Shown in pieces: positions 1 through 64,000 of a stretch of 64,000 nucleotides of DNA; position 1 is the first letter of the stretch, and every line of letters begins with the position of its first letter. Made by a program: the position numbers and the translations under genes. The notes under the pieces are model-generated. The model searched no databases and was not told the origin of the DNA. It saw nothing but the letters and a program-made list of their open reading frames with translations. Source of the stretch: Ornithodoros turicata (lineage: Eukaryota; Arthropoda; Arachnida; Ixodida; Argasidae); NCBI RefSeq assembly GCF_037126465.1, contig NC_088201.1, positions 82,736,273 through 82,800,272 on the forward strand, written 5' to 3'.

Positions 1-1971
1 CTTGTGCCATCCAAACTCGAGAAATTAACTGTCGCACACGGGTTATCAATTACAAATAACAAAAACAAGAGGAAACAGCGGCATTGCATAAAGCACACAT
101 GAGAATGTTGTACACAACCGAATGGAATGCAACGAAAAGGTATTCCAGATTTCTAGTCACTGGCTACACCGCCTCGACTCCTAAGAGGATAACGGCAGGG
201 TGGAATAAGTCGTGCACTCCTATACGACAGACGGACCTCGATAATTTCATTACAGACATCTAACCGCTGCTGTGCGTCCCCCAGGCCCAGCTCCTCTTCG
301 ACATGGGCAGCCAAGTAGAGCTGTAGCGCGTCTGGTCCGAATCCCGGGTGAATGCGAGAATCAGAATTGCGGACAACGAGATGGTTTATCCTGTTGCATC
401 GCATTCATCATCACAAAGTTTTTGTTGTTTTATGTAGAGTGCCTCGCGAAACAGTGTGGTGGATAGAAGCGTGGCGCTTACCAATGTCGCCACATTCACA
501 ACTGTGCATTGCATCAGGTGGCATCACGTTGCGTGCAACGGTCGTGGTTTTGGTGGTGGTTAGTTAGGCGGACGCCGCTGGTTTTCGAGGCGGTTTGTCC
601 ATGGCATTGTCACATCGCTGGCATTGTGAAAGGCCGCTGTCTAGACTGATGGGCAGTATCAACGCATCGTTGATATCGAACAACTGTCACCGAAATTGTC
701 AGTCGGGGCATCCGTGCACAATTGGCATCCGCTGATCAGTCATGAAAATGCCGATAACCATGAGGCAGTGCATTGTATACCTTTTCGAGCACGTTTACGA
801 ATTGACCATGCTTGCCTTAGGCGAAGACAACGAAGCTCTGCGCGTCTATACGAGTGATTCACCTTTCCGTGATTACGTTTGTGCGTCATGTTACACTTGC
901 GCTTAGTTTTCCTCGGTGTGAAACTTTTCTTTCTTTCAAACTTTACTGGTGACACTCCGCCCTCCAAGTACACAGGGAGTACACTCTGACCTGAATTTCG
1001 GGTAAGGAAATTTCGAATGATTCGTAGCAGCCGGTGTTCGTTTGTGACCGCTTGAAAGTAAGACCGTATCAGCTCGTGTCTATGCCCCACTGTTTAATTC
1101 TTAATAACAAATTACGAAGAGAGGCACATGAAGACGATAAAAATCACGACGCTTGAATGTAGAAGAACATGAACATATGAAAGAGAGCGTGTCACAAGTT
1201 ATTCGAATAATTGTAGAAATGCTTGAATGTCCGCAGTGACTGTTTTCACAAATCTGGCTGCATAGAGACACGTATGCAAAACATAGATCCCTCTTCTTGG
1301 GATCTCGACGAATGTGGAATCACCTGCGAACTTGCATTGTAATGGACGACACACACTTTTTTCCGTGCCATCATATTTTGGCGACTTCACGGTCGCCTAC
1401 TTCATTTGTGTGTAGTGGCGTTGATAACTGCACTCTTAGTTCGCTTGACGATAATATACTGAGAGATATCATATTCACTGCAGCCCACCAGAGTGAGAAT
1501 GGACAGGCAATCATACTCAAATTGCTTTTATCATGGTGGCCCTTGTCCCTCAAGTTCAATTGAACAAGTCCTTGTATGTTGAAGTGCCTCATCCACTACA
1601 GTGTCCTTCAAGTTCATCAGAAATTGGTGCTCCTGGTACAGTACTGTTACCTGCTCTAAAACTGCTTTGTTGTATCAGCAAGGGAACGGCATGTTCAGAC
1701 ACGAAATTGTTCTGCTTAATGTCTCTTGCTGTTGTATCTAACTTGCCATATCGGCAATGCATTTCGATTCACGCATAAAAAATTGAGTATTGTTCTTCTG
1801 CATCGCACATGTTTTCACCAAGATCGCCGGCAAGAACCGCACGCGCATTGCTCTAATATAGTTCTGCTGAGAAAATCCAGTAGCTTAAGAAAATAACCTG
1901 TCTGGTCAGAAATACACCCGCAGACCTCATATAGGCGCCAAAAGTATTGGTGCTGTGCATGATCTTTGTGT
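1..1971. other. Intergenic sequence, no recognisable feature
   Basis: I see no protein with a recognisable domain, no RNA gene and no clear repeat boundary here. Open frames are short and lack coherent composition. Base composition is balanced and the region resembles ordinary arthropod intergenic DNA. Confidence 0.5.
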
Positions 1972-1999
1972 GTCGTGTGCAGTGTCCTACATAGCGGCG

Positions 2000-2570
2000 C
2001 TACTAGTAGCGGCTCTATCGTATTTGCTACTTTTTCGGCAGCGGAGTAGCGATCCCGCTACATTTTAAATTGGTGACGGGAAAAGTATTTCCGCTACAAA
2101 CATGGGTAGCAGCAGACTCTTCCTCTGCTACTGCTACCGCTACTTTTCACAATATGGAAGACGTGGAACACAGAGAGGGAGGGAAATGAGTAGATAACGG
2201 CGAAGCAGATTTTTTTCTTGTTATTCCGTTCAGTTACTTGTTAATCAGGCAGACTGATGTGACAATCTTCCTCAATTTCACAAACACTCATTAGCTAAGC
2301 GCATTGAATATTTATTCTGTGCATTTTAACTTTTTAGCTCATATTTGCGAAACAGAAACATGTATATATATAACATATACTGTATATATGGGCTACGAAG
2401 CTATTTTTCGTCATGAATGCAGTTGCAAAACTAGTGTGAGCGTGTTGATAACACATTTCAAACTGTGTCTTGCAACTGTATTGTTGGGAGCAGAAAACAA
2501 ACCATCGTATCTTTTGGACCAGGAACACGAAACTCTCGGGAACGCAGCGAGATTTCGATAGTGATTGCAC
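2000..2570 (+). repeat. GTAGCG-rich dispersed repeat, copy 1
   Basis: GTAGCG/CGCTAC motifs at 2000-2150 are followed by an AT-rich segment containing 'ctcaatttcacaaacactca' (about 2270). The same order of segments recurs at 6838-7140 and 18640-19120, with substantial divergence. This looks like the terminal part of a hAT-like family. No coding potential is recognisable. Confidence 0.5.
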
Positions 2571-3544
2571 TCAAATGACTTTGTTTTTGGTGTTTGTGCC
2601 GTAGTTGAAGCATTTCTGGCAAGATAGAATTACCATTCGCGAGGAGAACCTATGATATCGGCACCACGCGGGGTTTAGCGGGAACCGTCAACAGTGTGGA
2701 TCGACGCGGGCAATTTGCATTACATGGTTTACGTTCGGTGAGTTCACCTCTGCTGTGTGGCCTTTGGTACCAACATTGTAAAAGAAAATGAACACTCTGT
2801 GAGAGGTAAAAGACGCTATATCAGTGAACACGAATTCCTATATTGTGTCGTGCGCAGGAACAACGGGTCCTTTTGACGGCACGAAATTGTAACACAATAG
2901 CGTTTGCTTGCTAGGTACTTCGAGTTCCTGAATGACGGTGACCGTGTTTATTCCTCCTCGCAATGCATTCCTCGAAGCCTTTATAGTGCATTAATTCGGT
3001 ACATGAAGTCTGAGCGATTACACAAAAGAACGCGCCTAGCCCCGTTAGTGGCTCACAAAATTCATCGAGTAATCGTCTCTGGAATTCGTTGAATGTGCTG
3101 TTCACTTTGCCGTTTACTTCCATCGCCCCTTTCATTGCTCACTGTAATGGAGCACTTGGGAACAGCAGCATCTGGCGGCAGGTCATATTATCGATTGTAG
3201 TGTGCTGTGTTTTGCGTATGTTATCCAAACGTTCGGGCTCCTCAGTGACCCTTATTTAATTAGCCTACACTTGACTAGTACCGGTGAAATACGTACTGAA
3301 GCTGGTGAGCACCCGTCCCGAACGATCTTTATCCCAAACAGTGCAGATTGATTAACTGAGTAACTGTACGAGAGGTGCCATCATACGGCTACCTAGATAA
3401 CACGAACTTAAAATGAGGCAGCCATATGCTAAGCTGTTATGACGTACCTAGAATAATGACCCCAACAATTTTTTGCAACACCCCTCCGTGCTTCCGATTC
3501 TGGATAAACCACTGGGTTGCACGGGTTGCACGTAAAATGTATGG

Positions 3545-3690
3545 CAGTCGTCGAAAAAGCCAGACAGCGGCGGGATTTGAACCACGCATCTCTCGATTGC
3601 CGATCTCTCCCTGAGGCTTGTGTTGTGTTCGTCTGTTTCTGTGTTTCAGCCTCAGAGCAGTTACTTACCATCGTGCTAATAGTGACAACT
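3545..3690 (-). repeat. tRNA-derived SINE, copy 1
   Basis: On the minus strand the segment contains GGTTCAAATCC, a good match to the RNA polymerase III B box, followed by cgccgctgtctggctttttcgac. A second copy with the same 5' and 3' parts lies at 32095-32265 on the minus strand and keeps an A-box-like tggcaaggcatttgacc. The two copies are clearly homologous but differ by indels, as expected of old SINE insertions. A tRNA-derived promoter is inferred from the boxes; the source tRNA is not identified. Confidence 0.5.
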
Positions 3691-5742
3691 GAGTAACACC
3701 AGATTATCTCAGTATTTCTACGAGCCGCACATGCGTTGTCTTCCTTTACTGTCCTGAAACGTTCGTTGGTGATGTGTTTCTTAGACATCGTTACATATTT
3801 CGTGAGCCGTTTCCCAGTCCTGAGTTTGACACACCGAACTTTTCATGGTTTCTTGTCCGATCCGTAAAGCATAAAAGCTAATTCCCGGTCCAGTGCAATT
3901 TGTATCGCACTAAGGAACATCCCGTCGCTCTGATTGTCTTTGTCGACGTCTGCCATCTTTCTATATTAAATGTTTTAAGCTAGCTAGATGCTTTGTAGCG
4001 TTCGTCCCTACGTGTTGCAGTCTCCGAACGGAGCCCCATCATGGGGAACACAGCAACAACGGACACTTTTTCCGCAGTCGCTTCGAACGCTGCGGCAGAT
4101 CTAACGCGCCATCCACACTATTCGAAGCGCCCACAGCGCCACCCATAGGCCGTTCTCCTCGCCAATAGCATACACAGCTTGGCGAAAGCGATTTAGTTAT
4201 TTTTTCACATTAAATACGTTACGCTGTAGGTATGTGAGCCAGATAAAATCGAGAGATAATAACATTATTCGGGAGTCAGTGTATGGCAACATGCTTATTA
4301 ATGCTGTTTGCATAGTTGCTTGGTCGTTTGATGTCTTTTCCACATGGTACCTACTGGACTGATGACTCGATGATTGATTTGGTGAATGATGGCTTATGGC
4401 GGCACAGAAAAACGTGATCAATCGGTCGACATGAAGCAGACGGAAAACTTTGAGATTGGGATTCGCGAACACAGTAGTTTATACGGAATCGCAAACATGG
4501 GTGTGTAGCAAAAAAAAAAAAAAAAAGGGGGGATCATTGTTACAACTGTGCCGTAAAGAAAAAAAAATTGGGAGTCTCGCCAGAAATTTGGGGGGTGTTG
4601 TGGGGGGGGGGGAGGGGGTCTAGATATATCACTGCGCGAACATATCGAGCAAAATACTGCAAAATAGCAAAACTTTTGCTATTTATATCTCAAAATAGGT
4701 TCCCTGGATGGAATAAAAAGGACGATGGATTTCAATAACGGCTTACTCCAATTCTGCTAACTCGCATTTACCAGAAAACATCTAAGTAATAAATGCATTA
4801 AAGGGGCAATAAGGTGACATTTAACGTCGCTCGAAATCCTGCCTCATCTGTCAAGCTGTCCACCAGGAGTCACCAAAATATTTTCGTTCTGCGGTACGTT
4901 ATAGCTGTGCAATCGAATTTACAAAAAAAAAAAAAAAATCGGAGAAAGCAACTGCAGACGGCCGACACGATTCTCGCGTGACGTATTGGAGGCTCAGTGC
5001 CTTGTTTCTTTTTTTTTCTTTCTTCTTCTTCTTCGCAGCTCCCGCGCCGCTTAAACATGCTTGAGCTGCGCCGCTGTGCGTCACTTGTCACATGAGGGGA
5101 GTAGCATACGTCACGACATCCTCTCGTTCTGAGATGCGCTCTGTTCACGTGGAGAAGAATTTTTAAAAGGTTTGCGGAACAGAGCCCTCGCGCTCGCTCT
5201 GTAGGTCACCTACCCTCGTCATTCTTTTGCAGGAAGTCATTTTGTTCGTTGGAGAACACTCTGTACCGAGAGAAAAAAAGGGGGGGGTCGCCTCAGTGTT
5301 CCTTTAAACTAATTTTTCGTCCAGTAGTCACAAACGCTTTTCGACAGGGCGCCCGGCCGTCCGTGTAACCCGCATGCAGAAATGGCATATTTGCTTTTCT
5401 CGCGGCTTATTCATAAGAAATCTGTAACGCAAATAAGACAACACCCCCGTATATCTTGACTAGAAGTAACGGTATACTTTGTGCTGCATGCTGGCTGTAC
5501 GAGGGAACATAAATATTGCACCGTCTTTAGACGCATTCAGCAAGTTGCCTATAAAGAGGAGGGTACAGTGGCGGAAAAGTACCGGTATAGTAATTACATT
5601 ACTTTTATTTGGTAGCGGAAGCGGTATCGCATTACTTTTTCAAATATGTAGCGACGATAGTATTCAGCTACTTTTTTTGCGGAGTAGCGCGTAGAGGTAT
5701 TCCGTTACTTCGTTTGGTATCGGGTACAACACTGGTTGTGTG

Positions 5743-6837
5743 TCAATAAAGTTGTACTGAATTTGCTTTCCATACAGGTTTGTGAAGTGTGGTGATTGGA
5801 GACATAGCGTTGTTGAAGTAGCGTATGCTGGTTGAGGCGAATAAAGCGCGCAGCACATAACACTGGGGGCGTATAGGGGCTTGGTACTGGCTTGGTGCCA
5901 CTTTTGGTGTGTGCAAACGATGGAAGTAACGTCAGGTCTCTTCGGAGGGGTGTGTCGTGCGGCCGCTCGTCTCTTTTTTGTCTTCCTTTACATCTTTTTT
6001 TGTTTGTCTTTGCGCGTGAACTGCATCCGCATTGAATGCAATGCGGACGCAGCATTCAATGCGGAACTCTCCCCATTGCTCTAAAGAACTCAGAATTTAC
6101 TAGATTTCTTCACGGTCCGTATAACTTCTATGAAACTGTTAGCCCTGTGCCCCTGTCTTATGTTTTTATATTGGAGCTTATGTCGAAATGCAGTGTCCAC
6201 ATATTCTGTCAAATCCTGTGGCTTTCCTATATGCCAATGTTTGAGTGTGCCCTAGTACATTATATGGCCCGACGAGCGGACACGATACTCCTCCGTTGAT
6301 CATTTTTCTTCACTGTCTTTGGCGTGGGGGTCCTCGCCACGAAGCATTTATCAATCTAATGAATTCTGGATTTATTCAAGAGCGATTGAAATTTCAGGCA
6401 CGGAAGTGCTTCTATAGCCAGTCTCTAGCGTCCGAGAAAAGACATGCATCATCTAATTAAGCACCTCCTTTGGTAATTATTCCAGAGCCGATTCCACAGT
6501 ATAATTGCAGTAATGAGGGTCCCATGTCCCGCTTTAAACGGGGGCTTAAGCTGGGGCCTTCCAATTAAGGCCTCTTGCGAGTCACGTAGTAATGCCTTTC
6601 TTAATTCTGAAAGATGAAAGACAGGAACGGAATAAATTAAACGGACCGAAGTTAACTGCTGGGAGGTGGCCTAAGATGTTAAGTGATAACTATGTTCTCC
6701 GACACGGTTAAGCAGTATAGTTTCGCCATATCAACGAATGCACATAACTGACCGTACGCTTCCTAGAAAGAAAATTTACTTCTAAGATATAAAATCGCGC
6801 GCTTGTATAGGGCGCAGGACCCATTAATGCGCTGTGT
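5743..6837. other. Intergenic sequence, no recognisable feature
   Basis: No conserved domain, RNA gene or clear repeat boundary. Short open frames in several registers look like chance. Confidence 0.45.
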
Positions 6838-7140
6838 CAAAACCTGTGTTGTGGATAGCACCGATACCGTATTCGCTACGTTTCCTTAGCAGCGGGGTGC
6901 CAGTTCCGGTGCGTCTTAAGTTTGTTACGGAAAAGATATTTCCGCTACAAATTCGCTACCGTCACGTACCAAAAAAAAAAAAAAAAAAAAGAAAGAAACA
7001 CGCGAGCGTGGGAGACAAAACTCTTCCTGTTTCTTTAATTTACCATTTTTAATGTCGATTCGGAAAATTTGTGCTGTCTACATTGATTTCAATTACACTC
7101 ACAAGTTAAGTACCACTAAATGCAATGCAATGTAATGCAA
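6838..7140 (+). repeat. GTAGCG-rich dispersed repeat, copy 2
   Basis: Begins ctgtgttgtggatagcaccg, similar to the ends at 1980 and 5734, then carries ttccgctacaaattcgctac like copy 1 and a poly-A run near 6970. It ends in an AT-rich part with 'gatttcaattacactcacaa', shared in diverged form with copies 1 and 3. Probably a solo terminal fragment of the same hAT-like family. Confidence 0.45.
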
Positions 7141-7506
7141 GTTGCTTGTTACCTAATATCTCAGCAATATAGCTGAATGTCTTTCACGCCTTGTATCCGC
7201 GCAGTTCCTATAGGATTTCCGTGTGCCGGTTTCTTTCTGGAAGACGCGCTGAAACATACGGAGAAGCCGCAAAATATCACCATGGTGATTCCACGAGAAA
7301 AGTAACACCAAGTTTTTTTTTGTTTCTTTTTAGTTTTCGTAAGTTATCGATATCAAACATACGTGGGTGTAGCGCTTACGCACTTGTGACGGGGTCGAAT
7401 AGACCTTTTCCACAACTGCTTATGCGCATGCGCTGTGGCGCCGATGACCTTCAGTGCGACGGACAAGGCTGTTTCCGTGTTCAATAGATGGCGCTAGATG
7501 GGGCCG
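7141..7506. other. Intergenic spacer, nothing recognised
   Basis: No supported feature; the stretch leads directly into the left end of the hAT element at 7507. Confidence 0.4.
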
Positions 7507-8644
7507 CAGAGGTGGGGAGTAATGCATTACAAAGTAATGCATTACCGGTAATGCATTACTTTTGAGTAATGAGTAATGGTAATGAATTACATTTTACCAG
7601 CAAGTAATGAATAATGGTAATGCATTACATTTCGACTGAGTAATGCAGGGTGGCATTACTCATTACTTTTGTCGAATGTTCATTGCGCCATGTGAAGATT
7701 GGGAACACATCCAGGTTTTTTCAACCCGCCTTTAACAACGAGATCAGGGCAACAAAGAGAGAAAAGGGCCCAGCCTGGGGAATTCTACAAGAGTTCAACA
7801 GTCGGCAGTGTGTATCACAAGTGTCCATGATGGTATCACAGATTTTCTCCTGTACGCATTTGGAGTAAAGGATAATCAACGAAATAGAAACATAGCCTCT
7901 ATTAGGGTAACAAGTGACAATTGCACTAGTGATTCGCTGTTTTGGTATGGTACCGTGTTAGTTTCTCTTGTGCTGTCAGAGGTCGTTTTTCTGCAAGACA
8001 GAATTTGGGGGCTGGGCCTAGCGAAAAGGCATCATGGAGCCGGCGGGTGAAGACTTGTCCCATTCGTAGGTCGAATTTAGTGCGTATATTGAGCCAGTTA
8101 GTTGCGATGGGAGACATTTTACGGTTCGGTGAAAGCTATAAGGATCGCAGCAAAGAAACCTCTAGACGGGTTCCCGAAAATGAAGAGACTGTTCGTGCAG
8201 TACAACACAGAAATTCAGTCATTCGCTTCCGCTGAACGAGTGTTCAGTACGGCAAAAGATGTCCTGTCGCCGAAGCGGGCGAGGCTAGCGGATGACAACT
8301 TTGAGCGCTAACTCCTACTATGCTGCAATAAATCTTTTCAATAGTTTTTGCCTATCAGACTCGCTTCTGTCGGGATTTAGTAGCACTGATTTGGGGGATA
8401 CTCGGGTGGCTATTGCCTATAACAAAAAAAGCAAGGAGGAAAACTTATGCGTAGCATCTTTGAGGCTTACGTCCTAAATTGTAAATGTAATGCCAGAGTA
8501 ACGCCATTACTTCGTTAAAGTAATGGCATTACTAATGCATTACTAACATCGAAAAAGTAATGAGTAGTGTAATGCATTAGTTTTTTATACAAGTAATGAG
8601 TAATGGTAATGCATTACAAAATAAAAGTAATTTCCCCACCTGTG
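7507..8644 (+). mobile_element. Internally deleted hAT DNA transposon
   Basis: The ends form short inverted repeats: cagaggtgggga at 7507 and, reading inward on the other strand from 8644, cacaggtgggga. Both ends are packed with ATGCATTAC / GTAATGCATTAC subterminal motifs (7520-7660 and 8490-8630), the clustered repeats that hAT transposases typically bind. Inside is a fragment encoding the C-terminal dimerisation region of a hAT transposase. At about 1.1 kb it is far shorter than an autonomous copy. I could not match an 8-bp target duplication, so the copy is old or the edges are slightly off. Confidence 0.7.
8102..8314 (+). pseudogene. hAT transposase C-terminal (hATC) fragment
   Basis: The frame encodes the hATC dimerisation signature: a segment ending SFASAERVFSTAKDVLSPKR, then ARLADDNFER and an immediate stop. 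In intact family members the block A/SERVFSTAG..L.P.RARL...NFE.LL continues into further leucines, so the stop is premature. No catalytic domain, zinc finger (BED) or insertion domain precedes it, so this is an internally deleted relic lying between the subterminal repeats of its own element. The hAT assignment is strong; activity is excluded. Confidence 0.75.
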
Positions 8645-8836
8645 GATTGGGGACCAGTGGGGACACTGTGCGAACTCGTCACGTTAACTCCAAAACCGGT
8701 TTTGGTCCTTTATGACCAAAGTTGGTTTGTTTTGGCGCTCGCCCAGGGTGTTTCGCTGGAGAGCAGGTAGGATACGACGCAAATGTGAAAAAGGTCCATT
8801 ACTTTGGTGGATATATGCCCGCTTCACCGACTGTAT

Positions 8837-9100
8837 GGTAGGCTAGAAAGACTGGTGTGTCGAATGCAAGCTGTCATAGGTACCCGCAGATGTTCCTGCA
8901 GAGGGATGGCGCCAAGCGTATTTCGGCGATATGCGATCCGATTTCCTCTATAACGGATTATTTCGGTGCTACTCATCACGTGATTCATCACCTGCCGTTA
9001 ACCCATGAGCGCGCCTTTTCTTCGCCCTGCATGCAAGACGCACCTCGAGTGTCACCTAGAGCCACAATCGAATGGCACACTTATGGTGTCATATATGGGT
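8837..9100 (+). repeat. Dispersed ~260-bp repeat, copy 1
   Basis: This segment, starting ggctagaaagactggtgtg and including gatggcgccaagcgtatttc and cgttaacccatgagcg, recurs in inverse orientation at 18240-18505 at moderate identity. The first ~30 bp also recur at about 14260. No coding sense or terminal structure is visible, so the family is unassigned. Confidence 0.5.
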
Positions 9101-9169
9101 CGTCCCGACACTCCGAGCTGGGGCTGGTAAGCGTGGTATAACATCCTATGATGTACCGCTTTCAATAAC

Positions 9170-9730
9170 TGGGAGAACATACCTCATATAAATGGAAGCT
9201 CCCGCTTAACCGAAACAAATGTAAAACCACGTGTTTCACTAGATCGATATGCCGTACGTTCTTACAGTGTCTCGTACATGTTAAGTAACAAGTGCCAGGA
9301 AAGAGTTGATAAATATAAATATTTATGTGCCATGTTTTCAAAGGTTTAAAATGGAACAGTCACATCAGATCTATAGCTGGTAAAGGCAGACGCCCCCTGT
9401 GTGTGCTAACTACAAACTTTAAGAATGCCCCGCCAAACGTTAAAGAAGTCTTGTATTTTGCGTTTGTTCGTCTAGTACTAGAATACGCCAGCGTTTTATG
9501 GGATCAGAACTCCTTGACTCTCGCCAATAAACTAGAGAAAGTTCGCCGCCAGATTTGTGTGTAATCGGTACAGATACGGCGATAGCGTTGCAGAGATGAA
9601 AGTTGTGCTTGGGTGGCATCTATTCTCTACACGCAGAAAGAACAACAGGCCTAAACTCTTTTATAACGTATACCATAGTTATACCGCCTTAAACCCCTAA
9701 CGATACTTGTCATCCCCTGTCCGCGAGCAT
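9170..9730 (+). pseudogene. Non-LTR retrotransposon fragment (C-terminal to RT)
   Basis: The translated block at 9325-9564 contains LKWNSHIRSIAGK, FKNAPPNVKEVLYF and LVLEYASVLWD, which is the conserved region just after the reverse-transcriptase fingers and palm in arthropod CR1/Jockey-type non-LTR elements. Homologous sense continues out of frame to about 9720. The RT catalytic motif is absent. This is a truncated relic on the plus strand; clade assignment is tentative. Confidence 0.7.
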
Positions 9731-12349
9731 AGATAAAGGTCGGTATCCACATGCGGTAGAGACGTGCGCAACCGCCTGCCGCTTGCAATCCTTATGCATG
9801 CCGCCCAAGCTATAGGGACGACGCGCTTGACAGGCGGCGCTCTTACTCCTTGGCGTTCAGCGCCTCTTGTGGGAAATATGTGCAAACACTGCCTGTAGCG
9901 TGCCGTTTCGTCGGTATGGTTCGTATATGTTTGCGCGTCGTTTGGGCGCGGTGCAGAGTGTTCCTACTTAAATTGGTGCGATTTTTCAAGGCACAATGTC
10001 GAAAAGCGAAAGAGATTACCGGTATCCGGACACGTTTATAATGTAAAAGAAAAAAAATCTCCGGTGAGACATAGCGATCTCAGGAAAGCGCGTGGCACAG
10101 ACAAGCCGACATAGTTACCTGCTACACACAACTGCAGCTGATAATGTATATCACTGCTTCTATGCATATTCAGCAAAGCAGCCTCTATAGGATCAAGGTC
10201 ATGCTAGAATGACGATTCGTCTGACCATGTGATTACACGATAGACAACGCAGAAATCAGCGAAAAGGCTTAGTCCATCAACTTAATTACTCGGCACTCGG
10301 ATCTTTCAACATTTCTTGCAGCATGTGCCACATTACCTTAGTTAGCTAGATTAACAGCAGCCTATACCCTGTAAGCATCGAATCATCTGCCCCCATGGTC
10401 TGCACTTTGTTAGTCATACGCGGATCCCAGATGTTATATATATGGAGAACAGAATTGCCGTAATTTACCAGCGTTAATGATTTCAGCCAGTTTTCATCGT
10501 TCGTATTGCACATTTGGCAAGAATTTGATATTATGAAGAATGATGGGCATGTTTTTGTACAATTGACCTTCGTTTTATGGCAAAGTATCGAAGTTTGAAG
10601 AGTACTGAGTACACAGCACACATGAAATATGTTGTCTGTATATGGTATGAATGTCTAGGGTATATGAGTATACTTAGCATGTTACATATCTTGGTGCACT
10701 GTTTTGCACATTCACCGTGAATGCAGACCTGAGCTATGTGGTATGTTGTTTCTAATTCTATTCCGGCGGCAATCCAGGGTTCATACCGTTTTGCGCGGCA
10801 TCGAAGGAAATCCATACGTTGATAAGGAAAACAGCCGAACCAATCGACCAACATTAATCCGAATAAGAAAAAAAAAAAAAAACAGCACTCGTCACGAGCG
10901 CTAAAATCCCAAAACTATGGTACCAAAACGCCCGGCATTTCATCGTCCTTTATTTACAACATACGTGGATCAACGTTGCATTAGTACACTACTTATTAGT
11001 ACACCAAAATACGTAAAAATATGTTCCTTTGCATGTCTAGCACGATCTGCAGTTGACGTTTTCCATCCCGCCGGCATGGAGTCAACCCAAAGCGTAGTGC
11101 GGTTCCTATAGGTTGGTTACGCCCGCTAGTGCCGTGCCGTGGCGTTAGTGGTACTCTGAAAGCTGGAGTGTGTCTTCCCTATAGTGCCTCCGCCCGAGAC
11201 TCTCCACAGCGAGATCTCGCCCAACGCGAGAGCTTCTCAGGCCGAGTTTGAGAAGATGGCGAACGACAGCGAAGTCGAGTTATTGACTGTAGTGAACGGT
11301 TCCGTTCTTACATCTGAGCTTTTGCGAAATCAACATCACAGACGTAAGAAACGCAGGCTTTGGGTTCAGTCGCTGTGGCGATAGCGCATTCTTTTCTTGT
11401 GAACAATGTTTAGCTTTCAACTTCCTGACACTATGACAGTCAATATCTTACACTTTCCTTACCTGCACTCCCAAATTTTATTTCGGTGTCGACCCAAAAA
11501 GTCATTTGAATGCAACGCTCTATAATGTAGGCAGCAATGACAGTTTATTTCCTTCATAAATTCGACGGCTGAAAAACGTGAGCACAGCTGCGACATACCT
11601 TCCAGTCAACGACACCTTCAATGGTCTCCGTGCAACAGGCCGGAAGAAAACAAGAATGTCACGCGATTTCCGTTTACTTCCTGATTAGCCGAGCATGTGT
11701 GAATGCCGCTAAAAATCGTGCACTGCGCAATCGCCAAAAAAGCAGAAAGCGGAGGTGGCTTTTCCCGCCCAGCGGCAAGAGTTTACCGCGCTGCGTTCGC
11801 GTTTCCGCGCAGATTCTCCGCATGTGGGTACGCGGCTCAATGGTAAAAATGATAGAGAATACGGTTGCCGAATTGATGCCTTTACGTGCTCTTTTTTCCC
11901 GTGGACAATAACCTAGTGGAATGGTCTTCCTCACAATATTACCAGCCAACCCAATGTAAATTTGTTTTTTTCTTTAGTAATATATCTGATATTAAAATGA
12001 AGTAACAGTATATGATGTTCTGCGTTATTGGTGCTATTATAGCATATAAGTGCATGTCGTGTATTTGTAATGTTCGTGCGAATTTTTGTGTGATTTATAT
12101 ATCCCTACTGTAATGTCTTCTGGCGCTGTAGGTACACAAATAAAACGAAATAGATATGGTCGAACTTATAGCGAACAGCGCGCTGCCTAAATAATAGTTA
12201 AATAATTGCAAAGAGTTTTGTTTTATGCTTAGAATGTACCCACCTTCATGTGCAGTTCGGTAAAGCCTAACAAATGCTACTATAATTAAATTTGCTCATA
12301 CAGGATACGTACTTGCGCGATATAAGCGTATTTACAAGCTCGTTGTCCT
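9731..12349. other. Intergenic sequence with at most one weak coding relic
   Basis: I find no solid feature in this stretch. One open frame (11184-11384) ends in a basic RRKKRRLWVQSLW-type motif and is listed separately. The remaining frames look random, and a poly-A run lies at about 10867-10882. Confidence 0.4.
11184..11384 (+). pseudogene. Possible PIF/Harbinger transposase N-terminal relic
   Basis: The 66-residue frame ends with a basic cluster followed by RRLWVQSLWR. This resembles the R-R-W-W-V-x-P motif at the start of PIF/Harbinger-type (ALP1-like) transposases of animals. Nothing recognisable follows the stop codon, and no DDE motif or terminal repeat was found nearby. The assignment rests on one short motif and may be coincidence. 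Confidence 0.2.
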
Positions 12350-13760
12350 TCAAATTCCTGCAATGGAGGGAAGTCACAGGCAGAGACAAAATTGTGTGCT
12401 TCATTCGAAATTCAGGACATCAGATGTATGAAGTTCAAGTTGAACAAGCCTGCCAACCTGTTAACAACGTAAAAGAAGGTAACGAAAAGTTTAACGACGT
12501 TTTAACCTATTACAGAGCAGCGTATGCAAACTTCTTGACGCACAATATACTTTTACGCACAGTATGGCGTCGAGGAAATTGCTCTTCCGATGTCAACATG
12601 TTCGCTAGGTCATATAGCAGGCACAGCCGTAACTCAGCAGGACCTCGTTTCTTTTTAGTGAAAGTGAAGTACTACTCCGACATGCATGGTAGAAACTGTT
12701 CAGTGAGGCAACTAATTTCCCTTCAGCCACAACAGGAAATCTGCGTTTCGCGTACAGGAAGTAATTACACGATCGGATTATTGGGGCTTCTAGTTCCAAG
12801 GAGCAATAACTTCCTCTGTCAACACCAAAGTGCGCAGTAGCCCGACAAATGATGTCTTTCTGTATGTTTGAGGATGCTTTTCTTCTGAAGGACACTAGAG
12901 GATATCAGAGCTCTTGTGATGTGGGCCCCCCTCTTTTTCCTTGTTTCGCATCTGCTGCTTGTCGCTGTGTTGCACATTTTCAATTGTATGAGAAACATAG
13001 CAGTAGCTGTGGCAGATCCTTATCTATATTGAGAGGCGCCATATGGCAGCTACGCGTCTAACGTCGGTGATTTTAACTGAGAATATGCCCCTTTAAGAAG
13101 CAAAGCACCAAGCATTCTCAATCATGCAGAAAAACATCATTTGTCTGGCTACTGGTGCTGATAGCCGAAGTTATTGCTCCTTGGAACTGGAAACCCGTAT
13201 AATCCATCTTGTAATTACTTACCGTATGCGAGACCCAGATTTCCTGTTGTGGATGAATGGAAATTAGTTACTCCACTGAACAACTTCTACCATGTATTTC
13301 GGAGTAGCACTTCACTTTCACTAAAAAGAAACGGTCTCCTGATGAGTTACCGCTGCGCCAGCAATCTGACCTTTCTTCGCGAAGATGTTGACATGGGAAA
13401 GGCAATTTCCTCGACATCATACTGTGCTAATAGTTTGTAAAGCTGCACAAGATAACTTCCATTGTATGTATGGTTTGTATTATGCCGTGTTATATCACTC
13501 CTACGGTAGCACGCACAGGTACGCGTAGTATTTCAAATCAACGAATAAAGAAACAAATCTCGTTTGCATGCGCAATGAAGTCTGCATACTCTGCTACGTA
13601 GTAGGTTATCAACATCATTCAACTTTTCGTTACCTACTTTAGCCTGTCGTTAACAAGTTAGCGACGGGTTTGTTCAACTTTTCAAATATCATACATCTGA
13701 TGTACCGAATTTGGAATGAAGCGGAATTTGTGACGCAGGGAAGATATTTTGAAAATATAT
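12350..13760. repeat. Large foldback element with ~550-bp imperfect arms
   Basis: The left arm (about 12350-12900) and right arm (about 13090-13760) are reverse complements of each other, with many substitutions and indels around a ~190-bp centre. Matching blocks include caggaaatctgcg / its complement at 13240 and gatgtcaacatg at 12589 / catgttgacatc complement at 13384. The 182-residue frame at 12292-12840 lies on this arm and is not a gene. The structure fits an old foldback or MITE-like insertion; the family is unknown. Confidence 0.65.
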
Positions 13761-16589
13761 AGTCGCAGGGTTATTGTCAGTGTGGACGAGGAGACCCACG
13801 CTTATCGCGAACCGCCGTCAAATGACCGAAGCCACCATGTTGTGACCCAGAGTCGGCCCGGAATTGGTAAAACCCACTATAGTCACAGGAAAGAAATCCA
13901 AATGATGTGATCGCTTCATGGTTATTATGTTCCAGTGGTCATATAAAACGAAAGTTTCTTAAATAAGTGAATAAAACGACAAAATATAGCGACCCTGATG
14001 ATGATGATGATTAACGTTGAGTCGTGTGGTGTGCTTTTTACTCTTCGGTGGGATCTTTAAACCGTTTAAACCGATCGTGAAATGTTCTGGCTACGGCGGC
14101 TGTCATTCAGATTGGACTTGGATAGGAGTCGTGGCACACTGCAATCCGCTACGAGATAGCTTCGGAGCGCAGTGTATTCAGACAAGTTTTACTTCGACCC
14201 AAATTTGAGTGGGCATTTTAGATGTTCATAACAATGGGTGAGCGTATAGCTGCCGTATGGTGGGCTAGAAAGACTGGTGTGCTTACCGCCATATTCAATA
14301 CATGGAATGCGCGATGCCCCTGTTTTGAAGCCAAGCTCCTGAGCTCCGGCGCTATGCGCTCGCTGCGAACCAAGCGGATTCTCGTTGAACTAGTCCAACA
14401 TGTGCCGTGTGTGACGGTGTATGTGTGCTTGACTATTTTTATAGCGAATATATTTGGACCAGCACTACGTTGGTTTGCCGCACTGACTGTTTACTAGCAT
14501 CCGCAGTTCTTTGTAACTAAACCACGTGACATTTGCTACCGTCACGCCTGCCTAGCCGACGATCCCTGCAAGCGAAAGATATCGGAATGTTGCGAAGCAC
14601 GTGACCGCATGTCTTATCTTCGTTGGATGATGACAGCCGGGTTGAAAAACAAAATAAAGGGCGGCTACTGCGTCCGAGAGCTCGCCTCCTTGATGGTTTC
14701 TTTTTCTTCACTCTTTCTTTTCAGCCTAGATTATCGAGTTGCTGTGTACAGGAAGCTGGGAACACTTTGTCACGGAACATAGGCCGATGGTAGATTGTTC
14801 AACTAAATTGTCATTTAGCTAAACTATGGCGCTTTCTATACAGTGTACCTCGCCGCACATCTTAGTTGTTATGTAATTCTTTTGCTCCCTATGTAACTAT
14901 AAAGGAACATGGTATCGGCCATAAAAAACGAAATTGTAGCACCGCAGTAGTATTCTCTCTGCACGCACGGTTTTACTGTTGACCAGTAGAACGACCGAGT
15001 CATATATATATAGCGCGAAAGATATATTCCTTATTACCTTGCTCCTTCTTCCTTGCTCCTTATTTTGTATATATATATAGAGAGAGAGCGAGAGAGAAGA
15101 AAAGAATGCACACTTGTATTATTAACCGAAAAACCTTGAATGGAATTGATGTTATACAAAGGGTTCCTAGAACATCATGTTAAACTCATTTTATCCACTG
15201 ATTGAGCGGCCTAAGAGCGCTGCTAGCGTGACATTATGCAATAACAACGAATACACTGATGATGATAAATGTTGAAATTCGCCACCTGGGTTTGTGGTCC
15301 ACAACCGACAGTCATTATAGATTATAAAGATTCAAGTTGAAAAGCGTAATATACATGTGCCCTATGACTTGCGAAGTGCCCGCTTGGTGTGCCCCCCCCC
15401 CCCCCCCGCCATATTACTTGTGTGGTACTACCCTCACCTTTGTCCTACATTTTGCAATTGATCCGTTCACCGTATGTGCATCTGTTTGCATTTTCGTCGC
15501 TTGTAGGCGTCCTGGGGTGGCCCCGACTCTGTCGCGACTCATATCCCCATCTTTTTCTGTTACCTCATCACCGCCATCATCAGGTTATATTAAAAAGGGT
15601 GTAACATAGTTACAAATGAAACCTATTGACATTGAACACGGTTAAGGATATAATGTCATGATTGTTCAGTATATGGTCCCATGTTGAAGTGTAAATTAGG
15701 AAACCCCAACCGGAGTTTGAGACTTCATAAATGAAAATGCACTACTTGATATTGCCTTTTGCTATGAGGTACACTAGAAGTCAGGAGTCTTCTGCTTCAA
15801 TACGTGATCTGTTCCTGGTGCCTAACACCCTTCACTGGAAATGGGACTGCCAAGTACTTGGTTGACATTCAGATCACAAGATGGTTCTTGAGATGCACCA
15901 TATAAAATTTAAGCATAACAGACCTAAAATCCAGATATTCCACGATATTCCTTGGGCAGATCCTTGTACAAATTTTAACTGGATCTGTAGCATCTCGAGA
16001 AATGTTAATATGGCCTGAAATTTTTTCAAGGCCACTGTACACATATCCACAAGAAAGTTCGTGTCCCAGGGGAGGGGGGTAATATGTTTATTAAGAAAAA
16101 AAAAGAAGTAAAGGCTAGTCAGGCAAAGAGCCGACTTGCTATTCAAAAAAAAAAAAAGGGAAAAACGGAAAAGAGAAGGAAGGAAAGATAAACGAAAAAA
16201 CGGGAAAAACGAAAAAGACAAGGTTTACACTCAAAGACCATGGCTGACACGCGAAGCTTAGCATCTTAAACGTCGCATAAACAAAATTAGACGGCGATGG
16301 AAACTAACCCTGGTTTCAGGTTTGACGAAGGCACTGAAGGAGGAAATGAGAAAATTAAGTGAGACTAAAAAGTAATATTATAGCTACGTCTTTGTTGCGT
16401 ACTCCCAGCAAATTTGGCATATGACTACTCAAAGTATCGAGCAAAAGAGGAACAAAATGACGCACAGCAGAGAACAGATTATATAGAAGATGTGGGAAAC
16501 TCCTAATAGATCTATCACCGTTGTCGCACAACTTAAACTTCCGAATTATTATTAGAATGACATTACTTTAAAGCAGCACTTGTATCTCT
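13761..16589. other. Intergenic sequence with simple repeats
   Basis: Contains (TA)n and (GA)n runs near 15001 and 15067-15095, a C-run at 15393-15407, and poly-A runs at about 16090 and 16147. A ~30-bp match to the 8837 repeat lies at about 14260. No coding sequence or RNA gene is supported. Confidence 0.45.
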
Positions 16590-17940
16590 ATTTCTTATTA
16601 TGCCACTGTGGGAGGTAAATATGAAGAAGTCTTCTGCGGGTAGATTGGCAAAGGAAAAAAGTGGATATGCTAGTCCAAAAAGTCTCGGGACTGATTACTT
16701 CAGGACGCGATATTGTGGTCTTCTGGGCAAGACAATATTCCGAATGGTTTTCTTAGAAGGTACGCCGAGTAAGCTGTGCAATTCCTCAAAAATTATTTTC
16801 CAGATATCGCTGGACGAAGGGACTGTCCCGAACGAATGGAAATGCGCTCGTATAAAACCGATACGTAAGGCAGGAGTCCCGACTTTGGTTTCGAATTTTC
16901 TCTTCTTTCCAGCTTTTGTGAATTGCTAAAGCACATCTTTTCCAAACAATTAACATCATGATCAAGTAACAGCATTCCTTGCAGCATATCTTTCGTGAGG
17001 GCTACTCCGCTGTCATGGCCCTGTTTGATTTCATCCACGACTTTGCATTTGCTTTATATAATAACATACAAATTGAAATATTGGTTTTGCATCTCTCCAA
17101 GGCATTTGACCGTGTACGTACCCTATAGAAAGCTGACACATAATACCAATATCATGGATTGGCTTCGGGACTGATTCCCTGTCTGATTGAACCCCATACA
17201 CCTGGGGTATACGACAGGAGTCAGTCTTGAGACTTTTGCTATTTCTTGTCTATATGCACGATATGTTAAGTAACATTAATTGTAAAGCATGTTTATTCGC
17301 TGATGACTGCGTAACATATCGCGCGATATATTCCGAAAAACATAGGGATGTCTGAAAGTGCGTCCTCAATATGCCGATCGTTCTCTCTCTCTTTTTCTTT
17401 CTTTTTTTTCTGTGTGCTTTGCTTATGGCTCACCTTGCTCGCCTTATATTACGCACCTTTGCAAAGCAGTTTAGAACACATCAACGAGTGGTGTTACAAA
17501 TTGCAAATCAATTTGAACACCGACAGAACTGTGTCTATGCTGTTATATGTAGAACAAAGGCTTTGCCAACATCATAGTATACTTGCAAGGGAGTTTAGTA
17601 CAAATATCTTGGGGTCGCTGTCCCGTCCGATTTTAGATGGAATTTTCACGTGCGCTTAATAGGCATCACAGTCAAGAGAAAGCCTCTTCTATCTCAGAAG
17701 AACACTTCATTATGCTACTGCTTAGGTCAGACTACCGGTATATAGAACACTCGTGCTACCGATCGTCACGTTCGCGAAGGTAACTTGGGACCCCTTTGCT
17801 GCGTCTCTTTTGCGGGTTTCTTTCGAATTGTCGCCACTATACGAGTGTATTATGTGTATATATTATATAATTAACGTACGTTCCCTACTCCTTCCCAGGT
17901 TCCTTCTGGGACCAGTATTCTGAAATAAATGTATAAATCG
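16590..17940 (+). pseudogene. Non-LTR retrotransposon RT remnant
   Basis: Broken pieces of one reverse transcriptase follow in correct order on the plus strand. FQISLDEGTVPNEWKCARIK (about 16799-16858) is the RT region before the palm. LHLSKAFDRV (about 17090) matches the catalytic D-x-S-K-A-F-D motif, LFADDCVTYR (about 17291) is the FADD active-site motif, and INEWCYKLQINLN (about 17481) is the thumb-proximal segment. Frames change and stop several times, and an unrelated T/C-rich run interrupts at 17380. The remnant ends near 'gaaataaatgtataaat', a plausible 3' end. CR1/Jockey-like; dead. Confidence 0.75.
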
Positions 17941-18239
17941 TTATATTTTCGTGTCGTCTCCTTTGTCTTCCGGATTCCTTCCCTCTGCTGACTGCTCATA
18001 TGGAGACTGTAATCAGCAATTCTATCGCTTCCGTTGGTTAGCTGCAGTTAACGTATATCTCACGCTTTTTCTTTCACAATCCCCCGTCACCGGACCTCGC
18101 AACCTGGAAGGTAATTAAAGGTCGCTCAGATGAAGGGAACGATGAGCACATATCACGAATATCACTACCTACACTACATACACACTCGAACACGTCTTTA
18201 TCGTTATCAAAGTACACGTGTCCCAGACCCGAGTGCTGA
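17941..18239. other. Short intergenic spacer
   Basis: No recognisable feature. Confidence 0.4.
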
Positions 18240-18505
18240 TAGGGACGCGCCGACGAATGTCAGCACTGATATCTGGGTGTGCCATTCGTTTGCTCCTGCA
18301 GGTGACACTCAAGGGGCATTTTGCATGCAGAGCAAAGAAAAGGCACGCTCATGGGTTAACGGCAGGTGTGTAATCACGTGACGAGTAGCACTGAAATGAG
18401 CCGCGAGAGGCGATTAGATCGCATAGCGCCGAGATACGCTTGGCGCCATCTCTCGGCAGGAACATCGGCGGGTACATATGAAAACCGCCGAATGGCTCAC
18501 CAGTC
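18240..18505 (-). repeat. Dispersed ~260-bp repeat, copy 2
   Basis: The reverse complement of this interval aligns along its length with 8837-9100, including gccattcg, gatggcgccaagcgtat and gttaacccatgagcg. Divergence indicates an old dispersed family. No terminal structure or coding sense is visible. Confidence 0.5.
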
Positions 18506-18639
18506 CTTCTAGCCCACCATAGCTGCCGCTAGCGCTTCACGCGCCGAACAGGAAAAATACATGATAACATGTCGACTTAGACCCATCTGGTATGCAGCAG
18601 CTCACCTGCATTCTTCTGCTCTTGCCTTTAATGCAACGT

Positions 18640-19120
18640 TGAGACAGAGAGAAACGAGACACAGGCAGATCAGTGTTTGCCTTTTAATTAGTGGCTATAC
18701 AGGCAGAGATGTACGACTGCCCTCTTCCATTTCAATTGCACTCATCAGTTAAGCGAGCGATTATGAAAAATAATGCAGTACTCTACTGATATCTCACACT
18801 CCTCATGACCATCTAGAATTCTAGCTTATTGTGTTTACTTGCATATATCTACGGATTTTTCGGTGTTCTGTAAAAACATGCACCAGTGTCTCATATTGAG
18901 CAATATGGACAATGGAGCTAATGTTTATTTGTAAAAGGAATTCAAAAGCTGATGTGTCCGCGCGTATGATAATTTCAAATTGGGTTTTGCAACATTGTTG
19001 TTCGCATCAGGTAAACAAAAACAAAATATTGCGTATTGTGGAGTACACCACACAATATGCTTTCATGATCATGCTTTGCAAAATGAATTGCGTTGTGATG
19101 CTTTTCCGTCTATTTTTTTT
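18640..19120 (+). repeat. GTAGCG-family dispersed repeat, copy 3 (interior part)
   Basis: Shares the order of segments with 2160-2480: a gagagaaacgaga-like stretch, then 'ccatttcaattgcactcatc', then AT-rich sequence with ttgcaacattgttg. The GTAGCG-rich terminus is missing. A T-run followed by (GT)n begins at about 19112. Confidence 0.35.
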
Positions 19121-20509
19121 TTTTTTTGTGTGTGTGTGTGTGTGTGTGTCGTGCGTGTGAATGAAAGATATCAAGCAGATGTGTTGAAGTTGTCAGATTA
19201 ACTTCTTTTAACTGACATTGGCCGTGAAGTCTTGAATTTTTGTTTCTCGCGAGGCATGTACGCCTGAGGGTATTGAGCTTGAATTTTTCTTTACGATTAC
19301 CTTTTGTACTGTGGGACATTGAAAGTGTTTCGTTTTAATTCTTCTGTGGCGTTGGGCTCGAGGTGTCTTTTTTTATGTGTGTACCAGCCCTGAATCTTTC
19401 AACGTTTCATCTGACGGAGATGGTATTCACGGTTGGTAGAGCCTCGTAAAAACAGAAAGAAGAAAAGAAACAAGTCCTGAAAACAATATTTCAATATTTT
19501 GGAGAATATGCGATGTATTTAATAGACGTACACACATGGTACTTCTTTAAATTATCTGATGATAAAAATGCTCGCTTGCCGAACGCGGAACTTCTGTGGT
19601 TGTTCGAGAACATATCTTCTGTCCAACAAAAACGAGAAGCATACCGTTTCCCAGTCACTTTAAACTACAATGAGGAGGCGTTTCCTCCACTGTGCGAGAA
19701 GCCGTTCTACGTTTTATGCACTGCTTTTGTCCCTTGCGCAGCCATGTGAGAAACCACCCCCGATGTGTCCGCTGAATGTGGTCGCCTTAGGATAAACTTA
19801 GGATACCTTAGGATGACATCCGTACAAGGACAAAGGACATCAGGACAAAGGATGTCAGAGCCACACCTAGTTTCTGGAATTTTTTATGTCGCATCTTCAT
19901 AGGGCAAATGAACTAGTCACTATTGCTCAAATGAATCTTCCAACGCCCCATCAAAATCTCAAGATTTGCCTTCTTGGGCGTCACTAAGTTGATGCACTAA
20001 CATATTATATAGAAGGAGGGACTTCACTCACTGAAACTTGCATTCACCTCAGTGTGCTTCCTTTCGCCTTCTTGGCGTCTGCGTTCTGACAGACTGGCAC
20101 AACTTCGGCCAGCGTCTAAACCTCTAAAATCGGAACTATAGAAGTACGCCACGCCGCCGCCGCTGTCGGCGCCGGGGCACTTCCAAGTTGCAAATGGAAG
20201 GACTGAACTACTGTGACAGGCGAGTCGCGGCCCACTGCAGCAGCAGTGCAGTGCAGCCTTATTGAACATGGTGGTTCTTTGACTACGTTTTTAATATTCC
20301 ACATGATGTCGTTACAATGCACTACTGCTGCACACTTTCGAAGGCAGGAATGACAAAACATGTTTCTTCTATAAGCAGCGGCAAGAGGACAACTTCATTC
20401 ACCATTGGCCTTGTATGTCCCGCGCTACCGAATGGACCGCCAGATCCCGAGTATTATGTCACATAAAATGGATGTCGCCAACAGACGATGGGATGGATAA
20501 CAGGCAGCA
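19121..20509. other. Intergenic sequence, no recognisable feature
   Basis: Contains a (GT)n run at 19129-19149 and a GC-rich patch near 20150. No supported gene. Confidence 0.4.
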
Positions 20510-20690
20510 CACACCAACCCGAACCGAACCGGTATCCCGAACCGGTAACCGAGGTTTTAGATCGGTTCGGTTCCAGTTCAGCACTATATCGCGGTAGTAA
20601 TTAAGGTTCAGTTCGGGTCCAGTTCCCGCTAAAAATAACGGTTAATTCTGGTTTTCGGTTTCGGTTCCGGTTCGGTTCGACGCTTTGCTG
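20510..20690. repeat. Degenerate CGGTTCGGTTC repeat cluster
   Basis: Many variants of (G)GTTCGGTTC and its complement GAACCGAACC are packed into 180 bp. This resembles the clustered transposase-binding sites at the ends of some hAT-like elements. No partner end was identified. Confidence 0.4.
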
Positions 20691-20719
20691 AAAACACGTA
20701 ATCGGAGCCAAATTTTGTT

Positions 20720-21040
20720 GCAAGCAGAGGTCGGCACTTGTGACTCACTCATGCTTACTCTCCCGCTCAGCTCCTTGTTTGCTGAGCTCCCATTCAGCCC
20801 TCCGTTTGCTCAATCATGCTCGGCTCATTACACAGTTCCCCTTGAAGTCTGCCCAGGACGCATACTAACCCCCGTGACCCCACTCCTTCCTGATGCCCTC
20901 TCTCCATCTATCCACGTCTATTCGCCGCTCATAGCCACAGTTGCTTCTTGGCGCTAATATGGAATTAAAAGAAAAGACGCTAGTTGGCCACATTGAGCAT
21001 GAGTGAGCATGCTCATGAGTAGGGCCCGGGACTTCATGCA
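20720..21040. repeat. Segment bounded by inverted TGAGCATGAGT-type motifs
   Basis: The left part has actcactcatgctta and gctcagctcc motifs. The right part (20990-21022) reads tgagcatgagtgagcatgct, roughly the inverse. This suggests a small non-autonomous DNA element; boundaries are not resolved. Confidence 0.3.
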
Positions 21041-21080
21041 AATGCGTATTTTTTTGTAGGCGTCTCTTCGAGTGCCCTGA

Positions 21081-21581
21081 TTGTTCTTGACTATCATCGG
21101 AAGGCAGGGACAGCAACTGAGAAAGGAACTGAAGAGACATCTGAAGAGGAATTGGATCGAATCATCGATCCAATTCGTAGGAATTGAAGTGGAAAGCAGA
21201 GAAAAGATCGGTGTTGGTCTCAGAACGGATGTGCAAGACCGCCGACAGAAAAGCCAGACGGCCAGTCAACGGATACCATCGGCGTCAGTGCTCCACTCAG
21301 CAGTCGCCGTGCGAAGAGATTGTTATTTCTGCGGTTCTTCGTCGCATTCTGCAGAACGATGCAACGTGGACTTGGAGCTCACGCAGAAGAAGGAGAAGCT
21401 CAAGGCGGAACGAGGATGCTTCAGGTGCACTATGCCGGGGCATCGGTCCAGCGAATGTCGAAGAAGGGTCAAGCGTTCCCGTTGCCAAGGAAGACACGTG
21501 AGGCCCATGTGCAATCCTGATTGGGTTCGCGCGACGGCAGCACTACGAAGCTGTGGTAATCGGCTGCGTCACGAAGGTTAG
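21081..21581 (+). pseudogene. BEL/Pao gag fragment with zinc knuckles
   Basis: The 166-residue frame contains two CCHC knuckles, CYFCGSSSHSAERC and CFRCTMPGHRSSEC, followed by a third cysteine/histidine cluster ending CQGRHVRPMC. This triple arrangement is characteristic of BEL/Pao gag nucleocapsid. The region upstream is charged, like gag spacer. No capsid domain, protease or RT follows. The fragment runs opposite to the neighbouring BEL/Pao integrase piece, so the two come from different insertions or a rearrangement. Confidence 0.75.
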
Positions 21582-21774
21582 TAACGAAGAGGCAAGCAAG
21601 CGCACATAAAAGAACAACGAATGCCGTTCAATGTCAACTCTGCAACAGACAAACCAAGAATGTCCGAGTCCGAACAATAGTCCGCGTGCATCTCCCGGCC
21701 ACTGCACGAGCACCGTCCTCGTTCTTCTCTTCGCTTCGTAACAAGCTCCAATGCCGAGTCCACCATTCATAACA
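21582..21774 (-). repeat. BEL/Pao 3' LTR (partial)
   Basis: On the minus strand, directly after the C-terminal domain of pol, comes a polypurine tract (ggggggagga, complement of 21775-21784) followed by TGTTATGAATGG, a typical LTR start. Homology must end where the plus-strand gag fragment begins (about 21581), so only about 190 bp of LTR remain. The LTR call depends on the polypurine tract and TG start; a second LTR was not found. Confidence 0.5.
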
Positions 21775-21789
21775 TCCTCCCCCCGGATG

Positions 21790-22076
21790 ACCATTAGCTC
21801 ATTTCCATGGGGGAGAGTAACTGCACTGGTCGACGTAGTCTAGTTCCGTTGCTGAGCTTAATCTCGCAGGCTCGGATGTTGCCGTCTCGCCCAATGAATG
21901 TCTTTCCTACCCGACCGAGCTTCCAAAAAAGTCAAGGACGTAGATTGTCCTGTAGCATGACAACGTCCCCCGATTTCACTGAGTATCCAGGCTTGTGTGG
22001 GAAACGATGTGCAGAACGTAGGCCAAGCAGGTATTTCTCGGTCCATTCATCCCAAAATTTGTCCATTAAGCGTTGA
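21790..22076 (-). pseudogene. BEL/Pao pol C-terminal domain (DUF5641-type)
   Basis: Read on the minus strand across frameshifts, this interval gives the conserved tail that follows the BEL/Pao integrase core: a W-T-E-K-Y-L-L-x-L-R-S block, then a G-D-V-V block, W-K-L-G-R-V, G-R-D-G and a final R-R-P-V-Q-L-L block before the polypurine tract. It belongs to the same copy as the integrase fragment at 22390-23125. Several frameshifts make it non-functional. Confidence 0.65.
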
Positions 22077-22389
22077 CAATGTACTAGTCTACGGTGGCTG
22101 TCCCGAGCAGTTAGTTTCTGAGTGCACAGCCATGGACGTCTGCAGATTAGGCAGAGTGCCTAAACTGCGCCCGACGAGGAAATGCGTGGGTGTCAATACT
22201 TCGCTGTTAGGCTCGCTTGTGTCCTGATAGGTGATCGGACGTGAGTTGAACGGCCTCAGCCTCCACCAGGCACGCGACGAACTCTTCTAACTTGAGGGAC
22301 CTGCCAAGTACATTCCGCAGTACGACCTTCACACTTCCAATCATTCGCTCCTACCATCCGCCCCACCACGCAGCTCGTTCTACAATAAA

Positions 22390-23125
22390 TCTCTACTGGA
22401 TGCGGTTCGCGGATAGATGATCTTGCTCTCGTGTGCTCCTGATCGCCTGCTGCAGGTCCTGCATTTCCTTAGATGCTCGTTTGAAGGTGGCAGCATTGTC
22501 CGAGTAAATGACATGTGGCCTCCCTCGATGCGCGATAAACCGACGTAGAGCCAGAAGAAAACATTCGTTCACACAAGTTCCAGGTGCACTGCACGTACTC
22601 CTGCGCATATGAAAAGGGCTGTGTACACCTTGCTCGTTCCGTTTCCAACCTTTGCGTGCACGGGTCCAGCGAAGTCCACTCCCGCCACTTGAAATGGATC
22701 GGTCTTTGTCATACGTTCACGGGAAAGTGAAGGAACAGGTGCCGACATAGCCTTCACTTGAAAACGTTGACACCGGCAGCATTGGTGCACGATCTTACAC
22801 AGCTGACGAGATCGTAACACCCAGAAGGTCTGTCGCACTGCCGTAAGCATACTGTTTACGCCGCTATGTAGAAGTCGGTTGTGTATGCTCAGTGCTATCA
22901 ATTCGATGAAACTTTGGTCATGCGGCAAAATAATCGGATGCTTACTGTCCTCGTCTACGTCTGCCTCCTGAAGACGTCAATGAAGTCGCATGATACGATC
23001 GTCGTCCAAAAAAGAGTGTAACTGGAAGAGGTGATGAGGGAACATCTTGGCCTCTTTGTAAGTTTGATATCTCGCTTCTAAAGGATGCACATTGAGTACT
23101 CTTGAACCAGTATTTCTCTGCTCCC
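22390..23125 (-). pseudogene. BEL/Pao integrase fragment
   Basis: The minus strand encodes an H2C2 zinc-binding region (HNRLLHSGVNS ... IVHQCCRCQRF) followed by the start of the RNase-H-fold core (GVDFAGPVHAK, YTALFICAGVRAVHLELV). After a frame change it continues with FIAHRGRPHVIYSDNAATFK, which holds the second catalytic aspartate. Degraded pol sequence extends upstream to about 23125, including FLDDDRIMRL. Stops and frameshifts interrupt it. Family assignment to BEL/Pao is firm; RT and protease are missing. Confidence 0.75.
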
Positions 23126-23180
23126 TATATCACGTCGGCGCTGAGGGGACCTGTTGAAGCCTCCTTTGGCATTCATTTGC

Positions 23181-23286
23181 ATTTTCATTTGTACCCACTC
23201 TCTGCGTTGTAGCACTTCGTTGTGTCACTTCGTTGGAAACGACATAACTTGTGCTACAACGCAGAGAGTGGGTGCAAATGAAAATG
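23181..23286. repeat. Near-perfect 36-bp inverted repeat
   Basis: The arms 23181-23216 and 23251-23286 are reverse complements except for one position (tgtaccc versus gggtgca), separated by a 34-bp loop. The arms contain ctctgcgttgtagcac and its complement. It abuts the truncated edge of the BEL/Pao fragment and could be a small foldback. Confidence 0.7.
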
Positions 23287-24169
23287 TGTAAAAGAGCGGC
23301 TTCATAAATTTCATAGCCCACAGCTTTTATTTCTTTCTTATTGATTTAATAATCTCGCGCTCGTGGTTCAAGGTAAGCCGTGAGCAGATATCTTCCGCTT
23401 CCCGTGTTTTGTGTCGCTTCACGCCTAAAAAACAAAGTAGACAGGAAACACACAGCGCGAAAACAACAACCACGGGAGGAAACATAAGACACACACGGGC
23501 GCTAACTCCAACTAAACTTTACTGCACTGAAGGGTGCGCAGCTACAGGAAAGACACAGGAAAGAGCTAAAAGGGAAAAAAAACCCAGGTAGATAAGAACA
23601 CAGTTTCCTGTCTACAGTAAAAAACAAAGAATCAAGAGATAAAGCGCCGCAGTGACCTCGCTGGTGTCCCCGCACCCGTGACAGATAACAGCATAGGCAG
23701 GACGGACGACATCAATGCTTGTTCGTCAAGCGGCCGTGAGAAAGCGCTGCAATCAAGCGCTCTTTTCGCGTGACGGAAACTGGTTCCGTCGTTGTTTCGG
23801 AACTCCGGGCCCTTTCTTCTGGCCCGGGAAAAAAAGACTCGTATGAGCTGGAGAGTTGCAACACACTGCATTCGCTTTCTCATGTCAACGCCCACAACTT
23901 CACAGTTGACATCTCCGGTGTGATCCTCCTAATTAAAAAGTTAGAAAATTAAATTAATTAATTAATCAGTTAATTGCGCGACAAAAAATACTATTAAATG
24001 CTCCAGGTCACTGGTAACACTATGTACTTGGTTTCATTCTTCTGCGATGATTCATTATTTTTTAAAGGTTTGGACAATCTTAATAATAATAATTGGATGT
24101 TTACGTCGCGAGACAACTGATCTGGAGAACCTTAAATGGAACACCCTGTATATATATATACACAGATTA
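23287..24169. other. Intergenic sequence; possible PLE-terminal relic at 23.4-23.6 kb
   Basis: The stretch 23440-23540 reads acacagcgcgaaaac ... cacgggcgctaactccaac, which resembles terminal sequence of arthropod Penelope-like elements, but no coding part is attached. 23930-23965 is AT-only. No gene is supported. Confidence 0.25.
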
Positions 24170-24201
24170 GAAGCTTAGGGGGCGGTTGACCACGAGAATG
24201 A

Positions 24202-24480
24202 AATAAGCAGGAAAAATCAGAAGACGACAAAGAGCTTACAGGAAAACACAAAGGGGAGTTTATTAACACATATAGGGATAGGGGTCGACGTTTCGGCAGT
24301 CAGCGCTGCCTTCGACGGGACTGGGGTTTGGTGACAAGAACAAGCTTTATATATGGGAGAGGGTTATGTACAAGGGAAAGAGAGCAGCGCATGCGCTTTT
24401 GTCATGACTAACACAGGTTGGTGACTAAATGAAAGGGGAATGACCGGGTCTGTGCAGCAGGACCTTGAGGAAATACCCGT
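24202..24480 (-). repeat. PLE terminal repeat (3' copy)
   Basis: Reverse complement of 27058-27332 with few differences. Shared blocks include gacgtttcggcagtcagcgc, tttatatatgggagaggg and ttgaggaaatacccgtgag. It lies immediately after the endonuclease coding region. Confidence 0.8.
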
Positions 24481-24522
24481 GAGCCTGAAAAGGAGACAAA
24501 AGAGCGTATGTATTGTGCTGGA

Positions 24523-24830
24523 TTAGAAATGCAGGTTGCGAATAGTAGAAAGGATTCCTGGATCTTCGTTTATCTGACACTGGAATTTATGAATGAGATA
24601 AGATTCGCGCTGTTCCCTGAGCCGCTGGGAAGGAAAGCCTGACTGCAGGATGAAAATAGATATATTCGTGATTGAGTGTCCTGGTTTACTGAAATGGCGC
24701 GACACTGGCAGATTAGGTTTCTTCGCGACGTTAGATTTGTGGTTATTGAATCGCGTTCTAAATGACGTAACTGTCTGTCCGATATATTGGGCGTTGCATT
24801 CATTGCATTGGAAGAATTACAGTTAAAGCC
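24523..24830 (-). pseudogene. PLE GIY-YIG endonuclease domain
   Basis: The minus strand encodes, across a frameshift near 24815, the PLE endonuclease: a CxxC-type run, then AQYIGQT (the YIG half of the motif), FRTRFNNHKS, LPVSRHFSKPGHS and a final QRESYLIHKF block with the conserved glutamate. This domain nicks target DNA to prime reverse transcription. The first half of the motif is read in a different frame from the rest, so no intact enzyme is made. The domain completes the 3' end of the element's single long ORF. Confidence 0.8.
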
Positions 24831-25322
24831 GCCATTAATGTTGACCCGATAATTAGAATTAGTACTTTCTGCAGAGTTAGCGGCTTGCATTGATTTACAA
24901 ATTTGGCATCTACTTGCATTACAAGGGTGGCAACCAATGTTATTTTCTGGAAGTTTGTTAATTTTGGCATTTACTAGTCTGTCTTGGATGTTCCGCGCCC
25001 GGCGATAACTTACGCGCGGTTGCTGTGAGAATATTTCATTCATCCGATCAGATTGTGAAAGAATTGTGTAGTGGCGGTTGAGTATCCGGCTAATGTTAGG
25101 AACGCTGCCATTGAATGTGACAGTGAGATTTACTGCAGAATTTCCATTGGCTGGAGGAGATCTTTGGAGCCATTGTTGGCGATCTGTAGATCTTGCTCTG
25201 GCTATAGCGTCTTTAACAAGTTTGTCCGGGTATTCACGATCGATGAAGGTTTGTTCTAGTCGTTGGAGATGGTTGTCTAGTTCGGCATCGTAAGTGCATA
25301 TTCTGCGGTAGCGCAATGCTTG
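24831..25322 (-). pseudogene. PLE linker between RT and GIY-YIG
   Basis: About 160 residues with RYRRICTYDAEL, FIDREYPDKLVKDAI and a Cys-rich segment (IGCHPCNASRCQICKSM). This is the conserved PLE thumb/linker region, including the CCHC-like knuckle that precedes the endonuclease. It follows a TAA stop at 25323-25325 that lies in frame with the RT upstream, so the RT and endonuclease halves are separated by one nonsense mutation in this copy. Confidence 0.75.
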
Positions 25323-25325
25323 ACT

Positions 25326-25995
25326 TTAAGGTATGGCTAACTTAGTATGCCTTGGATGGCAACTGCGGAACGATAAGTACTGCTGAGCATCTGTAGGCTT
25401 CCGGTATAAGTTGGTTGAGATACCGCCGTTTTGTAACTTGACTTCCACATCCAAGAAGGTAACAGTGGAGGCGGAGTAGTGGGAGGTAAATTGAATGTTA
25501 GGGTGAATTTGGTTGAACCGGTTGATGAACGTGAGAAGGTCGCTTTCAGAATGAGGCCATATGATAAAAATATCATCTAAAAATCTCTTGTACACAAGTG
25601 GTTTCAATACGGAACATTCGAGAAATGTTTCCTCCAGGGATGCCATGAAGATATTTGCATAGTTGGGGGCCATTCTCGTGCCCATAGCTGTCCCGTTAAC
25701 TTGCAGATAATGTTTGTTATCAAATTCAAAGTTATTGGAGGTCAAAATAAGTGTTAGCAGTTCGGTGATGACAGTCGGATCATACGGCTGGTCAGGTTGA
25801 TTTTTGTATGCTGAAACGGCCGCTGCTATACCATCTGCGTGGGGAATATTAGTGTAAAGGGACGTGACGTCTAACGTTGCCAAGAGACAGCTTGAGGGAA
25901 CGGTTACTTGCGATACAGTTTGAAGGAAATGGTTGGTATCTTTGACGTAGGAAGGTAATTTAGGGGGGATAGATTTAAGAACGGTGATCGACGAA
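25326..25995 (-). pseudogene. PLE reverse transcriptase core
   Basis: Contains LLATLDVTSLYTNIPH (first catalytic aspartate region), NGTAMGTRMAPNYANIFM, and YKRFLDDIFIIW, whose paired aspartates are the polymerase active site, followed by TFLDVEVKLQNGGISTNLYR. These are hallmark PLE RT motifs, related to telomerase RT. The frame joins the upstream segment only through a one-base shift near 25985 and ends at the TAA at 25323-25325. The catalytic residues themselves are intact. Confidence 0.85.
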
Positions 25996-27054
25996 GGACG
26001 ATATATTTCCTGTAGCGGTACCGTTACTGGACACAATTGGTCTTCCGGGATTGCCTGGTTTATGTATCTTAGGGAGCATGTAAAATCGGCCTGGTTTAGG
26101 GTCTTTAGGAAGTAAGTATTCGTAGAGCGCATCGCCAATTTTCTTAGTGGCCTTTAACCGTTTTAGTGTTTTACATATATCTGCGGCAATTTCATTGGTG
26201 GGGTCGGATTCGAGAGGTTTGTAAAAGTCTGCACAATTAAGTTGACGGAGTCCTTCCGCCACATAAGCTTGCTTATCCATTACGACTATGGCACCTCCTT
26301 TATCAGCCTGTTTGATGATGATACCTTCGTTGCTTTCTAGCGCGGACAAGCTTTGCTGTTCTGCTTTCGTAACGTTGTGCCGGAATTTCCGATTCGTTGA
26401 GTTTGCATAAATACTGAGAATTTCTTTCTGAACAGCTTTGATATACATATCAAGACTTTTATCTCGGTTCGGGTTGGGAGTAAAATCGGATTTTATACGG
26501 AAAGGATTTAGATTTGATTGCGGTTTGTCGTAGAAGTATTCCGTAAGGCGTAGTCGCCCCGCAAAGTTGTCAAGATCCAGATGTAGCTGATATTCATCGA
26601 TTTTACTGTTATTGGGACAAAACGATAATCCCTTCTCCAGGAGAGCGATTTCCGCGGGTGTAAGGTCACGTGAAGAAAGGTTCACTACGCTACATTTGGT
26701 TAGCGTGGGGATGTCGGGGGCAAACTGGCTGTTGCTGTCTAACGGGGTATCTGGATGTAGTTGTGAAGTATTGCTACGGGCTTCGGGATTAGGGGGTGCC
26801 GAATCTGTGGAAGTATTATGAGTTGGAGGGCACTCGATTTTGTCTCTAAATAATTTCTTTTGCTTTCGTACCTTCAGGTGGATGTTTTTCTTTTGGAGGA
26901 ATTTGTCTAACTCTGATCTATGAGAATGTGACAACGGGGTAGTGCTGTTAATGGCGTCGGCGTCTTCGGATAGAGACTGGATAGTATCTTGGCAGTGAGA
27001 AATTAGAATTTTAGTTAGGTCTAAAGATGCTTTGTTAAGAATGGACAGCCTCAC
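25985..27054 (-). pseudogene. PLE N-terminal region and RT fingers
   Basis: A 359-residue open frame from an ATG at 27054. The first half is charged and coiled-coil-like (HRSELDKFLQKKNIHLKVRK) and the second half holds the RT fingers: EGIIIKQADKGGAIVVMDK, PGRFYMLPKIHKPGNPGRPI and VSSNGTATGNISSFVDH. These are classic PLE blocks. The frame is lost at a one-base shift just after the last block. The ATG sits inside the inverted terminal repeat boundary, which agrees with PLE architecture. Confidence 0.8.
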
Positions 27055-27057
27055 AGG

Positions 27058-27332
27058 CTCACGGGTATTTCCTCAAGGTCCTGCTGCACAGACCCTGTCA
27101 TTCCCCTTTCACTTAGTCACCAACCTGTGTTAGTCATGACAAAAGCGCATGCGCTGCTCTTTTGCCCTTGTACATAACCCTCTCCCATATATAAAGCTTG
27201 TTCATGTCACCAAACCCCAGTCCCGTCGAAGGCAGCGCTGACTGCCGAAACGTCGACCCCTATCCCTGTTAATAAACTTCCCTTTGTGTTTTCCTGTAAG
27301 CTCTTTGTCGTCTTCTGATTTTTCCTGCTTAT
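27058..27332 (+). repeat. PLE terminal repeat (inverted 5' copy)
   Basis: Inverted copy of 24202-24480. It includes tcccatatataaagcttg, a TATA-like box, and the hammerhead-like segment at about 27220-27260. It precedes the element's coding strand in inverted orientation. Confidence 0.8.
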
Positions 27333-27349
27333 ATATATACATATATATA

Positions 27350-27560
27350 CAGGGTGTTTGCTGTAACGTGTTGAGAAATTTTATTTAAAGCGAGCGATAA
27401 GAGAGAAACGAGCACTACTTTTCAGCTACTTGACTAAGAAACAGGTGCTACTAGTGAGGCAGTACCTGTTTCTTACCCAAGTAGCAGAAAAGTACCACTT
27501 GCTTTTCTTTTATCGCTCGCTTTAAATATAATTTCTGGACACGTTAGAGCAAACACCCTG
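27350..27560. mobile_element. 211-bp palindromic MITE (Tc1/mariner-like)
   Basis: Starts cagggtgtttgctgtaacgtg and ends with the near-perfect complement, cacgttagagcaaacaccctg. TA lies on each side, and nearly the whole length folds into one hairpin (centre about 27455, with the toggled motif gaaacaggtgctactagtg). TA duplication and CAGGGTGTT ends suggest a mariner-related foldback. It is inserted in the (TA)n tail next to the Penelope-like element. Confidence 0.75.
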
Positions 27561-27917
27561 TATATATATATATACACTCATGGAACGATGCAACAGTACC
27601 AGAGGACACGTGTTTCACCGTGTTTGCGGCTCGTCAGCCCTGGGTAGCTGCGCATCGTTCGGGATTGGCAAACGAGGGGTCACTCAGCGAGCGATATACA
27701 CCTGGGAGGGTGACTGAGCACTCCTCAATGCCACAGTGCAAGCCAGTGAATTATAATGAGGGAAAAAAGCCAATAAAGAAACAAGTAAACGACACTAGAC
27801 GTGTTTGAAATTCAAAATTACAGATTAAGATGGCTTCTATGGCTGCACGTAGAGAAACAGATACTCATGGAACGATGCGACAGCACTAGAGGACACGTGT
27901 TTCGCCTTGTTTGCGGA
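27561..27917 (-). repeat. Retrozyme-type 287-bp repeat array, minus-strand arm
   Basis: This arm contains one full 287-bp monomer plus a partial one. The motif gacacgtgt recurs at 27605 and 27892, exactly 287 bp apart. On the minus strand the monomer carries a hammerhead ribozyme core (see 27590-27653). The second copy is truncated at 27917, just before its CUGACGA core, where (TA)n begins. The monomer also contains ttgaatttcaaacacgtcta (complement) and the ggctttttcc segment seen in the plus-strand arm. Confidence 0.75.
27590..27653 (-). ncRNA. Type I hammerhead ribozyme, minus-strand copy
   Basis: On the minus strand: stem I half (gcgcagctacccaggg), core CTGACGA, stem II GCCG-caaaca-CGGT, core GAAA, stem III from the self-complementary ACAC/GTGT, cleavage-site C (complement of 27605), then the other stem I half (ctctggtactgttgc). 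All invariant core positions are present. Stem III has no loop, so cleavage would be favoured in a dimer, as in satellite and retrozyme hammerheads. Function is inferred from structure. Confidence 0.75.
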
Positions 27918-28129
27918 CATATATATATATATGCATATATATAGTCTTCTTGTTTGTGTGGGATGAGAGTGGTCACGGGCGAAGCATCCGAAGGTGGAGA
28001 GCTATACGCTGTGGACACTGTTTCGCGCTACGCGGACGATGATGTATGAATGTGGGTTGTGAATGTGGATTCTTGTACTGTCGTGTATTTTATGTTTAAA
28101 GTGGTTATGACGAAAGTGGTTATGTTTAA

Positions 28130-28178
28130 AGTGACGAGCCGCAAACACGGCGACACACGTGTCCTCTGGTGCTGTGGC
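28130..28178 (+). ncRNA. Degenerate hammerhead at array start
   Basis: Reads gtgacga where the core needs CTGACGA and gaca where it needs GAAA, and lacks the left half of stem I because the array is truncated here. The cleavage-site context acacgtgtc (ending 28163) is intact. Predicted inactive. Confidence 0.6.
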
Positions 28179-28401
28179 ATCGTTCCATGAGTATCTGTTT
28201 CTCTACGTGCAGCCATAGAAGCCATCTTAATCTGTAAGTTTGAATTTCAAACACGTCTAGCGTCATTTACTTATTTCTTTAATGGCTTTTTCCCCTCTTT
28301 ATAGTTCACTGGCTTGCACTGTGGCATTGAGGAGTGCTCAGTCACCCTCCCAGGTGTATATCGCTCGCTGAGTCACCCCTGGTTTGCCAATCCCGAACGA
28401 T

Positions 28402-28465
28402 GCGCAGCTACCCAGGGCTGACGGGCCGGAAACACGGCGAAACACGTGTCCTCTGGTGCTGTCGC
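28402..28465 (+). ncRNA. Hammerhead ribozyme with one core change
   Basis: Same layout as the minus-strand copy: stem I gcgcagctacccaggg / ctctggtgctgtcgc, stem II gccg-gaaaca-cggc, GAAA, ACAC/GTGT, cleavage after 28450. The core reads CTGACGG instead of CTGACGA, a substitution at an invariant adenine that should abolish or greatly reduce cleavage. Confidence 0.65.
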
Positions 28466-28688
28466 ATCGTTCCATGAGTATCTGTTTCTCTACGTGCAGC
28501 CATAGAAGCCATCTTAATCTGTAAGTTTGAATTTCAAACACATCTAGCGTCATTTACTTATTTCTTTAATGGCTTTTTCCCCTCTTTATAGTTCACTCGC
28601 TTGCACTGTGGCATTGAGGAGTGCTCAGTCACGCCCCCAGGTGTATATCGCTCGCTGAGTGACCCCTGGTTTGCCAATCCTGAACGAT

Positions 28689-28752
28689 GCGCAGCTACCC
28701 AGGGCTGACGAGCCGCAAACAGGGCGAAACACGTGTCCTCTGGTGCTGTCGC
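28689..28752 (+). ncRNA. Type I hammerhead ribozyme, plus-strand copy
   Basis: Core CTGACGA (28705-28711), stem II gccg-caaaca-gggc (three of four pairs), GAAA, self-complementary ACAC/GTGT stem III, cleavage site after C28737, and stem I with a 6-bp inner helix, small internal loop and outer helix. The internal loop in stem I fits the loop-loop contact of natural type I hammerheads. All core nucleotides are intact. Confidence 0.75.
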
Positions 28753-28875
28753 ATCGTTCCATGAGTATCTGTTTCTCTGCGTGCAGCCATGGAAGCCATC
28801 TTAATCTGTAAGTTTGAATTTCAAACACGTCTAGCGTCATTTACTTATTTCTTTAATGGCTTTTTCCCCTCTATA

Positions 28876-29199
28876 TATATATATATATATATATATACAT
28901 ACAGGGTGGTCCACCAACCATGATAGAAATTCATGGTAAAACACGTAGGCCCCGGAGAGAGATGCGGTCAAGGGATTTTTTTCTGCCAATAACTTTTGCC
29001 ACATATTGGCAGCATTTGTATGTGAGCGCCCGCGTATTTGTATGTGAGCGTGGAGCGGCGTTGGTGATGTTGCAGGAGCATTGTTGCTAGTCGTCCATTG
29101 AGCACTTGCAGGGGCGTTGGCTGTCTTCCAACAGAGTTATCCCTGGTCGTCCGATAAACCTGAAATGATAAAAAGAGACAGCAGAAAGAACGGAAGCGG
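28876..29199. other. Spacer with a mariner-like end motif
   Basis: Immediately after (TA)n, 'acagggtggtccaccaacc' at 28903 looks like a Tc1/mariner-type terminus (CAGGGTG next to TA). I could not find its partner end. No coding sequence. Confidence 0.3.
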
Positions 29200-29620
29200 A
29201 TCGCGGGACTTGGTCTATGAGCTAAGGCTGCGAACTGTAGACAATATGTCGGGGTCCTCGTTTATCGTGGACTGGAATGTGTGGATTAGGAATGATTCAC
29301 GCTGTTGTCTGCTGCGGTCTGAGGGGAAACCGGATTGTAAGATCTACACGCTAATGTCCTTTAATGAGTGTCCTGTTTGATTGAATTGGCGCGACACAGG
29401 GAGATTTTTTTTTTTTTTTTTGTAATATCGGATCTGTGATTATTAAAACGAATTCGGAATGACGTTGTAGTTTGGCCAACATATTGTGCTTTGCATGTGT
29501 TCCCCTCTCGTTTCCCCTTTCCCTCGTATATAAGCCCTTGTCACCTATTTCCAAGTTTAGTCCCGTTGAAGGCAGCGCTTACTGCCGAAACGTAACTGTA
29601 ACTGTAAATCTATTTCTAGT
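29200..29620 (-). pseudogene. Penelope-like element 3' fragment
   Basis: 29236-29405 aligns with the endonuclease part of the PLE at 24537-24705: gtcctcgtttatc..., gattcacgctgtt..., gagtgtcctg, attggcgcgacac. It is followed by a terminal-repeat block, gaaggcagcgcttactgccg and aaacgta, at about 29567-29592. It is interrupted by a T-run at 29406 and by many frameshifts. A 5'-truncated relic of a related PLE. Confidence 0.65.
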
Positions 29621-29706
29621 ACCTCCCCATAATTTTTAATGTAATAAAACTAGCAACAGTTTTTAATCGTTATACGGGTTCCCAAGACTCTTGATTACTT
29701 GTAGTC

Positions 29707-29740
<34 letters not shown>

Positions 29741-32094
29741 TACTGGACCACTGTTGGCACTATAGGGGTACTTTTATGCCCCCTTGTCCCTTTGTGTGTG
29801 AGTGAATAAGAAATACCTCGGGAACAAGCGTAATTCTACTTAATCCTTGGCGTGTGCCTATCTAAACGACTTTCTAATACATTTCTAAGTAAAATTCTAG
29901 CTTCTCCAAACCAGCAAACTCAGATAGCCTATATTTTGTACAAATCTATCTAGATCAATAACCGAATAGCGGACTCGTAAACCACCCTTTCACTCATGAA
30001 AAGTAAAGGAACTACACGAATTCGCGCCCTTTTGGCAAGTTTTCACCGTCGAGGCATGAAGGGAACGTTTCTTTCCTCTAGTCCTATTTTCTCCTCTTCT
30101 TTTTTAATGCACGAAACCATCAGATGAAGGGGACTGGTGGGGACACCTCTCAGTTTCATGCAGTCCGTTACTGCAATACATGGGCCAAGCAAAACAATGG
30201 CGCGTTTTACTCCGCGTCTATTTTATCCCCTACCTTACCGTACTGCTGCAGGAACCTCCGGGTGGATAATCTTGCCGCTGAGCAATCGGTCTTTTTCTTT
30301 CCTATTTCTGTTTTGTTGTTGTTATTCTCTGTTCCATTTGTGCGTTTTGTGTATTTATGTGTGGATTTTCCGTTGACAGTACAAATAGGAGGCGGATGCC
30401 TCAGGAAATTTCCTTTTACTTGCATGGTTCATGCACATATAACAACCTCAGGACGAATGCGACTTAAAAGTTTCGATACGTCCAAAACACTCTCACACAA
30501 CAACACTTTAGCACAGAGCGACTTTCTTTTCGCCGTATTTTGTTTTTCGTTCTGAGCTGGGTTCGAAATAGTGGAATCTCCTTATGCCGTGGAATACTAC
30601 GCCATGCAGTGATTGTGTCTGTCAACCATAAGCTTGCTTTCGAGGTTCGCGTTCTCCTTTGAGCATCATACAACTTCGATATCTCTCGTCCACACACACA
30701 GGTCTCTGGATGTCGGAATTTAGCTTTTCAGCAGTTGTCATAGGTTTTCTTTAGCAGCAAGTCCTTTTGCAGATCCTGCTACGAACGAAAAAAAAAATGT
30801 TGTGTTGTTCAGTTTCAATATTCATGCCAAAGAATTCGGGACAAAAAATAAAGCAGGCATCACCTGATCGTGTTCCATAGAGCCCATGTATTAGGAATCT
30901 AAAAGCGCATGCAACACATTCCGCTGACAGCACTCTGCATTCGTTCGCTACTGGCACGTAGCCTGTGGCACGGCGAAGCTTCTAGTGCATTTTTTTGTTT
31001 CGTTGTTTTTTTTTTAAATTGGGATCTTCGAGGTTTCATTTAGGTTCGAAATTATCAACAAGTAAAGAAGGCTTCATTTGCTGCACCAAAGCGGTGGAGT
31101 GCAGCCCACCAGTATCATGTGTGTGATGCGTTGCAAGAACCTCATTCCTGAAGAGTTTGAGACCCTACGAGCACCCGGAATGTTGCGTAGTATACGTGAA
31201 GTAGTCTGTAAAAGGGAAAAGTTTGCAAAATTAAAGTGTACCCAAGGAACTGGCTCTCTTCTCACTCGATGTGCGGTCTCGTAAAATGCGCCAGACGCGC
31301 CGACAACGTGCGAACAAACCCTTTCAATTCATTTCATTTAGTATATTTCCTATTCAGTACAATGGGCGGGGTCGCGGAAACAGAGGCACCTTGACGAGCC
31401 CGCTGACCCTTGCCGGCATTAGGAGGCAGCATGTACCAAAACCATTGTCACGGGAACAATGTTGAACACATCGCTATGTAGGATATGAACAATGGAAAAG
31501 CTTAGTAAATTATAATACTTCATATTACCACATACAAAAGGACAAATAGCACAACGAGGAAACAGTAGAAGCACTGACGAACTGAAACATGACACAACAG
31601 CAAATGTCATAAATGACAAAAAAGAAAAAAAAAAGCTTTCGAGAAAGCCCTTACGGTTTCGCAAACTCCCTCAACCACCTTTACCATTCGACGGTTATCT
31701 GCAGTTAGAGTGTAGAAACAAGTAATTTTACGCTACAGTACATCTATACCTTGTGAATATTGACGAGGCCGTGCCCGTCGCTAAGAAGAAAATTTCTGAA
31801 TGCGCGGCGGTACAGGGAGCCTACAGATACGCTAGTAGAAGTTATCAAGCTATCATGCATCTACATGCGTTGATGTTGAATTATCAAACAGGTTTAGTTA
31901 TTCCGACACTCGGATAATGCGCTATGACTCTGTCTGCGTAGATTTCTACTTTTTTAGGATCTTTGTAATACCCGAGCACAATGTGTTGCGGAATGAAACC
32001 TCGGACATCACGTTGCTTCAAACGCAAAATCCTCTTCAATGAACAGAGGATAATTTTCGCTGTCCTTAAGTCGCATTACCACTGTAGAAATATA
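29621..32094. other. Intergenic sequence, no recognisable gene
   Basis: The longest open frame (30124-30555) has a hydrophobic, phenylalanine-rich stretch but no recognisable domain, and another frame overlaps it; I do not call it. A (TA)n/T-run lies at 29707-29740. Nothing else stands out. Confidence 0.4.
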
Positions 32095-32265
32095 GCAGTC
32101 ATCGAAAAAGCCAGACAGCGGCTTCATCTGAACCACGCACCTCTGATTGCCGGTCAAATGCCTTGCCATGTTCATGTTGTAAGGCATTGAGGCTTGTGTT
32201 GTGTTCGTCTGTTTGTGTGTTCCAGCCTCAGAACAGTCACTTACCACCGCGTACGTGACCACTGT
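32095..32265 (-). repeat. tRNA-derived SINE, copy 2
   Basis: Homologous to 3545-3690. It keeps the A-box-like tggcaaggcatttgacc and ggcaatcagaggtgcgtggttc upstream of the degraded B box, and the 3' part ccgctgtctggctttttcgatg. Minus strand. Confidence 0.55.
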
Positions 32266-32329
32266 TCCACTTGATACTTTGGAAGGCAGCTATGTAGTTG
32301 ATCAACGTTAGGACGCATTGCATTACATT

Positions 32330-32690
32330 CTAACACCATTGCTAACTCATATATTCAACCTTTCCTTAACTCAGTGTCAGTGTCCCACACTGTGGAAGCT
32401 TTCCGTTGTTGTCCCAGTCTTTAAGGGTGGAAGGGCGGGTGTTGTTTCCATTTACAGGCCTATGTCCCTGCTACCGTCATTTTCATAAGTGTTTGTCGTT
32501 TTTCACTGATCGCAGAAGTAGCTGCGATTACACATCTTTGTATAAATGTGTTCATAACACTTTAGATATGACATTTGTAATCAGCTTGCTGAATTTTCAC
32601 GCCCTGACTCGCATCGTCCGAAATGTGTCCCTGTTTTATGTGGATGATACTGCAGCTCGTCAGTCGCCCACGCAACGTATGCAGACGTCT
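32330..32690 (+). pseudogene. Non-LTR RT fragment upstream of the nested element
   Basis: Frames with stops read as an RT piece: a P-T-L-W-K-L-S-V-V-V-P-V-F-K-G-G segment and an R-P-M-S-L-L-P-S motif, then FYVDD, an active-site-like motif at about 32633. It lies before the endonuclease of the next element and is therefore a separate, 3'-side fragment of a related retrotransposon. Confidence 0.5.
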
Positions 32691-32739
32691 TTTAATTGTG
32701 TGTCAGGTCATGTTGACCTATTTCACTCATTTTATAGTC

Positions 32740-33900
32740 ATTCGTGGCCTTCGGACTAAATATACGGAGTTCTTGACATCACTAATTTCATCGACATACA
32801 CCGTCCTATGTATCACAGAGTCTTGGTTTGATACAATCATATCTACAGCGAAGTACTTCACTTCCGCCTGCAGAGTTTTTCGAAGTGACCGAGACTACGC
32901 CAGAAGTGGTCAGCGCTACGGTGGCGGTGTGTTGATCGCTATTCACTCCTTCCTAAAGGCCGTCCGTAGAAGCGACCTGGAATCATATGAAGAACGTGTG
33001 TGGGTTCAAGTACGTGCAAACGATGGCATGGATTTCTTGATAGGAACCTATGACTTCCCAACCCGCATCGATTCTGACGTATTCAAGGATCACTTTTATG
33101 ACCTGCAGATGAACTTCGACTCGACTTCGTCTATCAAAATGGTTTACAACAGTGTAACAGCATGCCCAATTGTGTAGGCAATGTCGTTGATCTTGCCCTT
33201 ATAAACTCACCTGTTGTAGGAATCTGTGAAGCAGCAGAGCCGATATCGCGGCTGGATAAGTATTATCCGCCCTTTATCGTGACTTTTCTTTTTCCACCAG
33301 CTCGTGCACCATTCGCCAGTCAAACAAGATTCTGCTTTCGTGACGGTGACTATCTTCAACTGTATAATCACATTCAGAATCAGGACCTCGACGGTATATT
33401 GTTAGAGAATTGTGCTACGACAGCAGTGAAGAAACTCACACATATGGTTTACAGTGGGATTGAGACATTTGTTCCCAGACACACTTCTCGCTGCTCGAAA
33501 TATCCGCCATGGTTCTCTAAGGAACTAAGGTACCAGATGAGACGGAAACTGCTATCATCGACTTTTTAAGAAAACCCACCTGCTGTTCTGGTATGCAGAC
33601 GTGCGAGAGCTTTAGTGAAAGGTCTGCTCTCTCGCGACAGGGCTGTCCATCTGAGAACAGTCGAAAATAGCTTGTTTCGGAGGCCCAGCGACGTCTGGAA
33701 ATATGTGAGTGAACAAAGGAAGTCCGACCGTCACACAATTTTATTTCGTTCTAATGGCCAGCTCTTGTATAATCCGCGCCAAGTGGCTAACGTGTTCGCG
33801 GATTACTTTGCTTTCTGCTTCTCCTCCGATACTAGACAACCAGTAAATCTTGTAAAAAGTGACGATTTCTTGAAAGCTGGTCTTATCTTTCCTTCTTAGT
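32740..33900 (+). pseudogene. Non-LTR retrotransposon, endonuclease part (segment 1)
   Basis: The frames encode an AP-type endonuclease: LRTKYTEFLTSLIS, VLCITESWFD, GGGVLIAIHSF and ERVWVQVRA, followed by VVDLALINSP, DKYYPPFIVTF and YPPWFSKELR of the EN-RT linker. This is the 5' half of a CR1/Jockey-like ORF2. The frame changes at about 33170 and 33560. It is the start of an element that resumes at 34265, 44745 and 58124 after three interruptions, so its genomic span is about 26.5 kb although the element itself is about 3 kb. Confidence 0.75.
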
Positions 33901-33954
33901 CCTCTATCTTCACTAGTTTAGCACTGTATAGGTTTTCTTCCTGATAGTTTCAGT

Positions 33955-34264
33955 GGTTCATTGCATGTAATGTAATGTATGTAATGTAATGTATATAATG
34001 TAATGTAATGTTCTCCATTGGTTCATTGTATGCACTGTTCTTCGCTGTCTCCTTTTATCTACCACAGTTTATTCATTGTATCTTATTAACTGGTTACTCT
34101 GTATATACTGGTGTTATTCATTCTATGTTATCTACTGGTTTCTCTGTATATACCACTGTCATTCGTTGTATGTTATTAACCGGCTTCACTGTATATACCA
34201 CTGTTATTTACTGCTTGCACTGTACATATCATCAGGTTAATGTAATAAATTTTCTTTATATATA
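33955..34264 (+). repeat. Minisatellite inside the non-LTR element
   Basis: Starts with a (TGTAATG)n-like stretch (33965-34010). About three ~45-55-bp units of tgttatt..actggttactctg and tatatac..ctgtt follow (34080-34215), then (TA)n. This interrupts the retrotransposon between its EN-RT linker and RT. Confidence 0.6.
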
Positions 34265-34518
34265 TATATGTACACCTGTTGAGGAGCACGAGGTGCTGTC
34301 TGCGATTCGCAAGCTGAAACCTAAGTGTACTGCCGGATCAGACGGCATACCCAACTTCATTGTTAAAGGTTGTGTAGACTTGGTTGTTCGTCCACTATGT
34401 CACATTTTTAAACTTCTCTCTTTCGTCTGGTATTTTTCCCGAACAGTGGAAGCATTCTCTTGTTGTCCCAATACTAAAAGGTGGGGATTGCGGTAGCGTT
34501 ACTAATAATCGTCTAGTG
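34265..34518 (+). pseudogene. Non-LTR retrotransposon RT (segment 2)
   Basis: Encodes VEEHEVLSAIRKLKPKCTAG and SDGIPNFIVKG (the RT block with the GxDGIP motif), then, after a frame change, FPEQWKHSLVVPILKGGDCG. The sequence is cut at 34518/34524 by Polinton element 1. The interrupted frame resumes at 44751 once the target duplication is counted once. Confidence 0.8.
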
Positions 34519-34524
34519 TCCATA
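34519..34524. repeat. Target-site duplication tccata (left), element 1
   Basis: tccata at 34519-34524 is repeated exactly at 44745-44750, just outside the terminal inverted repeats. Six base pairs is the standard Polinton/Maverick duplication. Confidence 0.9.
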
Positions 34525-34786
34525 AGTAGTAGAGCGACAAGGATTAAATCGTCCAAGGATAGATTCGATCATCGCTAAGGTCTAATATCGGAGGGTATTT
34601 GGAGCAGGATACTTTCCGCCCAAGGAGGAGCGCGAGCCAAGACCGCCCCCGCGCGTTTCGCGGCCGCGCGTAGAGAGGGGTTTCCTTCTCGCGGGTTTCC
34701 TTCTCGCGTTTGAACATGCGTGAACATGCAAAATACATCTTATTCCCTTTCCACATCTTTTAATACATCCCCGAGCGGGGAGTTTT
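34525..34786 (+). repeat. Terminal inverted repeat (left), element 1
   Basis: 262 bp, reverse complement of 44479-44744 with very few differences; the right copy has about 4 extra bases in a gcgcgag/cgctcgcg stretch. Contains the GC-rich core gcgcgtttcgcggccgcgcg. Open frames inside it are by-products of the repeat. Confidence 0.92.
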
Positions 34787-35047
34787 CCTACCGCACTTAA
34801 CATAGCATACTTTCCTCCTGAAGACATGCAAGCAATAGACATACACATTTGTACAAGTGAAAAATATTTTATTAATGCCAATTAAAGCCAATGATGCTTA
34901 GTAATGTCAATTAAAGCCAATGGTGCTGGGGATTGCCAATTATGTTGCCAATCTGCGTGAAGGAGAAAACCCCAGCGGAAAAACCTTCACACCTGAAACA
35001 GAAGAAACATACAAGACAGTACACATTTTCTACAACAGAAAATATTT
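34787..35047. other. 3' flank of the micro-exon gene, shared with element 2
   Basis: Noncoding. On the minus strand it contains atgtttcttctgtttcag followed by gtgtgaaggtttttcc and ctccttcac. The same block recurs four times in element 2 (near 45415, 46020, 57120 and 57735). The conserved acceptor-like tract followed by GTGAAGG downstream of the terminal exon suggests an alternative last exon or a 3' processing region. Confidence 0.5.
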
Positions 35048-36592
35048 TTATTCCATATTTAGTAAATCAATTAATGATTGTAATAAACTTTCTCGAATAA
35101 TGTCCCTAATGGCGTCCGGATCTGAAAGATAACATATAATCAGCATTCGCCACATTGCTTACCCAACCAGATGACTCACTGCAGCAGTAGCAGCAATGAT
35201 CTGAAAGAGAACCTAAATATTAAGAACAACATCCACACTTCCATTCACATATACGTACGATGCATAGGGGGGGCAGGGTAATCTGAAAACAAATGCAACA
35301 ACTATTAATATCGGCTACATAAAAACGATATGCCACTGGAACTCTATATCCTGAAAGAGAACATTCACATATACGTACGATGCATAGGGGGGCCAGGGTA
35401 ATCTGAAAACGGGGGGCCAGGGTAGTCTGAAAACAAATACAACTATGAATATCGGCTACATAAAAAAACGATATGCCACTGGAACACTATATCCTGCAAG
35501 AGAACATTCACTTATACATACGATGCATAGGGGGGCCGGGGTAGTCTGAAAACAAAGACAACAACTATTAATATCGGCTACATAAAAACGATATGCCACT
35601 GGAACTCTATATCCTGAAAGAGAACATTCACTAATACATACACTGCATAGGGGGGCCAGGGTAGTCTGAAAACAAAGACAACAACTATTAATATCGGCTA
35701 CATAAAAACGATATGCCACTGGAACTCTATATCCTGAAAGAGAACATTCACTAATACATACACTGCATAGGGGGGCCAGGGTAGTCTGAAAACAAAGACA
35801 ACAACTATTAATATCATCATGTACATAAAATGATATGCCATTGGAACACTATATCCTGAAAGAGAATGTTCACTAATACATACACTGCATAGGGGGGCCC
35901 GGGTAGTCTGAAAACAAAGACAACAACTATTAATATCAAGCATGGTAACGAGGCCTATAACTATACTCACTGTCAGGAGGTGGTATCCAGTTAGTATCTA
36001 AAAAGATATTTGCAATTCAGATCAAGCATGGTAACGAGATCTATAACTATACTCACTGTCAGGAGGTGGTACCCGATGATCATCTAAAAGATATTTGCAA
36101 TTAAGATCAGACATGCAAACAGGATCTATAACTATACTCACTGTCTGGTGGTGGTACCCTGTGATCATCTAAAAAGATATTTGCTATTAAGATCAAGTAA
36201 TCAAAGTCATATGCTGGTACGTACTTTCATTTGATACCACACAAACTGATTCATCTGAAATGAAACTCATATATTAACATGAAATCTATGAAATGTCGCT
36301 AATACATACAGCTTGGTGGTGGCGACTCAGGCGCTGAAAAGAATGGAACTTTAGATACTTCTCGCTTTTCATATTCACCATTTCCTTACCGTCTTCGAAG
36401 TAAAACACAGGGCTCGACGTGAACACTGAGAAAGATAATATTCTTAAGAAAATGAACTTGATGAGAAAAACCACCAAAACTCACCACTATCATCATCATC
36501 TTCAAAACTCGAGAAAACTGAGAAAGACAACTTTCATAAGAAACCTAACTTTAAGGTAAAAACCGTCAAAACTTACCACCATCGTTGGCCAT
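35048..36592 (-). CDS. Spliced micro-exon gene of element 1
   Basis: Minus-strand gene built from tiny exons, each with a pyrimidine-rich ..cag or ..tag acceptor and a GTGAGT/GTAAG/GTATGT/GTACGT donor. First exon ends at 36577 (MANDG; ATG at 36592, 5' end uncertain). Internal exons: 36485-36517 (FSSFEDDDDS), 36390-36425 (FTSSPVFYFED), 36310-36333 (PESPPPS), three 27-nt Pro exons, six 24-nt YPGPPM exons, 35180-35200 (HCCYCC). Terminal exon 35048-35121 (PDAIRDIIRESLLQSLIDLL...) ends in TAA with AATAAA overlapping. All 13 internal exons are multiples of three and every junction is phase 1. Including all exons gives about 142 residues: acidic N-terminus, Pro/Tyr repeats, Cys cluster, amphipathic helix. 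I do not recognise a function. Structure is inferred from splice signals, phase and the matching 3' end in element 2. Confidence 0.6.
35259..35907 (-). repeat. 120-bp tandem array carrying six 24-nt exons
   Basis: Exons at 35884-35907, 35762-35785, 35642-35665, 35522-35545, 35379-35402 and 35259-35282, mostly 120 bp apart. Each is preceded by ttgttttcag (or tttgttttcag) and followed by GTATGT or GTACGT. They encode YPGPPMQ or YPGPPMH (YPAPPMH in the last). A seventh, truncated copy sits at 35411-35426. The intervening 'ctctttcag' segment starting gatatag has a poor donor and would create a stop in phase, so I treat it as intron. Confidence 0.7.
35971..36168 (-). repeat. ~86-bp tandem array carrying three 27-nt exons
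   Basis: Exons at 36142-36168, 36057-36083 and 35971-35997, each preceded by atatctttt(t)ag and followed by GTGAGTATAG. In phase they encode DHRVPPPD, DHRVPPPD and TNWIPPPD. Introns are only ~60 nt. The donors are close to the metazoan consensus. Confidence 0.7.
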
Positions 36593-36656
36593 ATTGCTTC
36601 CAAGTGATGCTCTAGGAACAAAATCTTCATTTTTTAAAGCTGACGCATCCTCATTA

Positions 36657-36839
36657 TCATATCACATCCTCTCCTACTTTGTATAAACAACTTTTAGCAA
36701 CAAGATGGTGGGCTAGAGAAATCCACATGTAGCAAAAGTCTTTGTAGTAAACAACCAATTGCAAACTAAGGAAAAACGCAACCAATAGGGAAAGTATGCA
36801 CATCCTCTCCATCGGATTCCTTTTCAACATCCCCCTCAC
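36657..36839 (-). CDS. Small putative membrane protein
   Basis: A 60-residue frame with a basic start (MRGMLKRNPMERM) and one strongly hydrophobic segment (CILSLLVAFFLSLQLVVYY) typical of a signal anchor. It lies between the micro-exon gene and the 37114 gene inside element 1. The frame opens upstream as well, so the start is uncertain. I do not recognise a family, and an acidic alternative frame overlaps; it could instead be noncoding 5' sequence of the micro-exon gene. Confidence 0.3.
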   Translation of the reverse strand: MRGMLKRNPMERMCILSLLVAFFLSLQLVVYYKDFCYMWISLAHHLVAKSCLYKVGEDVI

Positions 36840-37113
36840 AGTCGACGATGGAAGCGCAGAAGTGCTACGCGGTCTCTGAGGACGATTGTATGTATAGAAA
36901 GTTTTCCCGTTTTTCCCTCTCTAAAAATGTGATTCTTTGTTAAGATTCTGATTGTCTCCTGACGGGGGATCTTCCTCTTGTGAAGACATTGAAGCCACCA
37001 CCCAGAACTTTCTTTATACAATATGATGAGCATCTGCGACGCTGTCGTTGTGGTGGATTGTGGTCATCGAATCCATCTCATTGGCTAGACAATAACATCC
37101 GACCTTATCTCGG

Positions 37114-37524
37114 TTGCCATCCAAGCTCGGATCAACCATGAAGCCCAGTGAACGATTTGCTTTGACGGTACAATGGCTGATGTACAAGGATTTGATGAAA
37201 TTAAACTCCTATCTGAACTGCAACGGACCAGAGGATGATTTTCGTCTCATTATGCAAATTCTCCCGTTTCCGATGCGGACGAAACGAGGAAAGATTAGTC
37301 GGAGGCTCCAACGCTTCGTCGCCATCAAGTGTGACTTGTTGCGACGGTATCGTCAGGGTGACAATATCTCTCCAACCATACTTAATGCTGGACTCAAGCG
37401 ACCAATAATTCGAAACGTTTACATCCAACACTAGGAATACATCGTGCGTCGCAAGAAAGATAGTTGTCGCAAGGTGTCGAGTCTGGAGGACTATCTGAAA
37501 GAGGTCTGTACATTGAAGAAATAA
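37114..37524 (+). pseudogene. Conserved Polinton-associated protein, nonsense-mutated
   Basis: The only plus-strand gene here. The 106-residue frame ends at TAG 37432-37434, but homologous sense continues to TAA 37522-37524, which overlaps an AATAAA. It is clearly homologous to the 115-residue protein in both arms of element 2 (50025-50372 and 52944-53291): shared blocks are LMYKDLMKLN / LMYHHLLKLN, the GPPDDF / GPEDDF motif, RFVAIKC / KFVATKC, and GDNISPxxxNAGxKRPIIR. The alignment passes across the TAG, so this copy has a premature stop about 30 codons early. Basic, no membrane segment, function unknown. It converges on the protease gene. Confidence 0.65.
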
Positions 37525-37540
37525 AATGAGACATTTTTCT

Positions 37541-37975
37541 TTAAATGAGGTATTCCTCTTCAATCATTTTTATTATCTTGAGGTCATTGTGTACAAGGTT
37601 ATTGTCAAATAAGGAAACAATGCTCTTGAGTTGGTAATTCTTACAAAGGCGGGAAGCAAAGAAACAAACAAAAAGTCCACAGTGTGAGCTGTAAATGCTT
37701 TGAATGCATTTCTCGCAATACTGATCAACAGGTAGATCTAGCAGCTCTTCTTCAATCGGTGGTAGACCAAAGCTGTCCACATAGATGTACTTGTCATTCC
37801 TGTCTCTCATGTACAATAGCCAGTGTTCTCCTGGACCATCGTGTGGGTGTGTATTGATAACTATAAACCCTTCTGTCGTTAAACTTGGTACCATATCAAT
37901 TGCGAAGGTCCCACGATACATATTCAAAGTTTCATGGTTCAGAGAAAACAATAATTCCAGATCAAACACATTCAT
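37541..37975 (-). CDS. Adenain-like cysteine protease
   Basis: 144 residues. The catalytic layout matches adenovirus-type maturation proteases (family C5/Ulp fold): His51 in GEHW, Asp67 in YVDSFG, Gln92 for the oxyanion hole, and Cys99 in SHCGLFVCFF, with the Gln-Cys spacing of seven typical of the family. In Polintons and adenoviruses this enzyme processes virion proteins. The start ATG follows the capsid gene's stop by 2 bp, so the two genes are adjacent on one strand. The ORF is intact, slightly shorter than adenain. Confident family assignment. Confidence 0.85.
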   Translation of the reverse strand: MNVFDLELLFSLNHETLNMYRGTFAIDMVPSLTTEGFIVINTHPHDGPGEHWLLYMRDRNDKYIYVDSFGLPPIEEELLDLPVDQYCEKCIQSIYSSHCGLFVCFFASRLCKNYQLKSIVSLFDNNLVHNDLKIIKMIEEEYLI

Positions 37976-37977
37976 GC

Positions 37978-39285
37978 TTAGTCCACTCGAACAACAAGAT
38001 CACCATCGACTGATAAAATCTTGGGTGCTTCACTAATAAGTATAACCGACACTGCGCAAGGTAATGGCTTAGCAAACTTCATTTCAATCCTGCAATTGCC
38101 CTTCCGCAATGGATTAAAGTAGGAACCAAAACTTTCGTCAGCACTCAAGTTCCAATGCATGATAAAGGAATTTTTTTTATATTTTTCATAACTCAACTCG
38201 ACATGTTTTTCATTCAGTTGATACAAGAATTCGTAGTAGCTTGTTCTACCCAGATCATTTTCCCAGTCATAGGATAGTTGCTTCCTGTGTCCATCAACTG
38301 ATAGTGTTACAGAACTAACATTAAAATGTTCGAAACAAAAGGGGCTCGACTTGTAATCACCCTGATAAGCCTCAGTGCGAACTAGACATACAATAAGTTG
38401 ATCAGGAATTCTATCAGGGAATAAGTTTTCAAAGATTGCATCATGAAGGCCCGGCGAAAGCGAGCGGACTTTGCTTTCTAGTCCACGCATGATGTAACAT
38501 GCCGGGGATGATCTAAGGGCTTTCTGGTGTGCAATAAAACTTGAGTTGCTAACTTTGACTTTGCGTGCTACAAGTGCCGCGCTGTGGATTTTCAATTGAT
38601 GCTTATGAGTTTCATTGGTGCCAGTTAGCAATCTAAAGCTATCCGTATTATGTAGAGCAGTCACTCGAACCCCCACACCGGGTAACAAAAGCCTCCCTTG
38701 GTTTGTGAGGTCGGTGTTAACTTTCATGACAATTTCAAATAGTTTCCCCCCACTTGTCCTAGCTATGCGCAACTTTGCATCCCGAGCGACTGGATCATTT
38801 GCTGCATGCTCTCCTGTGTCATATGTATACATTGCACAATCATCTAAAGTCTTCTGCAGATGAGTATTTGTATGAAGTAGGGTATCAATCATACATCGAT
38901 AGGAGTTCAAACAGTTGCTGCTTGCAAGACGTTGATTCAAGTGAATGGTTACATATTTAAATAAAGCGGCACCCAAGTTGTTGACTCGGAATACAATGTC
39001 CTCAGTGATACCGTCTGCTCTTCGGGTAATTGGTTCACTCCCGTCCGACCTCAATATCTGCATAGTTATATTAAAATACAGAGATGATAAATCGAGATAC
39101 AAGTCTGAGAGATTTGTTATGTTCCATTCGATCGTCGATTCTCCTCCGCTGATTGTAGAAACAGGATAATAAACTTGCGCCTCGCATGATTCTATTGAAA
39201 CTTGGGTCGGAGGTATGTTGAATAACTCACACTCCCCCTTCAAAGCCAGCTGGGACTGTGCGTGTACAACGTTGACCTGCGACAT
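37978..39285 (-). CDS. Major capsid protein (hexon-type)
   Basis: 435 residues, intact. It matches the family often annotated 'F54H12.2-like' in invertebrate genomes, the Polinton double-jelly-roll major capsid protein. Recognisable features are the N-terminal STIEWNITNLSDLYLDLSSL block, the SCEAQVYYPVST segment, a long beta-rich body and the closing strands (RIEMKFAKPLPCAVSVILIS). It would form trimeric pseudo-hexagonal capsomers. It sits directly upstream of the protease. Family assignment comes from recall of sequence character, not a search. Confidence 0.8.
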   Translation of the reverse strand: MSQVNVVHAQSQLALKGECELFNIPPTQVSIESCEAQVYYPVSTISGGESTIEWNITNLSDLYLDLSSLYFNITMQILRSDGSEPITRRADGITEDIVFRVNNLGAALFKYVTIHLNQRLASSNCLNSYRCMIDTLLHTNTHLQKTLDDCAMYTYDTGEHAANDPVARDAKLRIARTSGGKLFEIVMKVNTDLTNQGRLLLPGVGVRVTALHNTDSFRLLTGTNETHKHQLKIHSAALVARKVKVSNSSFIAHQKALRSSPACYIMRGLESKVRSLSPGLHDAIFENLFPDRIPDQLIVCLVRTEAYQGDYKSSPFCFEHFNVSSVTLSVDGHRKQLSYDWENDLGRTSYYEFLYQLNEKHVELSYEKYKKNSFIMHWNLSADESFGSYFNPLRKGNCRIEMKFAKPLPCAVSVILISEAPKILSVDGDLVVRVD

Positions 39286-39289
39286 CTTT

Positions 39290-40003
39290 GCAAATGAAAA
39301 GGTACAATGCTTTCCTCATAGCTTTATTTGTTAGCATCTTACCCGAGCAAAAAAGACTCTTCCAATCCCCCTTTACCTTTTGACATCGCCCTCTCAACCC
39401 AACCCTACCTGGGCCACATGTATTTCGGAATGCGATGGTCGATTCGAAGCATTGTCCACCACACTTTCTACAAGTGAAAGGCGACCCATTGTCCCGACTT
39501 CTAACCAGCTTGGATGCTGATGCACACTTTTAACCCCCCACTGACCCGCTGTTTTCAGAATGCGATCCCGTTCACAATTGGAATCATTGTCCTCCAGCCC
39601 CCTTACCATTTGACATTGTCTGCTGGCGAGCATGGTCCGTTTTTGCTAACCATCAGCCGTTCCACTCCTCTAACCCCCCGCCGACCACTTTTTTGAATGC
39701 GATCCCGTTCACGATTGGAATCATTGTCCTCCAATCCCCCTTTACCTTTTGACATCGCCCTCACAAGCCAGCCCTACCTGGGCCACCTGTTTTTTTTCGA
39801 AACGCGATGACCGCTTCGAAGCATTGTCCGCCACACTTTCTACAGGTGAAAGGGGGCGACCCATTGTCCCGACTTCTAACCCCTCTTGGTCGCCATTTTC
39901 GGAGTGCGATCCTTTTCCATAGAAAAACCTTTTTTCTTTATAAAGAAGAAACATCAATGTGTGAAAAAAAAAAGTGTCTTCTTTATTTCATGGTTACAGA
40001 GGA
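39290..40003. repeat. Imperfect direct repeats in the gap between capsid and pX-like genes
   Basis: Blocks such as cctttaccttttgacatcgcc, cctacctgggccacctgt, gaagcattgtccgcc and gacccattgtcccgacttct recur two or three times (39365-39535, 39580-39690, 39720-39900). No coding frame is preserved through them. It may be the promoter region of the capsid-protease pair, since the capsid ATG is at 39285. Confidence 0.6.
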
Positions 40004-40330
40004 TTAATCGAAAATGTCTCTTCTCTTCCTCTTTTTCCTTCGATGTCCGCTGCCTGCAATGTCCTTCAAAATCTGTGTGCCTAATTCATTTGAGCTTGCT
40101 CTCAGTGCTTGCTTGATGTTTTGCCCTTCAGATAACTTTTTCGCCAAATTTTTCGCTGCGCTCATCGCAGTACGGGCTATGTAAGGCTTTGCACGATGCA
40201 ATAGTGGCAATGCTAGCTTACGCAAAGAACTAAAGAAGCCATTCCCAGATTGAAAAAGAGGTCCTTTATACGGCACTAAATCACCAAGTCCCAATCCATA
40301 ATGGATCTCCGGCACTTCTTTAAGATACAT
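40004..40330 (-). CDS. Small basic virion-type protein (pX/pVI-like)
   Basis: 108 residues: N-terminal PEIHYGLGLGDLVPYKGPLF, a GNGFFSSLRKLALPLLHR amphipathic stretch, then Ala-rich helix (AMSAAKNLAKKLSEG) and a strongly basic tail (HRRKKRKRRDIFD). This matches the small Polinton/adintovirus protein likened to adenoviral pX or pVI cores and membrane-active proteins. Gly-Gly-like sites near the N-terminus could be processed by the element's protease. It overlaps the upstream gene's end by about 10 bp. Function is inferred from family resemblance. Confidence 0.6.
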   Translation of the reverse strand: MYLKEVPEIHYGLGLGDLVPYKGPLFQSGNGFFSSLRKLALPLLHRAKPYIARTAMSAAKNLAKKLSEGQNIKQALRASSNELGTQILKDIAGSGHRRKKRKRRDIFD

Positions 40331-41606
40331 TTTTGAAGTGTAGAACTAGAGCTGTACGACCTGGTCCTCTAAAATGAAGTGGACGACCTGTCTCATCATA
40401 CAACTTAATCGAAATTGACGTGATTTCGTTCTGTAACAGCTTCAAATATTGCACGTTATGGAAGCTGTAATGAATCTGGGGATCATCTTTATGTAAATAT
40501 GGGACGAGTTTCAAAATGGGAAACTTTTTTGCACCTATATGAGATGATTCGATAATATCACAATAAATCACGAAATTGTGAAACAATGGTTTAAGATTGA
40601 GAGGTGTGGTTCCGGTGGTGGTGTTTGCAATAGACTGAATTGGTGCGAAACCCAACATATTACTCAAATATTCAGAAAGATCTATAGTTACTCCATCAAG
40701 TGGAGTGAAAGTAAACAGCTGTGTATCTTCATTGTACGTTAGTATAGCATTGCTGCCTATCACACCTCTGATAGCTTGTAGAAGCGAACGTGGTGTCTCG
40801 TAATAATTTGGTGGAATTTGGACTTCTTCCCTTGCAAGTGTTACTTTTTCTAGAACAACACTAAAACTGAATGTAAATGGATCTCCAATGTATTGTGTTG
40901 TATTTTCTAACAGTTTACTGGAGTTTAATTTGAGGAGTCTCTTGAGTTGTTCAGGGATAACAAAGAGACGTGGGACCAATAATGTATAGGTATTGTTTTG
41001 AAATAGTATCTTTCCATCGATTTCATATCTTTTAAAGAAGCGATTTAGTGTGACAGTGATAGGGCGACCTGGTATGAACATGATTGGAGCATATTGTGTA
41101 ATGATAGTCACCTCTTCCTTTAAAAGCATCTTTGAGATAGCTTCCTCTCCCATGTACATGTTCTGACGTGGAACTTTAGCACCTGCAACTTTCAAACCCT
41201 GTATAGTGGACACACCCATGGCTTGTTGCAGTTCTTCATCCAAAAACTTAATAGAACGAATTATTTGAGGTAGTTGGAATGTGTACCTTCCATCAACATA
41301 ACCAAATGCGATGTTGAATTCTTTTAAAAAATCTTGCAGCGCGTGTTCCAAAGTCGATATCACAACAACTTCCTTACGCAGCTCAATAATGCTTCTGGAA
41401 GTAATATGTATAGTAGCATCGTTAGTCCGTGGAACGTTGTAGAATACATTAGAGATGGAAAGTTCATGCAGGCCGACTTCATATTCTTCATTCACTTGTA
41501 GTGGTGCACTCAGAGTGATTGTAAAGTCATTGAGACTGTTGTTCGGATGCATATCCATGCAATCATTGGATAAGAGATACATGTAAAAATCAGAACTTCG
41601 CGACAT
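40320..41606 (-). CDS. Probable minor capsid (penton-type) protein
   Basis: About 428 residues from the second methionine (MSRSSDFYMYLLSNDCMDMH) at 41606; the frame extends 11 codons further. It contains the conserved start F-Y-x-x-L-x-S-N-x-x-x-x-x-x-P-x-N-S-L-x-D-F and EVGLHELSISNVFYNVPR, which recurs in a Polinton-associated family across invertebrates. I take it as the minor capsid or vertex protein because it accompanies the major capsid gene in this family; a tail or fibre role is possible. Intact. It overlaps the integrase stop by 17 bp, consistent with compact viral packing. Confidence 0.65.
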   Translation of the reverse strand: MSRSSDFYMYLLSNDCMDMHPNNSLNDFTITLSAPLQVNEEYEVGLHELSISNVFYNVPRTNDATIHITSRSIIELRKEVVVISTLEHALQDFLKEFNIAFGYVDGRYTFQLPQIIRSIKFLDEELQQAMGVSTIQGLKVAGAKVPRQNMYMGEEAISKMLLKEEVTIITQYAPIMFIPGRPITVTLNRFFKRYEIDGKILFQNNTYTLLVPRLFVIPEQLKRLLKLNSSKLLENTTQYIGDPFTFSFSVVLEKVTLAREEVQIPPNYYETPRSLLQAIRGVIGSNAILTYNEDTQLFTFTPLDGVTIDLSEYLSNMLGFAPIQSIANTTTGTTPLNLKPLFHNFVIYCDIIESSHIGAKKFPILKLVPYLHKDDPQIHYSFHNVQYLKLLQNEITSISIKLYDETGRPLHFRGPGRTALVLHFKNVS

Positions 41607-42624
41607 CTTGGGCTGGAACCCAGGAATTAAATGAGTCATCGTAACCTAGCCATTTCACTTTATAATGTGTGACACCATTTATTTTCTTTCGACTTACTAT
41701 GCGTTCAATCGGGTATGGGTCGTCTTGCGATTTCACTACACGTTGCAATTCATTGGCATAGTAAGTTGCATCGTCTTCGACCCCATCTGGTCCAGCTATG
41801 TAAAACACTGGTGGATCCGAGTTCTTGTATCGTGTGATCGTGTAGACAACTAAGGACCAGTGCCCAATGTAGCCCTTGTCAAAAATTGATCTACTTGTGA
41901 GTACGCGCACCTGATCACCGATATTCAATGTAATCTTGTTTGGTTTGTTGTCATTTTTACTGTGAAGTCTATTGAATAGTTCAATCTCGTTATTTTTATC
42001 GACGTCGTTCGGGGCCATCTTGATAGTCGAGTGATATGATGAATTGTAGTCAGCGATGATCTTTGGGAGAACAGCAATGTACTTGTGATGGCCTTTACTG
42101 GCGAAATAACGATAAAGTCTAGCTTTAACAGTTTTGATAGCGCGTTCAACGACCGCAGCCTTGAAGGGTGAAAAAGAGCTAAACATGTGTATTGAGTGAT
42201 GTTTACACCATGCTTTCACATGTTTGTTATAGAACTCTCTCCCTCTATCTACCTGCAAGAGATTTGGATAGACTTTATGGCTCCTATACAACTTGATCAA
42301 TCCTTTCTTCACATCTTCACCACGCTTGGTCTTAATGGGTGTAGCCATGAGTCGTCTTGATAAGCAGTCTATCACAATGAGTATGAAGGAAAATCCTTTA
42401 TTTTGTTTCTTGTACTGCAGGAATGAAATCAGGTCTGCTTGATGAAGATCGTCGATGTGCAGTGAGATGGTCTTTCTTCTCTTAAATCTACGTCTTCCTT
42501 CTTTGTAAAGTGTGTGGACATCATCTCGCTGTAGTTCTTCGATTGCCTGTTTCTTAGAGATGTTTCGACCTCTGCAGTATCGGGCAACCCCCCCCAAACC
42601 AGCGTTTGGATCCCTATAATTCAT
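41590..42624 (-). CDS. Polinton integrase with C-terminal chromodomain
   Basis: 344 residues. Catalytic core of a retroviral-type DDE integrase: Asp64 in LHQADLISF, Asp126 in LLQVDRGREFYN and Glu160 in FKAAVVERAIKT, with the conserved K-x-K-x-G region between the two aspartates. The C-terminus (about residues 295-340: YPIERIVSRKKINGVTHYKV, KWLGYDDSFNSWVP) is a chromodomain, suggesting targeting to modified chromatin. It would insert linear DNA with 6-bp duplications, as seen at both ends of this element. Intact ORF and all three catalytic residues present. Confidence 0.9.
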   Translation of the reverse strand: MNYRDPNAGLGGVARYCRGRNISKKQAIEELQRDDVHTLYKEGRRRFKRRKTISLHIDDLHQADLISFLQYKKQNKGFSFILIVIDCLSRRLMATPIKTKRGEDVKKGLIKLYRSHKVYPNLLQVDRGREFYNKHVKAWCKHHSIHMFSSFSPFKAAVVERAIKTVKARLYRYFASKGHHKYIAVLPKIIADYNSSYHSTIKMAPNDVDKNNEIELFNRLHSKNDNKPNKITLNIGDQVRVLTSRSIFDKGYIGHWSLVVYTITRYKNSDPPVFYIAGPDGVEDDATYYANELQRVVKSQDDPYPIERIVSRKKINGVTHYKVKWLGYDDSFNSWVPAQDVAKF

Positions 42625-43160
42625 TCTTCTTCTGTGATATATTCATCTGATGATGATGATGAAAGCAACTTTGTTCTTTGGGGCGATTTATACGTTTCCC
42701 AGAGTATACGTTTCCTTGCTTTCCTCTTCTGACGTATTTTGTGTGGCTGCAAGAACTTTGCCACTTTTTGGTACCAGGCAGGCTTCCCTTTCTTGTGTCC
42801 GGACAGATGCAACACCAATTCTTTTATATTAGAACCAGCGATTGCTTGGTTGTTATGAATGATTTCTCCCTTATCATTCCAAGTCAAGCTCCTAGGTAGC
42901 ACTGAGACTACACGTCTTACTTTTTTAATGTTGACATTACAAGGAAGCGAATTGTAATCAAATGAGCGTCCCATTGGAAGTGACTCATCATTTTTTTCTT
43001 CCTGTACTGTGGATGCTGGCTCTGTTTCATTAGACGGTTTCTGATGATTTTTTATAATGTAGTACATAGCAGTTAACATTCGTTTTACTTTAATATCATC
43101 GCTTTCGTTAGATTCCAGAATTGATTCGATAGGAGTCAATACCTCAACCTTTGTAGCCAT
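42621..43160 (-). CDS. Conserved Polinton structural-region protein, unknown role
   Basis: About 179 residues (from the methionine of MATKVEVL; the frame begins a few codons earlier in a lysine run). Features: an acidic, Ser/Glu-rich middle, a conserved-looking block with WNDKGEIIHNNQAIAGSNIK and ELVLHLSGHKKGKPAWYQ, and a basic tail ending in SSSSSDEYITEEE. Similar blocks accompany Polinton capsid genes in other animals by my recollection. Its stop overlaps the integrase start by ATGA-type packing. Exact function unknown. Confidence 0.55.
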   Translation of the reverse strand: MATKVEVLTPIESILESNESDDIKVKRMLTAMYYIIKNHQKPSNETEPASTVQEEKNDESLPMGRSFDYNSLPCNVNIKKVRRVVSVLPRSLTWNDKGEIIHNNQAIAGSNIKELVLHLSGHKKGKPAWYQKVAKFLQPHKIRQKRKARKRILWETYKSPQRTKLLSSSSSDEYITEEE

Positions 43161-43167
43161 TTTTTTT

Positions 43168-43533
43168 TTAGACACCTACCGTCTTTGCTAGAGCACGACC
43201 TGCGACACCACCGAGCACACTGGTTAATCCCGTGAGTAATAAGGGGATTAGTGGCACTAATCCACCCCTCTGACGATAGAGGAAGGATCTTAGTCTTTTT
43301 GGTGATTTGTGCAGCGTTTTATATGCAATGTATCGAATGGTGTGTTTATACTTTTCCAGCTCTTTGAACAATCTGGGCGGTAGCTTAATATTACCATTCA
43401 ATATATTCTTACAGACTTCAGAAAGAGCTTCTATGCTATGAGGTGGCGCCTCCTTTAAAATCTCATCGCGCTCTTTGGGAGTACATGTTGCAAGGACTTT
43501 TAGAAAAGTTAAATGATGACGCAGAGTTTTCAT
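43168..43533 (-). CDS. Conserved Polinton protein with Gly-rich hydrophobic tail
   Basis: About 121 residues from the methionine at 43533 (MKTLRHHLTFLKVLATCTPK); this ATG overlaps the ATPase TGA as ATGA, which decides the start. Contains EALSEVCKNILNGNIKLP, a short basic region (KSPKRLRSFLYRQRGG) and a C-terminal hydrophobic stretch (LVPLIPLLLTGLTSVLGGVA). This small-protein family recurs with Polintons in many animals. The tail could be membrane-active or a virion component. Function unproven. Confidence 0.6.
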   Translation of the reverse strand: MKTLRHHLTFLKVLATCTPKERDEILKEAPPHSIEALSEVCKNILNGNIKLPPRLFKELEKYKHTIRYIAYKTLHKSPKRLRSFLYRQRGGLVPLIPLLLTGLTSVLGGVAGRALAKTVGV

Positions 43534-44160
43534 TTTGGCAAGAAAACAAACTGTCGAACGTTTCCAGTAATGCCTGTTCGCAGACAAAATTGAGACTGCG
43601 TCATAGGGTGTAGGTCAATCACTAGATAACCAAATGGTTTCTCTGTTGCCTGCTCAAATGCACTGATAAAGTATGGTAATTGAGCTTTGCCGAAGATCTG
43701 GCGTCCTAAAAGTTCCAGCTGCGTGCGTGACCTTAAATTATTAAATAATATTATATATGTGCTATTGTGAGATAATGTTCTATAGTTGACGTCGTTGTGA
43801 AATAAGTACTGACAAAGAAAAACAATGGATGCGTTCTTATGATGTGATGCTCTCGTATAGAGATGAACCATTTCTTGCATCACATTCTTCTCAGTCATGA
43901 GATCGTCGACTATAATCAAAGTAGGCACGCTCTCATCCCATGTCTTTGGTAGCTCTTTCTGGAATGTAACATCATTTGCGAATTCATTTTGCCAGGTCGC
44001 ATCATATTTGCTAACGTAAAAGATTTGCTCTGGGACTACAGTGAATACTGTAAGATTTCTTAAAATGTTACGAACGAGATAGGTTTACCCGACATTGAAG
44101 GACCGCAAATAATAACCCTTGCAGGGTGGATAAAAGCAAATCGACCTGCGTCAGACATCA
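43530..44160 (-). pseudogene. FtsK/HerA-type packaging ATPase, frameshifted
   Basis: The ATG at about 44160 starts MSDAGRFAFIHPARVIICGP, followed by a Walker A loop (GPSMSGK). The frame is then lost to a single-base shift at about 44080. The correct frame continues to 43530 with the Walker B motif TLIIVDDLM and the conserved ARTQLELLGRQIF-like (here SRTQLELLGRQIF) and GYLVIDLHP blocks. This is the Polinton/adenovirus-IVa2-like DNA packaging ATPase. The lesion sits just past the phosphate-binding loop, so this copy makes no full-length enzyme. Gene position at the head of the late block is typical. Confidence 0.85.
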
Positions 44161-44223
44161 CGATGCAAAAGTAAATGAGACAATGAATAAGTGATGGTGT
44201 GAGAAATGGATTTATTGTACATC

Positions 44224-44430
44224 TCACCAATCGATTTGATCGTCTTGACTTTTCGCGGAACGACGCTTCATTTCTATAAGACGCTCGTGTGCGAGGAACC
44301 TCCTCACAGCTTCTGCTTTTGCTTCATATATTTCTTGTTTAAGTCGCCATTTTTTCTCGTCCGCCGTCTCCCGCTCATCATCATATTCCTTTCCAAAACA
44401 TCGAGTGAAAAGCTTCCATGCAGCTCCCAT
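44224..44430 (-). CDS. Small charged protein next to the right TIR
   Basis: 68 residues starting MGAAWKLFTRCFGKEYDDER, then a highly charged, coiled-coil-like helix (EIYEAKAEAVRRFLAHERLI). It lies between the ATPase start and the terminal repeat on the same strand. An MG start followed by a nearby cysteine would allow N-terminal lipidation, but this is speculation. No family recognised. Confidence 0.4.
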   Translation of the reverse strand: MGAAWKLFTRCFGKEYDDERETADEKKWRLKQEIYEAKAEAVRRFLAHERLIEMKRRSAKSQDDQIDW

Positions 44431-44478
44431 TTTGTGTAGAAAGTTGATAGGTGAGTTGATCGTTGGTAAATGACGATT

Positions 44479-44744
44479 AAAACTCCCCGCTCGGGGATGT
44501 ATTAAAAGATGTGGAAAGGGAATAAGATGTATTTTGCATGTTCACGCATGTTCAAACGCGAGAAGGAAACCCGCGAGAAGGAAACCCCTCTCTACGCGCG
44601 GCCGCGAAACGCGCGGGGGCGGTCTTGGCTCGCTCGCGCTCCTCCTTGGGCGGAAAGTATCCTGCTCCAAATACCCTCCGATATTAGACCTTAGCGATGG
44701 TCGAATCTATCCTTGGACGATTTAATCCTTGTCGCTCTACTACT
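44479..44744 (-). repeat. Terminal inverted repeat (right), element 1
   Basis: Mirror of 34525-34786, ending ...cgctctactact before tccata. One extra ~4-bp gctc/cgct unit compared with the left copy. Confidence 0.92.
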
Positions 44745-44750
44745 TCCATA
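44745..44750. repeat. Target-site duplication tccata (right), element 1
   Basis: Exact copy of 34519-34524. Confidence 0.9.
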
Positions 44751-45040
44751 CTTAATACATTTGCCAAGGTATTTGCAATGGTACTTCATAATCGTTTGGC
44801 ACCGTACTTCAGTCCAAAAATTAGTGATTACCAGCATGGCTTCATGAAAGGCAAATCCGTCGAGTCGAATTTATGCACCTTTATGCGTGGGGTTGCACCT
44901 TCACTCGGAAATCGTGAGCAGATGGACACTGTTTATTTTGATTTGACAAAAGCTTTCAATAAAGTCAATCACCCTATGCTACTGGAAAAGTTAGCGGGAC
45001 ACGGTCTGTCACCCACATATTGTAATTGGTTCAATAGCTA
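44751..45040 (+). pseudogene. Non-LTR retrotransposon RT (segment 3)
   Basis: Continues the frame broken at 34518: FAKVFAMVLHNRLAPYF, DYQHGFMKGKSVESNLCTF, then VYFDLTKAFNKVNHPMLLEK (the D-x-x-K-A-F-D-like catalytic motif, here N in place of the second D) and CNWFNSYL. It is cut at 45040/45046 by element 2 and resumes at 58130. The reading frame is open across the whole 290 bp. Confidence 0.85.
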
Positions 45041-45046
45041 TCTGTC
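45041..45046. repeat. Target-site duplication tctgtc (left), element 2
   Basis: Repeated exactly at 58124-58129, outside the inverted repeat. Confidence 0.88.
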
Positions 45047-45491
45047 AGTAGTAATAGGTCTTGTCCATTTGACGACATTGCCGCCAGGGCAGCGCCACCG
45101 TCGCGTCTGGGCCGACTTCACTCGCGTATTTTTCCCCGTGCGGCGCCAGTGCGGAGGGTTGTGCGCGCGCTTATCGGCGGGGGAGGGCTGCGCGTGCTCT
45201 CATCGTAGCGTATTTTTCAGCCTGGGCTGACTTCTTTGGCCATACATGGGCCGACTTCACATATTTTTCCGATACAACAGGTGAGCGGTTTACATGCAGA
45301 GACATGCAAAGAAGGGTCATACACAAAAAGTACAAGTGAAAATATATTTATTAATGCCAATCAAGTTGCCAATTGTAAAGCCAGTGCTGGGAATTGTGAT
45401 GCCAATCAGGTGAAGGAGAAAAACCCGACCGAAAAACCTTCACGACCTGTAACAGAAGAAACACAATACACATAATAAAGAATACATACAT

Positions 45492-45804
45492 TTATTGCTC
45501 TCTAAATATTTCCATTAGTGTATTAACAATTACATTTTTTTAAAACTCTTTTGTTTCCGCCCCTGAAAGAAAACACAAAATTAACGTCGTCACATTTGCT
45601 TACCACACGATAACTCACGTTGGACACAGCACTGACCTGAAAAGTAGATTTTGTTATTATGCGAAACCACACTTATATTTCAATAATACATACAATGCTG
45701 TGGTGGCAGACCCCAGTAATCTGTAAGTGAACATCATTTATTATTTTAATTATGCTATAACTTTTACTTACATTCAGGCGCTGGTCTTAGTACTGACGTG
45801 TATG
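45492..45804 (-). CDS. Micro-exon gene 3' end, left arm of element 2
   Basis: Mirror of 57366-57678: exons 45772-45804, 45694-45720, 45619-45636 and terminal exon 45492-45562 on the minus strand, with the same splice signals and phase-1 junctions. Minor substitutions occur in the first exon (a TSV-type reading instead of TPV). See the right-arm entry for the homology to element 1. Confidence 0.5.
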
Positions 45805-46379
45805 CTGAAAAGATATTATCAATTAATAACACACCAGACTTCTTTGGCCATACATGGGCCGACTTCACATATTTTCCGATACAACAGGTGAGCGGTTTAC
45901 ATGCAGAGACATGCAAAGAAGGGTCATACACAAAAAGTACAAGTGAAAATATATTTATTAATGCCAATCAAGTTGCCAATTGTAAAGCCAGTGCTGGGAA
46001 TTGTGATGCCAATCAGGTGAAGGAGAAAAACCCGACCGAAAAACCTTCACAACCTGTAATAGAAGAAACACAACACACATAATAAAGAACATACTTACTC
46101 ATTACCAATTTCACAGATTCCATATGGATATGACTCAATGGCATTAAAGAGGTATCTCTTATCAAAGTGGGCCAACTTCTTTCCTCATTTTTCAATCTGC
46201 GCCGAATTTTTTCGCGACTTTTTCCCGTGCGCGACAAGCGACGCTCGGGTAGAGGGCTGCTGCGGTGGGCGGAGCGTGGCCGGAGGGCTGCGTGAGCGCT
46301 TACTTGCTCACATTTTTTCAGCCTGGGCCGACTTCTTTCATCATTTTTCAATCTGTGTCGACTTCAATCGCAATTTTTT

Positions 46380-49140
46380 TCCCGCTACAGCAGGTGTGCA
46401 GTAGGCGATTTACATGCAAAGGATAGCTATACACAAAAGTACGAGTGAAAATATATTTATTAAAGTCATTAGTGTCAGGAATTATATTATGACTCAGTGT
46501 GAAGGAGAAAAACTCAGTCAAAAAATCTGATGCAATAGCATTGAAGGGGTATTTTATTAGTGATAATCACGCAAGTTTTCAATTAAGCAGAAGGAGTAGC
46601 ACATTTTTAATAAAAGAAGATATTTTTAATCAATACGATTACTATCAAATTAAAAGTTTTATTATAAAAAGTCTAACATGACAACCATAGCGGAGTTTTA
46701 ATTACAATGTTCTGATATGTAACTTCATGCGCAACAGCTAGTATTCCATTATGACATATTTAATCAAAGAATATATTTTTAATCAATATGATTACAACCA
46801 AAATTAAAAGTTTTATTATAAAAAGTCTAACATTATTATACGTGACCACCATACTGGAGCTTTAATTACAAGTGCCGATATATGTATGTGAACAGCAGAG
46901 AACATGGAAGACCATGGGACACGAACACAAGAGGAAATAAAATCTATAACAATACATTGGTTAATCAAAACAACAGAGGAGGAGACTATCATTTTAACTA
47001 TCATAAAATCACCCTCGTGACTTCCCCATACAATTTTCATTCTAAGAGACACTTTGTTTTATGAATTCAACACAGAAAATATATTAAAAAATGAACTTCA
47101 CCACATAGCACGCTCCTAGCCAACAATCAGCTCTAATAATATCTGCCCTGATTTGTTGAAGACGGCAGGCGTACACCTGACAGTTATGAACATTTTCGAG
47201 CGCAATAGGGAAGATTATTCCAACATTACACAATTAATGAATTTCTTATTAAGTAAACAGCATAGACATACGGAAATAATGAGAAAAACGATCAACAGCT
47301 AATAGAGAACCAAAACAGATCACATAAACAACAGACACATGCAGGAAAATAAATGGAAAAGAATCTACCAAAACGATCAACATGCACGGATGAACAGCAG
47401 AGAACCTGGAAGACCATGGGACACGAACACAAGAGGAAATAAAATCTATAACACTACATTGGTTAATCAAAACAACAGAGGAGGAGACTATCATTTTAAC
47501 TATCATAAAATCATCCTCGTGACTTTCCCATACAATTTTCATTCTAAGAGACACTTTGTTTTATGAATTCAACACAGAAAATATATTAAAAAATGAACTT
47601 CACCACATAGCACGCTCCTAGCCAACAATCAACTCTAATAATATCTGCCCTGATTTGTTGAAGACGGGAGGCGTACACCTGACAGTTATAAACATTTTCG
47701 AGCGCAATAGGGGAGATTATTCAAACATTACACAATTAATCGATTTCTTATTAAGTAAACAGCATAGACATACGGAAATAATGAGAAAAAACGATCAACA
47801 GCTAATAGAGAACCAGAACACATCACATAAACAACAGACACATGCAGGAAAATAAATGAAAAAAGAATCTATCAAAACGATCAACATGCACGGATGAATG
47901 GCAGAGAAACACTTTGAACAGCACATGATGAATAATTTAATACAGCATAGAGCTAACGCTAAGAAACACTCTAAACGGCGCATCTGCCAACGTGTAAACA
48001 ACAGACAGGAAAATATTACTGAAACAGCTAATAGAGAGCCAAAATCCAAAGCGCAAACAAGAGGTACACAAAGGATAAATACTTGAAGAACAATCTAACA
48101 AAACAAGAAACATGCATGGATGAATAGCAGAGAAACACTCTAAACGATGCATCTACCAACGGTAAACAACAGACACATGCAGGAAAATAATTGAAAAAGA
48201 ATCAATCAAAACGATAAACATGCACGGATGAATAGCAGAGAAAGGCTTTGAACGATGCATCTGCCAACATGTAAACAACACACAGGAAAATAATAGCGAA
48301 ACATTACAATTTGAAATAATATATCTTTTGAACTATCATAAAATCAACCTTGCGAGCTAACAATATCCTACTCAGGCACTTACCTTGACAGAGGTATCCA
48401 AACAAGCACCACAGCTTTACAATAATTACAACCAGACTCGAGACACGGTGGGGTCACTCTCTCCCTCTATGCAGACCGGTGGGGTCACTCTCTCCATCTA
48501 TACAGTCCAAAAAGCGGGGAGCCTGTTGTCAATCTGCGGGTGGGGAAATTCTCTCTCTTTTTCAAATTCTTTCCTCCAAAAAGGAAATATTCTTAGGACC
48601 GGTGTACAGAGGCGAAATTTTTCATTGATCGCAAATAGACATTGGAATTATTCGATTCTAAAGAACACAATAAGAATTATATTTAAAAAAATCTAAGAAT
48701 AGACTTTCTAAGCAAATGAGAAATATTATCGGCGCAAACAATACCAAATGAGACGCGATGAATTTTATTGTATTTCAGATCAGACAAAACTATTAGGCAT
48801 ACATTATTCTCAACTCACAAATATCATTCGATTGAATATCTGAAGCAAAGAGAGAAAGTCAAATTTATTCAATGATAGAAACAATACTCATTCGAAAACG
48901 AGAATCAAATTTAATTACATCATTTTATGTTAACTTTGCAATACACGCAGAAGTCGCAAACAACTCATCTGAAATGCAAATTATTGTGTTTGCTATAGCG
49001 GAAATCAACGCACACAACATTCCCAAATAATATAATATTTTTATTAATATCAATCGAGTGATCACCTGAAACAAAGTCAAAAGCAATAATTAATTTAGGC
49101 AAACATTTTTCATAATCACACAGCGCAAATATACATCACA
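46380..49140. repeat. AT-rich, internally duplicated region of left arm
   Basis: A ~502-bp unit (including gaacagcagagaacatggaa at 46891 and its copy at 47393) is tandemly duplicated. Further inward, 47870-48320 holds several imperfect copies of an ~100-bp motif with acatgcacggatgaatagca and acgatgcatctgccaac. At 48440-48500 a ggtggggtcactctctccct unit is doubled. Short open frames here are not conserved-looking. I see no gene, although isolated splice-like signals exist on the minus strand. Confidence 0.5.
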
Positions 49141-49145
49141 GAAAC

Positions 49146-49385
49146 ATGTCTTTTTTTCATTCAGGACCCACTAGTGGAAACGAAGTGAGAGAGTTCCCGT
49201 ACACATTCGTTAAGGTTACGCCCGCGGGGAGTAGGGGAATCCAAACAATGGTCTCGGTATACAAAGCCATAAAATCGCTCCTACAAGTCAAGTTAGGGAA
49301 GGAGGGTCTCTTGCGTTGTCTTGTACATAGAATCACTGAGAGCAAACATTTTTCCTTTACACATCACATCTTTTTTGTAAATTGA
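49146..49385 (+). CDS. Unknown 79-residue frame or terminal exon (left arm)
   Basis: A pyrimidine-rich tctttttttcattcag precedes GACCCACTAG, and the frame (GPTSGNEVREFPYTFVKVTP, then YKAIKSLLQVKLGKEGLLRC) runs to TGA, followed by several AATAAA signals near 49420-49455. It may be the last exon of a plus-strand spliced gene rather than a stand-alone gene. Mirrored at 53931-54170. No family recognised. Confidence 0.3.
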   Translation: MSFFHSGPTSGNEVREFPYTFVKVTPAGSRGIQTMVSVYKAIKSLLQVKLGKEGLLRCLVHRITESKHFSFTHHIFFVN

Positions 49386-49473
49386 CTTTCATAATTCTAA
49401 CGTCAGGTGGAACATTATGAACCTGATAATAAAATTTTAATAAATAAAATTAGCACCAATATGATTTAATTAA

Positions 49474-49956
49474 ATGTCGAGGCGCACTACAAAACAGAAC
49501 AGACAATTGCTATACATTGAAGAGATGGACGGATTTTGTACTCGTTACCATACGTCATGGGAGGACCTGATAAAAAGCTGCTTCGAAAAGGAGGAGCCGC
49601 GAAACGATTCATTTATCGCTGCATTTCAATACGTCCTAGACATGGTCGTATTCGGAGATATGGCACAAATTATGGAATTCAAGATGCGAGAACTTGTATG
49701 CCGAATCTACAATAGTTATAAAAATATTTGCACGTCATCATCGGAAGGACTACTTGGGTTGATGGTGGAGTTTTTGAGGTTTGCTAACGAAGAATTGAAA
49801 TACACTAGACCAAATGTAATTGTAATCATTGCAATGGGTATTGCATTAATCAAGAAAGCAATCAGATCAAATTATCATATACAAGCAGTCTATATCGCAC
49901 GATTCATTACGGATTTGTTGAAATTACACCTAACGGTTGAAATGGAAAGTACATAA
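49474..49956 (+). CDS. Putative Bcl-2-fold protein (left arm)
   Basis: 160 residues, mostly helical. I see a Bcl-2-like layout: a BH3-like M-x3-G-D at residues 57-62 (VVFGDMAQIM), a BH1/helix-5-like segment at 107-126 (EELKYTRPNVIVIIAMGIAL) with the expected acidic start, hydrophobic core and glycine, and a helix-6-like IARFITDLLKLHL at 141-153. Spacings agree with cellular Bcl-2 proteins. The conserved W/G-R of BH1 and the BH2 tryptophan are missing, and there is no membrane anchor. Animal DNA viruses often carry apoptosis inhibitors of this fold, so such a role is plausible, but it is inference from motif shape only. The neighbouring gene is 69 bp downstream. Confidence 0.45.
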   Translation: MSRRTTKQNRQLLYIEEMDGFCTRYHTSWEDLIKSCFEKEEPRNDSFIAAFQYVLDMVVFGDMAQIMEFKMRELVCRIYNSYKNICTSSSEGLLGLMVEFLRFANEELKYTRPNVIVIIAMGIALIKKAIRSNYHIQAVYIARFITDLLKLHLTVEMEST

Positions 49957-50024
49957 AAAATCTTATCACGTGGTATATCCTACCCTAGAACCTCTACACA
50001 TTTATTTTATTCTACCAGTCAAGG

Positions 50025-50372
50025 ATGTCGAATGAACAGAAGTTCAATATTGTCGTGCAAGGTCTGATGTATCATCACTTATTGAAACTCAACAAACATA
50101 TCAATTGTGGTGGGCCACCGGACGATTTTCATCTAATACTCTCTTGTACGCCATTCAAGAATCTTCATACAAAGAAAGGAAGCATCAATAAGAGACTGTG
50201 CAAGTTCGTCGCAACAAAGTGCAAGTTGTTGAAGCAATACAAACACGGCGACAACATATCACCTGCGTTAATCAACGCTGGATTCAAGCGCCCAATAATC
50301 AGAATAAATTACTTGATGTCTTCGGAATTCATCAATCAAGACAACAAACGAAAACTTCGGAGTTTGGAATAG
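50025..50372 (+). CDS. Conserved Polinton-associated protein (left arm)
   Basis: 115 residues. Homologous to the nonsense-mutated gene at 37114-37524 of element 1 through GPPDDFHLIL, KRLCKFVATKCKLLKQYKHG and GDNISPALINAGFKRPIIR. Basic, with alternating helices; no known domain. An AATAAA lies about 20 bp after the stop. Its presence in both elements, and its intactness here, suggest a function for the element rather than chance. It differs from the right-arm copy at one residue (K versus N near residue 45). Confidence 0.6.
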   Translation: MSNEQKFNIVVQGLMYHHLLKLNKHINCGGPPDDFHLILSCTPFKNLHTKKGSINKRLCKFVATKCKLLKQYKHGDNISPALINAGFKRPIIRINYLMSSEFINQDNKRKLRSLE

Positions 50373-50472
50373 AACTGTAATTTATCGAAATAAACAAGTG
50401 TATAATTGAAATAATAATTGTATTCTTTGTCATCATTCTAATGTATTCTACACAGCGCAACGAAAACAGCTT

Positions 50473-50751
50473 ATGACTAGATTGCTAAGGAGACACTACA
50501 TACAAGGATCTTCGCATGGAATGAGCGCCGGCAATCAAAGAGATTTTTTTTACACGACCACACTCCATACAACACCGACACCCGAAGGAAAGAATTGTAG
50601 AAGAATCGATAATAGAAATTTAGAGGCATGTTACATCAATCTTTGTTTACAAAGAGGATCACTAATATTTTGCGAAAGCTTATTTTACGAATTAAATTGC
50701 ACAGTGTATATATTTTCTCAGACTATTGGGCAGTTGACAATACTATATTGA
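50473..50751 (+). CDS. Unknown 92-residue protein (left arm)
   Basis: Starts MTRLLRRHYIQGSSHGMSAG, continues with a Thr-rich segment (FFYTTTLHTTPTPEGKNCRR) and ends with a hydrophobic stretch (CTVYIFSQTIGQLTILY). It is preserved in the right arm with three conservative differences. No homologue in element 1 and no family recognised. Third in a row of small plus-strand genes. Confidence 0.4.
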   Translation: MTRLLRRHYIQGSSHGMSAGNQRDFFYTTTLHTTPTPEGKNCRRIDNRNLEACYINLCLQRGSLIFCESLFYELNCTVYIFSQTIGQLTILY

Positions 50752-51604
50752 AAGGAATCTATTATCAAATGACGCGATGCAAGTGATGGACATGCATGAC
50801 GCGCTAGCGGAGTCTACAATTCTAATCATCATAACATGCGGCACACAATTCCAATAAGATTTTGGGAGAATCGAATCACGCAACTGTCATCAGAAATACT
50901 TAACCAATGAAGATGTGCACTATCCATAAGATATGTAATTATAATAAGTAAATATTCCTTTTGCAAACTTAACCAAAGCAGCACCCATAAACAGAGCTCC
51001 AATTCACAGAATGTACCCAAGGTTTTTAATTAGCCATACTGAAAAACTATGAGTCTGTTCATTATGTCACGACATATGAGGCACTACAAATGGGAATGGC
51101 ATACTTTAATTTTAGGAGATTTTAGCTCATAATGAAACAAAACGCAAACTGCAACACCAAAGGTTCTTGTTTAAATTTTCAAAGTCAAAACTGTATACTC
51201 TTTCTTACAATTTTTTAATATATAGATTAAAAAGCTGTCTATATAGTCACACATTGTATACAATATATTTGTTTGTACATTAATTGCTAAAATTTATCAG
51301 ATCACATTCCGGAGCAGTGGTGACTATCGGTAAGTGTTTAATTTGAACTGCTGCCGCAATTTACGAACTGAGTTGTAGAAAGTGTAATTTCACGGCTTTG
51401 GCTGGCTCACTTTGATACGCGAAGGTTTTAAGAACTCTTTCACGACGACAAAGAATTTAATCGAGCGTATTGATATTTTCTATACACTCTATAATGTGAT
51501 GTGAATTCTCCATGATGCGGATAGTAAAAGTTACGAATATTTTTTTCGAACAAAATTTACTTAAAACTCGGAGAAAGGGTCATCCGCGTCGTCGAACCCG
51601 TTTC
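50752..51604. other. Inner part of left arm, no clear gene
   Basis: AT-rich, running into the GC-richer centre. A 63-residue frame on the opposite strand (50829-51020; two hydrophobic segments) is preserved in both arms only because the arms are copies. Nothing is supported. Confidence 0.4.
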
Positions 51605-51711
51605 TGGAAGAAAGCAACACGCTAGCGTGCGGTACCGCGTTAACGCGTCGGGCGCAGAATCGCGTTCGGTTTCGGGTACGGCATTCGGGAAAGGCGGCCC
51701 GGCGTGTTGCC
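51605..51711. other. GC-rich, CpG-rich centre of the giant inverted repeat
   Basis: About 107 bp dense in CG dinucleotides inside otherwise AT-rich DNA. It is itself partly palindromic (gcaacacg near 51622 pairs with cgtgttgc near 51701) and contains gctagc, ggtacc and gttaac. It may be the turn of a replication hairpin or a regulatory centre. Confidence 0.5.
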
Positions 51712-52564
51712 GAAACGCATTCGACGACGCGGATGACCCTTTCTCCGAGTTTTAAGTAAATTTTGTTCGAAAAAAATATTCGTAACTTTTACTATCCGCA
51801 TCATGGAGAATTCACATTACATTATAGAGTGTATAGAAAATATCAATACGCTCGATTAAATTCTTTGTCGTCGTGAAAGAGTTCTTAAAACCTTCGCGTA
51901 TCAAAGTGAGCCAGCCAAAGCCGTGAAATTACACTTTCTACAACTCAGTTCGTAAATTGCGGCAGCAGTTCAAATTAAACACTTACCGATAGTCACCACT
52001 GCTCCGGAATGTGATCTGATAAATTTTAGCAATTAATGTACAAACAAATATATTGTATACAATGTGTGACTATATAGACAGCTTTTTAATCTATATATTA
52101 AAAAATTGTAAGAAAGAGTATACAGTTTTGACTTTGAAAATTTAAACAAGAACCTTTGGTGTTGCAGTTTGCGTTTTGTTTCATTATGAGCTAAAATCTC
52201 CTAAAATTAAAGTATGCCATTCCCATTTGTAGTCCCTCATATGTCGTGACATAATGAACAGACTCATAGTTTTTCAGTATGGCTAATTAAAAACCTTGGG
52301 TACATTCTGTGAATTGGAGCTCTGTTTATGGGTGCTGCTTTGGTTAAGTTTGCAAAAGGAATATTTACTTATTATAATTACATATCTTATGGATAGTGCA
52401 CATCTTCATTGGTTAAGTATTTCTGATGACAGTTGCGTGATTCGATTCTCCCAAAATCTTATTGGAATTGTGTGCCGCATGTTATGATGATTAGAATTGT
52501 AGACTCCGCTAGCGCGTCATGCATGTCCATCACTTGCATCGCGTCATTTGATAATAGATTCCTT

Positions 52565-52843
52565 TCAATATAGTATTGTCAACTGCCCAATAGTCTGAGA
52601 AAATATATACACTGTGCAATTTAATTCGTAAAATAAGCTTTCGCAAAATATTAGTGATCCTCTTTGTAAACAAAGATTGATGTAACATGCCTCTAAACTT
52701 CTATTATCGATTCTTCTACAATTCTTTCCTTCGGGTGTCGGTGTTGTATAGAGTGTGGTCGTGTAAAAAAAATCTTTTTGATTGCCGGCGCTGATTCCAT
52801 GCGAAGATCCTTGTATGTAGTGTCTCCTTAGCAATCTAGTCAT
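52565..52843 (-). CDS. Unknown 92-residue protein (right arm)
   Basis: Mirror copy of 50473-50751 with GIS for GMS, QKD for QRD, L-Y for L-H and N-R-S for N-R-N changes. Open reading frame kept in both arms. Confidence 0.4.
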   Translation of the reverse strand: MTRLLRRHYIQGSSHGISAGNQKDFFYTTTLYTTPTPEGKNCRRIDNRSLEACYINLCLQRGSLIFCESLFYELNCTVYIFSQTIGQLTILY

Positions 52844-52943
52844 AAGCTGTTTTCGTTGCGCTGTGTAGAATACATTAGAATGATGACAAAGAATACAATT
52901 ATTATTTCAATTATACACTTGTTTATTTCGATAAATTACAGTT

Positions 52944-53291
52944 CTATTCCAAACTCCGAAGTTTTCGTTTGTTGTCTTGATTGATGAATTCCGAAGACAT
53001 CAAGTAATTTATTCTGATTATTGGGCGCTTGAATCCAGCGTTGATTAACGCAGGTGATATGTTGTCGCCGTGTTTGTATTGCTTCAACAACTTGCACTTT
53101 GTTGCGACGAACTTGCACAGTCTCTTATTGATGCTTCCTTTCTTTGTATGAAGATTATTGAATGGCGTACAAGAGAGTATTAGATGAAAATCGTCCGGTG
53201 GCCCACCACAATTGATATGTTTGTTGAGTTTCAATAAGTGATGATACATCAGACCTTGCACGACAATATTGAACTTCTGTTCATTCGACAT
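52944..53291 (-). CDS. Conserved Polinton-associated protein (right arm)
   Basis: Mirror copy of 50025-50372, one residue different, full length. Homologous to element 1's 37114-37524 gene. Confidence 0.6.
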   Translation of the reverse strand: MSNEQKFNIVVQGLMYHHLLKLNKHINCGGPPDDFHLILSCTPFNNLHTKKGSINKRLCKFVATKCKLLKQYKHGDNISPALINAGFKRPIIRINYLMSSEFINQDNKRKLRSLE

Positions 53292-53359
53292 CCTTGACTG
53301 GTAGAATAAAATAAATGTGTAGAGGTTCTAGGGTAGGATATACCACGTGATAAGATTTT

Positions 53360-53842
53360 TTATGTACTTTCCATTTCAACCGTTAGGTGTAATTTCAACA
53401 AATCTGTAATGAATCGTGCGATATAGACTGCTTGTATATGATAATTTGATCTGATTGCTTTCTTGATTAATGCAATACCCATTGCAATTATTACAATTAC
53501 ATTTGGTCTAGTGTATTTCAATTCTTCGTTAGCAAACCTCAAAAACTCCACCATCAACCCAAGTGGTCCTTCCGATGATGACGTGCAAATATTTTTATAA
53601 CTATTGTAGATTCGGCATACAAGTTCTCGCATCTTGAATTCCATAATTTGTGCCATATCTCCGAATACGACCATGTCTAGGACGTATTGAAATGCAGCGA
53701 TAAATGAATCGTTTCGCGGCTCCTCCTTTTCGAAGCAGCTTTTTATCAGGTCCTCCCATGACGTATGGTAACGAGTACAAAATCCGTCCATCTCTTCAAT
53801 GTATAGCAATTGTCTGTTCTGTTTTGTAGTGCGCCTCGACAT
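53360..53842 (-). CDS. Putative Bcl-2-fold protein (right arm)
   Basis: Mirror copy of 49474-49956 with one substitution (Leu to Pro at residue 94, between the BH3-like and BH1-like segments). Frame intact. Same caveats as the left-arm entry. Confidence 0.45.
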   Translation of the reverse strand: MSRRTTKQNRQLLYIEEMDGFCTRYHTSWEDLIKSCFEKEEPRNDSFIAAFQYVLDMVVFGDMAQIMEFKMRELVCRIYNSYKNICTSSSEGPLGLMVEFLRFANEELKYTRPNVIVIIAMGIALIKKAIRSNYHIQAVYIARFITDLLKLHLTVEMEST

Positions 53843-53930
53843 TTAATTAAATCATATTGGTGCTAATTTTATTTATTAAAATTTTATTATCAGGTTCATA
53901 ATGTTCCACCTGACGTTAGAATTATGAAAG

Positions 53931-54170
53931 TCAATTTACAAAAAAGATGTGATGTGTAAAGGAAAAATGTTTGCTCTCAGTGATTCTATGTACAAGACAA
54001 CGCAAGAGACCCTCCTTCCCTAACTTGACTTGTAGGAGCGATTTTATGGCTTTGTATACCGAGACCATTGTTTGGATTCCCCTACTCCCCGCGGGCGTAA
54101 CCTTAACGAATGTGTACGGGAACTCTCTCACTTCGTTTCCACTAGTGGGTCCTGAATGAAAAAAGACATG
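53931..54170 (-). CDS. Unknown 79-residue frame or terminal exon (right arm)
   Basis: Mirror of 49146-49385, preceded on its strand by the same tctttttttcattcag tract. Uncertain. Confidence 0.25.
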   Translation of the reverse strand, partial: HVFFHSGPTSGNEVREFPYTFVKVTPAGSRGIQTMVSVYKAIKSLLQVKLGKEGLLRCLVHRITESKHFSFTHHIFFVN

Positions 54171-54179
54171 TTTCTGTGA

Positions 54180-56940
54180 TGTATATTTGCGCTGTGTGAT
54201 TATGAAAAATGTTTGCCTAAATTAATTATTGCTTTTGACTTTGTTTGAGGTGATCACTCGATTGATATTAATAAAAATATTATATTATTTGGGAATGTTG
54301 TGTGCGTTGATTTAAGCTATAGCAAACACAATAATTTGCATTTCAGATGAGTTGTTTGCGACTTCTGCGTGTATTGCAAAGTTAACATAAAATGATGTAA
54401 TTAAATTTGATTCTCGTTTTCGAATGAGTATTGTTTCTATCATTGAATAAATTTGACTTTCTCTCTTTGCTTCAGATATTCAATCGAATGATATTTGTGA
54501 GTTGAGAATAATGTATGCCTAATAGTTTTGTCTGATCTGAAATACAATAAAATTCATCGCGTCTCATTTGGTATTGTTTGCGCCGATAATATTTCTCATT
54601 TGCTTAGAAAGTCTATTCTTAGATTTTTTTAAATATAATTCTTATTGTGTTCTTTAGAATCGAATAATTCCAATGTCTATTTGCGATCAATGAAAAATTT
54701 CGCCTCTGTACACCGGTCCTAAGAATATTTCCTTTTTGGAGGAAAGAATTTGAAAAAGAGAGAGAATTTCCCCACCCGCAGATTGACAACAGGCTCCCCG
54801 CTTTTTGGACTGTATAGATGGAGAGAGTGACCCCACCGGTCTGCATAGAGGGAGAGAGTGACCCCACCGTGTCTCGAGTCTGGTTGTAATTATTGTAAAG
54901 CTGTGGTGCTTGTTTGGATACCTCTGTCAAGGTAAGTGCCTGAGTAGGATATTGTTAGCTCGCAAGGTTGATTTTATGATAGTTCAAAAGATATATTATT
55001 TCAAATTGTAATGTTTCGCTATTATTTTCCTGTGTGTTGTTTACATGTTGGCAGATGCATCGTTCAAAGCCTTTCTCTGCTATTCATCCGTGCATGTTTA
55101 TCGTTTTGATTGATTCTTTTTCAATTATTTTCCTGCATGTGTCTGTTGTTTACCGTTGGTAGATGCATCGTTTAGAGTGTTTCTCTGCTATTCATCCATG
55201 CATGTTTCTTGTTTTGTTAGATTGTTCTTCAAGTATTTATCCTTTGTGTACCTCTTGTTTGCGCTTTGGATTTTGGCTCTCTATTAGCTGTTTCAGTAAT
55301 ATTTTCCTGTCTGTTGTTTACACGTTGGCAGATGCGCCGTTTAGAGTGTTTCTTAGCGTTAGCTCTATGCTGTATTAAATTATTCATCATGTGCTGTTCA
55401 AAGTGTTTCTCTGCCATTCATCCGTGCATGTTGATCGTTTTGATAGATTCTTTTTTCATTTATTTTCCTGCATGTGTCTGTTGTTTATGTGATGTGTTCT
55501 GGTTCTCTATTAGCTGTTGATCGTTTTTTGATTAGAGTTGATTGTTGGCTAGGAGCGTGCTATGTGGTGAAGTTCATTTTTTAATATATTTTCTGTGTTG
55601 AATTCATAAAACAAAGTGTCTCTTAGAATGAAAATTGTATGGGGAAGTCACGAGGATGATTTTATGATAGTTAAAATGATAGTCTCCTCCTCTGTTGTTT
55701 TGATTAACCAATGTAGTGTTATAGATTTTATTTCCTCTTGTGTTCGTGTCCCATGGTCTTCCAGGTTCTCTGCTGTTCATCCGTGCATGTTGATCGTTTT
55801 GATAGATTCTTTTCCATTTATTTTCCTGCATGTGTCTGTTGTTTATGTGATCTGTTTTGGTTCTCTATTAGCTGTTGATCGTTTTTCTCATTATTTCCGT
55901 ATGTCTATGCTGTTTACTTAATAAGAAATTCATTAATTGTGTAATGTTGGAATAATCTTCCCTATTGCGCTCGAAAATGTTCATAACTGTCAGGTGTACG
56001 CCTGCCGTCTTCAACAAATCAGGGCAGATATTATTAGAGCTGATTGTTGGCTAGGAGCGTGCTATGTGGTGAAGTTCATTTTTTAATATATTTTCTGTGT
56101 TGAATTCATAAAACAAAGTGTCTCTTAGAATGAAAATTGTATGGGGAAGTCACGAGGGTGATTTTATGATAGTTAAAATGATAGTCTCCTCCTCTGTTGT
56201 TTTGATTAACCAATGTATTGTTATAGATTTTATTTCCTCTTGTGTTCGTGTCCCATGGTCTTCCATGTTCTCTGCTGTTCACATACATATATCGGCACTT
56301 GTAATTAAAGCTCCAGTATGGTGGTCACGTATAATAATGTTAGACTTTTTATAATAAAACTTTTAATTTTGTTTGTAATCATATTGATTAAAAATATATT
56401 CTTTGATTAAATATGTCATAATGGAATACTAGCTGTTGCGCATGAAGTTACATATCAGAACATTGTAATTAAAACTCCGCTATGGTTGTCATGTTAGACT
56501 TTTTATAATAAAACTTTTAATTTGATAGTAATCGTATTGATTAAAAATATCTTCTTTTATTAAAAATGTGCTACTCCTTCTGCTTAATTGAAAACTTGCG
56601 TGATTATCACTAATAAAATACCCCTTCAATGCTATTGCATCAGATTTTTTGACTGAGTTTTTCTCCTTCACACTGAGTCATAATATAATTCCTGACACTA
56701 ATGACTTTAATAAATATATTTTCACTCGTACTTTTGTGTATAGCTATCCTTTGCATGTAAATCGCCTACTGCACACCTGCTGTAGCGGGAAAAAAATTGC
56801 GATTGAAGTCGACACAGATTGAAAAATGATGAAAGAAGTCGGCCCAGGCTGAAAAAATGTGAGCAAGTAAGCGCTCACGCAGCCCTCCGGCCACGCTCCG
56901 CCCACCGCAGCAGCCCTCTACCCGAGCGTCGCCTGTCGCG
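54180..56940. repeat. AT-rich, internally duplicated region of right arm
   Basis: Mirror of 46380-49140, with the 502-bp tandem duplication and ~100-bp motif cluster. A possible extra 21-nt micro-exon lies on the plus strand at 54476-54496 (acceptor ctctttgcttcag, donor GTGAGT, phase 1, reading IQSNDI). A strong but unpaired donor caag|GTAAGT lies at about 54932. Confidence 0.45.
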
Positions 56941-57365
56941 CACGGGAAAAAGTCGCGAAAAAATTCGGCGCACATTGAAAAATGAGGAAAGAAGTTGGCC
57001 CACTTTGATAAGAGATACCTCTTTAATGCCATTGAGTCATATCCATATGGAATCTGTGAAATTGGTAATGAGTAAGTATGTTCTTTATTATGTGTGTTGT
57101 GTTTCTTCTATTACAGGTTGTGAAGGTTTTTCGGTCGGGTTTTTCTCCTTCACCTGATTGGCATCACAATTCCAAGCACTGGCTTTACAATTGGCAACTT
57201 GATTGGCATTAATAAATATATTTTCACTTGTACTTTTTGTGTATGACCCTTCTTTGCATGTCTCTGCATGTAAACCGCTCACCTGTTGTATCGGAAAATA
57301 TGTGAAGTCGGCCCATGTATGGCCAAAGAAGTCTGGTGTGTTATTAATTGATAATATCTTTTCAG

Positions 57366-57678
57366 CATACACGCCAGTACTAAGACCAGCGCCTGAATGT
57401 AAGTAAAAGTTATAGCATAATTAAAATAATAAATGATGTTCACTTACAGATTACTGGGGTCTGCCACCACAGCATTGTATGTATTATTGAAATATAAGTG
57501 TGGTTTCGCATAATAACAAAATCTACTTTTCAGGTCAGTGCTGTGTCCAACGTGAGTTATCGTGTGGTAAGCAAATGTGACGACGTTAATTTTGTGTTTT
57601 CTTTCAGGGGCGGAAACAAAAGAGTTTTTAAAAAATGTAATTGTTAATACACTAATGGAAATATTTAGAGAGCAATAA
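57366..57678 (+). CDS. Micro-exon gene 3' end, right arm of element 2
   Basis: Four exons with clear signals: 57366-57398 (33 nt; YTPVLRPAPE; ttttcag / GTAAGT), 57450-57476 (27 nt; YWGLPPQH; cacttacag / GTATGT), 57534-57551 (18 nt; QCCVQ; cttttcag / GTGAGT), and a terminal exon from 57608 (tttctttcag; AETKEFLKNVIVNTLMEIF...) to TAA 57676-57678, with AATAAA overlapping. All junctions are phase 1, as in element 1. The order Pro-rich exon, Y-x-x-x-P-P exon, CC exon and amphipathic helical last exon matches element 1's gene. Upstream exons are not resolved. Function unknown. Confidence 0.55.
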
Positions 57679-58123
57679 ATGTATGTATTCTTTATTATGT
57701 GTATTGTGTTTCTTCTGTTACAGGTCGTGAAGGTTTTTCGGTCGGGTTTTTCTCCTTCACCTGATTGGCATCACAATTCCCAGCACTGGCTTTACAATTG
57801 GCAACTTGATTGGCATTAATAAATATATTTTCACTTGTACTTTTTGTGTATGACCCTTCTTTGCATGTCTCTGCATGTAAACCGCTCACCTGTTGTATCG
57901 GAAAAATATGTGAAGTCGGCCCATGTATGGCCAAAGAAGTCAGCCCAGGCTGAAAAATACGCTACGATGAGAGCACGCGCAGCCCTCCCCCGCCGATAAG
58001 CGCGCGGACAACCCTCCGCACTGGCGCCGCACGGGGAAAAATACGCGAGTGAAGTCGGCCCAGACGCGACGGTGGCGCTGCCCTGGCGGCAATGTCGTCA
58101 AATGGACAAGACCTATTACTACT

Positions 58124-58129
58124 TCTGTC
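58124..58129. repeat. Target-site duplication tctgtc (right), element 2
   Basis: Exact copy of 45041-45046. Confidence 0.88.
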
Positions 58130-59210
58130 TAATCGCACAAACATTGTACGTGTGTCTGCTGGCCTCTCTGATCCTTTCATGTCGCCATCTGGAGTCCCGC
58201 AGGGCAGCAATCTAGGTCCTTTGTTATTTTTAGTTTTTATTAACGATATTGTGTTATCATTGCAACATTGCAGTATACTTTCGTTTGCCCATGATATTAT
58301 CTACGTGGGATGATTGCGTGCTATTACAATCGGACGTTGAATCGGTGGTTCAGTGGTGTGCCAGGAACTGTCTTGTTCTAAATAGTGCTTAAACGAAAAT
58401 GATATCTTTCACTAGAGAACAAAAACCTTTGTTTTATAAGTATTTAGTCAATGTCAGTGTTGATGAACGTGTTAGTGCAACCCGTGACCTGGGTGTGATA
58501 TTTGACTGTGGTTTGTTTTTTCGCGAGCATGTCAGTGTTATCTGCAACATTGCAGTGTCTACTCTTGGATTTATCAACTGACTTACAAAGCACCGTGACC
58601 CCGTTTGTGTTATTTCATTGAACACAGCGCTCGTAGTAGACTAGAATTCGCTTCAGTTGTGTGGAATTCATTGAACATGACTCAAATTGAAAAATTGAGA
58701 GAGTGTAAAAGAAATTCATAGCTATATTGTATGATAGATACTTCAGGAATGTTTGTTATTATAAGTATGATATTATTCTCCGCAGGATTAATATGTGTTC
58801 ATTATCAGCGAGGAGGACGTTTCGTCATTTCTGTTACCTTCACAAGCTTATTCATGGGAAAATCAATAGTCCAGATCTTTTGAGTGACATTTATTTACAT
58901 GCGCCGATAGGCCCACACGTTCTGCAGTATTATTCTACCCTTCTGTCCATCTTCGACATTGTCCATTGAGCCGTGTACAGCGCGAGTTCAATGATTTTGC
59001 TCGTGACACTGATGTTGATATTTTTCAAAGTCTCCACGTAATGAAACGTGATCTATTTAGCTACTTATCCGGTTTTTGACGGTTGTTTGTAAGTGTTATC
59101 TGTTTTTACTCATTACGTTTATTTCTTTCTTTCGCTCGGTTGAAGTGCACCACTCACAAGGATTTTTTTTCCGTTGGTGGGCAGAAATAAATAAATAAAC
59201 ATAATTTTAG
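58130..59210 (+). pseudogene. Non-LTR retrotransposon RT C-terminal part (segment 4)
   Basis: Resumes the interrupted RT: GLSDPFMSPSGVPQGSNLGP and LLFLVFINDIV, then LSFAHDIIYVG where the active site should read F-A-D-D (first aspartate replaced by histidine). Later parts, DLGVIFDCGLFFREHVSVIC and the LHKLIHGKINSPDLL block, are in shifting frames. Ends with an (AAATA)n tail near 59185-59200. The copy was already decaying or decayed after interruption. Confidence 0.8.
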
Positions 59211-59574
59211 ACAGGAGGTCCTCTGTTACCTCAAGCGGTGACTTGCTGTAGGTATGACTTGGTGCACTGCTGCATAGGTACTGCTGTTTGCAGGCACCTT
59301 ATTCAATAAAGTATTATTATTATAAAGTATTATTGCTTTCTTGTTATCAGCATCTTCAGCTGCCCTCCAAGTATGACATTCGTTTTGAGAAGAATATGTG
59401 CGGACACCTGCTTGAATGTGAGGCACAGAAACAGCAGACCCCAAACCAAAAACCTGCAGTATATACGCTTGAGCGAGAGCACTGTGCAAACGATTGCACT
59501 GTTGTTTGCATAATGAAAAAGGCATGCCATTAAACATGACTTTAAGTAAATACAAAAAGGGCTGCCAGGTACAC
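59211..59574. other. Spacer with no supported gene
   Basis: Contains a (TAT)n-like stretch near 59310. Frames spanning this and the PLE remnant are not coding. Confidence 0.35.
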
Positions 59575-59980
59575 GTACACAGAGAGAAAAAAAAGGGGGG
59601 AACCGGTGTACCGAAGAGGGGAGCAATGAAAAAAGAGGGGTGACGTTTCGAGCGAATACTCTTCTTCAGACTAGAGGGACGGAATGAGGGGAATGTCGGG
59701 AAACATGTTGTATATATCGCCCAGCCCGCTAGGGGGCTAACACGAGAACGGCACACGAAAAGGGCGGCATGTTACAACACGTGCCGACAAACTAAAATCC
59801 TAGAATCAGTCTTTCATTAAGACCTCCGGGATGAGTCGAGTTGACGTGGTAGATAAGGCGGCTTACTTCCCGTTTACGTGAATCGGAATTCTTGAAGCCG
59901 GACCGAAGAACGATAACTCGATCGTTATCAGCACTATGGATCGAATTGGAAAAATGCTTGGTTTACACAGAGAAAAAAAA
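59575..59980 (-). pseudogene. Penelope-like element 3' fragment with terminal repeat
   Basis: The minus strand from 59960 encodes the end of a PLE endonuclease: KHFSNSIHSADNDRVIVLRS, KREVSRLIYHVNSTHPGGLN. This is followed by a terminal segment whose minus strand has CTGAAGA, a GAG/CTC stem and GAAACGTC (about 59641-59676), a hammerhead-like motif. It is bordered by cacagagagaaaaaaa-gggg runs at about 59578, 59967 and 59999, possibly a target duplication. 5'-truncated and from a different family than the 24-27 kb element. Confidence 0.7.
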
Positions 59981-60269
59981 AGGGGGGGGGGAACTTTACA
60001 CAGAGAGAAAAAAAGGGGTTAAGTAAATAGTAAAGTGTAGTAAATTGTAAAATGATTCAAAAATAGAGAACGGTGTGAGAATACAAGTAGAACGCAGTAT
60101 TAAAAGAAAGCAATTTACTTTTGTGTTCATTTACTTTATTTCCTTTGGTTATAGGTGACCCCCACAGTGGCGAAGGAGGTTGTGAGTAGAAAGTACATAG
60201 CCACAGCCAACCTGGATGGCAACACAGCTGCATCATGCAAAAGCATCTTGCATAGTACAACGAGGACGC
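59981..60269. other. Spacer, nothing recognised
   Basis: No supported feature beyond the A/G runs at its left edge. Confidence 0.35.
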
Positions 60270-60445
60270 AACAACAACAACTTTATTTTTACGATGAGGA
60301 ATGGGAAGTTTCATCGCTAGGGGCGATACTCTGCCCCATTGCTGATGGTGATGTGGGGAATGAAATAATGAGCCCCTTCACAATAAGGATCGAAGTGCTA
60401 TGGTGTTCAAAACTGTCAAAAGAGCTTTGAGGGCACAGCCTACGC
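60270..60445 (-). pseudogene. 3' fragment of the 61.9-64 kb non-LTR family
   Basis: Aligns with 61925-62110: gaagtttcatcgctaggggcg, gatactctgccccattgctg, gagccccttcacaata, aagagctttgag. It is a 5'-truncated second copy, covering the last codons and 3' UTR of that element, on the minus strand. Confidence 0.7.
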
Positions 60446-61899
60446 CTCTTGTCCAGTAAGACAAGGGGTGTTACCTATAAGACCTTAAGGCCTTACCTAT
60501 AAGGCCTTTCTGACATCGGTATTACCTGCCTACCTGCTCGGACTGAAAAGCTTGAGGGCGGACAGCCGAACACATGCAGTGGATTCGTAGTGTGCAGCAT
60601 ATTCCTATATGGTCCAGACATACACAGGCTCAGTGATCCTACACAATTTTCGTCTTCCTTGTTCGTTTAGGCTGGTCATGTTCTGTGTTGATTAAAACTG
60701 TCTTGAATTATAGCTTTGTACCGAATGTGAACTCTATCAAATTTGCCAAATTTATCCTAGCTACCCCTAGTAACCGCATTGTGAAGAGTGCGGTATACTC
60801 AGCCCACTGCCGTGTTTTTCAGCAGCTTACTCATGGGTTTCCCCTCGTTCAGCAACTTTAAACAAGACGGAAAATTACAAATATTGCTTCTTACAACGCA
60901 TGATATTCGGGTCATGAGCTATCAAATATTTTGATGGCCGAGGTTATGGTTCCCTGTACCAATTGCATGTACATCGTGCGAAGAGTAGCCAGGGTTCAAA
61001 CTGCGCAGGGCGTCATGACACCACTTTAACCCTATTTACGCCAAAGGTATAATGAGAACAAGTTAAAGAGAAGCACTTTCCGTACATGATCCAGTGAAAG
61101 ATTAATCAAGTAACGTGACGCACGCATATACCCAAGAACAACGACATACAAGGAACAGCACGGAGCGGAACTGTTTTTCACTACCGCTCTTTCTCTTTTT
61201 GCTTTCCTTGTGAAGGGACTATCGAATGAGTATACCTGCAAGAAGTAAAAAGCAACTGTGAACAGCTACAATCCTAAAAACGTACGTTTGGCTCTACATG
61301 GCTGGTTTTAATGTGCACACGCTGCATTTGATAGGTGTTCGTTTCCTCATACTGAGCTAACATATATGTTCATCGGGACAAAGATTGTGACTTCCAGAAA
61401 AACACATAGCGTAACCATGGAATGAATTGGGTTTCAATAGTTCATTAATTCATATGAAAACATGAAAGAACATAGTGATACAAAAACACTGACAATGAAA
61501 AATTACAATTCATTAAACGATACATATATTTCTTTTGTTATTCTAGTTTCTTTTCTAAGGAAGCAGTGCATCGAGGTTAGCTAGCACTGCTATGCTAGAC
61601 CAGCCCAAGTCCATGGAAGCATAACTCACCAGATTTGTTGGTTGGCTTGGCCTTGGTCAACATTACGCGATGTAAGTTGAGGCTGTGGCCATTCATCTAC
61701 CCAAATTTGCACTTGAACAACACGCGCTTCTCGAAAGACAACGACGGGAACCAATGAGCATGTTAAAGCAACGCTAATTTGCACGTTCCAGCAACCACCA
61801 ACAACAGATAAATGGATTATAATGAATAGCAACCAAAAAGGATAGAAACACATTTGCAACTGCCACAGTGGCCACAGTCGAGAAACACGCAATGTTGCT
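60446..61899. other. Intergenic sequence, no recognisable feature
   Basis: Short imperfect repeats of aggccttacctataagg at 60470-60510. No gene, RNA or mobile element recognised. Confidence 0.4.
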
Positions 61900-62052
61900 A
61901 GACAACAACTTTATATTGCCCTGTATCGTGGTATCTTAGTTCCGAAGTGAACAACTTTATTTTCGACCTTGGAGAGTGGGGAGTTTCATCGCCACAGGCG
62001 ATACTCTACCCCATTGCTGGATGGAATGGGGGGAATAAAATAACGAGCCCCT
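61900..62052 (-). other. 3' UTR of the RNase H-bearing non-LTR element
   Basis: On the minus strand, ends with AAAGTTGTTG-type sequence repeated twice (complements at 61903 and 61949). Shares blocks with 60270-60445, which defines the family's 3' end. Confidence 0.6.
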
Positions 62053-63987
62053 TCACAATAACGATCGAAGTCCGATGGTGTCCAGAAATGTCAGAAGAGC
62101 TTTGAGCGCAGAGCGTTGCTGGGCTGGATTGGGCCAGGGACCAATCAATTTCGATAGGGAGAAAGGGCGAGAGTCCAGCTGACGAAGAGACTCGGAGAGT
62201 GTGGTTCGGGAACGTTCGTAGTGAGGGCAATGAAGAAGAATGTGCTCCAGATCCTCAAGAGCACCACAGTGGCAGCAGGTGGGAGAGTCAACTTGCCTCA
62301 AGCGGTAACGCCACTGAGCTGTAAAGGCCACATCGGTGCGCATTCGGTGAATTAATGCAGCATCTTGACGAGAGGTGTTTCGTGGCATGCGGAAAGCGAG
62401 CGTGGGATCAACTCTGTTCAACATAGAGGGGGGAAGAATGTCGGTTGTCCGTTGGCGGGAAGCCAGGGGTGTCACTAGGCGTCGCAGAATGGAACGGCGG
62501 TCTCCTCTCAGCAGAACAATACGGGTCCGTTTCCAATACGAGAGTGCTGCTTCTGCGGCGCTGTCGGCCTACTCATTCCCCACGACACCACAGTGGGTTG
62601 GGACCCACTGGAGAACTAGCCTGTGGCCTGCGGCGTAGATAGTGTGGTAAGCCATTAGCACGTCTGTGACTAGAGGTGCGGATGGGCCTCGTATGCCGGA
62701 ATTTTCAATTGCTTGAAGGGCAGATTTGGAGTCTGTAAAGACTGCCCATTCCCGGGGTGGAAAATCAGCGATGTGTTGTAGAAAGAAAAGAATGGCATAG
62801 AGTTCCGCAGCTGTGGAGGAGGTTGGATGTGAGAGGCGTCTTCCGTGCACGACGCCTTCGGATGGAATGACGAAGGCTGAGGCGGGCTTGTTGTTTCGGG
62901 ATGCGCCATCAGTATATGCTGCCGACTTCGCGTCTACCAGAGCATGAAAATGGGCTCGGAGGACTTGAGGGGGGACCTGATCTCTTCTTCCCAGAAGGTT
63001 TGGGAGGCGTACAAAAGTGGGCGGTGCCGGTAGAGACCAGGGGGCTTCCGGTGGTATAGTGTCCTTAGTTATGAAGCCAGTGAGAGTCTGGCGTGTCCTC
63101 TGCGCTACTCGATAGAAGTCGCTTTCAGGGCGGTATCGAATTTTCCTGAGTAGCGGGTGGCGGGGAATGTGAGCACGAAAACGGAGGTAGTGCCGAGCCG
63201 TTTCCCGTTCACGGAGAACTTCAATCGGGAGCTCACCAGCTTCAGCAAGTACTTGCCGTGTTTCAGCCATTCTGGGAACTCCGAGGCATCGACGAAGGCT
63301 TCGAGCAAACAGGGACCGAAGTGTAGTTAATGAAGTTGTTGATATCCTGTGCAGAATAGGAAGGCTGTAAAGCACAGTTGCCCTCACCAATGCCGCGTGA
63401 ACCGCGAGCAGGGAACGCTGATCACAGCCCCATCCTGAGCCAGAAAGATGTTGAATTGCGGGGAGCCATCGCTGCACTTTAGTTTCAAGATGTTTAATGT
63501 GCCGAGCCCAGCGCAAGTCCGAGTCGATTACCACGCCAAGGAAGCGGTGAAAGCGTACCGGGTCAAGCTTCTTTAAGCCAAGCCAAAGAGGGAAATTGGC
63601 CATAGCTTTACGCGTGAAAGGGAGCTCGACACACTTTTCGGGTGAAAGGTCCATCCCGAGGTGCGTGAGGTACGTATGGATATTGTTTAAAACGAGCTGC
63701 AGGCGGCGCTGGAGAGCCGGGCGCGATTTTCCTACTGTCCAAAGGGCGACGTCATCTGCATAGACGGAGAACGACACTTTGCGAGGAATTACTGATTGTA
63801 GGCCGGCCATCACCACGTTAAAGAGTGTCGGGCTGAGAATGCTTCCTTGGGGGACTCCTTGAGGAACAGGATGCTGAGGGCTTTGGCCTTGGGACGTACG
63901 GACAGCGACAGTTCGGTCCGTAAGGAAGTCTTGGAGCCAGATGAAGAGCCGACCGGATACTCCAAACGAGCGCAAGGCGTGCAGCAC
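62053..63987 (-). pseudogene. Non-LTR retrotransposon ORF2 (RT plus RNase H), one stop codon
   Basis: 5' part lies beyond the window. From 63987: RT with GVPQGSILSPTLFNVVMAGL, the YADD active site in SVYADDVALW, and the thumb region (FLGVVIDSDLRWARHIKHLE). RNase H follows with YTDGAS, STAAELYAI, FTDSKSALQ and WVPTHCGVVGNE, then a C-terminal zinc-like C-C-H-C block (CCHCGALEDLEHILLHC). The frame is continuous from 63987 to 62053 except for one TAG at 62566-62568, just after VVGNE. RNase H after RT places it in the I-like group of non-LTR elements. Recently active family, judging by the single lesion. Confidence 0.88.
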
Positions 63988-64000
63988 ACAAATGTGCGAG

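Follow-up and report, generated by a model that had tools for sequence, protein, structure and literature searches.

The window, by which we mean the whole 64,000-nt stretch of Ornithodoros turicata DNA analysed here (NC_088201.1), contains two neighbouring virus-like insertions, termed element A and element B. The minus strand of element A carries a predicted micro-exon gene (gene A, 36592–35048), located between one TIR and a protease-like gene. The coordinates of all features are collected in Table 1. The two TIRs of element A are identical in 262 of 267 aligned columns (98%), and the element is flanked by the 6-bp TSD TCCATA at 34519–34524 and 44745–44750. Its insertion site lies in a LINE, as indicated by the right flank, which matches RVT_1; the left-flank ORF gives zero Pfam matches, and another frame of that flank resembles, as judged by eye, the preceding part of the LINE protein.

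Element A shares with Polintons, Mavericks and adintoviruses the TIRs, the 6-bp TSD, an integrase and a capsid-like fold, and has a weakly matching candidate for an adenain-like protease. The model of the putative capsid protein (mean pLDDT 52), when compared with the PDB using Foldseek, retrieved the capsids of PBCV-1, Sputnik and mavirus with E values from 7e-12 to 4e-11 and TM scores of 0.38–0.49. Among viral models, a bracovirus protein ranked top, followed by adomavirus LO7 and an adintovirus protein. The predicted fold of this product thus matches that of double jelly-roll-type capsid proteins, the class to which the Polinton protein PY has been predicted to belong (PMC4028283). In viral contigs, neither the capsid-like protein nor a 70% relative of it, nor the integrase, nor either of two alignments brought up a confirmed relative, and no relative was returned from phage records. 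Element A differs from the known groups in that it contains a many-intron gene and in that Pfam found no polymerase in 38 of the 40 listed ORFs (70 aa or longer), which were scanned whole or nearly so; of the other two, 44474–44725 (TIR) and 44688–45230 (edge, LINE), the latter was covered in part, and a heavily broken remnant could escape the scan. The location of the gene inside a Polinton, as claimed in an earlier note on this DNA, is therefore upheld by the TIRs, the TSD, the integrase and the capsid-like fold, with the qualification that no polymerase was found in the ORFs scanned. Two further observations concern the coding content of the element: a 436-aa protein (40320–41630) contains a PPNY motif and has no Pfam match, and the ATPase-like reading seems to shift frame at 44060–44084, between two overlapping ORFs.

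Table 1. Positions of the features in the window, with the observations on which each row is based
Feature	Position	Strand	Evidence or remark
Element A, Polinton-type, 10.2 kb	34525..44744		TIRs, 6-bp TSD, gene content
TIR left, 262 nt	34525..34786	+	TIR alignment
Repeat between end of gene A and TIR, common to element B	34822..35009		73% over 193 columns
Gene A exon 16, last, 74 nt, stop	35048..35121	-	without P0006 support
Gene A exon 15, 21 nt, Cys-rich HCCYCC	35180..35200	-	5/6 residues in P0006
Gene A exon 14, 24 nt, array copy	35259..35282	-	scan chain, repeat comparison
Gene A exon 13, 48 nt, or 24 nt (35402-35379) via second acceptor	35379..35426	-	both in frame
Gene A exon 12, 24 nt, array copy	35522..35545	-	scan chain, repeat comparison
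Gene A exon 11, 24 nt, array copy	35642..35665	-	scan chain, repeat comparison
Gene A exon 10, 24 nt, array copy	35762..35785	-	scan chain, repeat comparison
Gene A exon 9, 24 nt, YPGPPMQ	35884..35907	-	single P0006 exon of the 24-nt type, 5/8 residues
Gene A exon 8, 27 nt, diverged copy	35971..35997	-	scan chain
Gene A exon 7, 27 nt, copy of exon 6	36057..36083	-	8/9 residues in P0006
Gene A exon 6, 27 nt, DHRVPPPDN	36142..36168	-	6/9 residues in P0006
Gene A exon 5, 30 nt, absent from the list in the earlier note	36225..36254	-	9/10 residues in P0006
Gene A exon 4, 24 nt, APESPPPSY (PPSY motif)	36310..36333	-	9/9 residues in P0006
Gene A exon 3, 36 nt, VFTSSPVFYFED	36390..36425	-	12/12 residues in P0006
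Gene A exon 2, 33 nt	36485..36517	-	scan chain; without in-frame P0006 support
Gene A exon 1, ATG, 16 nt	36577..36592	-	without P0006 support
Small ORF, counterpart in element B (50028-50369)	37147..37431	+	51/93 residues identical
Adenain/Ulp1-like protease, weak	37541..37975	-	PF02902 E 0.0011, PF00770 E 0.0037, neither reaching its curated cut-off
Capsid-like protein	37978..39285	-	predicted fold resembles double jelly-roll capsid proteins
Integrase with chromodomain	41590..42624	-	PF00665 (E 3.3e-9), PF00385
Packaging-ATPase-like part (Pox_A32-type)	43530..44084	-	PF04665
TIR right, 266 nt	44479..44744	-	TIR alignment
Element B, palindromic relative, 13.1 kb	45047..58123		TSD TCTGTC at 45041-45046, 58124-58129
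Element B last exon, stop	45540..45562	-	start from scan, end counted from sequence
Element B micro-exon, 18 nt, CQCCVQ	45619..45636	-	exon scan
Element B micro-exon, 27 nt, YYWGLPPQH	45694..45720	-	exon scan
Element B micro-exon, 33 nt	45772..45804	-	exon scan
Inverted counterparts of these three micro-exons, other arm of element B	57366..57551	+	exon scan

Gene A is modelled as 16 exons, comprising an ATG exon, 14 internal exons and a last exon in which an AATAAA signal overlaps the stop codon. The internal exons measure 21–36 nt (one possibly 48 nt), the lengths of all 14 are divisible by three, and every exon junction is in phase 1. The 15 introns, all of them GT-AG, span 55–98 nt: ten measure 55–63 nt and five (introns 9–13) 95–98 nt. 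Retention of an intron would introduce an in-frame stop in 13 of the 15 cases, introns 3 and 15 being open. Exon 13 can be read as 24 or 48 nt because a 24-bp duplication copied its acceptor plus part of the exon. With the shorter form, micro-exons account for 369 of the 459 coding nucleotides (80.4%); with the longer form, exons of at most 36 nt make up 71.4% of the coding sequence. The predicted product, of approximately 160 aa, is rich in Pro and Tyr, includes a PPSY motif, and has a Cys-rich segment encoded by the penultimate exon. The earlier note had described 13 internal exons at this place; strand, position and symmetry agree with our model, as do the terminal exon with its stop and AATAAA and the uniform length and phase rule, which extends to all 14 internal exons. 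The count was one short, since the 30-nt exon 5 had been overlooked. As a single intron phase is used throughout, each symmetric internal exon could be skipped, as also proposed in that note, and exon+intron units could be duplicated or lost, without a shift of frame.

Tandem exon+intron copies constitute nine of the 14 internal exons. Exons 6–8 form an array in which a unit of ~86 nt occurs three times, and exons 9–14 form a second array in which a unit of ~120–143 nt occurs six times; the array introns that were compared are 81–100% alike in aligned columns, with 0–5 gap columns. Merging of the array copies leaves about seven independent exon types. Judged from this repeat structure, gene A is a gene that has grown by duplication of exon+intron cassettes.

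The exon scan retained symmetric, phase-1-open stretches of 18–50 nt bounded by splice signals, and linked them through introns of 45–120 nt. These rules are a relaxed version of an earlier, stricter set and were chosen when gene A was already known; the shuffled sequences were scanned under identical rules. At gene A the scan yielded a chain of 14 exons, compared with at most two in 500 dinucleotide shuffles of the region (two being reached four times). The 5' part (exons 2–6) gave a chain of five, compared with at most two in 2000 shuffles (two being reached once). In whole-strand shuffles (n=20) the longest chain was one, and the same value was obtained on either strand of the window when gene A and element B were masked. 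The stricter scan had already produced a chain of eight at gene A, consisting of seven exons of the model and a longer exon 15, and chains of at most two elsewhere. The argument of the earlier note that chance agreement is very unlikely is borne out by these comparisons, but it was overstated, because tandem exon copies had been treated as independent.

Protein database searches with the micro-exon product, which detect just those relatives that have short exact words in common with it, returned a sole relative at E values up to 1 (5.8 billion proteins, 369 candidates scored). This relative, P0006, is an uncharacterized predicted protein of 111 aa from Ornithodoros turicata, and a profile search of proteins again gave it as the only match (90 candidates). 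A Pfam scan of the micro-exon product gave zero matches, and the fold prediction of P0006, computed from a single sequence, was uninformative (pLDDT 37). The P0006 prediction presumably rests on transcript reads, judging by usual annotation practice. In P0006 we located, in the same order and with equal residue lengths, counterparts of exons 3, 4, 5, 6 and 7, of one exon of the 24-nt type, and of exon 15, with 54 of 63 residues identical over these seven exons. Exon size is therefore constant between the two, whereas exon number varies: the 27-nt type occurs twice in P0006 and three times in gene A, and the 24-nt type once and six times, respectively. The stretches corresponding to introns 2 and 15 are read through in P0006, which leaves exons 1, 2 and 16 unsupported from outside. 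In the retained introns, 28 of 39 residues are identical, a proportion that does not differ significantly from the 54 of 63 in the exons (p=0.12); exons 3–7 alone gave p=0.049, this subset having been chosen afterwards. The peptides in this comparison were lined up by eye, and the intron-2 row is affected by the differing frame. Altogether, P0006 supports the predicted inner junctions of gene A. Its annotated start differs from that of the modelled product and is more hydrophobic. For gene A we considered whether exon 2 might likewise encode a hydrophobic start, as annotated in P0006, and rejected this, since that frame fails to rejoin exon 3 in frame here; we take the P0006 start for an annotation artefact or a peculiarity of that copy.

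Element B begins about 300 bp beyond element A, within the same LINE, and forms a nearly perfect palindrome. Where its two arms were compared, we counted 24 mismatches plus a single differing stretch of ~146 nt, and these differences argue against a simple assembly fold-back; element B may have arisen by snap-back from a linear genome of the protein-primed kind. Elements A and B have in common the terminal AGTAGTA, the TIR-side repeat and the small ORF. Between that repeat and that ORF, and in the orientation of gene A, element B contains three symmetric, phase-1 micro-exons followed by a last exon, separated by introns of 51, 57 and 56 nt. A chain of three was reached in none of 1000 arm shuffles, and a chain of two in seven of them; apart from gene A, the only chains of three in the window scan are the two arms of element B. 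The encoded peptide, YTSVLRPAPE-YYWGLPPQH-CQCCVQ-RAETKEF, resembles the end of the gene A product in that a Tyr/Pro exon is followed by a Cys-rich exon. Six of 5000 shuffles reached its alignment score to the product of gene A, and 18 of 5000 reached its score to P0006, values to which composition may contribute. The exons of gene A and element B are thus likely homologous. Of the exon set that the earlier note proposed to look for in related Polintons, element B shows the tail: three exons and an end exon lie at the corresponding place, the 5' part of the gene was not found in element B, and a 607-nt duplication occupies the position just upstream of the exons. The lack of a 5' part counts against homology, as do the remaining candidate exons in element B, which are isolated; one of them differs in length between the two copies of a 502-nt repeat (27 and 28 nt).

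One alternative is a chain of splice-like motifs assembled by chance, with no gene behind it. In its favour, agreement with a splice consensus says little by itself, and the scan rules were relaxed in knowledge of gene A. Shuffles under identical rules (14 against 2, 5 against 2, and 3 against 2 in element B) argue against such a chain, and the fit of the separately predicted P0006 to the same exon boundaries does so strongly; we consider this explanation extremely improbable.

The array copies provide little leverage on selection. Exons 6 and 7 differ at four nucleotides, all synonymous, and exons 7 and 8 at six nucleotides, all in changed codons. A case for strong selection built on these copies was dropped, as the two pairs point both ways, and the exon comparisons neither prove nor exclude constraint. 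This weak evidence of selection is one of several features that would suit a decaying gene or tandem-repeat array, whose splice signals would be relics spread by duplication of the 86- and 120-nt units and from which a protein is no longer produced. The origin of nine of the 14 internal exons as array copies, the apparent frame change in the ATPase-like reading and the failure to find a polymerase in the ORFs scanned would fit as well. Several observations speak against decay: the phase-1 reading is uninterrupted in all internal exons and each has a length that is a multiple of three, including the five of the 5' part; the capsid-like and integrase genes are open; and the TIRs are 98% alike, a similarity that suggests a young insertion of element A. 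We therefore judge decay to be improbable.

A more serious contender, which we nevertheless place below even odds, is that Polinton-type elements captured a host tick micro-exon gene, introns included, in which case P0006 would be the host copy. The only relative returned is indeed located on a contig of 108.6 Mb, and the capsid-like, integrase, protease-like and 436-aa genes of the element are single open readings. Gene A also departs from the genes of intact vertebrate Mavericks, which are described as intronless in PMC8097293, a difference that would fit capture. However, elements A and B both hold such exons at a corresponding, TIR-adjacent place, and the strong divergence of these exons suggests long residence in the elements; furthermore, P0006 could itself sit inside an element. 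On the present sequence evidence, the locus is best explained as a spliced accessory gene of a family of Polinton-type elements, coding mostly through symmetric phase-1 micro-exons, a reading to which we assign a probability of about 0.8.

As regards the function of such an accessory gene, gene A would be transcribed and then spliced as modelled, yielding an intracellular adaptor that is largely disordered and rich in Pro and Tyr. Through its short repeats and the PPSY motif it could bind WW-domain proteins of the host, or proteins with similar domains, and the adaptor might help particles or DNA of the element to exit or enter cells. A PPSY motif is also present in adenovirus protein VI, where it binds Nedd4 ligases (PMC2841620); in the gene A product, however, a PPxY may well have arisen by chance, as 48% of shuffles of this Pro-rich sequence contained one. 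The best support for the motif is the identity of exon 4 between gene A and P0006. We propose the role of a disordered intracellular adaptor that binds WW-type host proteins and aids particle or DNA passage as a speculation by analogy, and regard it as rather unlikely. An amphipathic helix at the C-terminus of the product was rejected as a candidate, because 7106 of 10000 shuffles reached the same amphipathicity. The modelled start of the product, encoded by exons 1 and 2, which lack P0006 support, shows no visible leader, with a best 11-residue hydropathy mean of 0.98.

Micro-exon genes are already known from host-interface proteins of schistosomes and from aphid effectors. In Schistosoma MEGs, ~80% of the coding sequence resides in short symmetric exons of 6–36 bp (PMC5825161), and a duplicated micro-exon has been described for them as well (PMC8293314). 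The share of coding sequence in micro-exons is similar in gene A (80.4%, or 71.4% if exon 13 is 48 nt). The products of MEGs, in contrast, are almost always secreted or exposed, whereas no hydrophobic leader is visible in the modelled product, whose start exons lack P0006 support, and gene A is carried by a virus-like element. Aphid bicycle genes contain many small internal exons, nearly all of which start at codon position 2 (PMC9168663), as the micro-exons of gene A also do; unlike gene A, however, they are genes for putative secreted effectors. Two protein searches, limited in reach to relatives with common short exact words, found no sequence relation of the gene A product to MEG families or bicycle genes. 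The comparison with micro-exon genes of parasites, which the earlier note had drawn, accordingly applies to the architecture, homology not having been found.

Among the matches listed in a literature search over open-licence papers with narrow term combinations, there was no micro-exon gene in Polintons or adintoviruses, in agreement with the earlier note, which knew of none, and no paper recognizable by its title as one on tick Polintons. A micro-exon gene that resides in virus-like elements and seems to occur there in two diverged forms would offer a concrete route for the origin of this architecture, for its growth by tandem exons and for its movement between genomes. We tentatively suggest, as an idea that is doubtful at present, that tick Polinton-type viruses carry a micro-exon system of their own, in which exon+intron duplication and exon skipping adjust the length of the protein and the number of its motifs, and that they could have passed the architecture to or received it from host genomes.

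Several minor features of the window may be recorded. The 502-nt repeat of element B contains isolated exon-like stretches at 47272–47298 (27 nt) and 47774–47801 (28 nt). Each arm of element B also carries a 160-aa ORF (49474–49953), with zero Pfam matches and with matches to solved structures at E 0.17 and weaker. Outside both elements, inverted repeats with arms of ~290 nt enclose a reverse transcriptase ORF at 24203–27332, and 287-nt tandem repeats adjoin this unit at 28132–28992.
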